Assembly: GCA_902599805.1 (NCBI GenBank)
Contig: CACKGP010000001.1
Span: forward strand, 62,001 to 126,000
DNA: 64,000 nucleotides
Source: an uncultured Pelagibacteraceae bacterium
Lineage (GTDB): Bacteria; Pseudomonadota; Alphaproteobacteria; Pelagibacterales; Pelagibacteraceae
Direction: 5' to 3'
The position numbers and the translations under genes were made by a program. Below the pieces are notes generated by a model that was not told the DNA's origin, made no database searches, and saw only the letters and a program-made list of their open reading frames with translations. Shown here piece after piece: positions 1 to 64,000 of this stretch (position 1 is its first letter; each line of letters starts with the position of its first letter).

Positions 1-952
1 TAAACATGCCTATGAAAAAGATAAGCATGTATATTTTTCAGTAAATTCTTTTAAAAATTATGGAAAGTTATCTAATAAGAAACCTGGTGAGCTTGAGGCA
101 GGTTCAAGAGTAGAGATTTCAAAATTAAAAAATAATCCATTAGATTTTGTTCTTTGGAAACCATCTTCTACAGATGATCCTGGCTGGGATTCTCCATGGG
201 GTCGGGGTAGACCAGGTTGGCATCTCGAGTGTTCAGTTATGAGTGAAAAATATTTAGGAAAAAATTTTGACATTCATGGTGGTGGGTTAGATCTTGTATT
301 TCCTCATCATGAAAATGAAATAGCTCAATCTTGTTGTGCAAATAAAACAGATAAATTTGCAAACTATTGGTTACACAATGGTTATGTTACTTATAATAAA
401 GAAAAGATGTCCAAATCATTAGGTAATATAGTAACGATACAAAAAATGAAAAATAAAATTAATGGTCAAGTTATTCGTTTGGCATTATTGAGCTCTCATT
501 ACAAACAACCATTAGATTGGAATGAAAAGTTAGTTAGTGAAAGTCAGAGTACTCTTGATAAATGGTATAGCTTATACGAACCAGTCAAAGATAGTAATTT
601 AGATGATAATTTATTAAGTCCACTCCTAGAGGATTTAAATACACCTGGGTTTATTGCAAAACTACATTTATTGTACGAAAAAGCTTCAAAAGGCGACAAG
701 TCTTCCAAAAAACTTTTTCTTGAGGGTTGTAAGCTTATTGGATTAATGGAGGAAAATCAGGAGTCTTGGAAAAACTTTAAAAAAACAAAAATAAATATTG
801 ATGAAAATACAATTGAACTAAAAATTAAAGAAAGAGAAAGTGCTAGAAAAAAAGGTAATTATAAATTGGCTGATGATATAAGAAAAGAATTAGAAGACAA
901 CGGGATTTCAATTGAGGATAAAAATAACAAAACGATATGGAAATATAAGTGA
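1..952 (+). CDS. cysS: Cysteine--tRNA ligase, C-terminal part (5' end outside window)
   Basis: The reading frame is open from base 2, so the gene begins upstream of the window; the first internal ATG (239) is not its start. Class I aminoacyl-tRNA synthetase that charges tRNA-Cys in the cytoplasm. Visible signatures are the zinc/active-site segment GWHLECS, the GGGLDLVFPHHENE block and the KMSKS loop (EKMSKSLGN, near base 410), followed by the helical anticodon-binding DALR-like region (ESARKKGNYKLADDIRKEL). The C-terminus is of normal type. It overlaps the GTG start of the next gene by 4 bases, suggesting translational coupling. Confidence 0.96.
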   Translation, partial: KHAYEKDKHVYFSVNSFKNYGKLSNKKPGELEAGSRVEISKLKNNPLDFVLWKPSSTDDPGWDSPWGRGRPGWHLECSVMSEKYLGKNFDIHGGGLDLVFPHHENEIAQSCCANKTDKFANYWLHNGYVTYNKEKMSKSLGNIVTIQKMKNKINGQVIRLALLSSHYKQPLDWNEKLVSESQSTLDKWYSLYEPVKDSNLDDNLLSPLLEDLNTPGFIAKLHLLYEKASKGDKSSKKLFLEGCKLIGLMEENQESWKNFKKTKINIDENTIELKIKERESARKKGNYKLADDIRKELEDNGISIEDKNNKTIWKYK

Positions 953-2550
953 GTAAGGAAAAAATATATATTTTTGATACAACTTTAAGAGATGGAGCCC
1001 AGACAGAGGGTGTGAATTTTTCTATAGATGAAAAAAATAAAATTGCTAAATCACTCTCAGAACTTGGTGTAGACTATTTAGAGGGTGGGTGGCCAGGAGC
1101 AAATACATTAGACACTACTTTTTTTAACAAACCTCCGAGTCTCGGCAATACAGTCTTAACTGCTTTCGGAATGACAAAAAAAAGTGGAAGAAGTGCACAA
1201 AATGATCCAGGTTTATCTGCTATTTTAAACTCTAATACACCCGCTGTATGTTTAGTTGGAAAATCTTGGGATTTCCATGTGGACGTAGCTTTAGGTATAA
1301 CTAAAAAAGAAAATTTAGAAAACATTAAAGAGTCAGCAAAATTATTTGTCAAAAATAAAAAAGAATTTATGTTTGATGCTGAGCATTTTTTTGATGGTTA
1401 CAAAAATAATCCAGATTATGCAATAAATTGTTTAAAAACTGCTTATGACGAAGGGGCAAGATGGATTGTTCTTTGTGATACAAATGGAGGTACTCTTCCA
1501 CATGAAGTAGGAGAAATTGTTTCAAAAGTTTCTAAAGTTATACCAGGTAAAAATTTAGGAATCCATGCACATAACGATACTGAAAATGCAGTAGCAAATT
1601 CTTTAATTGCAATTTTATCTGGCGCAAGACAAGTACAAGGAACAATTAATGGTCTTGGCGAAAGATGTGGTAATGCAAATTTAATGTCAGTAATTCCGAC
1701 GTTAGTTCTAAAAGAAACATTTTCAAAAAAATTCGAGATAGGTATTAAAGAAGAAAAAATAAAAAAATTAACTGAATGTTCTAGATTACTTGATGAAATA
1801 TTAAATAGAAAATCAAATAGACATGCAGCATATGTTGGTGCATCAGCTTTTTCTCACAAGGGCGGTCTTCATGTATCTGCAGTTACAAAAGATCCTAAAA
1901 CTTATGAACATATAACTCCTAATTCAGTTGGAAATTTTAGGAATATAGTTGTCTCCGATCAGTCAGGCAAGTCTAATATAATTTCTAGATTAGAAAAATA
2001 TGGAATTAAGATAGATAAAAATGATCCAAAGGTTCAAAGTTTACTTGATGAAGTAAAAGAAAGAGAATTCGCTGGTTATTCATATGATGGTGCAGATGCT
2101 TCATTTGAATTATTAGCAAGACGTCTTCTCGGCGAAATACCAAAATACTTAACAATTTCTAAATACGATGTCTCTGTGAAAAGAGACTCGAAAGATAAAA
2201 TAAATTCTTTTGCAAAAGCGCACTTGGTAGTTGATGGCAAAGAAATTATTTGTGAGGGATCAGGTAACGGACCAGTCAATGCATTAGACAATGCGATTAG
2301 ATCAAATGTAGATAAAGTTGGTAAATATTCAAAATATTTAAAAGATTTAAAACTGGTAGATTATAAAGTTAGAATTTTAAATACTGGCACAAATGCAACA
2401 ACGAGAGTCTCAATTGAAAGCACAGATAAAGATGGAAAAAACTGGTTCACAATTGGTGTGTCACCAAATATTATTGATGCATCTTTTAAAGCATTAATTG
2501 ATAGTTTAGACTATAAACTTTATAAGGAAAAAGCTCCTGCAAATGATTAA
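949..2550 (+). CDS. cimA: Citramalate synthase (LeuA/CimA family)
   Basis: 533 aa; starts with GTG overlapping the cysS stop. The family condenses pyruvate with acetyl-CoA to (R)-citramalate, a threonine-independent entry to isoleucine. The HMG-CoA-lyase-like TIM barrel opens with DTTLRDGAQ (residues 10-18, metal-binding Asp and catalytic Arg), has GIHAHNDTENA (His-x-His metal ligands) and GTINGLGERCGNANL; the C-terminal third is the LeuA allosteric dimer domain. Length, and the FSHKGGLHVSAV segment, favour CimA over 2-isopropylmalate synthase, but substrate cannot be proven by eye. It overlaps the next gene by 8 bases. Confidence 0.88.
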   Translation: MSKEKIYIFDTTLRDGAQTEGVNFSIDEKNKIAKSLSELGVDYLEGGWPGANTLDTTFFNKPPSLGNTVLTAFGMTKKSGRSAQNDPGLSAILNSNTPAVCLVGKSWDFHVDVALGITKKENLENIKESAKLFVKNKKEFMFDAEHFFDGYKNNPDYAINCLKTAYDEGARWIVLCDTNGGTLPHEVGEIVSKVSKVIPGKNLGIHAHNDTENAVANSLIAILSGARQVQGTINGLGERCGNANLMSVIPTLVLKETFSKKFEIGIKEEKIKKLTECSRLLDEILNRKSNRHAAYVGASAFSHKGGLHVSAVTKDPKTYEHITPNSVGNFRNIVVSDQSGKSNIISRLEKYGIKIDKNDPKVQSLLDEVKEREFAGYSYDGADASFELLARRLLGEIPKYLTISKYDVSVKRDSKDKINSFAKAHLVVDGKEIICEGSGNGPVNALDNAIRSNVDKVGKYSKYLKDLKLVDYKVRILNTGTNATTRVSIESTDKDGKNWFTIGVSPNIIDASFKALIDSLDYKLYKEKAPAND

Positions 2551-3247
2551 AAGCGTTGGCTTTTTACTTGTTAACCCACAGCTTCCAGAAAATATAGGTT
2601 TTTGTGCAAGAGCATTAAAGAACTTTGGTTTTAAAAAATTGGATATAATTAATCCAAAAGAAAAATGGCCAAATAAAAAAGCTATTGCCACTTCAGTAGG
2701 AGCAAGCGATATTCTTAATAAAACTAAAATATATTCCTCTTTAAAAATCGCATCAAACAAATATGATGTTATTTATGCTTCAACAGCAAGGAAAAGAGAT
2801 ATAAACAAAAAACATCTTTCATTTAAACAATTTATTGAAAGTATAAAAAAGAATAGAAATAAAAAGATTGGTATTTTATTTGGTCCTGAAGCATCAGGTT
2901 TATCTAATGAGGATATAGGATACTCTAATTATATATTTAAGATTCCAGTGCATAAAAAATTTGAGTCATTAAATTTATCCCATAGTTTAATAATTGTATG
3001 TTTTGAGATTTTTAAACTACTTAAACCAAGTTTCTTTAAAAAAGAAAAGCATTTGGGCGATATTGCAAGTAAAAAAAAACTTAACGTATTTATAGATTTC
3101 CTAGAAACAAGATTGGATAAAAAGGGTTTTTTTGTTCCAAAAGAAAAGAAAAAAAATATGCTTATAAATCTTAGAAATATTTTTGGAAGAATTGAGTTAA
3201 GTAACAAAGAATTAAGGATTTTATCAAGTGTTTTTAGTAAATTATAA
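2543..3247 (+). CDS. trmJ: SPOUT RNA methyltransferase, TrmJ-like
   Basis: 234 aa. SpoU-class SAM-dependent 2'-O-methyltransferase. The three trefoil-knot motifs are visible: NPQLPENIGFCARALKNFG (residues 10-28), LFGPEASGLSNEDI (around 112-125) and SLNLSHSLIIVCFEI (around 142-156). TrmJ methylates position 32 of tRNAs; the N-terminal motif spacing and the C-terminal helical extension fit TrmJ better than TrmH or RlmB, but the substrate is inferred. The start ATG lies inside the 3' end of cimA, so the two are probably translated together. RlmB, a different SPOUT enzyme, is encoded separately at 30.0 kb. Confidence 0.85.
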   Translation: MIKSVGFLLVNPQLPENIGFCARALKNFGFKKLDIINPKEKWPNKKAIATSVGASDILNKTKIYSSLKIASNKYDVIYASTARKRDINKKHLSFKQFIESIKKNRNKKIGILFGPEASGLSNEDIGYSNYIFKIPVHKKFESLNLSHSLIIVCFEIFKLLKPSFFKKEKHLGDIASKKKLNVFIDFLETRLDKKGFFVPKEKKKNMLINLRNIFGRIELSNKELRILSSVFSKL

Positions 3248-3253
3248 GAGTAA

Positions 3254-3281
3254 TTGACAAATTTATAAGAACAATTATAAA
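3254..3281 (+). promoter_or_regulatory. Sigma-70-type promoter for rpsD
   Basis: A perfect -35 TTGACA (3254-3259), 16-base spacer, and TATAAA (3276-3281). The expected transcription start, about 7 bases downstream, is 3288-3289, directly in front of the rpsD ATG at 3290. The mRNA would therefore be leaderless or nearly so. No Shine-Dalgarno sequence precedes the ATG, only a run of T, which agrees with this. Confidence 0.62.
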
Positions 3282-3289
3282 GTTTTTTT

Positions 3290-3907
3290 ATGACAAAACG
3301 TATTAATGCGAAACATAAGGTAGATAGAAGACTTAAAGTCAACTTGTGGGGTCGACCAAAAAGTCCCTTTAATACTAGAAATTATCCTCCAGGACAACAT
3401 GGGCAAAGTAGAAAAGGCAAACCCACTGATTATGGTATTCAGCTTAACGCAAAACAGAAATTAAAATCTTATTACGGCAATATTAATGAAAGACAGTTTA
3501 GAAATGTTTACAGGAAAGCTCTAAAGAAGAAAGGCGATACAACAGAAAATTTAGTTGGGCTTTTAGAGACAAGATTAGATACAGTCATTTATAGAGCAAA
3601 GTTTGCTCCGACAGTTTTTTCGGCAAGGCAGCTAATAAATCATGGTCATTTCAAAGTAAATAAAAAGAGAGTTAATATTTCAAGTTACACAGTTAAAGAA
3701 AATGACTTAATTGAGGTAAAGGATAAATCAAAAACTCTTACAATTATAGAGGGATGTTTAAGTAGTAAGGAAAGAGATGTGCCAGAATATATTCAACATG
3801 ATAGTAAAAACAAAACTGCAAAATTAGTTAGAGTGCCCAAGTTTGCAGATATTCCTTATCCAACATTAATGGAACCCAAACTAGTTATTGAATATTATTC
3901 AAGATAA
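3290..3907 (+). CDS. rpsD: 30S ribosomal protein S4
   Basis: 205 aa, full length. S4 is a primary 16S rRNA-binding protein that nucleates assembly of the 30S body. The N-terminal region carries the family block [16 protein letters not shown] (residues 32-47), followed by the S4 RNA-binding domain ([35 protein letters not shown], about 92-126). The gene stands alone, outside the alpha operon where enterobacteria carry it; this is common in alphaproteobacteria. Its stop overlaps the 3' end of the convergent grxD gene by 9 bases. It has its own strong promoter immediately upstream. Confidence 0.98.
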
Positions 3908-4222
3908 CAAAGATTTTTCCTCAAAAAGTTTTTTGAGTTCACCTTTTTCAAACATTTCTTTTATAATGTCACATCCACCAACAAATTCTCCTTTGACATA
4001 GAGTTGTGGTATTGTTGGCCAGTCTGTAAAATCCTTTATTCCTTGTCTTAGTTCATCACTAACTAAAACATTAACTCCTTCAAATTTAACACTTAAATGT
4101 TTTAAAATATTTGAAACAGCCATAGAGAAACCACACTGTGGTGCATCAGGCGTACCTTTCATAAATAGAACTATATCATTAGATGAAATTATATCCTTTA
4201 TTTTTTGATTTATTTCGCTCAT
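3899..4222 (-). CDS. grxD: Monothiol glutaredoxin, Grx4/GrxD type
   Basis: 107 aa. CGFS-type glutaredoxin with the single active cysteine at C30 (PQCGFSM), preceded by the glutathione/Fe-S-binding MKGTPDAP segment and followed by the [19 protein letters not shown] block. Proteins of this type carry a glutathione-coordinated [2Fe-2S] cluster and deliver it in iron-sulfur biogenesis. It directly follows bolA with an ATGA overlap; Grx4 and BolA form Fe-S heterocomplexes, so the pairing supports the function. Last gene of the long minus-strand purine operon. Confidence 0.93.
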
Positions 4223-4452
4223 TTTTGTTCCTCAGTAGTTAATGCTAGGGCATGAAGCTCATTACCCATTTTACCTTTCAAAGCTTTATATACCATTTTA
4301 TGCTGTTCAACTCTAGATTTACCATTAAAAACTTTTGAGATTATTTTTGCTGAATAGTGATTGTTATCTCCCATTGTATCTTTCAACTCAAGAGATGCGT
4401 CTGGGAAAGCGCTCATAATCATTTTTGATATTTCATCTTTAGTTAATGGCAT
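4219..4452 (-). CDS. bolA: BolA family protein
   Basis: 77 aa, small for the family. The BolA KH-like fold is recognised by [24 protein letters not shown] (about 32-55) and the C-terminal ELHALALTT motif. BolA proteins partner with monothiol glutaredoxins in Fe-S cluster trafficking, and the partner is encoded next with a 4-base overlap. It overlaps the 3' end of purL by 14 bases. The length and lack of a Cys loop fit the BolA2/YrbA-like subtype rather than full-length E. coli BolA. Confidence 0.9.
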
Positions 4453-6631
4453 TAAATTTTTTAAACCACTGGTTATTATTTTTATAAAGCTCTTGGGTCT
4501 TTATACTAAAAGTTTTACTTAACTCAAATATGTCATTTTGTACTTCAGCAACAACTTCATAAAAAATATTGCTTTTTTTTAGTATACTCTCAACTTTTTT
4601 AAGATTATCTATTTCAATTTCTATTAAATATCTTCCTTGATCCTCTGCAAAAAAATATTCATTCAAATCTGTAAACTTTTTAGGCTTCAATATCTTTAAA
4701 CCCAACATAGACGCCATAGACATTTCTGCTAAACTGATCAGAATTCCTCCAGAAGAGACATCATGGCATGACGATATTAAATTTAGATTAATTAAATTTA
4801 AAATGGAATGTCCATTATTTTTCTCATTTGTTAAATTTATTTCAGGAGGCGCACCTTCATTAGATGAATAAATTTCTCTCATAAAAGAGCTTTGACCTAA
4901 ATGTCCCAATGTTTTTCCTACTATAATAATTAAATTGCCAACTTTTTTTGTTTTCATATTGATAATTTTATTTAAATTGTCGAACAAGCCTATACCCCCG
5001 ATCACAGGAGTTGGAAAAATACTTTTTGAGTTTGTTTCATTATAAAAAGATACATTACCAGAAACCACTGGAAAATTTAAAAATTCGCAGGCCTCTTTCA
5101 TACCATTTATACATTCAACAAATTCTCCCATCACGTCTGGCTTTTCTGGGTTACCAAAGTTTAAACAATTTGTGATAGCTAATGGTTTTGAACCAACTGA
5201 AATTAGATTTCTCCAATTTTCACAAACAATTTGTTTTCCTCCACTCTTAGGATCAGAGCTGCAATAATTTGCTGAAGAGTCTACTGATATTGATATTGCT
5301 TTATTTTTGTTATGGATTCTCACAACCGCAGCATCTCCACCTGATTTTTGTATTGTATCACACATTACTACTTGATCATACTGATCGGTAATCCAACTTT
5401 TATTTGAATGATCTGGAGAGGATAAAATTTTTATTAAAGCATCTTCAATTTTAATTTTTTTCAGATCATATTTTTTCAAATTATTTTTTTTAATTTTAGG
5501 CTTATTCCATTTCCTATCATACTGGGGAGCTTTATCTGCTAGTGCTGGTATGGGAATATCTGCAACTATTTTGTCATCAAAATTTAAAACTAGACGATTA
5601 GTATCTGTAGTTTTCCCAATTACTACAAAATCTAAGTCCCATTTATCAAATATTTTTTTTGCTTTTTTTTCTTTTTTTTCGTCAAGTATTATTAGCATTC
5701 GTTCCTGACTTTCTGATAACATCATCTCATAAGGAGACATATTATTTTCTCTACATGGAACTTTATTTAAATCTAACTCAATCCCAAGTTTGCCTTTTGA
5801 TGCCATTTCGATACTTGATGATGTCAAGCCAGCTGCACCCATATCTTGAATTGATATAATCGAGTTTTCTCTCATTAATTCCAAACATGCCTCAAGCAAA
5901 AGCTTTTCAGTAAACGGGTCTCCTACTTGGACAGTTGGTTTTTTTTCTTCAGAGTTTTCATCAAATTCTGCAGAAGCCATAGTTGCTCCATGAATTCCAT
6001 CTCGACCAGTTTTTGAGCCAACATAAACCACTGGTTTATTAATTCCTTTTGCTTTTGAGTAAAAAATTTTATTTTTATTTGCGTGTCCCACAGCCATTGC
6101 ATTAACTAAAATATTTTCATTGTAAGTGCTATTAAACTTAGTTTCTCCACCAACTGTAGGTATACCAACTGAGTTTCCGTAACCACCAATTCCGGAAACG
6201 ACACCATTCAATAAGTTTTGAGTATTTTTATTTGTTGGTGAGCCAAAATGAATTGAGTTCATCAAAGCTATTGGTCTAGCGCCCATTGTAAAAACATCTC
6301 TTAAAATGCCACCAACCCCAGTAGCTGCTCCTTGATAAGGTTCAATAAACGAAGGGTGATTATGACTTTCTATTTTAAAAATAATTGCATCATCATCTCC
6401 AATATCAATGACACCAGCGTTTTCACCTGGTCCTTGGATAACTATGTTATTTTTTGTGGGCAATTTTTTTAGGTGTATCTTAGAGGATTTGTAAGAACAA
6501 TGCTCATTCCACATAGCAGAGAAAATTCCAAGTTCTAATAAATTTGCTTCTCTTCCTAAAAGTTCTTTAATTTTATTATATTCTTCTAATTTTAAACCAT
6601 GTTTTTCAATCTGTTCTTTATTAATTTTCAT
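4439..6631 (-). CDS. purL: Phosphoribosylformylglycinamidine synthase subunit PurL (small type)
   Basis: 730 aa, the length of the small PurL that works with PurS and PurQ rather than the ~1300 aa fused enzyme. Catalyses ATP-dependent amidation of FGAR to FGAM, step 4 of purine synthesis. Visible motifs: EHCSYKSSK near residue 45, [23 protein letters not shown] (about 88-110), [23 protein letters not shown] and a second AIRS-like half with [17 protein letters not shown]. PurQ and PurS are encoded immediately upstream in the same operon, so the three-part enzyme is complete. Confidence 0.97.
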
Positions 6632-6632
6632 T

Positions 6633-7310
6633 TTAATTCATTAAACTCAAAAAAAGCGGAAGACCATCCTCATTAGAACATGTTTTATCAACCATTCTCT
6701 CGGGATGAGGCATCATACCTAGAATATTTTTATTTTTATTAAAAATTCCAGCTATATTATTTATAGAACCATTTGGATTTGTTTTTTGGTTTATATTTCC
6801 CTCTTTATCACAATACTTTATAGGTATTAAATCATTGTCTTCCAACTCATTTAAATGTTTTTTATCAGTAAAAAAATTACCTTCATTATGAGCTATATTG
6901 AGTTCTAATATTTCATTTTTTTTATATTTGTTAAAAAACTTATTTTTATTTGATTGAATTTTTATAAAAATATTTTTTGATATAAATTTCAAACCTGAAT
7001 TTCTTAAAAGTGCACCTTTCAAAAGACCACATTCAATGAGAATTTGGAAACCATTGCAAATACCAAGTATTAAAGACCCACGCTCTCCAGCCTTTATTAC
7101 TTCATTTAATATATTTGATTTAGCAGCTATGGCGCCAGATCTAAGATAATCACCGTACGAAAAACCTCCAGGAACAACAATAAGATCTGATTTTGGCAGG
7201 ACGTTTTCTTTATGCCATATCATAGAGTTTTTAAATTGTAATTTTTCTAACGCAACTGCTACGTCCCTATCACAATTTGATCCAGGAAAAACTATAACTG
7301 ATGATTTCAT
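6633..7310 (-). CDS. purQ: Phosphoribosylformylglycinamidine synthase, glutaminase subunit PurQ
   Basis: 225 aa class I glutamine amidotransferase. It hydrolyses glutamine and channels ammonia to PurL. The nucleophile is C85 in [10 protein letters not shown]; the oxyanion segment [18 protein letters not shown] is at about 47-63, and the His-Glu dyad is in GMMPHPERM near the C-terminus. It lies 1 base upstream of purL and overlaps purS by 4 bases (ATGA-type junction). Normal length. Confidence 0.97.
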
Positions 7311-7549
7311 TCTGTTTTACTAATTTTAAAATCCTCAATGATTTGATTAACCAATAGTTTTTCACACATTTCTTTAACTTGATTATGTGCTTTGGAAGAG
7401 TCTTTTTCCTTTAAATCAATTTCAAAAAACTTTCCTTGTCTAACTTGACTTAGATTATTCATACCCATATTTTTTAAAGTTTGACTTACTACTTTACCCT
7501 GAGGATCTAGTACATCTTTTTTCAAAGTGACTGTTACTGCAAATTTCAA
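7307..7549 (-). CDS. purS: Phosphoribosylformylglycinamidine synthase subunit PurS (TTG start)
   Basis: 80 aa structural subunit that bridges PurL and PurQ. The sequence KFAVTVTLKKDVLDPQGKVV at the N-terminus is the conserved PurS opening. The start is TTG (7549-7547): no ATG lies upstream in frame or close downstream, and family alignment begins exactly here. TTG lies one base after the purC stop, so low-efficiency initiation may be compensated by reinitiation from purC. Confidence 0.94.
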   Translation of the reverse strand: MKFAVTVTLKKDVLDPQGKVVSQTLKNMGMNNLSQVRQGKFFEIDLKEKDSSKAHNQVKEMCEKLLVNQIIEDFKISKTE

Positions 7550-7550
7550 T

Positions 7551-8336
7551 TTATCTTTTTTTTATATTTATCGATGTAGGTTTTTTAAAATTTACTTCAC
7601 TAACATTGGTTGTTTCCGGAACTATACCAAGTCTTCTAGCAACTTCTTGGTAAGCTTGAATTATATTTCCTAAATCTTTTCTAAATCTGTCTTTATCTAA
7701 TTTTTTTTCACTTTTAATATCCCAAAGTCTACAAGTATCAGGGCTAATTTCGTCAGCAAGTATGACTTCTTTCTGATCGTTATTCCAAATTCTTCCAAAT
7801 TCCAATTTAAAGTCCACAAGTTTTATGCCTATACCTCGAAACATTCCTGACATAAAATCGTTAATTCTAAAAGTCATTTCCTCAATTATTTTTATTTCCT
7901 CAACAGTTGCCCAATTAAATGCAAATATATGTTCTTTTGCAATGAGGGGATCATCAAGCTCATCTTTTTTGTAACAAAACTCAATTAAAGGATTTTCAAG
8001 AACGGTTCCATCAGTAACACCTAATCTTTTAGTAAGGGACCCTGTAGCGATATTTCTTACGATAACTTCTATAGGTATGATCTCAACAAGCTTTATAAGT
8101 TGTTCTCGCATATTAAGTCTTTTTACCAAATGATTTTTAATACCGACTTGATTTAAATTATTTAAAATGTGCTCTGATATTCGATTGTTTAATACACCTT
8201 TGCCTTCAACTGTAGCTTTTTTTTTATTATTAAAAGCTGTCGCATCGTCTTTGAAATGTTGTATAGCCAAGCCTTTTTCTTTAGTTTCGTAGATTATTTT
8301 GGCTTTTCCTTCGTAAAGTTTTTTACCTTTGTTCAT
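7551..8336 (-). CDS. purC: Phosphoribosylaminoimidazole-succinocarboxamide synthase (SAICAR synthetase)
   Basis: 261 aa. Joins CAIR with aspartate using ATP. Recognised by [13 protein letters not shown] at the N-terminus (phosphate-binding strand), [23 protein letters not shown] (about 85-107), [10 protein letters not shown] and [14 protein letters not shown] (about 190-204). The start ATG overlaps the purB stop by 4 bases. The C-terminus carries a short extension rich in Lys after the usual domain end. Part of the purB-purC-purS-purQ-purL run. Confidence 0.97.
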
Positions 8337-9625
8337 TTTAGTACTCTGTTAAAAATTACATTAATTTTCTTAGTATGATAACCAAAATCAAATAAGTTTT
8401 TTAAATTATTAACAGTTATTATGTCCCTAATTTTTTTATCTTCCATCAAACTATCGTAAAAAGATATATTTTGGTCAATTGCTCTTAGAGCACATTTTTG
8501 TACAATTCTGTAGGCAACTTCCCTTTTAAGTCCCTTTTCAGTAAGAAAAAGCATTACTCTTTGTGAAAAAAATAATCCTTTTGTTAAATCTAAATTTTTT
8601 TTCATATTATTCTTATTTATTTTCATAGAATTAACTACTTCATTCATTCTGTTTAGAGCAAAATCTAGAGTTACAGTTGCATCTGGACCAATATTTCTCT
8701 CAACACTTGAGTGTGAAATATCTCTTTCATGCCACAATGCAACGTTTTCCATCGCGGGTATTACCATTGACCTTATTAATCTTGCTAAACCGGTTAAATT
8801 CTCGCTTAGGACCGGATTTTTTTTATGAGGCATTGCAGATGAACCCATTTGTTTTTTTTTAAAAAACTCATAAACTTCTGCAACTTCTGTTCTTTGTAAA
8901 TTTCGTATCTCGACAGAAAATCTTTCAATAGAACTTGCAATTATACCTAACACTGAAAAGAAATGAGCATGCCTGTCTCTTGGAATAATCTGTGTTGAAA
9001 TTGGTTCAATTTTTAATTTTAATTTGTTCGCAACAAATTTTTCAATTCTTGGATCTATATTTGCAAACGTTCCAACAGCCCCAGAAATTGCACAAGTTGA
9101 AATATCTTCAATAGCTCTTTCAAGTCTTTTTTTATTTCTCAAGAATTCTGCATAATAAGTAAGAAGCTTAAGCCCAAATGTTGTTGGTTCCGCATGAATA
9201 CCATGGCTTCTACCAATACAAAGAGTAAATTTGTGTTTTATAGATTGTTTTTTAATTGCGCTTAATAAATTATCAATATCTTTAAGGAGTATTTCTCCAG
9301 ATTGTTTTAGCTGTAAATTAAAACAAGTATCCAACACATCTGATGACGTCATTCCCTTATGTAAAAATCTTCCCTCTTTTCCTGACCTTTCCATTATGGA
9401 ACTTAGAAAAGCAATCACATCATGTCTAACCTTGCCTTCAATTTTTAAAATTTTTTTTACGTCAATTTTTGATTTAGATTTAACCTTTTTATAAACACCC
9501 TTTGGTATTAGTTTGTATTTTTCCATTGCCAAAGCCGCTGCAAGCTCAATATCTAACCAAATTTTATATCTATTATGATCTTGCCAGATTTTTTTAACTT
9601 CTTCTCTAGAGTATCTTTCTATCAT
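8333..9625 (-). CDS. purB: Adenylosuccinate lyase
   Basis: 430 aa, fumarase/aspartase superfamily. It cleaves SAICAR to AICAR and adenylosuccinate to AMP, with release of fumarate. The superfamily signature is visible as [19 protein letters not shown] (about 261-279); other conserved blocks are [12 protein letters not shown] (about 87-98) and [16 protein letters not shown] (about 137-152). ATG overlaps the map stop by 4 bases. Placement directly before purC means the two steps around SAICAR are translated in tandem. Confidence 0.97.
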
Positions 9626-10398
9626 TTTAATGTTTCAGGTAGATCTAGTTTTTTCTTAGATAAAGTAAAAATTTCATAACCATTACTAGTTACTCCAACT
9701 GTGTGTTCAAATTGTGCTGACAAAGACTTGTCTTTTGTAACTGCTGTCCAACCATCTTGTAGCAATTTTGTATTATATTCACCCTCATTAATCATTGGTT
9801 CAATTGTAAACAACATTCCTGCAGACAGTCTTTTTCCAGTTTTAGGTTCTCCATAATGTAAAATATTTGGAGGTTCATGAAATTTTTTACCTAGACCATG
9901 ACCACAAAAGTCTCTTACTACTGAGAAACCTTCTTGTTCCACATGATTTTGTATTGCAGATCCTATATCTCCAGTAAAAGATCCCTCTTTTAATGTTTTG
10001 ATTCCCTTAATCATTGAATCATAAGTAGCTTTAACTAATTTTTTGGCTTTTACTGATACGCTTCCTACTAAAAACATTCTACTTGTATCACCATGCCATC
10101 CGTCTTTAATTGCCGTGACATCAACATTTATTATATCACCATCCCTCAATAATTTATTTTGTGGTATCCCGTGACATACAATGTGGTTTGTAGACGTGCA
10201 GCAAGATTTTGGAAAACCTCTATAAAATAGTGGCGCAGAATAAGCTCCGTTGTCATTAATATATTCGTAGCAAAACTTGTCTATAACTTCAGTTGTTACC
10301 CCGGGTTTAATAATTGAATTTAACTCGTCCAAAGCTCCAGCCGCAATAGCACCAGCTTTTCTTGTACCTTCAAAAGACTCTAAAATTTCATCATTCAT
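9622..10398 (-). CDS. map: Methionine aminopeptidase, type I
   Basis: 258 aa when started at the ATG at 10398; a longer frame to a TTG at 10410 adds only four residues and lies deeper in sfsA, so the ATG is preferred. Removes the initiator Met co-translationally. The five metal ligands are visible: two Asp in INVDVTAIKDGWHGDTSR, His in GHGLGKKFHEPP, Glu in TIEPMIN and Glu in QFEHTV. No N-terminal zinc-finger extension, as in other bacterial type Ia enzymes. Overlaps sfsA by 8 bases. Confidence 0.95.
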   Translation of the reverse strand: MNDEILESFEGTRKAGAIAAGALDELNSIIKPGVTTEVIDKFCYEYINDNGAYSAPLFYRGFPKSCCTSTNHIVCHGIPQNKLLRDGDIINVDVTAIKDGWHGDTSRMFLVGSVSVKAKKLVKATYDSMIKGIKTLKEGSFTGDIGSAIQNHVEQEGFSVVRDFCGHGLGKKFHEPPNILHYGEPKTGKRLSAGMLFTIEPMINEGEYNTKLLQDGWTAVTKDKSLSAQFEHTVGVTSNGYEIFTLSKKKLDLPETLK

Positions 10399-11095
10399 TA
10401 AATAAATCAATTTTCTTATTTATTTCTATTCCTTTGTTTGTAAATTTACAATCATAACAAATAACATTTACATTTTTTTTTAACGCATTGTTAAAAACTT
10501 TATAATATTCTGGGTCAATATCTGCAGCTATACTAAAAGATTTGCATTTTTCTATTTGAATTAGAAACATAAGATAACTCTCATAACCTTGTTGAAATGC
10601 ATTTATTAAATTTTCTAAATGTTTTTTTCCTCTACTTGTTACAGAGTCAGGAAATTCTGCATGATCTTTACGTCGTTGTAATGAAACACTTTTTACCTCA
10701 AGAAATGCTTTTTTATCAGTTTTATTATTATGTAAAAGGAAATCAAATCTCGTATTTTTGCCGAATGTCTTTTCAGGTCTAATAATATTAAAATCTTTAA
10801 TCTCTTTAATAAGCTTATTGTTAATTGACTCTTGAACTATCTTATTTGTTATATGTGTATTTATACAAATCTTAATTTTATTGGCTTTTATAATTTGAAG
10901 AGTATATTGAAGTTTTCTATCAGGATTTGTAGATTTTGTTATCCATACTTGGTTTCCTTTGTCCAGTAAGTTAATCATTGATCCAGGATTAGGACAGTGT
11001 GCAGTTACAGTTTTATTTTTTAATTTAATATCAACAAAAAATCGCTTGTATCTTTTTATTAGAACACCTGGTATTAATTTATTTTCAAAATCCAT
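10391..11095 (-). CDS. sfsA: SfsA family protein (sugar fermentation stimulation protein homolog)
   Basis: 234 aa. Recognised by LIPGVLIKRYKRFFVDI at the N-terminus, TAHCPNPGSM (about 31-40) and the nuclease-like core FDFLLHNN...AFLEVKSVSLQRR with the D-(x)n-ExK pattern (about 118-142), then FPDSVTSRGKKHLENL. The family has an OB-like N-domain and a restriction-endonuclease-like domain; its cellular role is poorly known despite the name. First gene of the minus-strand operon that continues into map and the purine genes. Confidence 0.9.
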   Translation of the reverse strand: MDFENKLIPGVLIKRYKRFFVDIKLKNKTVTAHCPNPGSMINLLDKGNQVWITKSTNPDRKLQYTLQIIKANKIKICINTHITNKIVQESINNKLIKEIKDFNIIRPEKTFGKNTRFDFLLHNNKTDKKAFLEVKSVSLQRRKDHAEFPDSVTSRGKKHLENLINAFQQGYESYLMFLIQIEKCKSFSIAADIDPEYYKVFNNALKKNVNVICYDCKFTNKGIEINKKIDLFNE

Positions 11096-11115
11096 TTTTG
11101 TAATATTAACAAAAT
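11096..11115. promoter_or_regulatory. 20-base divergent promoter region with a palindrome (sfsA / cinA)
   Basis: The whole spacer between two divergent start codons is 20 bases and is nearly a perfect inverted repeat: TTTTGT (11096-11101), a 7-base AT centre, ACAAAA (11109-11114). TAATAT -10-like hexamers can be read on both strands (11101-11106 plus; 11108-11103 minus), each ending 7-9 bases before the respective ATG. Both transcripts would then have almost no leader. Operator function is inference. Confidence 0.4.
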
Positions 11116-11874
11116 ATGAACAAAAAAAATAAAAAAATTTCTGCTGGTATATTGGTTATTGGAAATGAAATTTTATCTGGTCGAACAATTGATAAAAATA
11201 TTTCATTTTTAGCTCAATGGTTGAATGATAATTTAGGAATTAAAGTTAAAGAAGTAAGAATAGTTCCAGATGAAGAAAGAGAAATTATAAAGAACGTTCT
11301 TTCTTTAAGTAAACAAAACGACTATGTTTTAACCACAGGGGGAATAGGACCAACTCATGATGATATTACTTCTAAATCAATATCAAAAGCATTTAAGAAA
11401 AAATATATTTATCATAATGAAGCTTATAATATTTTATTAAAATATTATGGTGATAAAGATTTTAATGATCCTAGAAAGAAAATGGCGAAAATGCCTAGTG
11501 GCTCAAAATTAATTTTAAACCCAGCTAGTGCCGCACCTGGTTTTATGATCAAAAATGTTATTTGCCTTCCGGGTGTGCCATCAATATTGAGGTCAATGGT
11601 TTATAATTTAAAAAAATATTTAAAACCAGGATCAAAAATATATAGCACAAGTATTTCTACAGTTACTGTTGAAAGTAGTATAGCTAGAGAATTGGAGAGG
11701 GCTCAAAAAAAATACAAAAAGTCTGTAGATATTGGGAGTTATCCATTTTTCAGATTGGGCAAAATAGGTGTATCAATTGTGATTAGATCATCAAATAAAT
11801 TACGACTACAATCTTGCCACAAAACAATTATTAAAATGTTAAACAGGAAAAAAATAAAGATATTTAAAGGTTAA
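11116..11874 (+). CDS. CinA-like molybdopterin-binding domain protein
   Basis: 252 aa. MoCF_biosynth (MoaB/MogA-like) domain typical of the N-terminal half of CinA: ILVIGNEILSGRTIDKN (about 13-29), DYVLTTGGIGPTHDDIT (about 70-86) and PGFMIKNVICLPGVPS (about 142-157). The C-terminal amidase domain of full CinA (nicotinamide-mononucleotide deamidase) is absent, as in a number of alphaproteobacteria. In the family the N-domain may hydrolyse ADP-ribose-type compounds; function here is not certain. First gene of a seven-gene co-directional operon; the stop shares one base with the next ATG. Confidence 0.85.
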   Translation: MNKKNKKISAGILVIGNEILSGRTIDKNISFLAQWLNDNLGIKVKEVRIVPDEEREIIKNVLSLSKQNDYVLTTGGIGPTHDDITSKSISKAFKKKYIYHNEAYNILLKYYGDKDFNDPRKKMAKMPSGSKLILNPASAAPGFMIKNVICLPGVPSILRSMVYNLKKYLKPGSKIYSTSISTVTVESSIARELERAQKKYKKSVDIGSYPFFRLGKIGVSIVIRSSNKLRLQSCHKTIIKMLNRKKIKIFKG

Positions 11875-12302
11875 TGATGTTATATTTTGCTTTCGGTAGT
11901 AATTTAAATCAGAAACAAATGAAAAGGCGATGTAGAGATTCAAAATATATTGGTTGCTACAGTCTTAAAAACTATAAACTCGTTTTTAGAAATTATTTTT
12001 TGGGCGGCGGTGTAGCTGACGTGGAAAAAAAAAACAACAGTAGTGTTTTAGGAGCAATATACAAAATTTCAAAAAAAGATGAGAGAGAACTTGATATTTA
12101 TGAAGATTTTCCAAAAACATATATTAAAAAGTATTTTAGATTACTTGGTAAAAAGGTCATGTTTTATTATATGCCAAAAAAAACAAAGCATGTTCTTCCA
12201 AGCAAAAGATATCTAAATTTAATTATACAGGGTTATAAAGATTGTGGTTATAGAAATAATTACATAGTGATTTCAAAAAATAAAAAAATAAAAGTAAAAT
12301 GA
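11874..12302 (+). CDS. Gamma-glutamylcyclotransferase-like (AIG2/GGCT fold) protein
   Basis: 142 aa. The family opening YFAFGSNL (residues 4-11, glycine-rich substrate loop) is clear, and the acidic active-site region is seen as LGAIYKISKKDERELDIYEDFP (about 58-80; the Glu in DIYEDFP fits the catalytic position). GGCT-fold enzymes release 5-oxoproline from gamma-glutamyl peptides or amines; actual substrate unknown. Two tandem ATGs (11874 and 11877) could both serve; the second gives the usual family start. Overlaps the next gene by 4 bases. Confidence 0.8.
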   Translation: MMLYFAFGSNLNQKQMKRRCRDSKYIGCYSLKNYKLVFRNYFLGGGVADVEKKNNSSVLGAIYKISKKDERELDIYEDFPKTYIKKYFRLLGKKVMFYYMPKKTKHVLPSKRYLNLIIQGYKDCGYRNNYIVISKNKKIKVK

Positions 12303-13195
12303 AAATATTTGATTGTTTTATGTTTTATGACGAAGAAATGTTGTTAGATATTAGATTAAATATTTTGAATAAGTTCGTTGATCAATTTGTTATTGTTGAA
12401 AGTACTTTTACCCACAGTGGTCAAAAAAGAAACTTAGTTTTTGATTTACAAAAATATAAAAAATTTAAAGATAAAATTAAATATTATGTAGTTGAAAAAA
12501 AACCTGACATGGTTGAAACTATTAATTCATATGATACTGATCACGTAAAAGAAAATAAAACAATTATGAATGCAGTCTGGTTTGAAAATTCACAGAGAAA
12601 TGCAATTAATAATTTATTAGGATCTGCTGATGCCAATGACCAAATAATTATCTCTGATGTTGATGAAATTCCCAATTTAGAAAAAGTCAATTTTAAAAAT
12701 ATTAAAACAAAGTTAATTTTATTTAAACAGAAAATGTTTTACTACAAATTTAACCTATTATTAGACAAGATGATTTGGTGTGGATCAAAATCATGTAAAA
12801 AAATCGATCTTATTTCACCACAATGGTTAAGAGAGGTTAAAGATAAAAAATATCCTTTGTGGAGACTCGATACTTACTTTTCAAAAAAAAAATATAATAG
12901 TATTTATTTTGTGGATAATGGTGGATGGCATTTTACAAATATTAAAACACCTGAAGAAATTGATAAAAAATTAAGATCATATCTACATCATCCTGAATAT
13001 GACCAAAGCAATATAGGACCAAAAGATATTGATAAAATGATTAAAGAAAAAAAACCTGTATATGATTTAATGGCAAATTCAAAAGAGTCAAAAGATAGAA
13101 GCCATACAAAACTCAAAATAACAGATTTAAATGAGTTACCTAATTACATTCAAACAAATAAAGAAAAATTTAATCATTGGATACTTAAAAACTAA
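12299..13195 (+). CDS. Glycosyltransferase family 17-like protein
   Basis: 298 aa, cytoplasmic, no signal or membrane segment. The opening IFDCFMFYDEEMLLDIRL and VIVESTFTHSG (32-41) are typical of GT17, the family of beta-1,4-mannosyl-glycoprotein N-acetylglucosaminyltransferases that in bacteria modify surface glycans. The metal/sugar-nucleotide DxD-type motif is SDVDEIP (119-125); GGWHFTNI follows near 207-214. Donor and acceptor unknown. It abuts another glycosyltransferase with no intergenic base, implying joint action. Confidence 0.82.
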   Translation: MKIFDCFMFYDEEMLLDIRLNILNKFVDQFVIVESTFTHSGQKRNLVFDLQKYKKFKDKIKYYVVEKKPDMVETINSYDTDHVKENKTIMNAVWFENSQRNAINNLLGSADANDQIIISDVDEIPNLEKVNFKNIKTKLILFKQKMFYYKFNLLLDKMIWCGSKSCKKIDLISPQWLREVKDKKYPLWRLDTYFSKKKYNSIYFVDNGGWHFTNIKTPEEIDKKLRSYLHHPEYDQSNIGPKDIDKMIKEKKPVYDLMANSKESKDRSHTKLKITDLNELPNYIQTNKEKFNHWILKN

Positions 13196-14110
13196 ATGAA
13201 TTCTAAGGCTATCGTAACTCTAGCAGACTCCAATTATTTTGAATTATTAAATGAATTAATTGATTCTATAAATAAACATGACGATAGCAAAAGTATTTCA
13301 ATCTGTGTTTTAGATGCTGGTTTAACTGACCAACAAAGAAAAGATTTGAAAGGAAAGGTATACGCAATTAAAAAAGCTGAGTGGGATATTAAAGTTCCAG
13401 GATACAAAGTCTTAAAAAAAGAATGGTTAAAAAGCCAAGTCTCTAGAGCTTTTCTTCCAAAATATTTTCCAGAATTTGAAAAATATCTTTGGATAGACTG
13501 CGATGCATGGATAAATTCTTGGTCTGCAGTAAAACTTTACTTTAAAGCATGTGATAATGGAAAATTGGGAATAACACAAAGTATTGGCCCAGGTTATAGA
13601 ATAATGTCAAAAGTTAAATGGTTGTTAGGAAAAGTAGCCATTATAAAATCGCAGAATTATAAACATGCTAAAGCTTCAGGAATTGAAGATGAAATTTCAA
13701 GAAAATTAGCCTTTGCACCACATATTAATATTGGTGTTTTTTCTTTAGAAAAAAATTCTAAATGTTGGGAAGTTTGGCAAAAAAATTTAGAAAAAACTTT
13801 ATCAAAAGGAAAAGTCTTTGGATCAGAAGGTTTAGCAATTAATATTGCTGTTTATCACGATAATGTACCAGTTGAGTTCCTACCTTTAAAATGCAATTGG
13901 ATTACAAGTCATTTGTTACCTAAATACGATATTCAGAACGACACTTTTGTTGAACCTTATCTTCCTAATGACAGAATTGGCATAATTCATTTGGCAGCTG
14001 GTCTTTGGAAGAATAATAAAGATATGAGACTTAATAAAGATATTAAAATTGAATTAAAAACACTAGATGGAAAAACAGTTGATAAAAGTCTCAGATTTGG
14101 AATTAAATAA
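13196..14110 (+). CDS. GT-A fold glycosyltransferase (GT8-like)
   Basis: 304 aa. The Rossmann-like start (AIVTLADSNYFELLNELIDSI), a DxD motif in YLWIDCDAWIN (D101, D103), HINIGVFSLEKNS near 178-190 and HLAAGLWK near 264-271 give the pattern of family 8-like retaining transferases. No transmembrane helix. Substrates cannot be read from sequence. It begins immediately after the stop of the GT17 gene and is 2 bases from the sulfatase-like gene. Confidence 0.75.
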   Translation: MNSKAIVTLADSNYFELLNELIDSINKHDDSKSISICVLDAGLTDQQRKDLKGKVYAIKKAEWDIKVPGYKVLKKEWLKSQVSRAFLPKYFPEFEKYLWIDCDAWINSWSAVKLYFKACDNGKLGITQSIGPGYRIMSKVKWLLGKVAIIKSQNYKHAKASGIEDEISRKLAFAPHINIGVFSLEKNSKCWEVWQKNLEKTLSKGKVFGSEGLAINIAVYHDNVPVEFLPLKCNWITSHLLPKYDIQNDTFVEPYLPNDRIGIIHLAAGLWKNNKDMRLNKDIKIELKTLDGKTVDKSLRFGIK

Positions 14111-14112
14111 AA

Positions 14113-15693
14113 ATGAAGGTAAAAAATATTTTATTTATTATGGCTGATCAATTAAGATGGGATTATCTATCATGTTATGGCCATCCACACTTACAAACAA
14201 AAAACATTGATAGTCTAGCTAAAAAAAGTGTGTTATTTGAATCTGCTTACGTGCAATCACCAGTTTGTGGTCCATCAAGAGCTTCTTATTATACTGGCAG
14301 AACAGTTTTCAGTCATGGTTCAACTTGGAATCAAGTTCCCCTTCCAATTGGAGAGTTAACAATTGGTGACTACTTAAGAAAATCAGGAATAAGAACTGGA
14401 ATTGTTGGTAAGACACATATGAAGCCTGATGCAGAAGGTATGGCACGTCTTGGTATTAATAAAGATACAGAAATCGGTTTGATTGTAAGTGAACCAGGTT
14501 TTGAGCCTTATGAAAGAGACGATGGTCTTCACCCAAATAACCATGTTAAAAAATATAAAAAAAAATTATCCTACAATGAATGGCTGAATAAACTTGGTTA
14601 CGATGGAGATAATCCATGGGACAGTTGGGCTAATTCTGCTGAAGGAAAGAATGGCGAATTACTTAGCGGCTGGAAATTAAGAAACTCAAATAAACCTGCA
14701 AGAATTTCAGAAAAACATTCTGAAACTGCTTTCATGACCAATAGAGCCATGGAGTTTATAGAGGACAGTTCTGATAAGCCTTGGTTTTTACATTTATCCT
14801 ATATCAAACCACATTGGCCTTACATTGCCCCAGCCCCATATCACAATATGTTTTCTCAAAATCAGTTTAATCAAGTTCAAAGAAATGAGAAACAAAAAGA
14901 AAATATGAATCCAGTTTATAAAGCTTTTGTAGAAACGAGAGTCTCGAAAACTTTTTCAAAAGACGAGGTTAGAAATACAGTTATGTCAGGTTATATGGGA
15001 TTAATCAAACAAATTGATGATAACCTAGGTAGACTTTTTGATTTCCTTGAAAAAAAAGGAAACATGAAAGACACAATGATAATTTTTACATCTGATCACG
15101 GTGATTATCTTGGAGACCATTGGTTAGGAGATAAAGAATTATTTCATGAACAAATAGTAAAAGTTCCAATGATTATTTATGACCCAAGGGAAATGGCTAA
15201 CAAAACTAGAGGGAAAAAAGAAAAACGTTTTGTCGAAGCAATTGATCTTTTACCCACTTTTCTAGATGCGGTCGGAAGTAAAGAAAGCAAACACAGACTA
15301 GAAGGTAATTCTTTAATACCCTTAATAAATGCTGATAAAATTGATAATTGGAAAGATGCGGTATTTAGTGAAATTGATTATTCATTTAATGAAGCTAGAA
15401 AGATACTTAATTTAGGAGCTTCAGACGCACGAGGATATATGATTAGAAATAACGAATGGAAATATATTTATTTTAAAAGTTTTCCACCTCAGCTATTTAA
15501 TTTAAAAAATGATCCGGAGGAATTTGAAGATTTAGGTCAGTCCAAAGATTATTCTAAAGTAAGAAATGAGATGAAAGAGTTATTACTTAAAAAATTAGTA
15601 AGTAGGAAAAATAGAGTTTCAGCTTCTGATGAGTTTGTTTTAAAGGATAGAGATTATACAAAAGAGGATGATATAATGATTGGAGTTTGGTAA
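14113..15693 (+). CDS. Sulfatase / phosphonate monoester hydrolase-type enzyme
   Basis: 526 aa, alkaline phosphatase superfamily, no signal peptide, so probably cytoplasmic. The formylglycine motif C-x-P-S-R is present with C52 (VCGPSRAS, 51-58). Metal ligands: D12 (MADQLRWD), D328 and H329 (TSDHGDYLGDH); substrate-binding K100/H102 (GKTHMKP), H234 (KPHWP), K341. Cys at position 52 means a formylglycine-generating enzyme must act on it; none is in this window. The N-terminal pattern and lack of signal are close to phosphonate/phosphodiester monoester hydrolases as well as choline- or aryl-sulfatases, so substrate is open. Confidence 0.85.
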   Translation: MKVKNILFIMADQLRWDYLSCYGHPHLQTKNIDSLAKKSVLFESAYVQSPVCGPSRASYYTGRTVFSHGSTWNQVPLPIGELTIGDYLRKSGIRTGIVGKTHMKPDAEGMARLGINKDTEIGLIVSEPGFEPYERDDGLHPNNHVKKYKKKLSYNEWLNKLGYDGDNPWDSWANSAEGKNGELLSGWKLRNSNKPARISEKHSETAFMTNRAMEFIEDSSDKPWFLHLSYIKPHWPYIAPAPYHNMFSQNQFNQVQRNEKQKENMNPVYKAFVETRVSKTFSKDEVRNTVMSGYMGLIKQIDDNLGRLFDFLEKKGNMKDTMIIFTSDHGDYLGDHWLGDKELFHEQIVKVPMIIYDPREMANKTRGKKEKRFVEAIDLLPTFLDAVGSKESKHRLEGNSLIPLINADKIDNWKDAVFSEIDYSFNEARKILNLGASDARGYMIRNNEWKYIYFKSFPPQLFNLKNDPEEFEDLGQSKDYSKVRNEMKELLLKKLVSRKNRVSASDEFVLKDRDYTKEDDIMIGVW

Positions 15694-15695
15694 TA

Positions 15696-16532
15696 ATGAG
15701 TAAAGTAGAAATTAGTAAAATTATTGATCCAATTCCTGCTTCAGATGGAGCTGGCGTTAAATTAAAAAGAAGTATTGGTGTTGAGCCAAATTATTTTGAT
15801 CCATTCTTAATGTTAGATGAATTTGGTTCAGAAAATAAAGACGACTATGTTGCAGGATTCCCAGCTCATCCGCACAGAGGTATCGAAACGGTTACATATA
15901 TGTTGGCTGGTGAATTTGAACACAAAGATAGCACCGGTGGAAAAGGACGAATGACTGCAGGCGATGTTCAATGGATGAAAACAGGTAGTGGAATAATTCA
16001 CTCTGAAATGCCCGCAATGAAAGAGGGTAGACTACATGGCTTTCAGCTTTGGATAAATATGCCAGCAAAATATAAAATGAATAAACCTGAATATATTTAT
16101 ATAGACTCAAAAAAAATGAGCATTCACAAAGATGAAGATAAACAAGTAAAAGTTATTGCAGGTAAATTTGAAAAAGCAGAAGGACCAGTCAAAAAACACA
16201 ATGTTGAACCAATATATTTTGATGTTGAATTAAATGAAAATAAATATTTTAAATTTAAATTACCCAAAACAAACAATTCATTTATTTATTTGATCGAAGG
16301 TGAAATTAAAATTGGTGAAAAGGAACACAAACAAACAAAAGACTCTACACTAATTTTATTAGATAAAGGCGAGGATTTAAAAGTTTCAGCAACTTCAAAA
16401 GCTAAATTTCTATTGATATCAGGAAAACCAATTGGCGAACAAATTGCTAGAGGTGGACCATTTGTAATGAATACAAAAGCTGAAATTCAGCAAGCTATAG
16501 AAGATTATCATAGCGGAACTTTCGTAAAATAA
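15696..16532 (+). CDS. Pirin family protein (cupin)
   Basis: 278 aa from the ATG at 15696, three bases after the sulfatase stop; an upstream in-frame TTG (15687) overlaps the sulfatase gene and is not preferred. The bicupin N-domain has the full metal set of pirins: H58, H60 (FPAHPHRG), H102 and E104 (GIIHSEMP), plus the FQLWINMP block. Bacterial pirins are iron proteins; some, such as E. coli YhhW, oxidise the flavonol quercetin. Physiological role here unknown; proximity to aromatic-catabolic genes is noted but not proof. Confidence 0.9.
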   Translation: MSKVEISKIIDPIPASDGAGVKLKRSIGVEPNYFDPFLMLDEFGSENKDDYVAGFPAHPHRGIETVTYMLAGEFEHKDSTGGKGRMTAGDVQWMKTGSGIIHSEMPAMKEGRLHGFQLWINMPAKYKMNKPEYIYIDSKKMSIHKDEDKQVKVIAGKFEKAEGPVKKHNVEPIYFDVELNENKYFKFKLPKTNNSFIYLIEGEIKIGEKEHKQTKDSTLILLDKGEDLKVSATSKAKFLLISGKPIGEQIARGGPFVMNTKAEIQQAIEDYHSGTFVK

Positions 16533-16535
16533 ATT

Positions 16536-16862
16536 ATGTGCCCAATTTGTTGGATTAGTGGTTTTGTAGCTGCCTTACTTGGTGGCTCAATGATAGCTGT
16601 AGTAAATCATCCTATTTCGTGGGCAATAAGTATTATTTTGATAGTATATGCGGTTTATAAATTCTATGAGTCACGAAAAAGAGGTTTAAAAATGAACGAT
16701 GAAACCAAAGCTAGGAACAGAAAAACTATTTTTAGATTTATACAAGGTGTTGTACTTGGATCATTTGTGACTGCTGCAGTTTTTTATAGCTTAACTTATA
16801 AAGAACACGAAAGAATGCACGATTTATTAGAGCAACACGGTATAGAGAAACACGAACACTAA
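16536..16862 (+). CDS. Small membrane protein of unknown function
   Basis: 108 aa, not recognised. Two hydrophobic segments (about 6-23 and 28-43) and a third (about 68-86) are separated by a basic/charged linker. The N-terminus has a Cys pair (C2, C5: CPIC), and the C-terminal 18 residues hold five histidines (91, 95, 101, 106, 108) with many Glu. This arrangement could bind a metal at the membrane, but no family is identified. Last gene of the cinA-to-pirin operon (3-base gap from pirin); its stop overlaps convergent dctM by 4 bases. Confidence 0.7.
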   Translation: MCPICWISGFVAALLGGSMIAVVNHPISWAISIILIVYAVYKFYESRKRGLKMNDETKARNRKTIFRFIQGVVLGSFVTAAVFYSLTYKEHERMHDLLEQHGIEKHEH

Positions 16863-18169
16863 GACATCATTAAACTTGGAAGAAACAAACATATTGCAGG
16901 AAATGCAATAATAAGTGCAAGTCTAATCATATCAGTAAATAAAAAAGGAAGCGTTCCAAACCAAATTGTTTGAAGTGGAGTTTTTTGCATTACACCTTTA
17001 ATAACAAACAAATTCATTCCAACTGGAGGAGAAATTAAACCAAATTCAACAACTATTACAGCGAATATACCAAACCATATTGGATCTATTCCTGCATCAG
17101 CAATTACAGGGTAAAAAACTGGTATTGTTAAAAATAACATAGCAAGAGAATCCATTACTGTTCCAAGCACTAAGTATATTGCACAAATAACAAGAATTAT
17201 TCCAACCTGACTTAATTGTAAGTCGTTAATAAAATCAACCACGGTAAAAGGTAATTGTGTAACAGTTATCAAAACATTAAATACTGCAGCACCTACTACT
17301 ATAAGATAAAGTGCTCCAACAGTTTTAATTGTATCCCAGACTGAATTTTTCAACATTTCCAAAGTTAATTGTCGTCTTAAAAAAATAAAAATTAAAACAA
17401 GTATCACACCTACAGCAGCACTCTCTGTTGCGGTAAAAAATCCTAAATAAAGTCCACCCATGATAATTGCAAAAATTAAAAATATTGGAAAAACTTTCCA
17501 TAAAGCAGCTACTCTTTCTTTAAATGGCATTTTATTTCCGTAACCACCTTGGTCAGGATAAATTAAAAGATAAACACGTATAGCAACCATATAAAGTACA
17601 ACAGCTATTAAACCTGGTATTAATGCAGCGAAGAAAAGTTTTTGAACGGATTGTTCTGTTAGATAGGCATATATAACTAAAATGACACTTGGTGGGATTA
17701 TTATTCCTAAAGTCCCACCAGATGCGATCGATCCACTTATCAACGCATCACTGTAACCATGTCTTCTCATTTCTGGGGCTGCCATTTGAGACATTGTTGC
17801 TGCGGTTGCAATTGAAGAACCACAAATCATTCCAAATCCAGCACAGGCACCAACAGTTGACATTGCAAGGCCACCCTTATAGTGACCAACTATTGCATAT
17901 GCAGCGTCATAAAGATTTCTAGAAAGGTTTGCTCTATTTGCAAGATTACCCATTAAAACAAAGAAAGGTAAAACTGATAAACTATATTTTGATACAGCTT
18001 CATATGGTGCCGTTCCTAAAATAAAAAAAGCTTGTTCAAAACCAACTATGAAACCAAATCCAGTGAAACCTACTATCAGCATTGAAATTCCAATTGGAAT
18101 ATTAAGTGCCATTAAAATTAGAACAGCTAAAAAAGCTAAAGCACCGTTTACTATTGGATCAAAACTCAT
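16859..18169 (-). CDS. dctM: TRAP transporter large permease subunit (DctM)
   Basis: 436 aa, about 12 hydrophobic segments across the full length, ending with the family block EFGLISPPVGMNLFVIKG (about 372-389), the best DctM signature. Other marks are the GSSIATAATMSQMAAPEM motif (about 116-133) and GGTLGIIIPPSVILVIYA (about 151-168). TRAP systems use an ion gradient and a periplasmic binding protein to import organic acids. Its partner DctQ lies just upstream with a 4-base overlap; the binding protein gene is on the other strand at 19.6 kb. Confidence 0.96.
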   Translation of the reverse strand: MSFDPIVNGALAFLAVLILMALNIPIGISMLIVGFTGFGFIVGFEQAFFILGTAPYEAVSKYSLSVLPFFVLMGNLANRANLSRNLYDAAYAIVGHYKGGLAMSTVGACAGFGMICGSSIATAATMSQMAAPEMRRHGYSDALISGSIASGGTLGIIIPPSVILVIYAYLTEQSVQKLFFAALIPGLIAVVLYMVAIRVYLLIYPDQGGYGNKMPFKERVAALWKVFPIFLIFAIIMGGLYLGFFTATESAAVGVILVLIFIFLRRQLTLEMLKNSVWDTIKTVGALYLIVVGAAVFNVLITVTQLPFTVVDFINDLQLSQVGIILVICAIYLVLGTVMDSLAMLFLTIPVFYPVIADAGIDPIWFGIFAVIVVEFGLISPPVGMNLFVIKGVMQKTPLQTIWFGTLPFLFTDMIRLALIIAFPAICLFLPSLMMS

Positions 18170-18645
18170 TTACTATTTCTCTCTGTTATAGATTGAATAA
18201 ACCAAAGTATTATTGCTAAAACACTTAACCACATTGCTATAGCTGTTGCGAAATAGAACGGATAAAAACTTAATTCCAGATCAATTGTAACTCTCTTGTT
18301 TTCAAAAAAAGCAAATGCTTCTTTTGTGGTACCGTATGCAACAAATGACATTATTATTAACATCAAAATAAATCTGAAAATTTTAATAAAAGTTTGTAAT
18401 TTAGAAATAGCAATGTTTTTTATAAAATCAGCTGATACATGATCATTTAAAAAAAAAGCTCGAGGCATTGCAAGAAATGCAACTAATGCAATACCAAATT
18501 CTACAATTTCTATTGTACCTGCAACGGGTGAATTTAAAAAACGTCTTCCAAAAACATCGCAAAAAGTAAGTATAGCTAAAGAGAATAAAATCAGTCCAGA
18601 TATTATTGCTGCATAGTCAAAAATTTTATTTATTTTAATTTGCAT
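18166..18645 (-). CDS. dctQ: TRAP transporter small permease subunit (DctQ)
   Basis: 159 aa, four hydrophobic segments (about 9-31, 44-61, 85-105, 126-149), the usual DctQ topology. FCDVFGRRFLNSPVAGTIEIVEFGIA (about 28-53) matches the conserved start of the second helix pair. DctQ is the obligatory small membrane partner of DctM. Divergent from the FAH-family gene at 18.7 kb with a 53-base spacer that must hold both promoters. Confidence 0.93.
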   Translation of the reverse strand: MQIKINKIFDYAAIISGLILFSLAILTFCDVFGRRFLNSPVAGTIEIVEFGIALVAFLAMPRAFFLNDHVSADFIKNIAISKLQTFIKIFRFILMLIIMSFVAYGTTKEAFAFFENKRVTIDLELSFYPFYFATAIAMWLSVLAIILWFIQSITERNSK

Positions 18646-18687
18646 AAGAATATTGTAGCCTAGCAGAGATTAATAGATAAAGGCACA

Positions 18688-18693
18688 TATAAT
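18688..18693 (+). promoter_or_regulatory. Candidate -10 element for the FAH-family gene
   Basis: A perfect TATAAT, ending 5 bases before the ATG at 18699. No good -35 is seen at the right spacing. If used, the start of transcription is at or next to the ATG (leaderless mRNA). Confidence 0.4.
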
Positions 18694-18698
18694 AATTT

Positions 18699-19550
18699 AT
18701 GAAATTTGTTTCTTTTTTGCTTAAAGGCCAGCCAAAATTCGGTATTTCTAATGGAAATAATATCACAGATCTAACAGGTAAAATTAAAGGAGCACAGACT
18801 TTAAAAGAGCTTATATCGAATAAATCATTACAAGAGGCCAAAGATTTTTCAAAAAAAAATCCAGGAAAAATAAATTATAATGAAATCGAGTACCTGCCAG
18901 TAATTCCAAATCCTGGAAAAATAGTTTGTGTTGGCCTTAATTATAGTGAACATGTTAAAGAAACTGGAAGAACTGTAGAACAAAACCCTGTAATCTTTTT
19001 AAGAGTTCCTGAAAGTCAAACTGCACACAAACAACCAATTCAAAGACCAAAGGTATCAGAAAGCTTAGACTACGAGTGTGAGATGGCTGTAATAATGGGT
19101 GATGCTGGTAAACACATAAAACCTGAAAACGCTCTTAAACATATAGTGGGTTATTCTTGTTATAATGAATGTACTGTTAGAGAGTGGCAACAACATACAA
19201 GACAATTTGGAATGGGAAAAAATTTTGAAAGAACAGGAAGCTTTGGACCTCATATGATTTTAGCTGAGAACATCCCAGACTACACAAAATTATCAATTCA
19301 AACTCGTTTGAATGGAACAGTTATGCAAAGTGCAAAATTGAGCCAATTAATTTTTGATATACCTAGCTTAATTACTTACGTCTCTAAGGCTATACCTTGG
19401 AGAGCAGGGGATGTTCTAGTAACAGGAACTCCTGGAGGAGTAGGATTTAAGAGAAAACCACCTATTTTTATGAAAGATGGGGATAAAGTTGAGGTAGAGA
19501 TCTCAGAAATTGGGATACTTTCAAACATAATTAAGGATGAAAAAATCTAA
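18699..19550 (+). CDS. Fumarylacetoacetate hydrolase (FAH) family protein
   Basis: 283 aa. Typical FAH superfamily core: KIVCVGLNYSEHVKETG (about 72-88), LDYECEMAVIMG with two metal-binding Glu (about 122-133), SCYNECTVREWQQHTRQFGMGKNF (about 150-173) and VLVTGTPGGVGFKRKPP near 246-262. Members hydrolyse or decarboxylate 2,4-dioxo or dienoate acids from aromatic breakdown (fumarylpyruvate hydrolase, HHDD isomerase, hydratases). The third metal ligand, usually Asp, appears as Glu. Position between TRAP genes and ring-cleavage genes suggests it handles a meta-cleavage product. Confidence 0.9.
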   Translation: MKFVSFLLKGQPKFGISNGNNITDLTGKIKGAQTLKELISNKSLQEAKDFSKKNPGKINYNEIEYLPVIPNPGKIVCVGLNYSEHVKETGRTVEQNPVIFLRVPESQTAHKQPIQRPKVSESLDYECEMAVIMGDAGKHIKPENALKHIVGYSCYNECTVREWQQHTRQFGMGKNFERTGSFGPHMILAENIPDYTKLSIQTRLNGTVMQSAKLSQLIFDIPSLITYVSKAIPWRAGDVLVTGTPGGVGFKRKPPIFMKDGDKVEVEISEIGILSNIIKDEKI

Positions 19551-19554
19551 AATT

Positions 19555-19567
19555 AAAGCTAAGCTTT
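19555..19567. repeat. Short palindrome upstream of dctP
   Basis: AAAGCT-A-AGCTTT, a perfect 6-1-6 inverted repeat placed 30 bases before the dctP ATG and 5 bases after the FAH stop. Could be an operator or a weak RNA hairpin; function not shown. Confidence 0.35.
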
Positions 19568-19596
19568 AAGAATAAATTAATTTATTTGGGGGAAAA

Positions 19597-20613
19597 ATGA
19601 TTAAGAAAAAACTTATTGGTTTTTTGTTTGGAGTTTTCTCTTTAAGTTTATTTAGCTCAGCATCTGCTACTGAACTTAAATTGGCAACTTTCGAACCACC
19701 AAAAGCCTTCATCGCTAGTAAAATACTAGGAGCGTGGGCTGAAAAAGTTAATACGTGTGCAAATGGTAAACTAAATGTAAAAATGTATGCTGGTGGAGTT
19801 CTAGGTAGCCCACCTAAGCAATACGACATAGTTACAAAAGGTGTTGCTGATATTTCATGGACTGTTTTAGGTTACATTGGAGGTCAGTTCCCTTTAAGTT
19901 CAGTAATAGAACTTCCATTTTTAACAAGAACATCTGCAGCAGGATCAACTGCTTTAAATACATTATATGATGAAGGATATCTTGATAAAGAAATGTCAGG
20001 AATTCATTTGATCGGGTTACATTCAAATCCTGGTTATCAAATTCATATGAAAAATACTAAAGTTATGGATCCATCAGACTTTAAAGGAAAAAAAATGAGA
20101 GTTCCTAGTAAAATCGCAGGAACTATTCTTAAGACTTTAGGTGCTACTGGAGTAAAAGTTCCAGCGCCTGGTACTTACGAAGCTCTTAACAAAGGTGTCT
20201 TAGACGGAACACCTTTTCCTTATACAGCTGTAGGTTCATTTAAATTATTTGAAGTTACGAAATATCACACTGAAGTGAATATCACTAACGCTACTTTTGG
20301 ATTGATAATGAATAAAGACAAATACAAAAGTTTAGACTCGGTACAAAAAAAATGTATTGATAAGTTTAGTGGTCATGCCTTTAGTGGTTGGGCTTCAAAT
20401 TTAATTGATAGACAAAATGAAAAAATGAAAGAAGTTGTTGCAAATACTCCAGGTCATGAGATTGCAGTTGCTTCTCCAGCTGTTATTGCCAAGTATAAAA
20501 AAATACTTAAACCTATCGAAAAAGATTGGTTAGCAGAAATGAAAGGCAAAGGTCTTGATGGTGCTGGTGTGCTAAAAAGAGCCAGACAAATCATTAAGAA
20601 AATAGACGGCTAA
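19597..20613 (+). CDS. dctP: TRAP transporter substrate-binding protein (DctP family)
   Basis: 338 aa with a Sec signal peptide: basic MIKKK, hydrophobic core to about 20, predicted cut after SSASA (residue 24). Mature protein follows the DctP pattern: LKLATFEPPKAFIASKIL, GKLNVKMYAGGVLGSPPKQYDIVTKGVADISW (about 57-88), FKGKKMRVPSK and ATGVKVPAPGTYEALNKGVLDG with the carboxylate-binding Arg region (about 160-205). A GGGGG run lies just before the start. It supplies DctQM encoded divergently. Followed by a strong hairpin terminator, which would let this binding protein be made in excess. Confidence 0.95.
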   Translation: MIKKKLIGFLFGVFSLSLFSSASATELKLATFEPPKAFIASKILGAWAEKVNTCANGKLNVKMYAGGVLGSPPKQYDIVTKGVADISWTVLGYIGGQFPLSSVIELPFLTRTSAAGSTALNTLYDEGYLDKEMSGIHLIGLHSNPGYQIHMKNTKVMDPSDFKGKKMRVPSKIAGTILKTLGATGVKVPAPGTYEALNKGVLDGTPFPYTAVGSFKLFEVTKYHTEVNITNATFGLIMNKDKYKSLDSVQKKCIDKFSGHAFSGWASNLIDRQNEKMKEVVANTPGHEIAVASPAVIAKYKKILKPIEKDWLAEMKGKGLDGAGVLKRARQIIKKIDG

Positions 20614-20627
20614 TAATAAAAAATCTT

Positions 20628-20664
20628 ATGAGCCCGCGTTATATATAGCGGGCTCATACTTTTT
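20628..20664 (+). terminator. Rho-independent terminator after dctP
   Basis: Perfect 10-bp stem ATGAGCCCGC (20628-20637) / GCGGGCTCAT (20648-20657), 10-base loop, then a T-rich tract. It is by far the most GC-rich hairpin in the surrounding AT-rich DNA. Confidence 0.85.
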
Positions 20665-20668
20665 CTAG

Positions 20669-20674
20669 TATAAT
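20669..20674 (+). promoter_or_regulatory. Candidate -10 element for the extradiol dioxygenase gene
   Basis: TATAAT just behind the dctP terminator and 6 bases before the ATG at 20681. The -35 position falls in the hairpin and has no consensus. A start here would give a leaderless transcript. Confidence 0.35.
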
Positions 20675-20680
20675 AATAAT

Positions 20681-21655
20681 ATGGCAGTTTCGGCATTAAG
20701 CTATATAGGTGTAAACTCAGACAAAATTGACGATTGGTCTGACTATTCTGAAAAATGTTTGGGTATGCAAAAAATTGATAGAGGCAAAGGGTCTTTATCT
20801 TTTAGAATGGACGATCACAAACAGAGACTAGCGATTACTGGTGACACCGGAGACAGTTTGGCTTTCGTAGGCTTTGAGGTTGATAAAAAAGAGGATCTTC
20901 AAACTTATGCAGCGAAGTTAGAGTCTAAAAATATAAAAGTTACTTTAGGTAATTCTTCCTATTCAGATAAAAGATTTGTTCAAGAACTAATTCATTTTAA
21001 TGATCCACAAGGTAACAGAGTCGAATTAGTTTTTAATCCAATGAAAGACACTGAACCATTTAAACCATCAAGACCAATTTCTGGATTTAAAACAGGAGCA
21101 TTGGGTATGGGCCATGTGGTTTTACATGTCAAAGATTTTAACAAAGTGGTTCCTTTTTATAGAGATATTCTTGGTTTCAAAATTAGTGATTACAGTAATA
21201 CACCAATCTCATTATGTTTTTTTCACATTAATGGTCGTCACCACAGCCTAGCTTTATTTGGTTCGGGAAAAATTGGTTTTCACCATTTTATGGTTGAGTA
21301 CAATAGTCTAGATGATGTTGGGCAAGGTTATGATTTAGTACAATATAAAGATAATGCTATCGCATACACAATGGGTCGTCATACAAATGATTACATGACA
21401 TCTTTTTATTCTATAACACCATCTGGTTTTTTTGTAGAAAATGGATGGGGAGGAAGAATTATTGACCCAAGTACATGGAAATCACACGAAACTTTTGAAG
21501 GCCCAAGTTTTTGGGGGCACGAAAGACTTTATCTTCCAGATGACGAAAGGATGAAGTTTAGAAATAAAAGACTAGATACTGCTGCAAAAGGGAAGCAGGC
21601 ACCATTGTTAGTTGACTGCCCCTGGCTATATTCAAAAATTAATAAGAAAAAATAA
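20681..21655 (+). CDS. Type I extradiol ring-cleavage dioxygenase (VOC, BphC-like)
   Basis: 324 aa, two tandem VOC domains (about 6-120 and 143-265), as in 2,3-dihydroxybiphenyl / catechol 2,3-dioxygenases. All active-site residues of that class can be aligned: iron ligands H145 (GMGHVVLHV), H202 (FHHFMVEYNSLDDVG) and E253 (FFVENGWG), second-sphere H188 region (GRHHS), H234 (GRHTND) and Y243 (SFYSITP). It should open a catechol next to the hydroxyls (meta cleavage) using Fe(II) and O2. The natural catechol is unknown. Sixteen bases separate it from the FAD hydroxylase gene, the natural preceding step. Confidence 0.9.
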   Translation: MAVSALSYIGVNSDKIDDWSDYSEKCLGMQKIDRGKGSLSFRMDDHKQRLAITGDTGDSLAFVGFEVDKKEDLQTYAAKLESKNIKVTLGNSSYSDKRFVQELIHFNDPQGNRVELVFNPMKDTEPFKPSRPISGFKTGALGMGHVVLHVKDFNKVVPFYRDILGFKISDYSNTPISLCFFHINGRHHSLALFGSGKIGFHHFMVEYNSLDDVGQGYDLVQYKDNAIAYTMGRHTNDYMTSFYSITPSGFFVENGWGGRIIDPSTWKSHETFEGPSFWGHERLYLPDDERMKFRNKRLDTAAKGKQAPLLVDCPWLYSKINKKK

Positions 21656-21670
21656 TATTAATTTTAATTA

Positions 21671-23113
21671 ATGAAACATTACGATGTTATAATTGTAGGC
21701 TTAGGTCCAACAGGTGGTACCTTAGCAAATTTATTAGCTCTAAATGGATTTTCAATTTTAATTTTAGAAAGAGAAAAAAATTTATACGCATTACCTAGAG
21801 CAGTTCATTTTGACGATGAAATTATGAGGGTTTTTCAAACTATAGGTATCACAAAAAAATTTTTAAAAAATACTATAATCAACAAAGGTACAAAATTTGT
21901 TAATTCCGAAGGAAAAATATTACTTGATTGGCCCCGTCCAAAAGCAATAACTGAAAATGGATGGTATCCAAGCTATAGGTTTCACCAGCCAGATTTAGAG
22001 AGACATCTACGTAATCGACTCAAAACTTTTAAAAAGGTAAGACTCTTGCAAAATACGGAAGTAATCAAAATTAAAAATAATAAAAACTTTGTTGATTTAT
22101 TTTTCAAAAGAAAAAATAAAACACAAAAGGTTTCTTCAAAGTATGTAATTGGTTGTGATGGAGCAAGATCTACCACAAGAGAACAGATGGGTTCAGTTTT
22201 GGATAATTTAGGTTTTACTCAAAAGTGGGCTGTGGTTGACTTAATATTGAGAAAAAATAAAAATAAATTACCAGATAGAACTATTCAATATTCTAACTCA
22301 GAAAGACCAGCAACCTATTGTAGAAATGTTGGTAAAAGAAGAAGATGGGAGTTTGCTATTCAGGATAATGAAAATGAGAAAGAAATTTTATCTGACAAAT
22401 ACATTTGGAATTTTCTTAAACCTTGGCTTAACGAAAAAGAAGCTTATTTAGAAAGAAAAGCAATTTATATTTTCCAGTCTGCTATAGCTAGAAAATGGAG
22501 AAAGGGTAGAATTTTTATTGCCGGTGATGCTGCACACCTAATGCCACCATTTATGGGACAAGGTATGTGTGCTGGTATCAGAGATGCATCAAATCTGGCT
22601 TGGAAAATAAGTTGGTGTATTAATAACAAACATGATGAAAAATTTTTAGACACTTATCAAACAGAAAGATTTTCAAACGCAAAAGAGTATATTGAGACAA
22701 CAATGAGAATGGGAGAGTTTGTTAATGCAGTAGGGACTGATAATATTACTGATAATATCTCTTCTGGGCCTGATGGCACAAAAAGTATGCAATCGATTAA
22801 ACCTAAATTGGGAATTGGCCTTGGAAGTAACAAAGATAAAAACAGGGGTAAAATTTTTCCTCAACTTAGAATGAAAAATGGTAAAACTTTAGATGAAAAA
22901 TTTTCAAAATCCCCTTTATTACTCACATCATCTAAATTAGCAAAAAAAGTTTCTTTAAAAATACAGTCAATTACAGACAAAGACATTAGAGGGCTTAGCG
23001 ACTTATTAAAAACCTATAAAGCTAAAGCATTAATTGTTCGCCCAGATAGGTTTATTCTTAAAACATGTAATTCAGCAAATGACTTTAATCGAATAAATTA
23101 TTTGCCGCTTTAA
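21671..23113 (+). CDS. FAD-dependent aromatic hydroxylase, MhpA-like
   Basis: 480 aa class A flavoprotein monooxygenase. Motifs in order: GxGxxG dinucleotide site (VGLGPTGGTLANLLA, about 9-23), YALPRAVHFDDEIMRVFQTIG as in 3-(3-hydroxyphenyl)propionate hydroxylase (about 41-61), the DG motif YVIGCDGARSTTR (about 158-170), and the GD motif GRIFIAGDAAHLMPPFMGQGM (about 278-298). It would add an ortho hydroxyl to a phenol using NAD(P)H and O2. Shorter than E. coli MhpA (about 550), mostly in the C-terminal part. Its 3' end overlaps convergent BKACE gene by 29 bases. Confidence 0.88.
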   Translation: MKHYDVIIVGLGPTGGTLANLLALNGFSILILEREKNLYALPRAVHFDDEIMRVFQTIGITKKFLKNTIINKGTKFVNSEGKILLDWPRPKAITENGWYPSYRFHQPDLERHLRNRLKTFKKVRLLQNTEVIKIKNNKNFVDLFFKRKNKTQKVSSKYVIGCDGARSTTREQMGSVLDNLGFTQKWAVVDLILRKNKNKLPDRTIQYSNSERPATYCRNVGKRRRWEFAIQDNENEKEILSDKYIWNFLKPWLNEKEAYLERKAIYIFQSAIARKWRKGRIFIAGDAAHLMPPFMGQGMCAGIRDASNLAWKISWCINNKHDEKFLDTYQTERFSNAKEYIETTMRMGEFVNAVGTDNITDNISSGPDGTKSMQSIKPKLGIGLGSNKDKNRGKIFPQLRMKNGKTLDEKFSKSPLLLTSSKLAKKVSLKIQSITDKDIRGLSDLLKTYKAKALIVRPDRFILKTCNSANDFNRINYLPL

Positions 23114-23864
23114 CTTTTGTTTCATTATTAGGAGCTATATTTCCATCTGGCAATAAAAAAGAATTTTCAAAACCAACTCTGATTTTACCACCAAGTTTTA
23201 TTGCAGTTTCTAGACAAGAAATTTCCTCTTTTGCAAATGCACATACTGCCCAGTCAGCATTAAATTCATTTTCTCTAAGTTTTTGAGTAAACAAAGAAAT
23301 TTTTTTGGGATTACTTATTTTTCCAGTGTAATGTCCTATTACAAACATGCACCATACACCATCCTTAGAAATCTTACATTGAGTCAAAAGATTTGATAAT
23401 AGATCTATATCTTCTGGTTCATAACAAATGTGTTGAATTTTAGTACCAGCTTCAGTTAATTTTTGGTAAATTTTTATGTCTTCACTTTTTGGTAATCTCG
23501 ATGGAATCATTTCTCTTATACCAATTGAAATACCAGGAGGTAAAACATCGTAAGCAAGCTTTCGCATTTCCTCTGGAGAATATTTTCCAATAGCCTCAGT
23601 TGTAATTTGCAAATGCATCTTTGGAACTTTTTTTTGAAGCTCACTCAAAGTTTCTTTACATAAACCACTATCTAAAACATGCTCACCTTTATTATTTCTT
23701 GTATGGAAATGAATCGCCTCTGCTCCAGCTTTGAAGCAGGCTTCTCCTGTTTTAACAATTTCATTTATAGTTATAGGAACTGCCGCATGATCTTTTTTCA
23801 TTGGCCTTGCGCCATTAGGTGCAACCATTAATCGTGGTAAATTATCTGGTTTATAAAAATTCAC
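23085..23864 (-). CDS. BKACE family (3-keto-5-aminohexanoate cleavage-like) enzyme
   Basis: 259 aa TIM-barrel. GTG start, supported by the usual opening LPRLMVAPNGARPMKKDH. Zinc ligands are seen in EAIHFHTRNNKGEH (His-x-His, about 49-62) and the late ligand region GGKIRVGFENSF (about 224-235); ITTEAIG is the strand 3 motif. BKACE enzymes condense a beta-keto acid with acetyl-CoA to give acetoacetate and a new CoA thioester. Substrate is not predictable by eye. It is opposite to the hydroxylase, sharing 29 bases at the 3' ends, so it may or may not belong to the aromatic route. Confidence 0.86.
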   Translation of the reverse strand: MNFYKPDNLPRLMVAPNGARPMKKDHAAVPITINEIVKTGEACFKAGAEAIHFHTRNNKGEHVLDSGLCKETLSELQKKVPKMHLQITTEAIGKYSPEEMRKLAYDVLPPGISIGIREMIPSRLPKSEDIKIYQKLTEAGTKIQHICYEPEDIDLLSNLLTQCKISKDGVWCMFVIGHYTGKISNPKKISLFTQKLRENEFNADWAVCAFAKEEISCLETAIKLGGKIRVGFENSFLLPDGNIAPNNETKVKAANNLFD

Positions 23865-23888
23865 TGTATAATAAATTTTTATTCTTCA

Positions 23889-24977
23889 TTATATGCTATC
23901 TCCCAGGTAAATTCCTAGTGAAAGAGCTGTTTCTACCAAAGAATCTTTTCTCTCGACATTTTTATAAGTTTTAATTCCCTCATCAATTGGAACATCTATA
24001 ACTCTTCTATCTTTCCAAGCAACCATACGATCAAATTTTTTTTGATTTAATAAATCAACAGCATAAACACCAAACGCACTTGCTAGTATCCTATCGCTTG
24101 CGATAGGCGGCGCTCCTCTTTGAACATGACCAAGTGACGTAACCCTACATTCAACGTCTGTTTTTTTCATAAGTTCTTTTGCAATGTAGTCTCCTATACC
24201 ACCGAGTCTTTGTTCACCGTCAATATATTTGTGGACCACTTGAGACCCATCTTCTTTTTTAACAGCCTCAGCAACTACTATTAAAGAGTGTTGAACATCA
24301 TGTTTTTTCATTGAATTAAGTTTTTTGATTATTCCATCTATCGAATATTTAATTTCTGGAATTAAGATAATATCCGCTCCGCCTGCAATTCCTGCATTAA
24401 GGGCAATGTGTCCTGTATCTCTACCCATAACCTCAAGTATCATTGATCTTCTGTGACTAGCAGCGGTAGACTGAAGATTGTCCAGTGCTTGTGTTGCAAC
24501 ATCTACTGCAGTATGAAAACCAATTGAGCTTTCTGTTGCTCCTACGTCATTATCAATTGTTTTTGGTATAGCTACTATTTTCATATCACCATCTTTTGCA
24601 AGTTTTTTTAAGATTTGCATACTTCCATCTCCTCCTATAATAATTAAACCATCAAGTTTCATTGAGTGATATCCTTCAATTATTTCTTTTGATTTATCGA
24701 CATGCTTGCCATCCTCTGTGGGAATTTTAAAGGGGTTTCCTTTATTTGTTGATCCCAAAAAGGTTCCACCTTGTCTTAAAAGATATCCTGCAAAAGTTTT
24801 ATATGTTAATTGTATTGCATCTACTGGACGTTTAATTAATCCAGCTGTGCCATCTCTAATTCCATATACTTCCATGTTATATTTATTTTTTGCTCTATAA
24901 AATATTGATCTGATCGCTGCATTTAGACCCCCACAGTCGCCACCGCTAGTTAAAACTCCAATTTTTTTACTGCTCAT
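23889..24977 (-). CDS. pfkA: 6-phosphofructokinase (PfkA family)
   Basis: 362 aa. Phosphorylates fructose 6-phosphate at C1, the committed glycolytic step. GVLTSGGDCGGLNAAIR (7-23), IIIGGDGSMQIL (112-123) and IPKTIDNDVGATESSIGFHTA (137-157) are visible; D142 is the catalytic base. At the donor-determining positions (E. coli 104 and 124) it has Gly (GGDGS) but Lys (PKTIDND). Gly104 argues for ATP, while Lys124 is shared with pyrophosphate enzymes, so the donor is not settled. Divergent from pyruvate kinase with a 65-base spacer. Confidence 0.93.
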   Translation of the reverse strand: MSSKKIGVLTSGGDCGGLNAAIRSIFYRAKNKYNMEVYGIRDGTAGLIKRPVDAIQLTYKTFAGYLLRQGGTFLGSTNKGNPFKIPTEDGKHVDKSKEIIEGYHSMKLDGLIIIGGDGSMQILKKLAKDGDMKIVAIPKTIDNDVGATESSIGFHTAVDVATQALDNLQSTAASHRRSMILEVMGRDTGHIALNAGIAGGADIILIPEIKYSIDGIIKKLNSMKKHDVQHSLIVVAEAVKKEDGSQVVHKYIDGEQRLGGIGDYIAKELMKKTDVECRVTSLGHVQRGAPPIASDRILASAFGVYAVDLLNQKKFDRMVAWKDRRVIDVPIDEGIKTYKNVERKDSLVETALSLGIYLGDSI

Positions 24978-25042
24978 TTAAATTAAATTTTGTTAAATAT
25001 TTTTTTTTAAAGGAAGAAGTGTTATAACATAAAAATCTTTAA

Positions 25043-26455
25043 ATGGAAAAAAAAGCAAAAATCATAGCTACTTTAGGTCCGGCAATATATAGTGAAAACA
25101 AGTTAAAAAAGCTTGTAGATCTTGGTGTAGATGCGTTTAGAATTAATTTTAGTCATAACACTAGTGGTATTGATAAGATAGTTTCAAAAATTCGAAAAGT
25201 TGAAAAAAAAAATGGAAAAAAATTATCTCTTATAGCTGACCTTCAAGGTATAAAACTTAGAATAGGTAAAGTTAAAAATGAGAACCAACAAATCAGATAT
25301 AATCAACGCTTTATATTTGATGGTAAAAAAATCCCTGGTAATTCAAAAAGAGTAAACTTTCCTCATCCCAAGATAATTAAAAAATTAAAAAAAGGTAGCA
25401 AGATTTTAATTGATGATGGAAAGTATTTATTCACAGTAATTAGCAAAAAGGGAAATGCAGTAACTACAAAATGCCAGAGTCAAAATTGTATATTAAAAAG
25501 TAATAAGAGCTTTCATGTTCCAAATTTAGATATTGTTTTTAATAAACTAACAGGAAAAGATAGAAAAGACATTAAGACTGCAGTTAAACTTGGTTGTAAT
25601 TGGATTGCCTTGTCTTATTTACAAAATGAAAAGCTGATACAAGAAACAAGAAGATTAATAAGGAAAGATATGGGCATTATTTCAAAAATTGAAAATAAAC
25701 ATGCTCTTAAAAATATTGAAAAAATTATCCAAGCGACAGATTCAATCATGATTGCCAGGGGTGATTTGGCAGTCGACATTGGCCATAGTGAAGTTCCAAA
25801 AGTTCAATTAAGTCTTATAAAAAAAAGTTCTCAATTTTCAAAATCTGTAATTGTTGCTACTCAAATGTTAGAAAGCATGATTAAAAATACTACAGCAACA
25901 CGGGCTGAAATAAATGATATCGCAACTGCAATATTTCAAGGTGCAGATACAGTAATGTTGTCAGCAGAGACAGCTATCGGCAAATTTACTACCCAAGCTG
26001 TTTCTACTATGACCCAAACTATTAGATCTGCTGAAAAATACAAAAGAGAGCACATAGAAGATTTTAAAAATTCTGTTGTTACAAATAAAGATCCAGTAAA
26101 ATCTATTCTTCGCTCTGTTAAGGATATTGCTTATAATCCAAATGTAAAAGCTATAATAGTGTTCTCTAATTCTGGTAAGTCTGCTAAACTTGTTTCGGCA
26201 ATGCGTCCTGCTGCAAAAATAGTAACGATTTCACCTAATATAAATGTGAGTAGACAGGTATCAATGCTTTGGGGTGTACAATCTATAAATAGTAGAGATG
26301 CAAATGGATGGAAGGATATGATGTCTATTTCTAAGGAAATTATAAAAAAACTTAAATTTATTAAAAAGAATGACTTTGTAATTATAACTGCAGGTTTACC
26401 TTTTGGTAGAGCAGGCATGACTAACATGGTCAGGTTATATAAAGTTGGTTCTTAG
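25043..26455 (+). CDS. pyk: Pyruvate kinase
   Basis: 470 aa. Transfers phosphate from PEP to ADP, the last glycolytic step. Signatures: KIIATLGPA and FRINFSHN (about 32-40), ADLQG (PKIRIG region here reads IKLRIG), ISKIENKHALKNI containing the catalytic Lys (about 213-225), MIARGDLAVDIG (about 236-247) and ATQMLESMIKNTTATRAEINDIATAIFQGAD. It carries the small C-terminal domain with TAGLPFGRAGMTNMVRL. Only the Pro of the usual LQGPK stretch is changed, which is not expected to abolish activity. Head to head with pfkA. Confidence 0.95.
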   Translation: MEKKAKIIATLGPAIYSENKLKKLVDLGVDAFRINFSHNTSGIDKIVSKIRKVEKKNGKKLSLIADLQGIKLRIGKVKNENQQIRYNQRFIFDGKKIPGNSKRVNFPHPKIIKKLKKGSKILIDDGKYLFTVISKKGNAVTTKCQSQNCILKSNKSFHVPNLDIVFNKLTGKDRKDIKTAVKLGCNWIALSYLQNEKLIQETRRLIRKDMGIISKIENKHALKNIEKIIQATDSIMIARGDLAVDIGHSEVPKVQLSLIKKSSQFSKSVIVATQMLESMIKNTTATRAEINDIATAIFQGADTVMLSAETAIGKFTTQAVSTMTQTIRSAEKYKREHIEDFKNSVVTNKDPVKSILRSVKDIAYNPNVKAIIVFSNSGKSAKLVSAMRPAAKIVTISPNINVSRQVSMLWGVQSINSRDANGWKDMMSISKEIIKKLKFIKKNDFVIITAGLPFGRAGMTNMVRLYKVGS

Positions 26456-26559
26456 AGATAATATTTGTGAGTGATTACAAAAATTATTATAGTTGAGGAC
26501 TTGTAAGCAGAAACGTAAAATAATTTTTTTTTTACTTCTTTAAAACTCTTGTGTATTAA

Positions 26560-26565
26560 TATACT
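26560..26565 (+). promoter_or_regulatory. Candidate -10 for tRNA-Leu
   Basis: TATACT 26 bases before the mature tRNA 5' end; no clear -35. The 136-base gap between pyk and the tRNA has no other recognisable feature beyond T-runs. Confidence 0.3.
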
Positions 26566-26591
26566 AACAATAACAATAAAGATTACGATGT

Positions 26592-26676
26592 GCCCTCGTG
26601 GTGAAATGGTAGACACAAAGGACTTAAAATCCTTGCCCGCAAGGGAGTGCCAGTTCGAGTCTGGCCGAGGGCACCA
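26592..26676 (+). tRNA. tRNA-Leu(UAA)
   Basis: 85 bases with encoded CCA. Acceptor arms GCCCTCG / CGAGGGC pair fully, discriminator A; anticodon loop CTTAAAA carries TAA; a long variable arm (CCCGCAAGGG) marks a class II tRNA; T-arm has GTTCGAGTC. The next gene begins 13 bases after the CCA end and may share its promoter. Confidence 0.97.
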
Positions 26677-26689
26677 ATGAAACTTAACA

Positions 26690-27877
26690 ATGTCAGAAAC
26701 CAAAGAATCAATTTTAATTTTATTTACTGAAAGGAAAAAAGAAACTCCAAACACTTTTTTTTATGAAAAAAAATTCAATGACCAATACAAAACAAAAATA
26801 ATATATATTTCGGATTACCTGAAAACAAACAACCACAATATCGCAAAAAATATTAATGACATTATCAAAAAAGAAAAAATATCTTTAGTACTTTTTCAGG
26901 GCGATGGATTATCAATTATGGACATAAAATTTATAAGATTAATTGATAATAGTGTGAAAAAAGGAATTTTTTCCTGGGATGACCCAATGTATCATCATAC
27001 TAATAGAATAACAGCCTCCGCATGTGACTTTGTATTATCTGGCTGCCCAATATCTGTATTAAAATTTCAAGAACTTGGATACAAAGCTTTATTTCTCCCT
27101 GTAGAATCTACCAGTTCTGTTTTTAAGGATTTAGAAGAAAAAAAAATTTACGATGTATTATTTTTTGGCAGAAAAAAAAATAATCGATCTAAATATTTAG
27201 AATATTTAAAAAAAAATAATATAAAAGTTTTAGAATGTGGACCTTACGATGAAATATCTAATACGTTTGAAAAGCTCAACAAGTTGATTAATCAATCCAA
27301 AATTATTTTAAATTTTACTGAACAAGATAACTCAAAGTATAGTTATAACCCTTTGTCTTCTTTCAAATATCAATTTACCTTAAGAGGACGTGTATATTTT
27401 ATTGGTTTATGTGGATCACTTTGTATTTCAGAATACGATCCATCAGCAGAGTTATTATTTACAAATAATGAGTTACCTTTTTTTACGAGCAAAAATGAAT
27501 GTTTATCTTTAATAAGACATTATTTATCAGACGAGTCTAAACTTGCGGAGGCTACAAAAAAATATAACATTAAATGTATGGAGTTTGAGGATAAAATTTA
27601 TATGAAAAAAACCAAATTATTTATTAATGAAATTTCTAAAACAAAAAACAGTTTAATACTGCATTTACCATTTTGGTATGAGTTTTTATACTTTAAAAAA
27701 AATATTCAAATAAGATTTAGACAGAATCAATTTTTATCCTTTTATAGCCAAGTTTACAACTCATTATTCAAAGACAAATATGAAAATAAAAGATTAATAC
27801 CAATTATTTTTGTTTTTGGAATAATCAGCTCTATAATGTTTCTGATAAAATCTCCATTCTCAAAAAAAAAGATATGA
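26690..27877 (+). CDS. Glycosyltransferase-like protein (CgeB-like GT-B fold)
   Basis: 395 aa. The pattern FQGDGLSIMDIKFIRLIDN, GIFSWDDPMYHH (about 92-103), DFVLSGCPISVLKFQELGYKALFLPVES (about 112-139), YDVLFFGRKKNNRSKYLEYLKKNNIKVLECGP and a Glu-rich C-terminal lobe (FIGLCGSLCISEYDPSAELLF) resembles CgeB/YkvP-type glycosyltransferases, where the last block is the donor-binding site. A hydrophobic segment near 366-385 may anchor it to the membrane. Assignment is by pattern; substrates unknown. Starts 13 bases after tRNA-Leu and overlaps nadK by 4 bases. Confidence 0.65.
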   Translation: MSETKESILILFTERKKETPNTFFYEKKFNDQYKTKIIYISDYLKTNNHNIAKNINDIIKKEKISLVLFQGDGLSIMDIKFIRLIDNSVKKGIFSWDDPMYHHTNRITASACDFVLSGCPISVLKFQELGYKALFLPVESTSSVFKDLEEKKIYDVLFFGRKKNNRSKYLEYLKKNNIKVLECGPYDEISNTFEKLNKLINQSKIILNFTEQDNSKYSYNPLSSFKYQFTLRGRVYFIGLCGSLCISEYDPSAELLFTNNELPFFTSKNECLSLIRHYLSDESKLAEATKKYNIKCMEFEDKIYMKKTKLFINEISKTKNSLILHLPFWYEFLYFKKNIQIRFRQNQFLSFYSQVYNSLFKDKYENKRLIPIIFVFGIISSIMFLIKSPFSKKKI

Positions 27878-28641
27878 AAAAATTTAGTTTTGTTTTTGAT
27901 AACAGTAATAAAGCACGATATTTAAAAAAAATTATATTTAAAAAGTATAAAAATTTTTCTATTAAAAAGTCTGATGTAATTGTTGTTGCTGGTGGTGATG
28001 GCTTTATGCTCAAAACTATTAAAAAACTTTACGATTATAATAAACCTTTTTACGGTATAAATTGTGGCTCAGTAGGTTTCTTGCTAAATAAATTTACCTC
28101 ACAAAGAATAATTGAAAGAATTAATAAAGCTAAGCCCACTATGATTTATCCTCTTCAAATTAAAACAATTAGTAAAGCCAAAAAGATTAATTCATTGTTA
28201 GCAATTAATGAATTATCAATTTTAAGACAAAGCAAACAAGCATCTTTGATACAAATTAAAATTAACCAAAAAATTCTAATTAAAAAATTGATTGGGGATG
28301 GTATATTATTATCTACTCCAGCAGGTAGTACAGCATATAACCTTTCTGTGAACGGTCCAATTTTATTATTAAATTCAAAGAAGCTGGCTATAACACCAAT
28401 AAGTCCATTTAGACCAAGAAGATGGAAAGGAAAAGTTGTTACCGATAGAGCGCAAATTTTTATAAAAAATTTAGATCCCAAAAAAAGACCTATCGCTGCA
28501 GTTGCTGACAATAATGAAATTAGAAATATTGTTTCGATTAAGGCATCAGTGAATAAGAAGATTAAATTTAAACTCCTATTTAATACAGGAGAAAGTTTAT
28601 TAAAGAAGATTAAATCTGAACAAAAAAGAAAAATTAACTAA
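27874..28641 (+). CDS. nadK: NAD kinase
   Basis: 255 aa. Makes NADP from NAD and ATP. The GGDG motif (VVAGGDGFMLKTI, about 37-49) with catalytic Asp, NCGSVGFLLNKF (about 64-75), NELSILR (NE/D motif) and GDGILLSTPAGSTAYNLSVNGPI (about 141-163) are all present. Typical alphaproteobacterial length. The ATG overlaps the upstream glycosyltransferase stop (ATGA). Confidence 0.94.
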   Translation: MKKFSFVFDNSNKARYLKKIIFKKYKNFSIKKSDVIVVAGGDGFMLKTIKKLYDYNKPFYGINCGSVGFLLNKFTSQRIIERINKAKPTMIYPLQIKTISKAKKINSLLAINELSILRQSKQASLIQIKINQKILIKKLIGDGILLSTPAGSTAYNLSVNGPILLLNSKKLAITPISPFRPRRWKGKVVTDRAQIFIKNLDPKKRPIAAVADNNEIRNIVSIKASVNKKIKFKLLFNTGESLLKKIKSEQKRKIN

Positions 28642-28708
28642 ATTTATATTATGACCATTTTGGTTTTAATAGCTTTAAAAAGATTTAATTATCTGTTTTA
28701 CTAAGTAA

Positions 28709-29908
28709 ATGAAAATACTTTGTATTCTATATGATGATCCTAAAGGTGGAATGCCTAAAAATTATCCAATATCTTCTTTACCAAAATTAGATAAGTATCC
28801 TGATGGCATGAAACTTCCAACACCTAGTTCAATAGATTTTACACCAGGTCAATTGCTTGGATGTGTTTCTGGTGAATTAGGTTTAAGAAAATTTTTAGAG
28901 TCAAAAGGACATAAATTAGTAGTTACTTCAGATAAAGATGCTAAAGGATGTAAAGCAGATAAAGAATTAGTCGATGCTGATGTCGTAATTTCTCAACCCT
29001 TTTGGCCATACTATTTAACTAAAGAAAGAATTAAATCAGCTAAGAATTTAAAGATGGCGATAACCGCTGGAATAGGATCCGACCATGTTGATCTTCAGGC
29101 AGCAATAGATAACAAAATAGATGTTGTCGAGGTAACATATTGTAACTCTAGATCAGTGGCGGAGCATATAGTTATGATGATTTTATCTTTGGTAAGAGAT
29201 TATCATAACCAACATAAAATAGTAAATGATGGCGGATGGAATATTGCTGACGCTGTCCAAAGATCATATGATGTTGAAGGAATGCATGTAGGTACAGTTG
29301 CTGCAGGACGTATTGGTTTAGATGCTTTAAGAAAAATGAAACCTTTCGATGTCCATTTACATTATTTTGATAGACACAAACTTCCTGACACTGTTGAAAA
29401 AGAGTTAAATTTAACTTTTCACGAATCTGTAGAGTCACTTGTCAAAGTTTGCGATGTTGTTACAATTAATTGCCCCTTACATCCAGAAACTGAAAATTTA
29501 TTTGACGAAAAACTAATTAGTAAAATGAAAAAAGGAGCTTACATTGTTAACACTGCTCGAGGAAAAATTTGTAATAGAGAAGCTATTGCTAAAGCTCTTA
29601 AATCAGGTCAGCTAAGTGGTTATGCTGGTGACGTATGGTTTCCTCAGCCAGCACCAAATGATCATATTTGGAGAACAATGCCTAATCATGGTATGACACC
29701 TCATACATCAGGAACTTCTCTTTCGGCACAAGCAAGATATGCAGCTGGAGTAAGAGAAATATTAGAATGTTTTATAGAAAAAAAACCAATTAGAGATCAA
29801 TATCTTATTATAAAAAATGGACAACTCGCTGGAATGGGCGCACATTCTTATAGCAAAGGTAGTGCCACTAGCGGTTCTGAAGAAGCTACAAAATACAAAA
29901 AGAAATAA
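28709..29908 (+). CDS. fdh: NAD-dependent formate dehydrogenase
   Basis: 399 aa, metal-free D-2-hydroxyacid dehydrogenase family, oxidising formate to CO2 with NAD. Beyond the general fold it has the long FDH-type N-terminus (ILYDDPKGGMPKNYP) and FDH residues: SQPFWPYYLT (formate pocket Phe), TAGIGSDHVDL, NSRSVAEHIVMM (Asn), VGTVAAGRIGLDALR nucleotide loop, YFDRHKLP with an Asp favouring NAD over NADP, VNTARGK (Arg), GDVWFPQPAP (Gln) and TPHTSGTSLSAQARYAAG (His). Separate from the molybdenum formate dehydrogenases. A 67-base leader has a weak TTGGTT / TTTAAT pair. Confidence 0.95.
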   Translation: MKILCILYDDPKGGMPKNYPISSLPKLDKYPDGMKLPTPSSIDFTPGQLLGCVSGELGLRKFLESKGHKLVVTSDKDAKGCKADKELVDADVVISQPFWPYYLTKERIKSAKNLKMAITAGIGSDHVDLQAAIDNKIDVVEVTYCNSRSVAEHIVMMILSLVRDYHNQHKIVNDGGWNIADAVQRSYDVEGMHVGTVAAGRIGLDALRKMKPFDVHLHYFDRHKLPDTVEKELNLTFHESVESLVKVCDVVTINCPLHPETENLFDEKLISKMKKGAYIVNTARGKICNREAIAKALKSGQLSGYAGDVWFPQPAPNDHIWRTMPNHGMTPHTSGTSLSAQARYAAGVREILECFIEKKPIRDQYLIIKNGQLAGMGAHSYSKGSATSGSEEATKYKKK

Positions 29909-29923
29909 TTTGAGAAATTGATT

Positions 29924-29999
29924 TGGTGCCCCCACACGGACTCGAACCGCGAACCTACTGATTACAAATCAGTTGCTCTACCAATTGAGCTATGAGGGC
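29924..29999 (-). tRNA. tRNA-Thr(UGU)
   Basis: 76 bases with encoded CCA. On the minus strand: acceptor GCCCTCA / TGGGGGC (one T-G pair), D-arm GCTCAATTGGTAGAGC, anticodon loop carrying TGT, T-arm GTTCGAGTC. In many proteobacteria this tRNA sits with tRNA-Tyr and tRNA-Gly in front of tuf; here it is about 0.9 kb away and inverted. Confidence 0.97.
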
Positions 30000-30007
30000 C
30001 TGCACGG

Positions 30008-30037
30008 AGTATTAAATAAAAGTTAGGCAGATATCAA
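30008..30037 (-). promoter_or_regulatory. Candidate promoter for tRNA-Thr
   Basis: Reading the minus strand: -35 TTGATA (30037-30032), 18-base spacer, AATACT (30013-30008), then a GC-rich discriminator. The predicted start is only 1-2 bases before the mature tRNA. The -35 touches the 3' end of rlmB. Confidence 0.4.
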
Positions 30038-30786
30038 GATTTTTTTTTAATAAAGTTCAAATGATGAAAAACTACAGATGCGCTATTAGAAATATTTAGA
30101 CTTTCTACATTTTTATTTATATTTATACGAAATAAAAAATCCGAATTTTTTTTTATTTGATGACTTAAACCATAGCCTTCGGACCCAAATAATAGAACAT
30201 TATTTCCCATCCAATCATGATTTGTAAAATCTTTTTTACTTTCGGTGTCAAACCCACTTACCCAGAAATTTTTAGACTTTAAATATTTGAGCGTTGTGTT
30301 TATATTTGATACTTGAAATATTTTGATTAATTCGGTGCATCCGCTCGCACTTTTATATAATAATTTACTTTCACTAGGATATGACCTTTCTTTTACTATT
30401 ATTCCATCTATATTAAATGACGTCGCGCTTCTAATAATTGAGCCTATATTTCTAGGATCTGTGACTTCATCTAAAGCGACTAAATTTATGTCATTTCTAT
30501 CAGAATTTTCGTTAACATAACTTTTCAAACTTATTTCTTCTAAATGCTCTATTTCTGCAACTAAACCTTGGTGTAATATACCTTCGTTAGAACAATATTT
30601 ATCTAATTCCTTTTTTGACTTGTAAAAAACACTTACGTTTTTAAGAAGGTTGATATGCTGATTTTCTTTATGTATTTTTTTCTTGGAGTCTTCTGTTAAA
30701 AACACCCTAACAACTTGCCTTACAGGGTTTTTAAGCGCCTCAGTAACAGCATGTCTTCCTACGATGTAAAAAGTACTTTTTTTCAC
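30034..30786 (-). CDS. rlmB: 23S rRNA (guanosine-2'-O-)-methyltransferase, RlmB/TrmH family
   Basis: 250 aa SPOUT enzyme; GTG start (30786), matching the family opening FYIVGRHAVTEAL. N-terminal L30e-like RNA-binding domain (about 8-90), then the knot motifs LVALDEVTDPRNIGSIIRSA (about 101-120), VLLFGSEGYGLSHQI (about 193-207) and SLNISNSASVVFHH (about 226-239). RlmB methylates G2251 in the P-loop of 23S rRNA; homologs also modify tRNA G18, so the target is inferred from the N-domain. Confidence 0.9.
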   Translation of the reverse strand: MKKSTFYIVGRHAVTEALKNPVRQVVRVFLTEDSKKKIHKENQHINLLKNVSVFYKSKKELDKYCSNEGILHQGLVAEIEHLEEISLKSYVNENSDRNDINLVALDEVTDPRNIGSIIRSATSFNIDGIIVKERSYPSESKLLYKSASGCTELIKIFQVSNINTTLKYLKSKNFWVSGFDTESKKDFTNHDWMGNNVLLFGSEGYGLSHQIKKNSDFLFRININKNVESLNISNSASVVFHHLNFIKKKS

Positions 30787-30840
30787 TAAATTTAATGTTT
30801 TTTTTTAAATAAATAGCATATTTAGGAGCAAAATGATTTA

Positions 30841-30869
30841 TTGCATTTATCATACAAGATGCTTATAAA
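30841..30869 (+). promoter_or_regulatory. Candidate promoter for the tRNA-Tyr/tRNA-Gly/tuf unit
   Basis: TTGCAT (30841-30846), 17-base spacer, TATAAA (30864-30869), followed by an ACCC discriminator typical of stable-RNA promoters. Start expected near 30876, about 46 bases before tRNA-Tyr. The rest of the 135-base gap (30787-30921) has no other clear feature. Confidence 0.42.
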
Positions 30870-30921
30870 ACCCTTGTTGTTGAATGCTTTTTAAGTTATT
30901 GGGTATCCCCTAACAGTACTT

Positions 30922-31007
30922 GGAGGGGTACCAAAGCGGTCAAATGGGGCGGGCTGTAAACCCGTTGACTTCGGTCTTCGAAAGTTCGAATCTTTCCCCC
31001 TCCACCA
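30922..31007 (+). tRNA. tRNA-Tyr(GUA)
   Basis: 86 bases with encoded CCA; acceptor GGAGGGG / CCCCTCC, anticodon loop with GTA (GGCTGTAAACCC), long variable arm, T-arm GTTCGAATC. First of two tRNAs in front of tuf. Confidence 0.97.
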
Positions 31008-31056
31008 AACTTAAAAGGTGTTTTATAATATAAGAGTGTATAAAAGTTTGGATTGT

Positions 31057-31130
31057 GCGGGTGTCGTATAATGGTAATACCTCAGATTTCCAATCTGATG
31101 CTAGGAGTTCGATTCTCCTCATCCGCTCCA
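31057..31130 (+). tRNA. tRNA-Gly(UCC)
   Basis: 74 bases with encoded CCA; acceptor GCGGGTG / CATCCGC, anticodon loop TTTCCAA carrying TCC, T-arm GTTCGATTC. 49 bases after tRNA-Tyr and 38 bases before tuf, presumably one precursor transcript. Confidence 0.97.
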
Positions 31131-31168
31131 AATAAAGTTAAAAATTATATATAAAGAAGAGGAAAAAA

Positions 31169-32362
31169 ATGGCGGACAAGAAAAAATTTGAAAGAAGTAA
31201 ACCTCATTGTAACATTGGTACAATTGGGCACGTTGATCACGGTAAAACAACTCTAACAGCAGCAATAACTAAAGTATTAGCTGAAAAAGGTGGAGCAGAA
31301 TTTATTGCGTATGATCAAATTGATAAAGCACCTGAGGAAAAAGAAAGAGGAATTACAATTTCAACAGCTCACGTTGAGTATGAAACTGATAAAAGACACT
31401 ATGCACACGTTGACTGTCCTGGTCACGCTGACTATGTGAAAAATATGATCACTGGTGCAGCACAAATGGATGGTGCGATATTGGTTGTGAACGCAGCAGA
31501 TGGTCCAATGCCACAAACTCGAGAGCATATTCTTTTAGCAAGACAAGTTGGTGTACCTGCCATTGTAGTTTTTTTAAATAAAATTGATCAAGTTAAAGAT
31601 AAAGAGTTAGTAGAACTTGTAGAAACAGAAATTAGAGAACTACTTACGTCTTATAAATTTCCAGGAGATAAGATTCCAATCATCAAAGGTTCAGCGTTAA
31701 ACGCCGTTGAAGGAAAAGATGAGGCAACAGGAAAAAACGCAATCATGGAACTTATGAAAGCTGTCGACGACACAATCCCACAACCAGAAAGACCAAAAGA
31801 CAAGCCGTTCTTAATGCCAGTTGAAGACGTCTTCTCAATTTCAGGAAGAGGAACAGTTGCTACAGGAAGAGTTGAGCAAGGAGTTGTTAAAACCGGTGAG
31901 GAACTGGAAATAGTTGGTATAAAAGATACTAAAAAAACAGTTATAACTGGAGTGGAAATGTTTAGAAAAATTTTAGATACAGGTGAAGCAGGCGACAACA
32001 TTGGTGCACTTTTAAGAGGTGTTGAAAGAACTGACATTGAGAGAGGTCAAGTTTTAGCAAAACCTGGGTCTGTAACGCCACATACGGAATTTGAAGCTCA
32101 AGCTTATGTATTAAAAAAAGAAGAGGGAGGAAGACATACTCCATTTTTTACAAAGTATAGACCTCAATTCTACTTTAGAACTACAGATGTAACTGGAGAG
32201 GTAACTCTTCCATCTGGTACTGAAATGATAATGCCAGGCGATGATGCTAAATTTAATGTAAAACTTATAACTCCAATAGCTATGAGTGAAAAACTAAATT
32301 TTGCAATTAGAGAGGGTGGTAAAACAGTTGGTGCTGGAGTGGTAACCAAAATTATAAAATAA
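31169..32362 (+). CDS. tuf: Elongation factor Tu
   Basis: 397 aa GTPase that brings aminoacyl-tRNA to the ribosome. G1 GHVDHGKT (20-27), RGITIS switch I (about 59-64), DCPGHADY (G3), NKID (G4) and GSAL (G5) are present, followed by the two beta-barrel domains ending in [20 protein letters not shown] Shine-Dalgarno-like run precedes the ATG. This is the only tuf copy in the window: the str operon at 43.7 kb lacks the usual second copy after fusA. Encoded inside the tRNA-Tyr/Gly to tRNA-Trp unit. Confidence 0.99.
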
Positions 32363-32368
32363 GCTACT

Positions 32369-32444
32369 AGGAGTGTAGCTCAATTGGTAGAGCGCCGGTC
32401 TCCAAAACCGGAGGTTGGGGGTTCGATTCCCTCCGCTCCTGCCA
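32369..32444 (+). tRNA. tRNA-Trp(CCA)
   Basis: 76 bases with encoded CCA; acceptor AGGAGTG / CGCTCCT, D-arm GCTCAATTGGTAGAGC, anticodon loop CTCCAAA carrying CCA, T-arm GTTCGATTC. It begins 6 bases after the tuf stop and ends 14 bases before secE, so it must be cut from a protein-coding transcript. Confidence 0.97.
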
Positions 32445-32458
32445 AGAACAGAAAACTT

Positions 32459-32650
32459 ATGAGAAACCCATTAAGATTTTTACAAGAAGTTAAACAAGAA
32501 GCTTTCAAGATAACATGGCCAACAAAAAAAGATACTGTTACTGGATCTTTAATGGTTTTTGGATTAGCTACTTTAGCTGCAGTTTTCTTTTTATTATTAG
32601 ATCAAATTTTAAGATTTTTATTAAACTTAGTTTTAACCCTTAATTTTTAA
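32459..32650 (+). CDS. secE: Preprotein translocase subunit SecE
   Basis: 63 aa, the minimal single-helix form. The amphipathic LRFLQEVKQEAFKITWPTKKDT segment (4-25) is the SecE cytosolic signature and is followed by one transmembrane helix (about 31-58). It clamps SecY in the SecYEG channel. The ATG at 32459 is chosen because the longer open frame upstream runs through tRNA-Trp. The order tRNA-Trp-secE-nusG is conserved in proteobacteria. Confidence 0.95.
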   Translation: MRNPLRFLQEVKQEAFKITWPTKKDTVTGSLMVFGLATLAAVFFLLLDQILRFLLNLVLTLNF

Positions 32651-32651
32651 A

Positions 32652-33176
32652 ATGAATTGGTACATTGTGCAAGCTTACTCTGGATTTGAAAATAAGGTTG
32701 CTGATAGCATAAAAGATATTATGGCAAAAAACTCTTTACAAAATAACCTTGGAGAAATTCTTGTTCCAACGCAAAAGGTTGTTGAGGTAAAAAAAGGCAA
32801 AAGAACACAAAAAGAAAAGAAATATTTTCCTGGATACGTTTTAGTTAAACTTGATTTAAACAAAAATATTTATCATAAAATTAAAAATATACAAAAAGTG
32901 AGTGGTTTTTTAGGTCCAGAGGGAAGTCCGGTACCTGTTTCAGAAAATGAAATTAAGAAAATAATGGGCCAGATTGATGAGACAGAGACAAATCCAACTG
33001 CTGGTATTATTTATGAAGTTGGAGAAAAAATAAAAGTTTCTGATGGACCATTTGCTTCTTTTACTGGTTTAATAGAGGAAATTGATGAAGAAAAATTAAG
33101 ATTAAAGGTCTCAGTTTCAATTTTTGGACGACCAACACCTGTTGATCTTGAGTTTAATCAAGTGGAGAAAATATAA
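32652..33176 (+). CDS. nusG: Transcription termination/antitermination factor NusG
   Basis: 174 aa. NGN domain beginning [18 protein letters not shown] (about 3-20) with [12 protein letters not shown], then the C-terminal KOW domain ([22 protein letters not shown], about 125-146). It binds RNA polymerase clamp and links it to Rho or ribosomal S10. One base from secE; shares one base with rplK. Confidence 0.97.
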
Positions 33177-33601
33177 TGGCAAAAGAAATAGCTGGCTATG
33201 TAAAATTGCAAATTAAAGGTGGACAAGCAAATCCTGCCCCACCGGTAGGTCCTGCTCTTGGGCAAAGAGGAATTAATATAATGGAGTTTTGTAAAGCTTT
33301 TAACGCAAAGACAAAAGCTTTTATGGGGAAACCTGTTCCAGTTGTTATTACAGTTTATAAAGACAAAAAATTTGACTTTATAATTAAGTCTCCACCTGCA
33401 TCACATTTTATTAGAGAAGCTGCTAAACTACAAAGTGGTTCAAAAGAACCTGGAAGAGTTATTGCAGGATCAATAACAATTAAGCAAGCTGAACAAATTG
33501 CAAAAGAGAAAATGAAAGATCTTAACGCCCATGATTTAGCGGAAGCAACTAAAATTATTTGTGGGTCAGCAAGATCAATGGGTATAGAAGTTAAAAAATG
33601 A
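33176..33601 (+). CDS. rplK: 50S ribosomal protein L11
   Basis: 141 aa. [31 protein letters not shown] (about 12-42) is the proline-rich N-domain that, with 23S rRNA, forms the GTPase-associated centre; the C-domain binds the rRNA thiostrepton loop. Normal length. The start shares one base with the nusG stop and its end overlaps rplA by 4 bases. Confidence 0.98.
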
Positions 33602-34290
33602 AAAAAAAATCTAAAAGATATAAAAATTTAAAAGAGACTTACAAAAAAAGAGAAGCTAATAAATTTGAGCAAATTATTAAGGAACTTAAAAATGGATCTG
33701 GAGTTAAATTTGATGAATCAATTGATATTTCTATGAAGATAAATCTTAAAAAAATTAAAGGCTCTGATAATAATCTAAGAACATTAATTGATTTGCCTCA
33801 TGGAAACGGAAAAAAAGTTAGAGTTGGCCTCTTGTGTGATGAAAATAAATTAGATGAAGCCAAAAAAAGTGGAGCAGAGGTTGTGGGTTCCGAGGATCTT
33901 TTAAAAAAAATAGCAGATAAGAATATTGAATTTGATAAATTAATTTGTACACCCTCAATGATGTCCAAAATTGGAAAATTAGGAAAAATACTTGGACCTA
34001 AAGGTCTTATGCCAAACCCAAAGATGGGTACTGTTTCTGATGACATAGCTAAAGCCGTTGATAAAGTTAAATACAAATCTATTGAAGTCAAAAATGACAA
34101 AGACGGCAACCTTTCTTTTTCAATAGGAAGAAAAAGTTTTCAAGAAAACAAATTATTGGAGAATGTAAAGAGTGCTTTTGAATTTTTAAAAAAAGATAAA
34201 TCATCAATTTTTAATTCTGAAAATATAAAAAAAGTTTATTTCTCTACAACTATGAGTCCCTCTTTTAAACTAAATTTTAAGGATATATAA
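33598..34290 (+). CDS. rplA: 50S ribosomal protein L1
   Basis: 230 aa. L1-stalk protein; the motif [20 protein letters not shown] (about 122-141) is diagnostic. ATG overlaps rplK stop. In enterobacteria L1 represses rplKA through a structure before rplK; here the space before rplK is occupied by nusG, so no such site is evident. Confidence 0.98.
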
Positions 34291-34293
34291 ATT

Positions 34294-34806
34294 ATGATGA
34301 GCAAAGAACAGAAAAAGAATTACGTTGAGGAAATGAAAAAAGTTTTTTCTTCAAACGAAGCAGTAATGATAGCACATTACAAGGGTTTAAATGTAAAAGA
34401 GCTTGATGAGATTAGAGCTGAAATGAGAAAAAATGGAATATTTTTTAAAGTAACTAAAAATAGAATTACAAAGCTTGCTTTAAAAGAAACTAAATGCAAG
34501 GAGCTAGAAAGGTTCTTCACTGGTCCTACTGCAGCAGCTATATCTTCAGACCCAATTACTTCAGCCAAAATTTTAGCAAAATATGCTAAAGGTGACTCAC
34601 ACTTAAAAATAGTTGCTGGTTTTATGGATGGAAAGGTTTTGGAAGCCAAAGACGTGGCCCAAATCGCCACACTACCTACTTTAGACGAAGCAAGAGCTAA
34701 AATTGTTGGTATTTTGTCAGCTCCTGCTCAGAAATTTTTAAGTATTTTGCTTGCACCTGGCTCAAAAATTGCTATTTTGGCCCACGAGAAAAGTAAAAAA
34801 GGTTAA
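34294..34806 (+). CDS. rplJ: 50S ribosomal protein L10
   Basis: 170 aa. Binds 23S rRNA and anchors L7/L12 dimers; conserved VTKNRITKLALKET (about 52-65) and the C-terminal helix that carries L12. Only 3 bases separate it from rplA, so the long regulatory leader known from E. coli rplJ is absent. Two tandem ATG-type codons (ATGATG) begin the frame. Confidence 0.97.
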   Translation: MMSKEQKKNYVEEMKKVFSSNEAVMIAHYKGLNVKELDEIRAEMRKNGIFFKVTKNRITKLALKETKCKELERFFTGPTAAAISSDPITSAKILAKYAKGDSHLKIVAGFMDGKVLEAKDVAQIATLPTLDEARAKIVGILSAPAQKFLSILLAPGSKIAILAHEKSKKG

Positions 34807-34823
34807 ATATTTCTTAAAAATTT

Positions 34824-35192
34824 ATGGCTGATCTTAATAAAATTATTGATGAATTATCAAAACTAACTGTTGTTGAAGCAGCGGAACTTTCTAAACAACT
34901 AGAAGAAAAATGGGGAGTAACTGCAGCAGCACCAGCGGCAGCAGCACCAGCAGCTAGTGGAGCAGCTCCCGCAGAAGAAAAAAGTGAATTTACAATTTTT
35001 TTAAGTTCATCAGGTGATAAAAAAATTAACGTTATTAAAGAAGTTAGAGCTATAACAGGATTAGGATTAAAAGAGGCAAAAGATTTAGTAGAAGCAGCAC
35101 CTAAAGAGGTTAAAAAAGGCGTAGCGAAAAAAGATGCCGAAGAAGCTAAGAAAAAGCTAGAAGCTGCTGGAGCTAAAGTAGAATTAAAATAA
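34824..35192 (+). CDS. rplL: 50S ribosomal protein L7/L12
   Basis: 122 aa. N-terminal dimerisation helix, an Ala/Pro-rich hinge (about 34-50) and the C-terminal factor-binding domain with [24 protein letters not shown] (about 68-91). Recruits EF-Tu and EF-G to the ribosome. Followed by a 38-base gap to rpoB containing only a 5-bp weak inverted repeat, so no convincing attenuator. Confidence 0.98.
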
Positions 35193-35230
35193 TATCAGTA
35201 CAATTTCGCAAGTACTAAATTAGTTATTGA

Positions 35231-38200
35231 ATGGAATTAACTTTTACTCAAAAAAAAAGTATTAGAAAAAATTTTGGAAAATTAAAAGAAAGCCTATCAA
35301 TACCTAACCTAATTGAAGTTCAAAAAAATTCTTACAAACAGTTCATAGAGTCTAAATCAGATAAAGAAAAAGTTTCAGCTTTAGATAAAGGATTAACAAA
35401 AGTCTTTAAAAGCATATTTCCTATAAACGATAGTTCTGAAAAATCTTCTCTTGAATTCATTTCTTGTAGTCTAGACAAACCAAAATTTGATGTAAACGAA
35501 TGTAGACAGAGGAGCCTTACTTATTCATCTGCATTGAAAGCGAACTTACGTTTAGTTGTTTATGAGATTAACCAAGAAAATAATACAAAACAAATATTAT
35601 CCGCAAAAGAGCAAGAAGTTTTCATGGGTGATTTACCTTTAATGACCTCAAGTGGAACATTTGTAGTTAATGGAGTTGAACGAGTAGTTGTAAACCAAAT
35701 GCACAGAAGTCCTGGTGTATTTTTTGACCACGACAAAGGAAAAACTCATAGTAGTGGAAAACTATTATTTAACTGCAGGATTATTCCAGGACGAGGCTCT
35801 TGGTTAGATTTCGAATTTGATCCAAAAGATATTTTATATTTTAGAATAGATAGAAAAAAGAAATTACCAATAACAACATTTTTGTATGCAATGGGAATGA
35901 GCAGGCAAAGCATTTTAGAACAATTTTATACTTACGATTCATATCAATTTGATACATCAACTAAGACTTGGTCCACTGAATTTAAACCAGAGAAGTATAA
36001 AAGACCAATAAAATTATTATTTGATTTAATCGATAAAAAAAATAATAAGAAAATATTAAAAAAAGGAGAAAAACTTAACTTTATTTTAGCCCAAAAGTTA
36101 AAAGAAAAAAACTTAGATAAAATTATAGTTTCAGAGGACGAAATAGTTGGAAAATATACCAACGAAGACTTAAAAGACTCCGAAGGAAAGTTAATAATTA
36201 ATTCTGGATTCAATGTTACAAAAGAAACTTTAGAAAAAATTATATCTTCAAAAATTTCCAAACTTAAACTTGCAAATGTAGATTCAATTTTAAAAGGTCC
36301 ATATATATTTGAAACAATTAAAATTGATAAAAATTTTGATAAACAATCTGCATTAAACGATATCTATAAAGTTTTAAGACCAGGAGAACCCCCAACACCT
36401 GAAGTAGCCGAGGAAGTTTTTAAAAATTTATATTTTAGTAACGAAAGATATGATTTGTCTGATGTTGGAAGAGTAAAACTGAATGCGAGGCTTGATCTTA
36501 AAGAAGATGATAATTTAAGAATACTTACAAAAAATGATATTATTTCTATAATACAGTTCATGTTGGATTTAAGAGATGGAAAAGGTGAAGTTGATGATAT
36601 AGATCACTTAGGCAATAGAAGAGTAAGATCTGTAGGTGAGTTAGTCGAAAATCAATTTAGAATTGGCTTGTTAAGAATGGAAAGAACTATTAGAGAAAAA
36701 ATGTCAACTTTTTTAGAAATCGAATCTGCATTGCCACAAGGATTAATTAATGCAAAACCTATTAGCACTTCTTTTAAAGATTTTTTTGCAACATCACAGC
36801 TATCTCAGTTTATGGATCAAACTAATCCATTATCAGAAATTACACATAAGAGAAGGGTCTCGGCACTAGGTCCAGGCGGATTAACCAGAGAAAGAGCGGG
36901 TTTTGAAGTTAGAGATGTTCACCCAACACATTACGGAAGAATTTGTCCAATAGAAACTCCTGAGGGACCAAATATAGGATTAATAAATAGTTTGGCAACA
37001 TACTCAAAAGTAAACAAATATGGTTTTATAGAAAGTCCATACAAGAAAGTGCAAAAGGGAAAGATTTTAGATAAAATTGAATATTTGTCAGCGATCGAGG
37101 AAGAAAAATTTACAATAGCGCAGGCAAACTCTCCTGTAAGTTCAGATGGAAGTTTTATAGAGGAATTAGTTTCTTGTAGAAAAGGATTAAATTTTGTTTT
37201 ATCGAGAAAAGATAATATTGACTACATTGATGTATCACCAAAGCAATTAGTTTCAGTTGCTGCATCCTTGATACCATTTTTGGAAAACGATGATGCAAAT
37301 AGAGCTCTGATGGGATCTAATATGATGAGGCAGGCTGTGCCATTATTAAAACCAGAGTCGCCACTAGTTGGAACAGGTATTGAAGGAGATGTAGCTTTAG
37401 ACTCAGGTGTAACTATAGTTGCGAAGCGTAATGGGGTAGTGGATAAAATAGATGGAAAAAGAATTGTAGTTAAAGCAACAGAAGAAAAAGATTTATCTAA
37501 ATCAGGAGTTGACATTTATAATTTAATGAAATTTCAAAGATCAAATCAGAATACTTGTATAAACCAAAAGCCCTTAGTGAAATGGGGAGATGTAATAAAA
37601 AAAGGAGATATAATTGCTGATGGACCAGCAACTAAATTGGGTGAGTTAGCCTTGGGTAAAAATGTTACAGTAGCATTCATGCCATGGCAGGGCTATAATT
37701 TTGAAGATTCTATTCTTATATCTGAAAGATGTGTAACAGATGATGTGTTTACCTCCATACATATCGAGGAATACGAATTAATGGCAAGGGATACAAAATT
37801 GGGTACAGAGGAAATAACTAGAGATATTCCTAATGTAAGTGAGGAAAGTTTAAAAAATCTCGATGAGTCAGGTATCGTTTATGTAGGTGCGGAAGTTAAA
37901 CAAGGAGATATTCTTGTTGGGAAAGTAACCCCAAAAGGCGAAACAGCTTCTAGTCCTGAGGAAAAATTATTGAGGTCAATATTTGGTGAAAAAGCTACCG
38001 ATGTAAGAGACACTTCCTTAAAATTACCACCAGGAAGCTCTGGGGTCGTAGTAGATGTTAGAGTTTTTAATAGACACGGTATTGAAAAAGACGAAAGAGC
38101 AATAGCAATAGAAAGATATGAAATTGAAGCAGTTCAGGAAGACAAGCAAGTTGAGGAAGAGATTTTAGTAAGAAATATAAAATTAAGATTAAATGAAATT

Positions 38201-39328
38201 TTAAAGAAAGAACCAATTGAGAAAAGCTTTAAATCCTTAAAAACTGGAGACACTCTAAGTAACGATATTTTAGATTCTCTTGATATAAAAGATTATTGGA
38301 AAATCAAGTTTAAAAGTGAAAATATAAATAGCAAAGTATCACAATTAAAAGAACAATTTGATAAAGCGCAAGAAGACATAAAATTAAGATTTGAAGATAA
38401 AGTTCTTAAAATTAGACAAGGAGACGATCTCCTACCAACAGTGATGAAGGTGGTTAAAGTTTTTGTTGCTGTAAAAAGAAGATTAATGCCAGGAGATAAA
38501 ATGGCTGGAAGACATGGAAATAAAGGCGTTATAAGCAAAATAGTACCAGTTGAAGATATGCCTTATATGGAAAGTGGCAAACCAGTTGATATAGTGTTAA
38601 ATCCATTAGGTGTACCAAGCCGAATGAATGTTGGGCAAATATTAGAAACTCACCTTGGGTGGTCATGTTCAGAACTTGGTGAAAAAGTAAGAAATTTATA
38701 TAATAATTTTCAAAAAACAAATGATAACAAAGATTTGAAGAATACTTTGGGCCAAATATATGGAGAAAAAAGGTTAAGTGATATTTTGAATAATCTGGAC
38801 GAAAGACAGTTTAAAGAACTATGTTCAAATTTGTCAAATGGAGTTCCGATAGCAACACCAGTTTTTGATGGAGCAACAACAGAAGATATTACCAAAATGT
38901 TAGATCTAGCCAATTTGCCAAATGCAGGTCAAACAAATTTATGGGATGGTAGAACAGGTACAAAATTCGACAGGCCAGTAACCGTAGGCATAATATATAT
39001 GCTTAAGCTTCATCATTTAGTGGAAGATAAAATTCATGCTAGATCAACAGGTCCTTACAGTTTAGTAACTCAACAACCATTAGGCGGCCGGGCTCAACTA
39101 GGAGGACAAAGATTTGGTGAAATGGAAGTTTGGGCATTAGAGGCATATGGTGCTTCATATACCTTGCAAGAAATTTTAACCGTTAAATCTGATGACGTTG
39201 CAGGAAGAACAAAAGTTTATGAAACAATAGTTAAGGGCGATGACAATTTCGAGTCAGGTGTACCAGAGTCTTTTAACGTTTTAATAAAAGAAATAAGAGC
39301 TTTAGGATTAAATATAGAATTGAATTAA
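35231..39328 (+). CDS. rpoB: DNA-directed RNA polymerase subunit beta
   Basis: 1365 aa, normal alphaproteobacterial size. Rifampicin region [29 protein letters not shown] (about 523-551), the [21 protein letters not shown] block, [29 protein letters not shown] (about 1090-1106) and the C-terminal [24 protein letters not shown] are intact. Residues of the rifampicin pocket look like the sensitive form (S, D, H, R, S present). Co-transcribed with rpoC, 9 bases apart. Confidence 0.99.
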
Positions 39329-39337
39329 AAATTTACA

Positions 39338-42300
39338 ATGAGAAAAGATTTATTAAATGATACAAGAAAAAGAGTTTCAGAAACGAATTTTAATCATATT
39401 AAAATTACTTTAGCGAGCCCAGAAAAAATAAAATCATGGTCTTTTGGTGAAATAAAAAAACCAGAAACTATAAATTATAGAACCTTTAAACCTGAAAAAG
39501 ACGGTTTATTTTGTGCAAGAATTTTTGGTCCAATCAAGGACTATGAATGTCTTTGTGGAAAATATAAAAGAATGAAGTTTCGAGGTATAATTTGTGAGAA
39601 ATGTGGAGTAGAAGTAACTAAGTCCAACGTAAGACGTGAAAGAATGGGACACATAGATCTCGCATGTCCTGTAGCACACATTTGGTTTCTAAAGTCATTA
39701 CCAAGTAGAATTTCTTTATCTATAGACATGAAACTCAAAGAGGTGGAAAAGATATTATATTTTGAGAGTTTTATAGTTATCGAACCTGGTTTAACTGAAT
39801 TAAAAAAAGGTCAACTTCTAACTGAGGATGAATATATAAAAGCCCAAGAAAAATATGGAGAAGACGGATTCACAGCTGGTATTGGTGCTGAAGCTGTAAG
39901 AGAAATACTATTAAGCATTGATCTAGCATCTGAGAGAAAAAAGCTTAGAGAGTCTTTAAAAACTATAAAGTCAAAAGTTACAGAGGAAAGGACTTTAAAA
40001 AGATTAAAACTCATTGAGTCATTTATAGACTCAGGAAATAAACCAGAATGGATGATTTTAACTACTGTTCCGGTAATACCACCAGAACTTCGACCATTAG
40101 TTCCACTTGATGGGGGGAGATTTGCTACATCGGATTTAAATGATTTATACAGAAGAGTAATTAATAGAAACAACAGACTTAAAAGACTTTTAGATTTAAA
40201 AGCTCCAGACATAATAGTCAGAAATGAGAAAAGAATGTTACAAGAGTCAGTTGATGCTTTGTTTGATAATGGAAGAAGAGGTAGAGTAATTACAGGAACT
40301 GGCAAAAGACCCTTAAAATCCTTAGCAGAAATGTTAAAAGGAAAGCAAGGTAGATTTAGACAAAATCTTTTAGGTAAACGAGTAGATTATTCTGGAAGAT
40401 CAGTAATTGTTGTTGGACCAGAACTTAAATTACACCAATGTGGTTTACCAAAAAAAATGGCATTGGAATTATTTAAACCATTTCTATATGCAAGATTAGA
40501 TAAACTAGGATTTGCAACAACCATTAAACAAGCAAAAAGGATGGTTGAAAAACAAAAAAGCGAGGTCTGGGATGCTCTTGAACATATAATAAGAGAGCAC
40601 CCGGTAATATTAAATAGGGCTCCAACATTACACAGGTTGGGTGTTCAAGCTTTTGAAGCAAAGTTAATAGAAGGAAATGCAATCGAATTACACCCTTTAG
40701 TCTGTGCAGCTTTCAATGCAGATTTTGATGGGGATCAAATGGCTGTACATGTACCATTAAGTTTAGAAGCACAAATCGAAGCACGTGTGCTTATGATGTC
40801 AACAAATAACATTTTAAGTCCATCGAACGGTAAACCAATAATTGTACCGAGCCAAGATATTGTGCTCGGGATATATTATTTGTCTCAACATAAAGAGGAC
40901 TCAAATACAAAACCAGTTGGTATTTTCTCTGATGTAGATGAAATCGAGAATGCAATTGACAGGAAAGATATAAGTGTACACTCTAAGATAGTTTCAGTAT
41001 TTGATACAATAGATAAAGATGGAAACAAAATTTCAGAAAAATATACAAGTACTGCCGGACGTTTTTTATTATCTAAAACCTTACCAAAAAATCACAGGAT
41101 TAAATTTGACCTTGTAAACAAATTGTTAACAAAAAAAGCAGTATCTGAGGTAATCGACACTGTATACAGATATTGTGGTCAAAAAGAAACAGTGATCTTT
41201 TGTGATCGAATAAAAGATTTAGGTTTCAAACATGCTTTTAAAGCTGGGATTTCATTTGGAAAAAATGATTTGATTATTCCAAAAACTAAAGAAAAATTGG
41301 TTAGTCAAACCAAAAAACAAATAGAAGATTATGAAAAACAATATCAAGATGGGCTTATTACTAGAGGAGAGAAATATAATAAAGTTGTAGATATTTGGTC
41401 TAAATGCACAGACTCAGTTGCAAATGAAATGATGAAAGAAATCTCTTCAGCTGAAAAAATTTATCCAGATGGTAGAATTGAAACTAATTCGGTTTTTATG
41501 ATGGCCGACTCTGGAGCTCGAGGATCACCAGCACAGATGAAACAATTGGCTGGTATGAGAGGACTTATAGCAAAACCATCTGGTGAAATTATTGAAACAC
41601 CAATAATTTCAAACTTTAAAGAGGGATTAACAGTATTAGAATATTTTAATTCAACTCACGGAGCTAGAAAAGGTTTAGCTGATACTGCTTTAAAGACTGC
41701 TAATTCAGGCTATTTAACAAGAAGACTTTGTGATGTGGCTCAAGATATTCAAATCACTATTAAAGAATGTGATGCAAAATCTCGATCATCAATAAAATTG
41801 TCCGAGATTATTGAGGGTGGTAACGTATTGGTGAGTTTATCTGAAAGGGTATTGGGTAGAGTCGCCGCTGAGGATGTAAAAAATCCATTAACCGGAGAAT
41901 TAATTATAAAGAAAAAACAAATGATTGACGAAAACATTTGCGAAAAAATAGATTCTGCTGGCGTTAAGTCTATTAATGTATTTTCAGTGATAACTTGTGG
42001 ATCTCAAAAAGGTGTTTGTCAAATGTGTTATGGTCGAGATCTTTCAAGAGGTAAGATAGTTAGTATTGGAGAAGCTATTGGAATGATAGCCGCACAATCA
42101 ATTGGTGAGCCAGGAACTCAATTAACTATGAGAACCTTTCACGTGGGTGGTACAGCACAAATTAAAGAGGACTCCTCAGTTGTATCTGTAAACTCAGGTA
42201 TTTTAAAGGTAAGTAATAAAAATTTATTAGAAGACTCAAAAAATAATATAATCGTCATGGGTAGAAATACTCAACTTTCTTTGGAAGATGATAACGGAAG

Positions 42301-43537
42301 ACAACTTGCTTTTTACAAGGTTCCGTATGGTTCAAAATTATTTTTTAAAAATGGTGAAAAAGTACAAAAAGGAAAAAAAATATGTGAATGGGACCCATAC
42401 ACCTTACCTGTAATAGCTGAAACAAATGGTATTGTTAACTACATGGATTTGGTCGATGGTGTTTCACTTGCAGAAACACTTGATGATGCTACAGGGATAT
42501 CCTCAAAATCAGTTGTAGATTGGAGATCGCAGTCAAAAAATACCGATTTAAAACCAAGAATAACATTAAGAAATTCTGATGGAGAAGTTATAAAAAAAGC
42601 TGATGGTAACGAAGCAAGATATTATTTAGTGCCAGATTCAATTCTTTCTGTGCAAGATGGACAAAAAATATCAGCTGGTGATGTTTTAGCAAGACTACCT
42701 AAAGAAACTTCAAAAACAAAAGATATAACAGGTGGTCTTCCAAGAGTTGCAGAACTATTTGAAGCAAGAAGACCAAAGGATAGCGCCATAATAGCAGAAG
42801 GCGATGGAACAATTCAATTTGGTAAAGAAGTTAGAGGGAAACAAAAAATTTCTATCGTTTCAGATAAAGGGGAGTCATCAAATTATTTAATACCAAAGGG
42901 AAAACACACAAATTTTAATCAGGGGGAAAAAATTAAAAAAGGTGAATATTTATTAGACGGAGCACCTGCGCCTCATGATATTTTAAGGATTTTGGGAGTA
43001 GAAGCTTTAACAGAATATTTTGTAACAGAAGTACAAGAAGTTTATAGAATGCAGGGAGTTGTAATAAACGACAAGCATATCGAAACAATAGTAAGACAGA
43101 TGCTTAAAAAAGTTGAAATTAAAGAGTCAGGAGACTCAGATTATTTAAATGGTGAACTTGTTGATAGAATTGATTTAAACAACGCAAATGAGGAGCTAAA
43201 AAAACAAAACAAAAAACCTGCTTCTGGTGAAAGAGTATTATTAGGCATAACCAAAGCCTCACTTCAAACAAACTCGTTTATATCCGCAGCTTCTTTCCAA
43301 GAAACTACAAGAGTATTGACCGACTCTGCAATAAAAGGAAAAATAGATACGCTAGAGGGCCTTAAGGAAAACGTAATTGTCGGTAGACTTATTCCTGCTG
43401 GTACAGGCCTAACAAAAAATATTTTAGACAAACAAGCAAGAGAGGAAGATAAAATAAGAATTGCAGAATTGAAAAAACAAGAACTCGCAAAACAAGAGAT
43501 AGAGAAAACTCAAAAAACAGAGATTAAGACCGAATAA
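39338..43537 (+). CDS. rpoC: DNA-directed RNA polymerase subunit beta'
   Basis: 1399 aa. N-terminal zinc finger [23 protein letters not shown] (about 71-93), the active-site [14 protein letters not shown] with three Asp (about 461-474), the second zinc cluster [15 protein letters not shown] and the bridge/trigger region [20 protein letters not shown]-terminus ends with a Lys/Glu/Gln-rich tail. A GGGGTTTTTTT stretch follows the stop, but without a strong stem. Confidence 0.99.
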
Positions 43538-43714
43538 CGCAAGTATTTAAGGGGTTTTTTTACTTATTAAACGTTGACTTTTTAGACTTCAATGTTAATT
43601 TAGCGCAATTTTGATGGTTAAAAGTAAGGTAACGCTGACCTTAAACAATAACTAAAAAAAGAAAGAAACCTAAGTCTATCTTTACTTTTATCTATCTAAA
43701 ACTTTTTAAAAATT
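43538..43714 (+). promoter_or_regulatory. rpoC-rpsL intergenic region: candidate str promoter and structured leader
   Basis: The largest gene-free stretch of the window (177 bases). A TTGACT (43574-43579) with 16-base spacer and TAATTT (43596-43601) is the best promoter candidate; start near 43608 leaves a leader of about 107 bases. In the leader, TAAGGT (43625-43630) can pair with ACCTTA (43638-43643), and 43619-43628 can pair with 43681-43690 (9 Watson-Crick pairs plus one G-T). The two helices overlap and exclude each other. Regulatory meaning is inference. Confidence 0.38.
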
Positions 43715-44086
43715 ATGCCGACTATTAATCAGTTGATGAGAAAACCCAGGGTAAAGCCTTTAGCTAGAAATAAAGTTCCAGCTTTAGAAAAACAACCTCT
43801 TAAAAGAGCCGTTTGTATTAAGGTTTACACAACAACACCAAAAAAACCAAATTCAGCTTTAAGAAAGGTTGCAAGAGTAAGATTATCAAATGGTTATGAA
43901 GTAACAGCATATATACCTGGAGAAGGACATAATTTACAAGAACATTCTGTAGTTCTTATTAGAGGTGGAAGAGTAAAAGATTTACCTGGTGTAAGGTATC
44001 ATATTTTAAGAGGAAATCTTGATGCACAAGGCGTTACAGCTCGTAAAAAAAGACGTTCTCTGTATGGAGCAAAAAAACCAAAATAA
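43715..44086 (+). CDS. rpsL: 30S ribosomal protein S12
   Basis: 123 aa. Decoding-centre protein; [19 protein letters not shown] (about 39-57, with the streptomycin-relevant Lys) and [18 protein letters not shown] (about 85-102) are wild type. First gene of str, followed by rpsG 9 bases later. Confidence 0.99.
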
Positions 44087-44089
44087 TAA

Positions 44090-44566
<477 letters not shown>

Positions 44567-44570
44567 TATT

Positions 44571-46646
44571 ATGCCTAGATCACATACATTAGAAAAATAT
44601 CGTAACATTGGAATTATGGCTCACATAGATGCTGGTAAAACTACGACGACAGAAAGAATTTTATATTATACTGGAAAAAGTCACAAAATTGGTGAGGTTC
44701 ACGATGGTGCGGCTACTATGGATTGGATGGAGCAAGAGCAAGAAAGAGGTATAACAATTACTTCTGCAGCAACAACTTGTTTTTGGCGAGAACACAGAAT
44801 TAATATTATAGATACACCTGGGCATGTAGATTTTACGATAGAAGTTGAAAGATCGCTAAAAGTTTTGGATGGAGCGGTTGCAGTATTTGATGGTGTTGCT
44901 GGTGTCGAACCTCAATCCGAAACAGTCTGGCGTCAAGCTGATAAGTACAAAGTGCCAAGAATCTGTTTTGTAAATAAGCTTGATAGAACCGGAGCAGACT
45001 TTTTCAATTGTGTTCAAATGATCAAGGATAGACTCGGTGCTAAACCTCTTGTTATGCAAATACCTGTTGGAATTGAGTCTTCACTAAAAGGTGTAGTTGA
45101 TTTAATTAAAATGAAAGCCGTAATTTGGAAAGATGAAAAACTTGGAGCTGAGTTCGAATATGTAGATATACCTGCAGAATTAAAGGAACAAGCAGACAAA
45201 TACCGAAAAGATTTAGTTGAGACAGCCGTAGAACAAGATGAAAAATTAATGGATGATTATTTAAATGGTAAAGAAATTTCTGAAAAAGATATAATAGCCT
45301 GCGTCAGAAAAGGATGCTTAAAATTTGATTTTGTACCAGTAATTACTGGTTCAGCATTTAAGAATAAAGGTGTTCAACCCTTACTTGATGCTGTTATTGA
45401 TTTTCTTCCTAGTCCTAAAGATATTAACTCAATAAAAGGTACTAAACCAAACTCTAAAGATGAAATAGAGAGAAAATTTGATGATAAAGAGCCTTTTTCG
45501 GCTTTAGCTTTTAAAGTAGCAAACGACCCCTTTGTTGGATCTTTAACTTTTATAAGAATTTACTCAGGCACCTTAAAATCCGGAACTGGAATTTATAATA
45601 CTTCACGAGATAAAGAAGAAAGAGTTGGTAGAATGTTATTGATGCATGCTAACAGCAGAGAAGATGTAAAAGAAGCTAACGCTGGAGACATAGTTGCTCT
45701 GGCAGGGTTAAAATATACTATAACAGGACATACGCTTTCAGACGAAGACAACCCAGTCGTTTTAGAGCCAATGGAGTTTCCAGATCCAGTTATAGAGATT
45801 GCGGTTGAACCTAAAACGAAGGGTGATCAAGAGAAAATGGGTGAGGCCCTTGGAAGGTTAGCCAAAGAAGACCCATCATTTAGAGTATCTTCTGATGAGG
45901 AGTCTGGTCAAACAATTATTAAAGGTATGGGAGAGCTACATTTAGATATTATTGTAGATAGAATGAAAAGAGAATTTAAAGTAGAAGCAAATATTGGTGC
46001 TCCACAGGTTGCTTACAGAGAAACTATTCTAAAACCAGTATCGAGCGTTTACATTCACAAAAAACAAAGTGGAGGCGCTGGTCAATTTGCAAAAGTTGAA
46101 CTTAATGTTGAGCCTTTAGAACCAGGAAAAGGAAGAGAAGTTGAAAATAAAATTAAAGGTGGAGCAATACCAAAAGAATTTATACCAGGAGTAGAAAAGG
46201 GAATTGAAAGTGTTGCTGATAATGGAATATTAGCAGGATTTCCTTTAATAGATTATAAAGTAACAATTGTAGATGGCTTACACCACGATGTTGACTCTAG
46301 CGTTTTAGCATTTGAAATAGCATCCAGATACTGTTTCAAAGAAGCTTGTACTAAAGCAACTTTAAAATTATTAGAACCTATGATGCGGGTTGAAGTAATT
46401 ACACCTGAAGACTACATGGGTGATGTAATTGGTGACTTAAACAGTAGAAGAGGACAAGTATCAACTACAGAAACAAGAGGAAATGCAACAGTAATAAGTG
46501 CAATGGTACCTTTAGCAAACATGTTTGGCTACATAAACAATTTGAGATCTATGTCCCAAGGTAGAGCGCAATACTCAATGTTTTTTGATCACTACGCTAA
46601 AGTTCCTCAAAATGTTCAAGACGAAGTAACAAAAAAAATGGCTTAA
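44571..46646 (+). CDS. fusA: Elongation factor G
   Basis: 691 aa from ATG 44571 (the family opening [30 protein letters not shown]); an upstream ATG at 44547 in the rpsG 3' end is not preferred. GTPase that drives translocation: P-loop [37 protein letters not shown]. Five-domain length is complete. The next gene, rpsJ, starts 1 base after the stop, so the tuf copy usually found here is missing and str runs into S10. Confidence 0.98.
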
Positions 46647-46647
46647 A

Positions 46648-46956
46648 ATGGAAAATCAAAATATTAGAATACATCTTAGAGCTTATGATAACAAAATCCT
46701 CGATTTATCTACAGAGGAAATAGTTAATACAGCTAAAAGAACCGGAGCTCAAGTAAAAGGACCAATACCTTTGCCTACTAAAATTGAAAGATTTACAGTT
46801 TTGAGATCACCACATATTGATAAAAAAAGTAGAGAACAATTTGAAACAAGAACTCATAAGAGGTTAATAGATATCGTTGAACCGACACCACAAACAGTCG
46901 AAGCTTTAATGAAATTAGATTTGGCATCAGGAGTAGATATAGAAATTAAAATTTAA
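46648..46956 (+). CDS. rpsJ: 30S ribosomal protein S10
   Basis: 102 aa. Small-subunit head protein and NusE antitermination factor, partner of NusG encoded at 32.7 kb. [14 protein letters not shown] at the start and [26 protein letters not shown] (about 39-64) identify it. The classical S10-operon promoter region is absent; only one base lies between it and fusA. Confidence 0.98.
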
Positions 46957-46958
46957 AA

Positions 46959-47708
46959 ATGACTTTAGGTTTAGTAGGAAAAAAAATGGGAATGACACGA
47001 GAGTTTTTTAACTCAGGCATTTCTGTGCCTGTCACAGTGGTAAAGGTTGAAAAAGGAAGAATTATTGACGTGTATACAAAAGAAAAGAACGGTTATTCAG
47101 CAATTAAATTAGGCTTTATTAAGAAGAAAAATTCAAAGCTTACTAACCAAATGAAAGGTTTTTTTGCTAAAAAAAATACAGAACCTAAAAAAATAATAAA
47201 AGAATATAGGGTTGAAAAAACAGACGAATACAAAACAGGAAGTGAAATTGGCTTGGAAATTTTAAAGGATGTTAAGTTTATTGACGTTAGATCACAAACA
47301 ATAGGAAAAGGATTTGCTGGTGTAATGAAAAAATATAATTTTGGGGGTTTAAGAGCAAGCCACGGTGTTTCTGTTTCTCATAGATCTCATGGATCAACTG
47401 GTCAAAATCAGGATCCTGGAAAAGTCTTTAAAGGTAAGAAAATGGCTGGCCACATGGGGTCTAAATTTAGAACTATACTAAATCTTGAAATAATAAAATC
47501 TGATGTTGAAAATGGTCTTATTTATATAAAAGGATCGATTCCTGGCTCTAAAAATACAACAGTCTTTTTAAGAAAATCAAAAAAAACTTTTAACAGAAAA
47601 ACTAGTTTAGAAAAATTTGCGCAAACTGCCCAAGTAACAAAACCTGCGGGTAAAAAAGAAACTAAAAAGGAAGAAGTATCAAAAAAAACTGAACCAAAAA
47701 AGAAATAA
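46959..47708 (+). CDS. rplC: 50S ribosomal protein L3, with Lys-rich tail
   Basis: 249 aa versus about 209 in E. coli. Core L3 is clear: LVGKKMGMTREF, GKGFAGVMKKYNFGG (about 113-127), HRSHGSTGQNQDPGKVFKGKKMAGHMG (about 145-171, near the peptidyl-transferase centre). The extra 35-40 residues are a Lys/Glu/Thr-rich tail (about 212-249), probably disordered and RNA-binding. Confidence 0.97.
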   Translation: MTLGLVGKKMGMTREFFNSGISVPVTVVKVEKGRIIDVYTKEKNGYSAIKLGFIKKKNSKLTNQMKGFFAKKNTEPKKIIKEYRVEKTDEYKTGSEIGLEILKDVKFIDVRSQTIGKGFAGVMKKYNFGGLRASHGVSVSHRSHGSTGQNQDPGKVFKGKKMAGHMGSKFRTILNLEIIKSDVENGLIYIKGSIPGSKNTTVFLRKSKKTFNRKTSLEKFAQTAQVTKPAGKKETKKEEVSKKTEPKKK

Positions 47709-47711
47709 ATT

Positions 47712-48347
47712 ATGAATTTAAAAGTTTTAAATATTCAGGGCAATAAAAGCAAAGACATCAGTGTGTCTGATAAACTAGCAGGTCTAAAAGTTAATAATAG
47801 ACTTTTAAAATATGTGATTGACTGGCAGCTTAATCATTCAAAAAAGCGTGTTGCAAAAACTAAACAAAGGAATGAGGTTGTAGGTTCTACAAAGAAGATT
47901 TATGCCCAAAAAGGAACTGGTGGCGCCAGACACGCTTCAAGAAAAGCCCCTTTATTTGTTGGTGGTGGAGTAGCTCATGGACCAAAAGGTGACAACTATA
48001 AGACTAAAAAAATAAATAAAAAAATTAGAAAAATAGCTTTAGCTCAAACAATATCAAAGAAAAAAAATAATAATGAACTATTTATTTTCGATGATGTAAA
48101 AACAGAAATTAAAAAAACAAAAATATTTTACTCATTTTTGAATAAAAACAAAATTGATAATGTTTTAATTGTTTCCGATAAAACTACTGAAAAAAATATT
48201 GAAAAATCTGTAAGAAATTTACCAAATGTTAAGTTAGTAAGTGAGTTAGGAACAAACGTTTATGATCTTGTAAAATATAAAAACGTTTTATTTACCACAA
48301 GTTCAATTAAAAATATTCAAAATAGGTTAACGAATGAAAAAAATTAA
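47712..48347 (+). CDS. rplD: 50S ribosomal protein L4
   Basis: 211 aa. Loop region KQRNEVVGSTKKIYAQKGTGGARHASRKAPLFVGGG (about 52-87) reaches into the exit tunnel. In enterobacteria L4 autoregulates the S10 operon through its leader; that leader is not present here. Overlaps rplW by 14 bases. Confidence 0.97.
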   Translation: MNLKVLNIQGNKSKDISVSDKLAGLKVNNRLLKYVIDWQLNHSKKRVAKTKQRNEVVGSTKKIYAQKGTGGARHASRKAPLFVGGGVAHGPKGDNYKTKKINKKIRKIALAQTISKKKNNNELFIFDDVKTEIKKTKIFYSFLNKNKIDNVLIVSDKTTEKNIEKSVRNLPNVKLVSELGTNVYDLVKYKNVLFTTSSIKNIQNRLTNEKN

Positions 48348-48627
48348 TTATTTAGATTCTGTTATAGAACCAATTATCACGGAAAAGGCAACAAGTCTTT
48401 CAGAGCAAAATAAGGTTATATTTAAAGTAAGAAACGATGCATCAAAAAAATCAATTAAAAAAAATATTGAGAAAATTTTTAAAGTAAACGTGATTAAAAT
48501 AAATACAATTACTAAAAAATCTAAAAGTAAAGTTATAAGAGGCAGAATTGGATTTAAAAAAGGATATAAAAAAGCAATGATAACTTTAAAAAAAGGTCAA
48601 AGTATAGACCTGGCATCAGGAGCTTAA
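48334..48627 (+). CDS. rplW: 50S ribosomal protein L23
   Basis: 97 aa. Tunnel-exit protein that docks SRP and trigger factor. VIEPIITEKATSLSEQNKVIFKV (about 10-32) is the family signature. Begins inside the 3' end of rplD. Confidence 0.97.
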   Translation: MKKINYLDSVIEPIITEKATSLSEQNKVIFKVRNDASKKSIKKNIEKIFKVNVIKINTITKKSKSKVIRGRIGFKKGYKKAMITLKKGQSIDLASGA

Positions 48628-48631
48628 AATT

Positions 48632-49468
48632 ATGGGATTAAAGTCTTATAAACCCTATACTAAATCTACAAGGACAACTGTTTTAGTTGACAGAAAAAAT
48701 ATTTGGAAAGGTTCGCCTTATAAGCCCTTAACAAGAGGAAAACATTCTTCAGGCGGAAGGAACAATCTTGGAAGGATAACTTCTAGAGCAAGAGGAGCGG
48801 GCCATAAAAAGAGATATAGAATAATTGATTTTCATAGAAACAAAATTGATATGACAGCAACTGTTGACAGAATAGAATATGATCCTAATCGATCTTCTTA
48901 TATAGCTCTGATTACTTACGAAGATAAAACTAAAACATATATTATCTGTCCTCAAAATATAAAAATTGGAGATAAAATCATATCAGGCACTAATAAAGAA
49001 ATTAAAGTGGGTAATTGCATGCCATTAGGTGACATACCTCCTGGCACTCAGGTTCACAATGTAGAATTAAATTTAGGAGCTGGTGGCAAACTTGCTAGAT
49101 CAGCAGGAGCTCATGTAACTCTTTCAGGTATTGATGATGAATATGCTATTATTAAACTTTCATCAGGAGAAACTAGAAAGGTAAGAAAAGATTGTAAGGC
49201 AACAATTGGGGTAGTATCAAATCCAGATCAGAAAAATATAAAAATTGGTAAGGCTGGAAGAAATAGGTGGAAGGGCAAAAGACCACAAACTAGAGGAGTC
49301 GCAATGAATCCAGTTGATCACCCACATGGAGGTGGTGAAGGAAAAACAGCTGGTGGAAGAAATCCAGTTTCACCATGGGGACAATCAGCAAAAGGACTTA
49401 AAACTAGAAGACCGCAAAGAAGTGATAAATTTATAATCACTAGGAGAAAAAAAAGGAGTGATAGTTAA
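48632..49468 (+). CDS. rplB: 50S ribosomal protein L2
   Basis: 278 aa. Near the peptidyl-transferase centre; GRNNLGRITSRARGAGHKKRYR (about 43-64) and MNPVDHPHGGGEGKTAGGRNPVSPWG (about 226-251, including the conserved His) are present. Its stop codon abuts rpsS with no spacer. Confidence 0.98.
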   Translation: MGLKSYKPYTKSTRTTVLVDRKNIWKGSPYKPLTRGKHSSGGRNNLGRITSRARGAGHKKRYRIIDFHRNKIDMTATVDRIEYDPNRSSYIALITYEDKTKTYIICPQNIKIGDKIISGTNKEIKVGNCMPLGDIPPGTQVHNVELNLGAGGKLARSAGAHVTLSGIDDEYAIIKLSSGETRKVRKDCKATIGVVSNPDQKNIKIGKAGRNRWKGKRPQTRGVAMNPVDHPHGGGEGKTAGGRNPVSPWGQSAKGLKTRRPQRSDKFIITRRKKRSDS

Positions 49469-49849
49469 ATGACCAGAGGTGTTTGGAAAGGACCATTTGT
49501 ACATCCAAGTTTACTAAAAAAAATTGATAAACTTAAAGATCAATCAAAAAAAGCACCAATAAAGACTTGGTCAAGAAACTCAACAATAATACCAGAATTC
49601 GTAGGACATAGTTTTTTAATTCACAATGGAAAGAGTTTTATACCTATAACAGTATCAGAAGAAATGGTTGGACATAAATTGGGTGAGTTTTCACCAACAA
49701 GAAAATTTTCCGGACACACACCTGCAGATAAGAAAGCTGCCGCAGAGGGATCCGCAGCTAAACCTGCACCAGGAGCTCTACCAAAAGCCGCACCCGCTGA
49801 ACCTTCTGCTTCTGCAAAACCGGCAGCACCAAAAAAGGATAGTAAATGA
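49469..49849 (+). CDS. rpsS: 30S ribosomal protein S19 with Ala/Pro-rich C-terminal extension
   Basis: 126 aa; the family is about 92. The S19 core is normal ([53 protein letters not shown]). From about residue 88 the sequence continues with a low-complexity Ala/Pro/Ser/Lys tail of nearly 40 residues in place of the usual short basic end. The encoding bases 49730-49846 are visibly richer in G+C than the surroundings. Overlaps rplV by 4 bases. Confidence 0.96.
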
Positions 49850-50223
49850 CAGAAAAAAATAACGTAATTAAAGCAATAAATAAGAATGTTCGAAGCGGCG
49901 CTAGAAAAGCAAATTTAGTTTTAAATTTTATAAAAGGAAAGAAGGCCGATGTTGCAATTAGGGATTTAGAATTTACAAGAAAAAAAGTTGCTAATGATAT
50001 AAAAAAAACAGTCAAATCAGCTATTGCAAATGCAGAAAATAATTACCAATATGATATTGACAATCTTTATGTGAAAGAGGCCTACGTAGGCAAATCTATT
50101 GTCATGAAAAGATTTAGACCTAGGGCTAAAGGAAGAGCTTCTCCAATAAAAAAACCATATAGTAGAGTGACAATAATTCTAGAGGAGAAGAAAATTGAAA
50201 AAAAACAAGGAGACAAAAAATAA
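49846..50223 (+). CDS. rplV: 50S ribosomal protein L22
   Basis: 125 aa. Tunnel-wall protein; [27 protein letters not shown] (about 17-43) and the beta-hairpin tip [24 protein letters not shown] (about 87-110). Ends with a Lys-rich tail and shares one base with rpsC. Confidence 0.97.
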
Positions 50224-50909
50224 TGGGGCAAAAAGTAAATCCAATAGGTTTTAGATTAGGTGTAAATAGAGGTTGGGACTCCGTTTGGTTTGCACGAAAA
50301 GCTGATTATGGTAAATATTTAATCGAAGACTATAAAATTCGAGAATATATTAAAAAAAATATCCAAAACTCAGGAGTTTCAGAAATAATAATAGAGAGAT
50401 CTAGTAAAAAATGTTCTGTTTTCATACATACATCTAGACCAGGTTTTGTTATTGGAAAAAAAGGATCTGATATTGAGAAAATTAAAAGTAAAATTTCAAA
50501 AATTACCGATAGTGAAGTTTCTGTTAATATTAAAGAGATAAAAAAGCCAGAATTAAATGCATATCTTGTTGCAGAGAATATTTCTCAACAATTAGTAAAA
50601 AGAATAGCCTACAGAAGAGCAATGAAAAGAGCAATGCAGTCAGCAATGAGACTTGGCGCAAAAGGAATTAAAGTAACATTAAGCGGCAGGCTGGCTGGAA
50701 ATGAAATTGCAAGAAGCGAATGGTTGAGAGAGGGAAGTATACCATTACATACTTTAAGAGCCAATTTAGATTATGCAGAGTCTGAGGCTTTAACAACTTA
50801 CGGTATTATTGGTGTTAAAGTTTGGATTTATAAAGGTGAAATATTTTTAAAAGACGTCAATAAACAAAAAATGGAAAGGACTAAAAATGCTTCAACCAGT
50901 AAGAAGTAA
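50223..50909 (+). CDS. rpsC: 30S ribosomal protein S3
   Basis: 228 aa. [19 protein letters not shown] at the start, a KH domain with [17 protein letters not shown] (about 76-92) and the C-terminal [26 protein letters not shown]. Forms the mRNA entry site. Its last 23 bases overlap rplP, an unusually long overlap for this operon. Confidence 0.98.
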
Positions 50910-51291
50910 GTTTAGAAAAGCACATAAAGGGAGAATTCACGGAAATGCTACAAGAGCAAGCTCTCTGAACTATGGTGAATTTGGTTTGAAAGCTATCCAG
51001 CCGGAAAGGATTATTGGAAAGCAAATTGAAGCAGCAAGGGTTGCATTAACAAGACACATGAAAAGAACTGGTAAGGTATGGTCAAGAGTATTTCCAAATA
51101 TCCCTGTTTCAAAAAAACCAACTGAAGTACGTATGGGTAAAGGTAAAGGGTCACCTGAATATTGGGCATGCAGAGTTAAACCTGGAAGAATATTATTTGA
51201 AGTTGATGGAGTTTCAGAACAAGTTGCAAGAGAGGCTTTATATAAAGCGTCAGCTAAACTTCCTATTAAAACAAAATTTGTAAAAAGATAA
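50887..51291 (+). CDS. rplP: 50S ribosomal protein L16
   Basis: 134 aa. The start at 50887 gives the conserved MLQP opening ([19 protein letters not shown]) even though it lies inside rps[27 protein letters not shown] (about 68-93) is diagnostic. Binds at the A-site finger and 5S rRNA neighbourhood. Confidence 0.98.
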
Positions 51292-51293
51292 TT

Positions 51294-51482
51294 ATGAAAA
51301 AAAAGGACCAAAAAAAATTAACTAAGGATCAATCGTTGAGAGAGATACAGAAGTTGAAAAAAGACCTTTTTAATATGAGGTTTAAAAAAGTAAATGGACA
51401 GGTGCAAAATGTTGCTGAATTTTCTAGAATAAAAAGAAGTATTGCAAGACTTTTTAATAATATACAGGGGAAAAATGACTAA
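51294..51482 (+). CDS. rpmC: 50S ribosomal protein L29
   Basis: 62 aa helical hairpin. [23 protein letters not shown] (about 15-37) is the family block. Sits beside L23 at the tunnel exit. Overlaps rpsQ by 8 bases. Confidence 0.95.
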
Positions 51483-51705
51483 AAGAATTTTACAAGGTGA
51501 AGTGGTAAACAATAAAAACGATAAAACAATTGTGGTTAAAGTACAAAGAAAATTTAGACACCCATTTTATGGAAAGGTTATTTCTCGATCAAAAAAATAT
51601 CATGCACATGATGAAAAAAATAAATATAAAATTGGAGATATAGTGAAAATAATAGAATCTAAACCAATTTCAAAATTAAAAACTTGGGAGGTTTTAGAGA
51701 AATGA
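51475..51705 (+). CDS. rpsQ: 30S ribosomal protein S17
   Basis: 76 aa from ATG 51475 (opening [19 protein letters not shown]), preceded by AGGGG. A longer frame from 51442 would run into rpmC and is rejected. OB-fold primary 16S binder; [19 protein letters not shown] (about 31-49) is diagnostic. Confidence 0.97.
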
Positions 51706-52070
51706 TACAAATTCAAACTGAACTATTGGTTGCAGATAACACAGGAGCAAAAAGGGTAGAGTGTATAAAAGTTTTAGGTGGGTCAAAAAGAAGATACGCC
51801 GGAATCGGTGACCTTATTGTTGTTAGTGTAAAAGACGCACTTCCTAATGGCAAGGTAAAAAAGGGATCTGTACATAAAGCAGTTGTAGTCAGAACCAAAA
51901 AAGAGATTTTTAGAAAAGATGGTTCCAAAGTTCAATTTGATAGTAACTCAGTAGTGCTTACGGATGAAAAAGGCGAACCAATCGGAACACGAATTTTTGG
52001 ACCAGTTACTAGAGAACTAAGGTCACGAGGTCAAACAAAAATTATTTCATTAGCTCCGGAGGTATTATGA
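51702..52070 (+). CDS. rplN: 50S ribosomal protein L14
   Basis: 122 aa from ATG 51702, where the protein begins [18 protein letters not shown] as in all L14; the ORF's upstream ATG is in rps[24 protein letters not shown] (about 27-49) and the [10 protein letters not shown] end are conserved. A GGGAGG motif lies shortly upstream. Overlaps rplX by 4. Confidence 0.98.
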
Positions 52071-52309
52071 AGAATCTTTTTAAAAAAGGATCGAAGGTAA
52101 AAGTTTGTGTTGGTAAAGACAAAGGCAAAACTGGTGAGATCATAGAAATTAATAGATTTAGAAATTTAGCTAAAGTCAAAGGTGCGAATATACAGAAAAA
52201 ACATAAAAAGCCTACAAAAGAAAACAAAGGTGGAATAATTAATAAAGAAGGCTTTATACATCTATCAAATTTAAAAAATTTTGAAGAAAATAAAAAAGGG
52301 AAAAAATAA
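52067..52309 (+). CDS. rplX: 50S ribosomal protein L24
   Basis: 80 aa, shorter than E. coli L24 (104). The KOW motif [20 protein letters not shown] (about 6-25) and [12 protein letters not shown] are present; the C-terminal part is cut short to a Lys-rich end. It initiates 50S assembly. Shares one base with rplE. Confidence 0.95.
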
Positions 52310-52923
52310 TGACACCAAGACTAAAAGATAGGTACAGAAAAGAGATTATTCAAAGCTTAATGACAAAGTTTAATTATAAAAATATTAATGCGGTTCCAAA
52401 AATAAAAAAAATTGTTTTAAATATGGGTTTAGGACAAGATGGTTTAGACAAAAAGAAAATGGAAGTTTGTATAAAAGATATGTCATCAATAACTGGACAA
52501 TACCCAGTGATCACAAAATTCAAAAAATCAATATCAAATTTCAAATCTAGAAAAGGATCTAATGCTGGTCTCAAAGTAACTTTAAGAAATGATAGAATGT
52601 ATGAATTTCTTGATAGATTAGTAAATATTGCTTTACCAAGAATTAAAGATTTTAGAGGACTGAAGGACTCGGCTTGTGATAAATTTGGAAATTTCACTTT
52701 TGGTGTTAAGGAACACATAATTTTTCCAGAAATAAATTTTGATAAAGTTGAAACAATAAGAGGCATGGATATAACAATTGTTACCAACAGTAATTCAAAG
52801 GAAAATACTGTATCTCTATTAAAAGAATTTAATTTTCCAATAATTAAAGATAGTGAAAAACGAAAGAAAAAAATAAAAAAAATTGTTAATGAAGTCAAAG
52901 AGGATAAAACAGAGAAAGGATAA
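52309..52923 (+). CDS. rplE: 50S ribosomal protein L5
   Basis: 204 aa versus about 179; the excess is a charged Lys/Glu tail after residue 183. Core: VPKIKKIVLNMGLG, KSISNFKSRKGSNAGLKVTLR and GMDITIVTNS. Binds 5S rRNA and the P-site tRNA elbow. Confidence 0.97.
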   Translation: MTPRLKDRYRKEIIQSLMTKFNYKNINAVPKIKKIVLNMGLGQDGLDKKKMEVCIKDMSSITGQYPVITKFKKSISNFKSRKGSNAGLKVTLRNDRMYEFLDRLVNIALPRIKDFRGLKDSACDKFGNFTFGVKEHIIFPEINFDKVETIRGMDITIVTNSNSKENTVSLLKEFNFPIIKDSEKRKKKIKKIVNEVKEDKTEKG

Positions 52924-52925
52924 AA

Positions 52926-53231
52926 ATGGCAAAGACTAGCGCAATTCAAAGAAATTTAAAAAGAATAAAAATGGCAAAAAAGTTTCAAAATAGAAGAAAA
53001 AAACTTAAAGCAATAATTAATAACAGAAAGTTACCTCTAAACGAGAGATTTGCAGCGCAATTAAAACTTTCTAAACTACCAAAAAATTCTGCTAGAACAA
53101 GGGTAAGAAACAGATGTGAAATTACTGGAAGACCTCATGGCGTTTACAGAAAATTAAAAATTTCAAGAATTGCATTAAGACAAATGGCGTCATCAGGAAA
53201 AATACCTGGAATGACTAAATCAAGTTGGTAA
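52926..53231 (+). CDS. rpsN: 30S ribosomal protein S14, zinc-independent type
   Basis: 101 aa, the long form without CxxC zinc knuckles; ARTRVRNRCEITGRPHGVYRKLKISRIALRQMA (about 58-90) is diagnostic. Lack of zinc ligands fits iron- and zinc-poor ocean life but is common among proteobacteria. Confidence 0.97.
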   Translation: MAKTSAIQRNLKRIKMAKKFQNRRKKLKAIINNRKLPLNERFAAQLKLSKLPKNSARTRVRNRCEITGRPHGVYRKLKISRIALRQMASSGKIPGMTKSSW

Positions 53232-53237
53232 AGGAGG
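53231..53237 (+). promoter_or_regulatory. Strong Shine-Dalgarno of rpsH
   Basis: AAGGAGG directly after the rpsN stop, 3 bases from the rpsH ATG. It is one of the few near-perfect Shine-Dalgarno sequences in the window, where many genes have weak or none. Confidence 0.7.
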
Positions 53238-53240
53238 AAA

Positions 53241-53639
53241 ATGAGCTTAGGTGACCCAATAGGAGATATGTTAACAAGAATAAGAAACGGTCAGATGAGA
53301 TCGTTAAATAAAATTGAAGTACCCTTTTCAAATTTTAGATCTAAAATTTTAGAGGTACTCAAAAAAGAGGGCTATATAATTAGCTATGAGATAAACACAA
53401 ATGAGAAGAAAATTAAAAATATATTTGTTAAACTTAAATATTTTGATGGTCAACCTGTAATTAAAGAGATTAAACGTATTTCAAAACCGGGAAGAAGAGT
53501 CTATTCAAAAGCAACAAGCATTCCTAAAGTTCTTAATGGATTAGGTCTTGCTATTTTATCAACAAGCAAAGGTGTGATGTCGGATTCAGAAGCGACCAAA
53601 AACAATCTTGGTGGTGAAATTATTTGTAGGATATTTTAA
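53241..53639 (+). CDS. rpsH: 30S ribosomal protein S8
   Basis: 132 aa. DPIGDMLTRIRNGQMR at the start, RISKPGRRVYSK (about 75-86) and the STSKGVMSDSEATKNNLGGEIICRIF end are diagnostic. Primary 16S binder and, in E. coli, regulator of the spc operon. Confidence 0.98.
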   Translation: MSLGDPIGDMLTRIRNGQMRSLNKIEVPFSNFRSKILEVLKKEGYIISYEINTNEKKIKNIFVKLKYFDGQPVIKEIKRISKPGRRVYSKATSIPKVLNGLGLAILSTSKGVMSDSEATKNNLGGEIICRIF

Positions 53640-53640
53640 A

Positions 53641-54180
53641 ATGTCAAAACTTGGAAAAAAACCTATTTTATTACCAAAAGACTCCACCGTGAAAGTTGAT
53701 GGCGGTTCTCTTTTGGTTTCTGGACCAAAAGGAACTCATAAATTAATGTTTAACGAGAAAATGTTTTCCTCAAAAATTAATGAAAAAAATGAATTTGAAA
53801 TTTCACCAAAAAATAAAGATAAAAAAAGCTCTTTAATGTGGGGCACATATAGAAGCTTAATAAATAATGCCGTCCTAGGTGTCACAAAAGGGCATGAAAA
53901 AAACTTAGAGTTAAGTGGCGTTGGTTTTAGAGCCAGTATGAAAGGTGATAAATTAGTATTTCAATTAGGTTTTAGTCATGAAGTAACCTATACGATACCA
54001 AAAGGCATAATTGTAAAAATTGAAAAACAAACTAAATTAAATATAAGCGGATCAGACAAAGAATTAGTTTCAAAAGTATCGGCAGATATCAAATCTTTAA
54101 AACCTGTAGAACCATATAAAGCAAAGGGAATTAAAGAAAAAGATCAATTTGTTATAAGAAAAGAGGGTAAGAAAAAATAA
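53641..54180 (+). CDS. rplF: 50S ribosomal protein L6
   Basis: 179 aa from ATG 53641 (opening [13 protein letters not shown]); an earlier in-frame ATG at 53608 is inside rpsH and is not used by the family. Two repeated beta domains; [24 protein letters not shown] (about 92-115) and [23 protein letters not shown] at the end. One-base gap to both neighbours. Confidence 0.98.
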
Positions 54181-54181
54181 T

Positions 54182-54535
54182 ATGAAAAAAATTAATCCTA
54201 AAAACAAACGTTTAATAAGAAATCGAAATAAATTAAAAAAAGTTAATAGTGATAGATATAGAATAGCAGTTTTTAAATCTTTAAAAAATATCTCTGCACA
54301 AATTATAGATGACAGAATAAATAAAACTATTGTATCTGCATCATCGATGGAAAAAGATCTCAAAAAAGACAAAAAAAATAAGACTGACCTATCAATTCTA
54401 TTAGGGGAAATTTTAGCTAAAAGAGCCTCAGAAAAAAAAATCAGTAAAGTATTTTTTGATAGAGGTGCTTACAAATATCATGGAAGAGTAAAGGCTTTAG
54501 CGGAGTCTTTGAGAAAGAATGGGTTGAATTTTTAA
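54182..54535 (+). CDS. rplR: 50S ribosomal protein L18
   Basis: 117 aa. 5S rRNA-binding; [20 protein letters not shown] (about 26-45) and [28 protein letters not shown] (about 90-117) identify it. Shares one base with rpsE. Confidence 0.98.
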
Positions 54536-55038
54536 TGAAAGAAAAAAGTGAATTTGTAGAAAAATTAGTAGCCATAAATAGAATCACTAAAGTAGTAAAA
54601 GGTGGAAGAAGATTTGGCTTTGCGGCTTTAGTAGTTGCCGGTAATCAAAAAGGATCTATTGGAATTGGGCAGGGAAAATCAAAGCAAGTACCTGACGCAA
54701 TTAAAAAAGCAACTGAAGTAGCAAAAAGAAATATGATTAAAATACCTTTAAAAGACGGGAGAACTCTGCACCACGATGTTTTTGCAAAAAGCGGATCAGG
54801 TAAAATATTGATGAGAGCTGCTCCAACAGGTACCGGTATAATAGCAGGAGGTGCTACAAGAGCTGTTTGTGAAGTTCTAGGAATCCAAGATATTGTAACT
54901 AAATCTTTAGGTTCTCCAAATCCACACAACGTTTTAAAGGCAGTCGTGCAAGGTTTGAAAAATCAGAGTTCACCGAAAACTATCTCTGCAATGAGAAATA
55001 AAAAAATAGCAGAAATTATTAAAAAAAGGGAAAACTAA
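54535..55038 (+). CDS. rpsE: 30S ribosomal protein S5
   Basis: 167 aa. [40 protein letters not shown] (about 21-60) is the double-stranded RNA-binding part; [28 protein letters not shown] follows. Decoding fidelity protein. The gene for L30 (rpmD), usually next, is missing: only one base precedes rplO. Confidence 0.98.
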
Positions 55039-55039
55039 A

Positions 55040-55516
55040 ATGAAATTAAATAGCCTTGTTAAAATTAATACAAAAAAAATAAGAGTTGGAAGAGGAATTG
55101 GATCTGGAAAAGGCAAAACCTCTGGTAGAGGTGTTAAGGGTCAAAAATCAAGATCTGGCGTAGCTATAAAAAGTTTTGAAGGTGGCCAGATGCCTTTATA
55201 CAGAAGACTTCCAAAACGAGGATTTAAAAGCTTAAATAAATTGAGCAAAAAAAAATTCATAGCTACTCTTAATCTTAGAGATATAGAGAATTTTTTAAAA
55301 AATAAAAAAATTAACAGCAAAGAGGAAATCAATATTAAGTATCTGAAAGATAAAAACATTATTAAAAATAAATTTGTCAAACTTAAAGTTTTAGGTTTAG
55401 GTGAATTAAAAGAAAAATTAACAATAAAAACTGACTTTATTTCAAAATCTGCTAAAAATAAAATCGAAAAAGCCGGCGGATTGGTTAATATTTTAAACAC
55501 CTCAAGCAATAAATAA
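55040..55516 (+). CDS. rplO: 50S ribosomal protein L15
   Basis: 158 aa. RVGRGIGSGKGKTSGRGVKGQKSRSG (about 16-41) and EGGQMPLYRRLPKRGFKS (about 47-64) are diagnostic; C-domain conserved to FISKSAKNKIEKAGG. Abuts secY directly. Confidence 0.97.
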   Translation: MKLNSLVKINTKKIRVGRGIGSGKGKTSGRGVKGQKSRSGVAIKSFEGGQMPLYRRLPKRGFKSLNKLSKKKFIATLNLRDIENFLKNKKINSKEEINIKYLKDKNIIKNKFVKLKVLGLGELKEKLTIKTDFISKSAKNKIEKAGGLVNILNTSSNK

Positions 55517-56809
55517 ATGGCTGAAGACTCAAATTTATCAACTAACTCATCTGATTTAAGAAATAGAATATTTTTTACTATTTTTATTCTGTGTATTTAT
55601 AGATTAGGCACTTACGTTCCAATAGCAGGCATAGATCCTAATTCCTTATCTGAGATAATGTCTTCAAGTCAAAAAGGTTTATTAGGAATGTTTAACGTTT
55701 TTTCTGGAGGTGCTGTTCAAAGGATGGCTATTTTTGCGTTAGGAATTATGCCATACATTTCATCCTCTATCATAGTTCAGTTACTTACAGGAGTTTCAGA
55801 CTATTTTAAAAATTTAAAGGAACAAGGTGAAATTGGAAGAAAAAAAATTACACAAATTACACGTTACGGAACAGTTTTGATAGCAACTTTACAAGGTTAT
55901 GGAGTTTCAGTAGGATTAGAAAATGCAGGGGACCTAGTTTTAGACCCAGGTGCTTATTTTAAAATAATGACTACGATTTCTCTAGTTGCTGGAACAACTT
56001 TTCTTATGTGGTTAGGTGAACAGATTACATCAAGAGGTATTGGAAACGGTATCTCCTTAATAATTTTTTCAGGTATTGTTGCTGAAATACCAAGAGCTCT
56101 TGCTTCAACTTTTGAATTAGGGAGAACTGGGGCTTTATCACCAGTAATGATTATATCAATCTTTATATTATTAATAGCAACAGTAATGTTTATTGTTTTT
56201 ATGGAAAGAGCGATGCGTAAAATTCTTGTTAATTATCCTAAGAGACAAATGGGAAACAAAATTTATGGTGGAGAGTCGTCATATTTACCACTAAAAATAA
56301 ATACAGCAGGAGTAATTCCGGCAATTTTTGCATCGGCTTTATTATTGTTACCTATAACTTTTTCAAATTTTGGAGTTTCAGAATCTGATTTTTTTATAAA
56401 CTTTTCTTCATTATTTTCGCAAGGTAAACCTTTGTATATGTTGTTATATGCATTTGGAATTATCTTCTTTGCATTTTTTTATACATCAATTGTTTTTAAT
56501 CCTAAGGAAACATCAGAAAATTTGAGAAAGTACGGAGGATATATTCCAGGTATAAGACCAGGTGATAGAACAGCAGAGTATATTGAAAGTATTTTAACTA
56601 AACTAACAACTATTGGGGCATGTTATTTAACTTTAGTTTGTTTAATGCCTGAATTTTTAATTGCTAAATATCCAATACCATTTTATTTAGGGGGGACATC
56701 TGTTTTAATTGTGGTAGTGGTTGCCATGGATACAGTAACCCAGATTCAAACACGTCTTATGAGTTCACAGTATGAACACTTAATTAAAAAGGCAAAATTT
56801 AATAAATAG
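55517..56809 (+). CDS. secY: Protein translocase subunit SecY
   Basis: 430 aa, ten membrane helices. RIFFTIFILCIYRLGTYVPIAGID (TM1), the plug region after it, LGIMPYISSSIIVQLL (TM2), EQITSRGIGNGISLIIFSGIVAEIP and KYGGYIPGIRPGDRTAEYIESILTKLT are all typical. Central pore of SecYEG; SecE is encoded at 32.5 kb, SecG not in this window. Confidence 0.98.
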   Translation: MAEDSNLSTNSSDLRNRIFFTIFILCIYRLGTYVPIAGIDPNSLSEIMSSSQKGLLGMFNVFSGGAVQRMAIFALGIMPYISSSIIVQLLTGVSDYFKNLKEQGEIGRKKITQITRYGTVLIATLQGYGVSVGLENAGDLVLDPGAYFKIMTTISLVAGTTFLMWLGEQITSRGIGNGISLIIFSGIVAEIPRALASTFELGRTGALSPVMIISIFILLIATVMFIVFMERAMRKILVNYPKRQMGNKIYGGESSYLPLKINTAGVIPAIFASALLLLPITFSNFGVSESDFFINFSSLFSQGKPLYMLLYAFGIIFFAFFYTSIVFNPKETSENLRKYGGYIPGIRPGDRTAEYIESILTKLTTIGACYLTLVCLMPEFLIAKYPIPFYLGGTSVLIVVVVAMDTVTQIQTRLMSSQYEHLIKKAKFNK

Positions 56810-56811
56810 TA

Positions 56812-57384
56812 ATGAACATAATAATTTTTGGACCACCTGGCGCAGGTAAGGGAACTCAAGCAAAATTTATTGTAAATAAATACAATCTTTATCAATTATC
56901 AACAGGTGAGCTTTTACGTGAAGAAATAAAAAATAAAACAGAATTAGGTTCACAAATTTCATCAATAATAAATTCAGGCGAATTAGTATCGGATAAAATT
57001 GTGAGCAATTTGATTGAAAAATTTATTTCAAATGATAATTATAAAAATCAAATTATATTTGATGGATATCCCAGAACATTATCCCAAGCAAAGAATTTAG
57101 AAAATTTACTAAAAAAATATAATCAAAAAATAGATGTAGTTTTAAAGTTGTCTGTGAGTTTAGAAACAGTTAAAAAACGAATTTTAGAAAGACAAATCAA
57201 AGAAGATAGAGCTGATGACAGTGAGGAAATAGCAATTAAAAGATATAAAACTTATGAAAAATCAGCTGAACCAGTTATAGATTATTACAAACAATCTAAT
57301 TTACTTAAATTTGTAAATGGTGAGGCTGGAATATCAGAAATAAGTAGTGAAATCAGCGTCTTAATTGACACTATCAAGGGTTGA
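56812..57384 (+). CDS. adk: Adenylate kinase, short-lid type
   Basis: 190 aa. Converts AMP + ATP to 2 ADP. P-loop GPPGAGKGTQ (7-16), STGELLRE AMP site (about 30-37), DGYPRTLSQA (about 84-93). The LID is short (ERQIKEDRADDSEEIAIKR), lacking the zinc-type insertion of 214-aa enzymes, as in many alphaproteobacteria. Its position between secY and rpsM is the usual alphaproteobacterial one. Confidence 0.97.
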   Translation: MNIIIFGPPGAGKGTQAKFIVNKYNLYQLSTGELLREEIKNKTELGSQISSIINSGELVSDKIVSNLIEKFISNDNYKNQIIFDGYPRTLSQAKNLENLLKKYNQKIDVVLKLSVSLETVKKRILERQIKEDRADDSEEIAIKRYKTYEKSAEPVIDYYKQSNLLKFVNGEAGISEISSEISVLIDTIKG

Positions 57385-57408
57385 CTTTAAATAATTACTC
57401 AATATAAA
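57381..57408 (+). promoter_or_regulatory. Sigma-70-type promoter for the alpha operon (rpsM-rpsK-rpoA-rplQ)
   Basis: TTGACT (57381-57386) overlapping the adk stop codon, 16-base spacer, TATAAA (57403-57408). Predicted start near 57415, about 20 bases before the rpsM ATG. Same TTGAC-N16-TATAAA layout as in front of rpsD. Confidence 0.55.
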
Positions 57409-57434
57409 TACGAAGAACTTAAACATCACTAAAT

Positions 57435-57818
57435 ATGGCTCGAATAGCAGGCATTAACATACCTATTAATAAAGTTGTTCATACAGCGCTAACTTATATC
57501 CACGGCATAGGCGATAATAATTCTAAGATTATCTGTGAAAAATTAAATATTCCTTTAAATAAAAGAGTTAACAAACTTTCAGAAGAAGAGGTTTTGAAAA
57601 TTCGAGAGTACATTGACGCTAATTATAAAGTTGAAGGTGATCTTAGAAGAGAGAAGTCAATGAACATCAAAAGATTAGTCGACCTGGCTTGCTACAGAGG
57701 TTCTAGACATAAAAAAAAATTACCCGTTAGAGGTCAAAGAACACATTCAAATGCAAGAACAAGAAAAGGCAAAGCAATTGCTATTGCAGGTAAAAAATTA
57801 ACACCTATGAAAAAATAG
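57435..57818 (+). CDS. rpsM: 30S ribosomal protein S13
   Basis: 127 aa. [25 protein letters not shown] (2-26) and [18 protein letters not shown] (about 96-113) identify it. Forms intersubunit bridges in the 30S head. The S4 gene is not in this operon; rpmJ (L36) is also not seen upstream. Confidence 0.98.
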
Positions 57819-57820
57819 AA

Positions 57821-58267
57821 ATGAATACCAAAAACAAAAATAATACAGAAACAGAAAAAAAAAACACTGGGGAAAAAGTAGTTAAAAAAGTAGTTAAGAA
57901 AAGGTCTAAAAACAAAAAAAATATTTCATCAGGAATAGCGTTTGTAAATTCTACATTTAATAACACGATAATATCTATAGCAGATGAACAAGGAAATGTT
58001 GTTGCCTGGTCATCTGCTGGAACAAAGGGTTTCAAGGGATCAAGGAAATCTACACCATATGCTGCGCAAGTTGCCGCCGACGATGCAGGAGGCAAAGCTT
58101 ATGAGCAAGGTTTAAGAACTTTATCAGTTCAGGTAAAAGGTCCTGGTTCGGGTAGAGAGACTGCTTTAAGAGCTTTACAATCAAGAGGTTTTAAAATTAT
58201 CTCAATTAAAGATACAACACCTATGCCACATAATGGAGCACGACCACCAAAAAAAAGGAGAGTATAA
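57821..58267 (+). CDS. rpsK: 30S ribosomal protein S11
   Basis: 148 aa versus about 129; the N-terminus has an extra Lys/Glu/Asn-rich stretch of about 25 residues. Core: [30 protein letters not shown] (about 38-67) and [22 protein letters not shown] with the Platform [10 protein letters not shown] end. Gap to rpsM 2 bases; shares one base with rpoA. Confidence 0.98.
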
Positions 58268-59298
58268 TGGAAAATATTAATATTATAGATAAAAATTGGA
58301 AATCATTAATCAAGCCTTCTAAACTTGCGATAACTAGCAATGATGATAAATCGATGGCGAAAGTAATTGCTGAACCTCTAGAAAAAGGTTTTGGTCAAAC
58401 AATAGGAAATGCTCTTAGAAGAATTCTTTTATCATCTATTCAAGGCGCAGCTGTAACTGCAATCCAAATTGATGGAGTACTACATGAATTTTCATCAATT
58501 AAAGGTGTAAGGGAAGACGTAACAGACATTGTGCTAAATGTGAAGAATTTAGCAGTAAAATTAAATACATCAGGATCAAAAAAATTAATTTTAGATGCAA
58601 CTGGACCCAAAGAAGTTAAAGCAAAAGATATAACTCCAGTAAATGGTGTTGAAATTTTAAATCTGGATCAGACAATATGTAATCTTGATGAAAAAACTAA
58701 ATTTCATATGGAATTAGTTGTTAATAACGGAAGAGGTTATGTTTTGGCTCAAAAAAACAAATCAGAAGACACACCTCTAGGTTTGATTGCTATTGACTCG
58801 TTATTCAGTCCAGTAAAAAAAGTGTCTTATTCAATTGACACAACTAGAGAAGGTGATGCTTTAGACTATGATAAGTTAACAATGCAAGTTGAAACAAATG
58901 GAACAATTCCTGCAGAAGATGCTGTAGCATTTGCCGCTAGAATATTTCAAGATCAGCTATCAATGTTTGTAAATTTTGAAGATCCAAAAGAAATTCCTGC
59001 ACAAACTAAAGCAACCGAACCTGAATTTAATAAGAATTTACTTAAAAGAGTAGAAGAGTTAGAACTTTCCGTACGATCGATGAATTGTTTAAAGAATGAC
59101 AACATAATCTATATTGGCGATCTTGTACAAAAATCTGAGTCAGAAATGCTTAGAACTCCAAACTTTGGAAGAAAGTCTCTAAATGAGATTAAAGAAGTGC
59201 TTAGTTCTATGTCCTTATACCTTGGTATGGAAATACCTAATTGGCCACCAGATAATATTGTAGAGTTGTCCAAAAAATTGGAAGAGAGCACATATTAA
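58267..59298 (+). CDS. rpoA: DNA-directed RNA polymerase subunit alpha
   Basis: 343 aa. N-terminal dimerisation domain with [36 protein letters not shown] (about 37-72), linker, and the C-terminal domain [45 protein letters not shown] (about 257-301) that contacts activators and UP elements. Length is slightly longer than E. coli (329). Confidence 0.99.
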
Positions 59299-59742
59299 AT
59301 GAGACACAAGATAGGATACAGAAAACTTAACAGGACATCCGAGCACAGAAAGGCTCTTTTCAAAAACATGTTAAATTCTTTGATAAAGTATGAACAGATA
59401 ATTACGACGCTTCCTAAAGCAAAGGAGTTAAAACCTAAAATAGATAAAGTTATAACAATCGGAAAAACAACTGATCTAAGTAATAAAAAAGATTTATTTT
59501 CAACATTACAAGATAAAAATTCAGTAAAAAAAGTTTTTGAAACACTATCAAAAAGATATGCAAATAGGAAAGGTGGTTACTCCAGAGTTCTTAAAGCAGG
59601 TTTTAGAACAGGCGACGATGCACCCATGGCTATAATCGAGCTGGTAGATAGAGATTTTAATGCAAAAAAAATAGATAAACCCAAAAAAATTGATCCTAAA
59701 AAAAAAGATAAAGAGCCACTAAAAAAACCTGCTACCAAGTAA
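59299..59742 (+). CDS. rplQ: 50S ribosomal protein L17 with Lys/Pro tail
   Basis: 147 aa. [28 protein letters not shown] (2-29) and the [27 protein letters not shown] block are normal; about 25 residues of Lys/Pro/Asp low complexity follow. Abuts rpoA without a spacer. Last gene of the ribosomal block. Confidence 0.98.
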
Positions 59743-59753
59743 AAAATCATTAA

Positions 59754-60653
59754 ATGATAAGTAAATTTGTAGTCAAAAGAGACTATCATAATGCTAGACT
59801 AGATCGTTGGTTTAAACATAACGTTTCAGATTTGCCTCAATCTTTTATAGAAAAGTTAGTCAGAAAAAATAAAATAAAAGTTAATAAAAAAAAAACCAAA
59901 ACTAAATATAGAGTTCAATTGAATGATGTAATTGAAGTATTTAATTTCGATAAAATAAAACACAAAAATAAAACTGAAATTAAAAAATATAACCCATCAG
60001 AAAAAGAAAAAAAAATTTATAGGAATTTTATAATAGAAAATAATGATAATTTTGTTGTCATAAATAAACCTGCGGGTATACCTGTACAGTCTGGCACTAA
60101 ATCATTTAAAAATATTATAGATATTCTTAAAAACACAGAATATTTTAATAATTCAAAGCCATATATAGTCCACAGACTAGATAAAGAAACTTCTGGAGTA
60201 ATGCTAATTGCAAAGAATAGAGAATACGCTCAATTATTAACTTCACTTTTTAGAATACGAAAAATACATAAACTTTATATAGCCGTAACCCATGGCACAG
60301 TAAATAGTAAATTACAAATTATGAAAGATGATTTAGTTTTATATGAAAAAAATCGAAAAATTATTCAAAATGCAATTTCTTATATCAAAGTTTTAAAATC
60401 TAACAACAAGTATTCATTTGTTGAATTGAGGCCAATTACAGGAAGAAAACATCAATTAAGAAAACAATTATTTAATATTGGCCATCCAGTAGTAGGTGAT
60501 GACAAATATTCTTTTAAAAATGAAAAAAAAAACAAAAACTTATTACTTCATGCATATAAAATTAAATTTATGATTAATAAAATCAAATATAACTTTAAGG
60601 CCAATTATAGTTTAAAGCTTGAAAATTTTGTTAAAAAAAATATTAAATCCTAG
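59754..60653 (+). CDS. RluC/RluD family ribosomal pseudouridine synthase
   Basis: 299 aa. N-terminal S4-like domain (about 1-62), then the catalytic domain with FVVINKPAGIPVQSGTKS (about 101-118), the catalytic Asp in HRLDKETSGVMLIAKN (about 139-154), and ELRPITGRKHQLRKQLFNIGHPVVGDDKY (about 223-251). Closest in layout to RluC (positions 955/2504/2580 of 23S rRNA) but RluD is not excluded. Co-directional with rplQ, 11 bases apart; 3' end overlaps lipB by 11 bases. Confidence 0.88.
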   Translation: MISKFVVKRDYHNARLDRWFKHNVSDLPQSFIEKLVRKNKIKVNKKKTKTKYRVQLNDVIEVFNFDKIKHKNKTEIKKYNPSEKEKKIYRNFIIENNDNFVVINKPAGIPVQSGTKSFKNIIDILKNTEYFNNSKPYIVHRLDKETSGVMLIAKNREYAQLLTSLFRIRKIHKLYIAVTHGTVNSKLQIMKDDLVLYEKNRKIIQNAISYIKVLKSNNKYSFVELRPITGRKHQLRKQLFNIGHPVVGDDKYSFKNEKKNKNLLLHAYKIKFMINKIKYNFKANYSLKLENFVKKNIKS

Positions 60654-61248
60654 ACAAATATTTGTTTATAACTTTTTTTAAATTAGTATTGATATTTTTA
60701 TAATTTTTTCCCTCACTTTTAATTGAAGTGATCTTATTATTATCTAAACCGCATGGAATTATTTTTTTATAATCCTCTAGATTATTACTTACGTTTATTG
60801 AAAAACCATGGTACGCGACCCAACTAGACACTCTAATACCAATTGCTGCAATTTTTTTATTATTCACCCATATACCAATATTCTTTCTATCAGCATTAGA
60901 TTTTATTCTGTAAAATTTTAAAAAATGAATTATAATATTTTCTATCTGCCTAACTAAATTTCTAATATTTTTTTTTCTTTTATTTAAATTTATTACGAAA
61001 TATACAATTCTCTGACCGGGGTTATGTAAGGTAATTTTACCTCCTCTATTTGTTTTTTTAATTGAAATTGATTTATCTAATATTTCATTTTTACTAAATC
61101 TTATCCCGCCTGTATAAGTTGTCGGATGTTCTAAAATCCATATAAATTCCCTCCCTCCATTTTTGACCTTTTTTACTCTTTTCTCAAGAAATCTAATAGC
61201 CTTGTCATAAACAACAGGTTTTTTACTTATTTTAAATTCTATGTTCAT
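60643..61248 (-). CDS. lipB: Octanoyltransferase (lipoyl(octanoyl) transferase)
   Basis: 201 aa. Transfers octanoate from ACP to lipoate-dependent proteins. ILEHPTTYTGGIRF (about 39-52), GGKITLHNPGQRIVYFVINL (about 69-88), KKIAAIGIRVSSWVAYHGFSINVSNNL with the catalytic Lys (about 131-157) and the acyl-bearing Cys in IIPCGLDNNKITSI. Complete and normal length. Divergent from mgtE with a 64-base spacer. Confidence 0.93.
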   Translation of the reverse strand: MNIEFKISKKPVVYDKAIRFLEKRVKKVKNGGREFIWILEHPTTYTGGIRFSKNEILDKSISIKKTNRGGKITLHNPGQRIVYFVINLNKRKKNIRNLVRQIENIIIHFLKFYRIKSNADRKNIGIWVNNKKIAAIGIRVSSWVAYHGFSINVSNNLEDYKKIIPCGLDNNKITSIKSEGKNYKNINTNLKKVINKYLSRI

Positions 61249-61312
61249 TTTAAATTGAATTTTACCACCAGATAAACTAAAAGTCTCAAAAATTTAAATA
61301 ATCAGGTGATTT

Positions 61313-62692
61313 ATGAGTTTAGTAAAATCAATTGGAAAGCAGAAGGTAAATCTAGATTTTAATAAAGATTTTATTAATTTATTTACTCAAAAAATCAAAC
61401 AAAAAGATATTAAGTTTATCAATCAAAGTCTTGAAGATTTACATGCTGCTGATGTAGCTGATCTAATTGAAAATTTAGACACAGAGTCTAGAAATAAGTT
61501 AATAGAAATCGAGGCATTTAATATTGAACCCGAAATATTTATTGAATTAAACGAATCTTTACAATCTGAGGTTCTTATTCTTTTAACTCCTGATTCAGTA
61601 GCTAAAATATTACGTAAACTTGAGTCTGATAATGCTCTTCAAATCCTAGAAAAAATTGATGAGGAAAAGAAACAAAAAGTATTAGATAAATTAACACCAC
61701 AAGATAGATTTCTTTTAGAAGAAGCCTTAAGTTATCCTGAAGACTCAGCTGCACGAATAATGCAGAGGGAGTTTACTGCTGTACCGAGTGACTGGACTGT
61801 TGGCCAGACAATTGATTACCTTAGGGAGAATAAAGATTTACCAGAGGAATTTTTAGAAATATTCATAGTTGATAAAGATTTTAAACCTATTGGCACAGTA
61901 CCATCATCTAGAGTTTTGAGAACACCAAGAAATTCAAAAATGAATTCTATTATGAGAGAGATACCTGTTTTAATTTCGGTGAACATGGACAAAGAAGAAG
62001 TCGGACTTACTTTTGAAAATTATAATTTAGTTTCTGCAGGAGTGGTTAATAAAGATAATAAATTGATTGGTATGATAACAGCCGATGATGTTGTTACCGT
62101 AGTTCAAGAAGAAGCAGAGGAAGATGTACTAAGATTGGCAGGGGTAGGTGATGAAGAAATTACAGATGGAGTATTTAAAAAAACTAAAAGAAGATTTAGT
62201 TGGCTTTTACTAAATTTACTTACCGCGATCATTGCATCAGTTGTTATCGGCTTTTTTCAAGAAGATATAGAAAAAGTAGTTGCGTTAGCAGTTCTTATGC
62301 CAATAGTAGCCTCAATGGGAGGAAATGCTGGAATGCAAACGTTGGCTGTCACCATAAGAGCAATCGCCAAACAAGAAATTTCATCGGGAAATTTTTACAA
62401 GGTTGTTTCAAAGGAATTTGTTATAGGTATATTCAACGGTATAATTTTTGCTATCATTTCTGCTGGAGTTGTTCAATTTTGGTTTAAAGAATTTGATCTT
62501 TCAATTTTAATAGCAGTTGCAATGATATTGAATATGATAGTTGCAGGTTTATTTGGCATTTTAGTTCCAGTTTCTTTGAAAAAATTTAATATTGATCCAG
62601 CACTAGCCTCAAGTGTTTTCGTCACAACTATTACGGATGTAATTGGTTTTTTATCTTTTCTTGGAATTGGATCTTTCTTCTTTTTAAATTAA
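61313..62692 (+). CDS. mgtE: Magnesium transporter MgtE
   Basis: 459 aa. N-terminal MgtE_N helical domain (about 38-140), two CBS domains (about 148-265) that sense Mg2+, plug helix and five membrane helices (about 292-455) with VLMPIVASMGGNAGMQTLAVTIRAI (about 331-355, metal path) and the ITDVIGFLSFLGIG end. AGGTGA lies 5 bases upstream of the ATG. Overlaps convergent panC by 4 bases. Confidence 0.95.
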   Translation: MSLVKSIGKQKVNLDFNKDFINLFTQKIKQKDIKFINQSLEDLHAADVADLIENLDTESRNKLIEIEAFNIEPEIFIELNESLQSEVLILLTPDSVAKILRKLESDNALQILEKIDEEKKQKVLDKLTPQDRFLLEEALSYPEDSAARIMQREFTAVPSDWTVGQTIDYLRENKDLPEEFLEIFIVDKDFKPIGTVPSSRVLRTPRNSKMNSIMREIPVLISVNMDKEEVGLTFENYNLVSAGVVNKDNKLIGMITADDVVTVVQEEAEEDVLRLAGVGDEEITDGVFKKTKRRFSWLLLNLLTAIIASVVIGFFQEDIEKVVALAVLMPIVASMGGNAGMQTLAVTIRAIAKQEISSGNFYKVVSKEFVIGIFNGIIFAIISAGVVQFWFKEFDLSILIAVAMILNMIVAGLFGILVPVSLKKFNIDPALASSVFVTTITDVIGFLSFLGIGSFFFLN

Positions 62693-63498
62693 AAATTATC
62701 AATTAATCTTACATTACCAATATAAAATGCATAAAATAAATTAAATTTATTTTTCCTAGGTCTTTTTAATGTTTTCAAATCAATAAGCTCGATATAATCA
62801 ACTTTACTTACGCCCATAGAAACAATTTTTTTTTTAATTACATTAAAATTAAATTTTAGTTTTTTTGATAATAATTTTTTTTTATATCTTTTTAAAAACT
62901 TTATTACCTTTATAAGTTTTATTTTTTCAACATAATTTAATTTATTCAATCTTGATGAATATGCTATAAAATGTTTATCTCTTTTAGTTTTACACGGAAA
63001 AACCTTTGTTTTAATTTTATTTTTTTTAATGTGTTTTTTAATTAAATAAAGTTGTTGGAAATCTTTGTTACCTAATATAATTGTTTTTGGTTTTATAATT
63101 TCAAGAAATCTATTAACAACATCAATAACACCTTTAAAATGACCTTTTCTAAATTTTCCACATAATTCTTTTGAAAACTTATCTAAATAAATTTTTTTTT
63201 CCGTTTTAAATTTATATATATCATCGTATGACGGTTTATATAAATAATGTACTTTAAGTTTTCTTAATATTTTAATGTCTTTTTTGTTATTTCTTGGATA
63301 AGTATTTAGATCTTTTTTATTATTAAACTGTTTTGGATTTACAAAAATACTTACAAGCGTTTTTCCCGAACCTTTTAGAGATTTTCTTATTATACTCTCA
63401 TGACCTCTGTGTAAGGCACCCATTGTTGGTACAAAACTGATATTATTGAATTTTCTTATTTCTGTTTGTAACTGCTTTTTATTTGTAAATAATTTCAT
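62689..63498 (-). CDS. panC: Pantothenate synthetase
   Basis: 269 aa. ATP-dependent condensation of pantoate with beta-alanine. PTMGALHRGHESIIRKS holds the HxGH nucleotide motif (about 24-40), VSIFVNPKQFNNKKDLNTYPR (about 49-69), CGKFRKGHFKGVIDVVNRFLEIIKPKTIILGNKDFQQ (about 113-149) and AYSSRL are visible. Unusually Lys-rich, slightly short of the usual 280. PanB is not in the window. Confidence 0.93.
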   Translation of the reverse strand: MKLFTNKKQLQTEIRKFNNISFVPTMGALHRGHESIIRKSLKGSGKTLVSIFVNPKQFNNKKDLNTYPRNNKKDIKILRKLKVHYLYKPSYDDIYKFKTEKKIYLDKFSKELCGKFRKGHFKGVIDVVNRFLEIIKPKTIILGNKDFQQLYLIKKHIKKNKIKTKVFPCKTKRDKHFIAYSSRLNKLNYVEKIKLIKVIKFLKRYKKKLLSKKLKFNFNVIKKKIVSMGVSKVDYIELIDLKTLKRPRKNKFNLFYAFYIGNVRLIDNF

Positions 63499-63533
63499 TT
63501 GTAAAATATTTATTTAGCTAGTAAAAGGTTTTT

Positions 63534-64000
63534 ATGGTTACCCAAGCAATTATACCATTAGCAGGATTAGGTACAAGATTGTTGCCTCTGTCAAGTGTAA
63601 TTCCAAAAGAATTGTTGCCAATTAATGGCAAACCAAATTTAGAGTATATACTAGATGAATGTTTACAAGCTGGAATTAAACAATTCATTTTTGTTGTACC
63701 AAAAAATAGACCAAGTATTAAAAAATATTTTTTTAACGACAATTTCTATAAAAAAATAATTAAAAAGAAAAAAAAAGATAAACGTTTAAAGAAGGTATTT
63801 AAACGATTAAAAAAATTTCAAAAAATGATAAAATTTGTATACCAAAATAAACCGAAAGGCACAGGACACGCGGTTTTACAATGCAAAAAATATTTAAAAG
63901 GAACACATTTTTTAATGCTTTTAGCAGATGATTTGATTGTAAAAAAAAATTGCTCGAAAGAGATGATTGCATTACACAAAAAAACTAAAGGATCTATTAT
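63534..64000 (+). CDS. galU: UTP--glucose-1-phosphate uridylyltransferase, N-terminal part (runs off the window)
   Basis: 155 codons from ATG 63534, open to the window end. Forms UDP-glucose for surface sugars. Nucleotide-binding opening IIPLAGLGTRLLPLSSVIPKELLPI (6-30), EYILDECLQAGIKQFIFVV, and PKGTGHAVLQC (about 109-119) with LMLLADD (sugar-nucleotide Asp). A strongly Lys-rich loop (about 76-98) sits where other GalU proteins carry a shorter helix. Divergent from panC with 35 bases between. Confidence 0.93.
   Translation, partial: MVTQAIIPLAGLGTRLLPLSSVIPKELLPINGKPNLEYILDECLQAGIKQFIFVVPKNRPSIKKYFFNDNFYKKIIKKKKKDKRLKKVFKRLKKFQKMIKFVYQNKPKGTGHAVLQCKKYLKGTHFLMLLADDLIVKKNCSKEMIALHKKTKGSI

Follow-up and report, generated by a model that had tools for sequence, protein, structure and literature searches.

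SAR11 ranks with the most abundant groups of bacteria and is regarded as living on simple, labile compounds. In class I sulfatases the cysteine of the C-x-P-S-R motif is converted to formylglycine, and the formylglycine-generating enzyme (FGE) has its cysteine pair near the C-terminus. The mhp/hpp pathways degrade 3-(3-hydroxyphenyl)propionate. A TarP structure paper exists (Bisson et al. 2022), and we take PDB entries 7nr2, 7nsw, 7nrr and 7nqg to be TarP structures. TarPQM itself is an aromatic-acid TRAP transporter according to an excerpt of PMC3610893, and in an excerpt of PMC12442348 a pca cluster and a TRAP transporter of a Roseobacter are separated by 159 bp. The names SpAS1 (4upi) and SpAS2 (4upl) used here follow partial texts of PMC5870055 and PMC12421950. 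In a part of PMC6189696, Escherichia coli is stated to mature such cysteines by machinery yet to be identified.

In the window, by which we mean the whole 64,000-nucleotide stretch of Pelagibacteraceae DNA that was analysed, the ORF list places seven ORFs within 11116-16862, all on the + strand and separated by gaps of -1, -4, 0, +2, +2 and +3 bases, in order. These coordinates and gaps bear out the preliminary description, which had reported seven tightly spaced same-strand genes at this place, and its family labels hold for the six proteins that pass their Pfam cut-offs; the exception is the small membrane protein, which has only a sub-threshold match to TauE. The sulfatase among them opens a self-contained eight-gene SAR11 (Pelagibacteraceae) set consisting of sulfatase, DctM, DctQ, a FAH-family enzyme, DctP, a dioxygenase, an MhpA-type hydroxylase and a beta-keto-acid cleavage enzyme (BKACE). 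The features are as follows:

11116-14110, + strand: CinA/GGCT/GT17/GT8 block (next four entries), separate from the cassette and 5' of it
11116-11874, + strand: CinA/FLAD1-like protein (MoCF/CinA N-terminal; Pfam 110.8 bits, over cut-off)
11874-12302, + strand: GGCT-like enzyme (Pfam GGACT 36.3 bits, over cut-off)
12299-13195, + strand: GT17 (Pfam GT17 74.2 bits, over cut-off)
13196-14110, + strand: GT8 (Pfam GT8 35.5 bits, over cut-off)
14113-15693, + strand: predicted SpAS-type arylsulfatase, 526 aa, first cassette gene (Pfam Sulfatase 184.6 bits)
14266-14268, + strand: TGT codon of Cys52 of the sulfatase (Cys in 81 of 81 SAR11/gamma sequences)
15696-16532, + strand: pirin (cupin), accessory (Pfam Pirin 122.9 bits; the ATG at 15696 is used, the ORF caller extending to a TTG at 15687)
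16536-16862, + strand: small membrane protein, accessory (TauE 21.5 bits, cut-off 32.6)
16859-18169, - strand: TRAP large permease DctM (Pfam DctM 313.2 bits; TIGR00786 310.2 bits, over cut-off)
18166-18645, - strand: TRAP small permease DctQ (Pfam DctQ 53.1 bits, cut-off 28.3)
18699-19550, + strand: FAH-family enzyme (Pfam FAA_hydrolase 204.6 bits; closest solved 8sky, 6iym)
19597-20613, + strand: TRAP solute-binding protein DctP (NF037995 TRAP_S1 106.6 bits, cut-off 50)
20681-21655, + strand: extradiol ring-cleavage dioxygenase, BphC type (Pfam Glyoxalase 86.5 bits, BphC_D1 43.5 bits)
21671-23113, + strand: MhpA-type FAD phenol/hydroxyphenylpropionate hydroxylase (NF004829, a subfamily model, 514 bits, cut-off 390)
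23085-23864, - strand: BKACE, last cassette gene (Pfam BKACE 154.2 bits)

DctP, DctQ and DctM thus stand side by side with a ring hydroxylase and a ring-cleaving dioxygenase, which is the content of a TRAP-linked aromatic cluster. No regulator, recognisable aldolase or hydratase is present inside the cassette. The closest solved relatives of DctP are 7nr2, 5i5p, 5iga, 5im2 and 7nsw. The dioxygenase has BphC 1han as its closest solved relative and scores 260.5 bits with TIGR03213, under the cut-off of 366; the hydroxylase scores 200.9 bits with FAD_binding_3 and has no solved relative at E <= 1e-30. No NCBIfam equivalog is over cut-off for the FAH-family enzyme, which is probably a hydrolase or isomerase of the ring-cleavage product. 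FAH-family and BKACE enzymes also take non-aromatic substrates.

The linkage of these genes was followed in 17 fetched relatives and in 80 named loci (79 from SAR11 and one gammaproteobacterial). dctM adjoins the sulfatase in every fetched relative and in 78 of the named loci, the two exceptions being contig ends. Gene order is constant in all 61 named loci that reach BKACE, and the remaining 19, including the two without dctM, stop at a contig end. On the gammaproteobacterial contig (L131) the order is kept with the sulfatase and BKACE each inverted, resulting in two divergent same-strand rows, dctQ-dctM-sulfatase and FAH-dctP-dioxygenase-MhpA-BKACE, with 24 bp between dctM and the sulfatase; cassette linkage therefore survives rearrangement. 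The outer genes vary among genomes at both borders, and the accessory genes mark subsets of the cassettes, pirin being found in 13 of the 17 relatives and 9 of the 80 loci and the small membrane protein in 9 and 6, respectively. MhpA occurs in 19 SAR11 genomes, 18 of which carry the sulfatase too, and all 18 SAR11 genomes with a close sulfatase also have an MhpA gene; in the nineteenth (G067) the contig ends within MhpA, and there is no sulfatase elsewhere in this 82% complete draft. Distribution of the cassette is patchy: it is missing from 129 of the 147 SAR11-family genomes drawn, including 14 of 30 in this genus, many of the drafts being incomplete.

Outside SAR11, 54 other alphaproteobacteria have a sulfatase relative, and 20 of their neighbourhoods (48-56% identity) were examined. 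dctM is adjacent in four of these, and TRAP genes lie about 4 kb away in a fifth (L173); in the more distant alphaproteobacteria L179 and L186, dctM precedes the sulfatase ORF by 15 and 26 bp. The dioxygenase is absent from all 20 neighbourhoods and the other aromatic matches are weak (MhpA-like in two, at 22-25% identity, and FAH-like in one), so that linkage to aromatic genes appears confined to the SAR11/gamma cassette. With a threshold of E <= 1e-170, a phylum-wide search found relatives in 22 of its 398 genomes, this genome being the only one above 54% identity; the new loci of that search (L230-L239) are outside the neighbourhood comparison.

The hydrolase had been described beforehand as a C-x-P-S-R enzyme of the arylsulfatase/phosphonate monoester hydrolase (PMH) group, and the Pfam score together with a CGPSR motif at residues 52-56 agrees with this. 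Its N-terminus, MKVKNILFIMADQ, has no signal peptide as judged by reading the sequence rather than by a predictor, so that an imported ester is its expected substrate; a cytoplasmic or imported one had been proposed. A phylogeny against PMHs, choline-sulfatases and arylsulfatases had been suggested in advance; a comparison by score gave PDB 4upi (578.7 bits) and 4upl (569.1 bits) as the best solved relatives, with lower scores for the PMH structures (RlPMH 2vqr, 231.9 bits; BcPMH 2w8s, 224 bits) and for the choline-sulfatase entries 6fny and 7oz8 (117-124 bits). Judged in this way, the enzyme appears to be related more nearly to SpAS1/SpAS2 than to the PMHs, the choline sulfatases or the remaining arylsulfatases. 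Residues D12, Q13, C52, R56, K100, H102, H227, D328, H329 and K341 are kept in all 81 SAR11/gamma sequences (the 80 named loci and the window) and in all 24 alphaproteobacterial sequences extracted out of 29 given, six of which have A or S in place of P54; N73 is invariant in 18 of 18 sequences. Lys100 and His102 are of the arylsulfatase (AS) type, RlPMH 2vqr having Y and T there (GKTHM against GYTTT), while Q13 and D328/H329 are common to SpAS2 and the PMHs. Tyr and Thr at the positions of Lys100 and His102 serve here as the mark of a PMH. Purifying selection is indicated by four pairs (dN 0.014-0.12 against dS 0.35-2.65), a fifth (L063) having a dN of 0.128 with dS saturated. This set comprised 79 of the 80 sequences. 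In eight of them the Val at 'position 52' is a one-codon register shift, the alignment showing Cys in all, and the values of L121 are disregarded for this reason; the pairs do not include L131. We infer a cytoplasmic enzyme of the SpAS1/SpAS2 arylsulfatase type (AP superfamily), with aryl-sulfate hydrolysis as its predicted activity. SpAS-type enzymes are promiscuous toward sulfate and phosphate esters.

The combination of these genes had led to the suggestion that the hydrolase acts jointly with two glycosyltransferases on a decorated glycan. One operon would then make or trim a surface glycan that bears sulfate or phosphate, with a single product common to the hydrolase, GT17 and GT8, and both the gaps of -4 to +3 bases on a single strand in this genome and the retention of the arrangement in 8 of the 17 fetched relatives are consistent with this. 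The CinA/GGCT/GT17/GT8 block is, however, absent 5' of the sulfatase in another 8 relatives, the seventeenth (L036) having no GT8 in its 0.9 kb of upstream contig, and it lies upstream in only 5 of the 80 named loci (L055, among the other 75, has only 0.9 kb of upstream sequence); in loci that lack the block, the TRAP/aromatic genes remain beside the hydrolase. GT17 relatives (E <= 1e-40) are found in 98 of the 147 SAR11 genomes, mostly sulfatase-free, against 18 of 147 for the sulfatase, and the lack of a signal peptide also speaks against a glycan role. The neighbourhood data lead us to reject this reading, which we consider very improbable. Contrary to what had been supposed, the seven tightly packed genes are not one evolutionary unit; in this genome the first cassette gene may be co-transcribed with the upstream block. 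The steady partners of the sulfatase, as the recommended gene-neighbour check revealed, are instead downstream, just outside 11116-16862, namely the convergent TRAP transporter and the aromatic ring-cleavage genes. What survives of the preliminary description's interpretation is the enzyme class and the imported ester, and not the glycan.

A PMH or phosphodiesterase that supplies phosphorus and sits in the cassette by chance would suit SAR11, which is often phosphorus-limited; PehA is indeed the top NCBIfam match (335.2 bits), and Q13 and H329 are PMH-like. This score falls below the 900-bit PehA cut-off, SpAS1/2 outscore 2vqr and 2w8s (579/569 against 232/224 bits), Lys100/His102 are arylsulfatase-type and the cassette includes no phosphorus gene. 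On scores and residues we reject a PMH identity, and the phosphorus-supply reading as a whole is decidedly unlikely. Choline sulfatase is rejected as well, TIGR03417 giving 208.5 bits against a cut-off of 433. The breadth of the FAH and BKACE families would also suit the uptake of a sulfate ester that is not aromatic, or is alicyclic, alkyl and terpenoid sulfates being examples, with the oxygenases acting on something else. We find this unlikely, since BphC-type dioxygenases and MhpA-type hydroxylases act, by established chemistry, on catecholic or phenolic rings; SpAS1 and SpAS2, moreover, showed no choline-sulfate activity according to a passage of PMC5870055.

Gene content, order, linkage and co-occurrence, the intact active site and purifying selection point to a likely role of the SAR11 cassette in the import and catabolism of a sulfated phenolic acid, opened by the SpAS-type arylsulfatase. 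The putative substrate would be imported by DctP/QM and stripped of its sulfate by the sulfatase in the cytoplasm, yielding a free phenol. In the order of steps that we propose, the MhpA-type hydroxylase would then add an ortho hydroxyl, the dioxygenase would open the ring by meta-cleavage, and the FAH-family enzyme and BKACE would split the ring-opened product towards central metabolites. Counting against this reading are the promiscuity of SpAS-type enzymes, the patchy occurrence of the cassette, the broad substrate range of the FAH and BKACE families, the sub-cut-off equivalog scores of the dioxygenase and the FAH-family enzyme, the lack of a regulator, aldolase or hydratase in the cassette and the restriction of the aromatic linkage to SAR11/gamma loci.

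Maturation of the sulfatase presents a puzzle, in that the CxPSR cysteine never varies despite the lack of a recognised FGE or anSME in the genomes scanned. The search for FGE that the preliminary description called for found none: PF03781 has no match in this genome (G000) or in 17 of the 18 SAR11 sulfatase genomes, and the eighteenth (G069) has a split match that is probably EgtB-like, its split pattern and size being those of the EgtB cases. That description had set against its own assignment a lack of FGE combined with loss of active-site residues; FGE was not found, yet every active-site residue is kept. Among named cassette genomes, of which 50 of 80 were covered, 45 have no PF03781 match and the matches in the other five were rejected as FGE, being EgtB. 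In other SAR11 genera PF03781 matches lie in frames of about 226-267 aa. Those of L022 and L028 have a signal-like N-terminus and no cysteine pair near the C-terminus, and the L022 frame has EgtB as its top NCBIfam score, far under cut-off; both were taken as not FGE. A Sulfatase domain (E <= 1e-10) is present in 34 SAR11 genomes, seven of which have PF03781, namely G069 and six having other sulfatases. For anSME, none of 38 genomes is over cut-off. Weak sub-threshold matches in 14 of them (12 of 31 in another set), at most 47.7 against 349 bits, resemble those in 12 of 14 control genomes and are presumed to be other radical-SAM proteins. The 38-genome anSME set and the 50-genome FGE set are not wholly independent of the first genome set. 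Pirin was rejected as an in-cassette maturase, occurring in only 9 of 80 loci.

A known host-encoded maturase (FGE or anSME), expected though not defining for such a sulfatase, was thus not found, and the SAR11 sulfatase seems to be activated without any known activating enzyme. Either a new maturation route exists or Cys52 works unmodified, and the sulfatase may be slow if formylglycine is absent. That SAR11 forms formylglycine through a 'third' system, distinct from both FGE and anSME and similar to that of E. coli, and uses the cassette to gain carbon from sulfated phenolics in sunlit ocean waters is a proposal we hold tentatively, as a serious possibility that stops a little short of being favoured. 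The invariant cysteine in genomes with no recognised FGE or anSME makes a third route testable, because small genomes leave few candidate genes. The genomes concerned are about 1.0-1.4 Mb, and the maturation factor should be findable there.

In the literature on SAR11/Pelagibacter and on aryl sulfates in marine bacteria, covered as open-licence papers by title or abstract start, no description of the cassette was found. The cassette probably lets abundant ocean SAR11 import and consume sulfated aromatic compounds. A conserved, apparently moved-about cassette of this kind would add a substrate class for SAR11, would explain the role of a sulfatase in a streamlined genome and would tie SAR11 to the phenolic sulfates of marine producers.

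Among known systems, SpAS1 (4UPI) and SpAS2 (4UPL) of Silicibacter (Ruegeria) pomeroyi are homologous to the SAR11 sulfatase over nearly the full length (579/569 bits), and they agree with it at each of the D, Q, R, K, H, DH and K sites; the letter A at the Cys position of the 4upi chain is presumably formylglycine. The SAR11 enzyme is set in a TRAP/aromatic cassette, in genomes that lack a recognised FGE; the comparison with SpAS1/SpAS2 covers their sequences. RlPMH and BcPMH (2VQR, 2W8S) share the fold family, Q13 and the DH metal site but reach only 232/224 bits, and 2vqr carries Y and T in place of Lys100 and His102. TarPQM-like transporters, as far as the excerpted sources describe them, resemble the SAR11 arrangement in placing a three-part TRAP system beside aromatic catabolism, and differ in that the SAR11 TRAP is paired with a sulfatase. 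The cassette DctP keeps the KMR motif, the arginine of which we take to be the ligand-binding arginine of the family. The mhp/hpp pathways similarly employ an MhpA-type hydroxylase followed by extradiol cleavage, whereas the SAR11 cassette has a BphC-type class I dioxygenase, a FAH-family enzyme and BKACE instead of MhpB/C/D/E, and adds to them a sulfatase and a TRAP transporter.

The preliminary description had read seven genes of the window, from a CinA-domain gene through a sulfatase to pirin and a small membrane protein, as one operon serving one pathway. The row of seven plus-strand open reading frames is present in the window with the claimed gaps of -4 to +3 bases, and six family labels (MoCF/CinA-type, GGACT, GT17, GT8, Sulfatase and Pirin) exceed their Pfam cut-offs; the seventh frame (window 16536-16862) encodes a membrane protein of 108 aa whose Pfam match to TauE stays below threshold. 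The single pathway was not borne out. In the neighbourhoods of the 17 other SAR11 sulfatase genomes, the block in front of the sulfatase (CinA-GGCT-GT17-GT8, the GT block) is present in eight and absent from eight, and locus L036 has no GT8 within 0.9 kb of upstream contig, which is all there is. Of 327 relatives, the 80 best were compared as loci: 79 carry a Pelagibacteraceae label, one is from a gammaproteobacterium, and several belong to genomes also in our 147-genome SAR11 set. Only five of these 80 loci have the block. Pirin accompanies the sulfatase in 13/17 neighbourhoods and 9/80 loci. The gene row is genuine, but it was misread as a single pathway. The small membrane protein beside pirin, found in only 9/17 and 6/80 cassettes and weakly similar to TauE (a sulfite exporter), might export sulfate or sulfite.

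On the other side of the sulfatase, dctM, dctQ, a FAH-family gene and dctP adjoin it in all 17 neighbourhoods, and genes for an extradiol dioxygenase, an MhpA-type hydroxylase and BKACE then follow in 16, the remaining one (L033) stopping at a contig edge. In the best 80 of 327 relatives, dctM is found in 78, dctQ in 73, dctP and FAH in 71, with the dioxygenase in 70, MhpA in 67 and BKACE in 61 after them; in the two loci lacking dctM the contig runs on for only 398 and 571 bases, and each of the 19 lacking BKACE reaches a contig end. The 5' neighbours vary between the GT block and, named by eye, purH/rpe-like, suf plus glutamine-synthetase-like or DUF1800/DUF1501-like genes, while BKACE is followed by phosphofructokinase in the window and elsewhere, by eye, by UbiH-like plus hemE-like, tig/clpP-like or urease-like genes. 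The unit is therefore the span from sulfatase to BKACE, about 9.7 kb in the window. Single loci hold further genes, all judged by eye. Between pirin and dctM, L041 (reverse complement, 11681-12679) encodes an extra 332-aa SGNH-hydrolase-like protein and L042 shows a similarly sized gap there; between sulfatase and dctM lie a GFA-like (L046), PhyH-like (L063) or ROK-like (L067) gene, or one for a 114-aa membrane protein (L090, L113). In genome G069, AprA/B-, sulfolactate lyase- and Xsc-like genes stand ahead of the cassette (L047, reverse complement, 1565-8916) and look like a sulfonate-degradation region.

This SAR11 cassette headed by the sulfatase is conserved, yet patchy in distribution. 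Across the 147 SAR11-family genomes, for which the sulfatase, PF03781, Sulfatase-domain, MhpA and GT17 searches were taken as covering one identical set, close sulfatase relatives (77-100% identity) occur in 18, the window's genome (0.91 Mb, 76% complete) counted: 16 of the 30 in its genus, which belongs to the Pelagibacteraceae, and 2 of the 117 others. A nineteenth genome with a match, G130, holds distant relatives only (30-32%). MhpA (E <= 1e-120) is found in the same 18 genomes plus G067, where the match runs to base 129461 of a 129462-base contig and no sulfatase was found in the remainder of the draft (82% complete). GT17 relatives occur in 98 of the 147.

Some copies are rearranged. On L131, the contig with the gammaproteobacterium label, the sulfatase (72% identity) points the opposite way to its SAR11 counterparts: dctQ-dctM and then the sulfatase run in one direction, with 24 bp between dctM and sulfatase, and the two gene rows are divergent. 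BKACE is also turned round, so it stands after MhpA. A glutathione-transferase-family gene after BKACE (L131 265-969; maleylacetoacetate-isomerase similarity 45.9 bits, below cut-off) found no relative in the other compared loci, the majority of which stop shortly beyond BKACE. Among other alphaproteobacteria, 54 genomes have a sulfatase relative at E <= 1e-100, and 20 loci (48-56% identity) were fetched. dctM adjoins the sulfatase in four, on the same strand in L179 and L186 (15 and 26 bp) and convergently in L185 and L191, and lies some 4 kb away in L173; thus, the pairing of a signal-less sulfatase with a TRAP importer is wider than SAR11. The extradiol dioxygenase had no match in any of the 20, and the other cassette-like matches were all weak (MhpA-like in L175, 25%, and L180, 22%; FAH-like in L176, 27%). 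The aromatic part is not wider than SAR11 as far as these 20 loci show.

Judged from protein families and gene linkage, the cassette most likely serves uptake and breakdown of a sulfated aromatic acid. The dioxygenase aligns with BphC (1han) along its length and retains the two histidines and one glutamate that serve as iron ligands; the hydroxylase scores above the cut-off of the MhpA-type model NF004829. DctP retains the KMR motif; since the arginine of this motif binds a carboxylate in the family, the ligand of DctP probably carries an acid group. To our knowledge, assimilatory sulfate reduction is missing in SAR11, so carbon, and not the freed sulfate, should be the prize.

How the sulfatase matures was addressed by searching for a formylglycine-generating enzyme (FGE; PF03781), and there was no match in the window's genome, none anywhere in its genus, and none in 17 of the 18 SAR11 sulfatase genomes, including drafts 92, 95 and 98% complete. 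In the eighteenth, G069, a frame of 409 aa gave a match in two pieces, a pattern also shown by the EgtB matches. Searching 50 of the 80 named genomes, that of L131 included and at least seven shared with the 18-genome set (L053, L054, L057, L058, L060, L062, L083), left 45 without a match; the five matches were rejected as FGE because all are EgtB above the NCBIfam cut-off. In contrast, PF03781 matches are present in 48 of the 54 other alphaproteobacteria that encode the enzyme, in some of them (G277, G399, G403) solely of the split EgtB-like kind, and lacking in six. The anSME model (TIGR03942) gave nothing above cut-off in 31 genomes of the window's genus (weak matches below it in 12) or in 38 sulfatase genomes with PF03781 matches that are none or EgtB/EgtB-like only (weak in 14; G088 and G169 are one genome counted twice). 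Some SAR11 genera encode a probably secreted FGE-sulfatase-domain protein of about 230 aa without the FGE-like C-terminal cysteine pair (L022 1429-2121, L028 734-1423).

Escherichia coli modifies such cysteines too, by machinery called unidentified in 2015 (excerpt of PMC6189696, citing Benjdia et al. for a third system), and the same paper shows slow turnover by a choline sulfatase that lacks the modification. The cassette sulfatase may be matured by an E. coli-like third system or work slowly unmodified; an FGE too divergent to be detected is the less probable option. The puzzle may extend beyond SAR11: four alphaproteobacteria (G238, G262, G504, G525; 96-100% complete, 2.9-4.2 Mb) have an SpAS-type sulfatase, its Cys52 looked at in G262 and G238 (L149, L155), and match neither PF03781 nor the anSME model.

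The closest solved structures are 4upi (578.7 bits) and 4upl (569.1), named SpAS1 and SpAS2 in excerpts of PMC5870055 and PMC12421950, followed by phosphonate monoester hydrolases (PMHs) at 232 and 224. D12, Q13, C52, R56, K100, H102, H227, D328, H329 and K341 are invariant in 81/81 SAR11/gamma sequences and in the 24 alphaproteobacterial sequences extracted, out of 29. The sulfatases of L053, L057, L062 and L117 have low dN/dS (dS 0.35-2.65, dN 0.014-0.12); for L063, dN is 0.128 and dS saturated. Unlike the PMH 2vqr, which has Y and T at these positions, the window sulfatase has Lys100 and His102, a pair of the arylsulfatase type.
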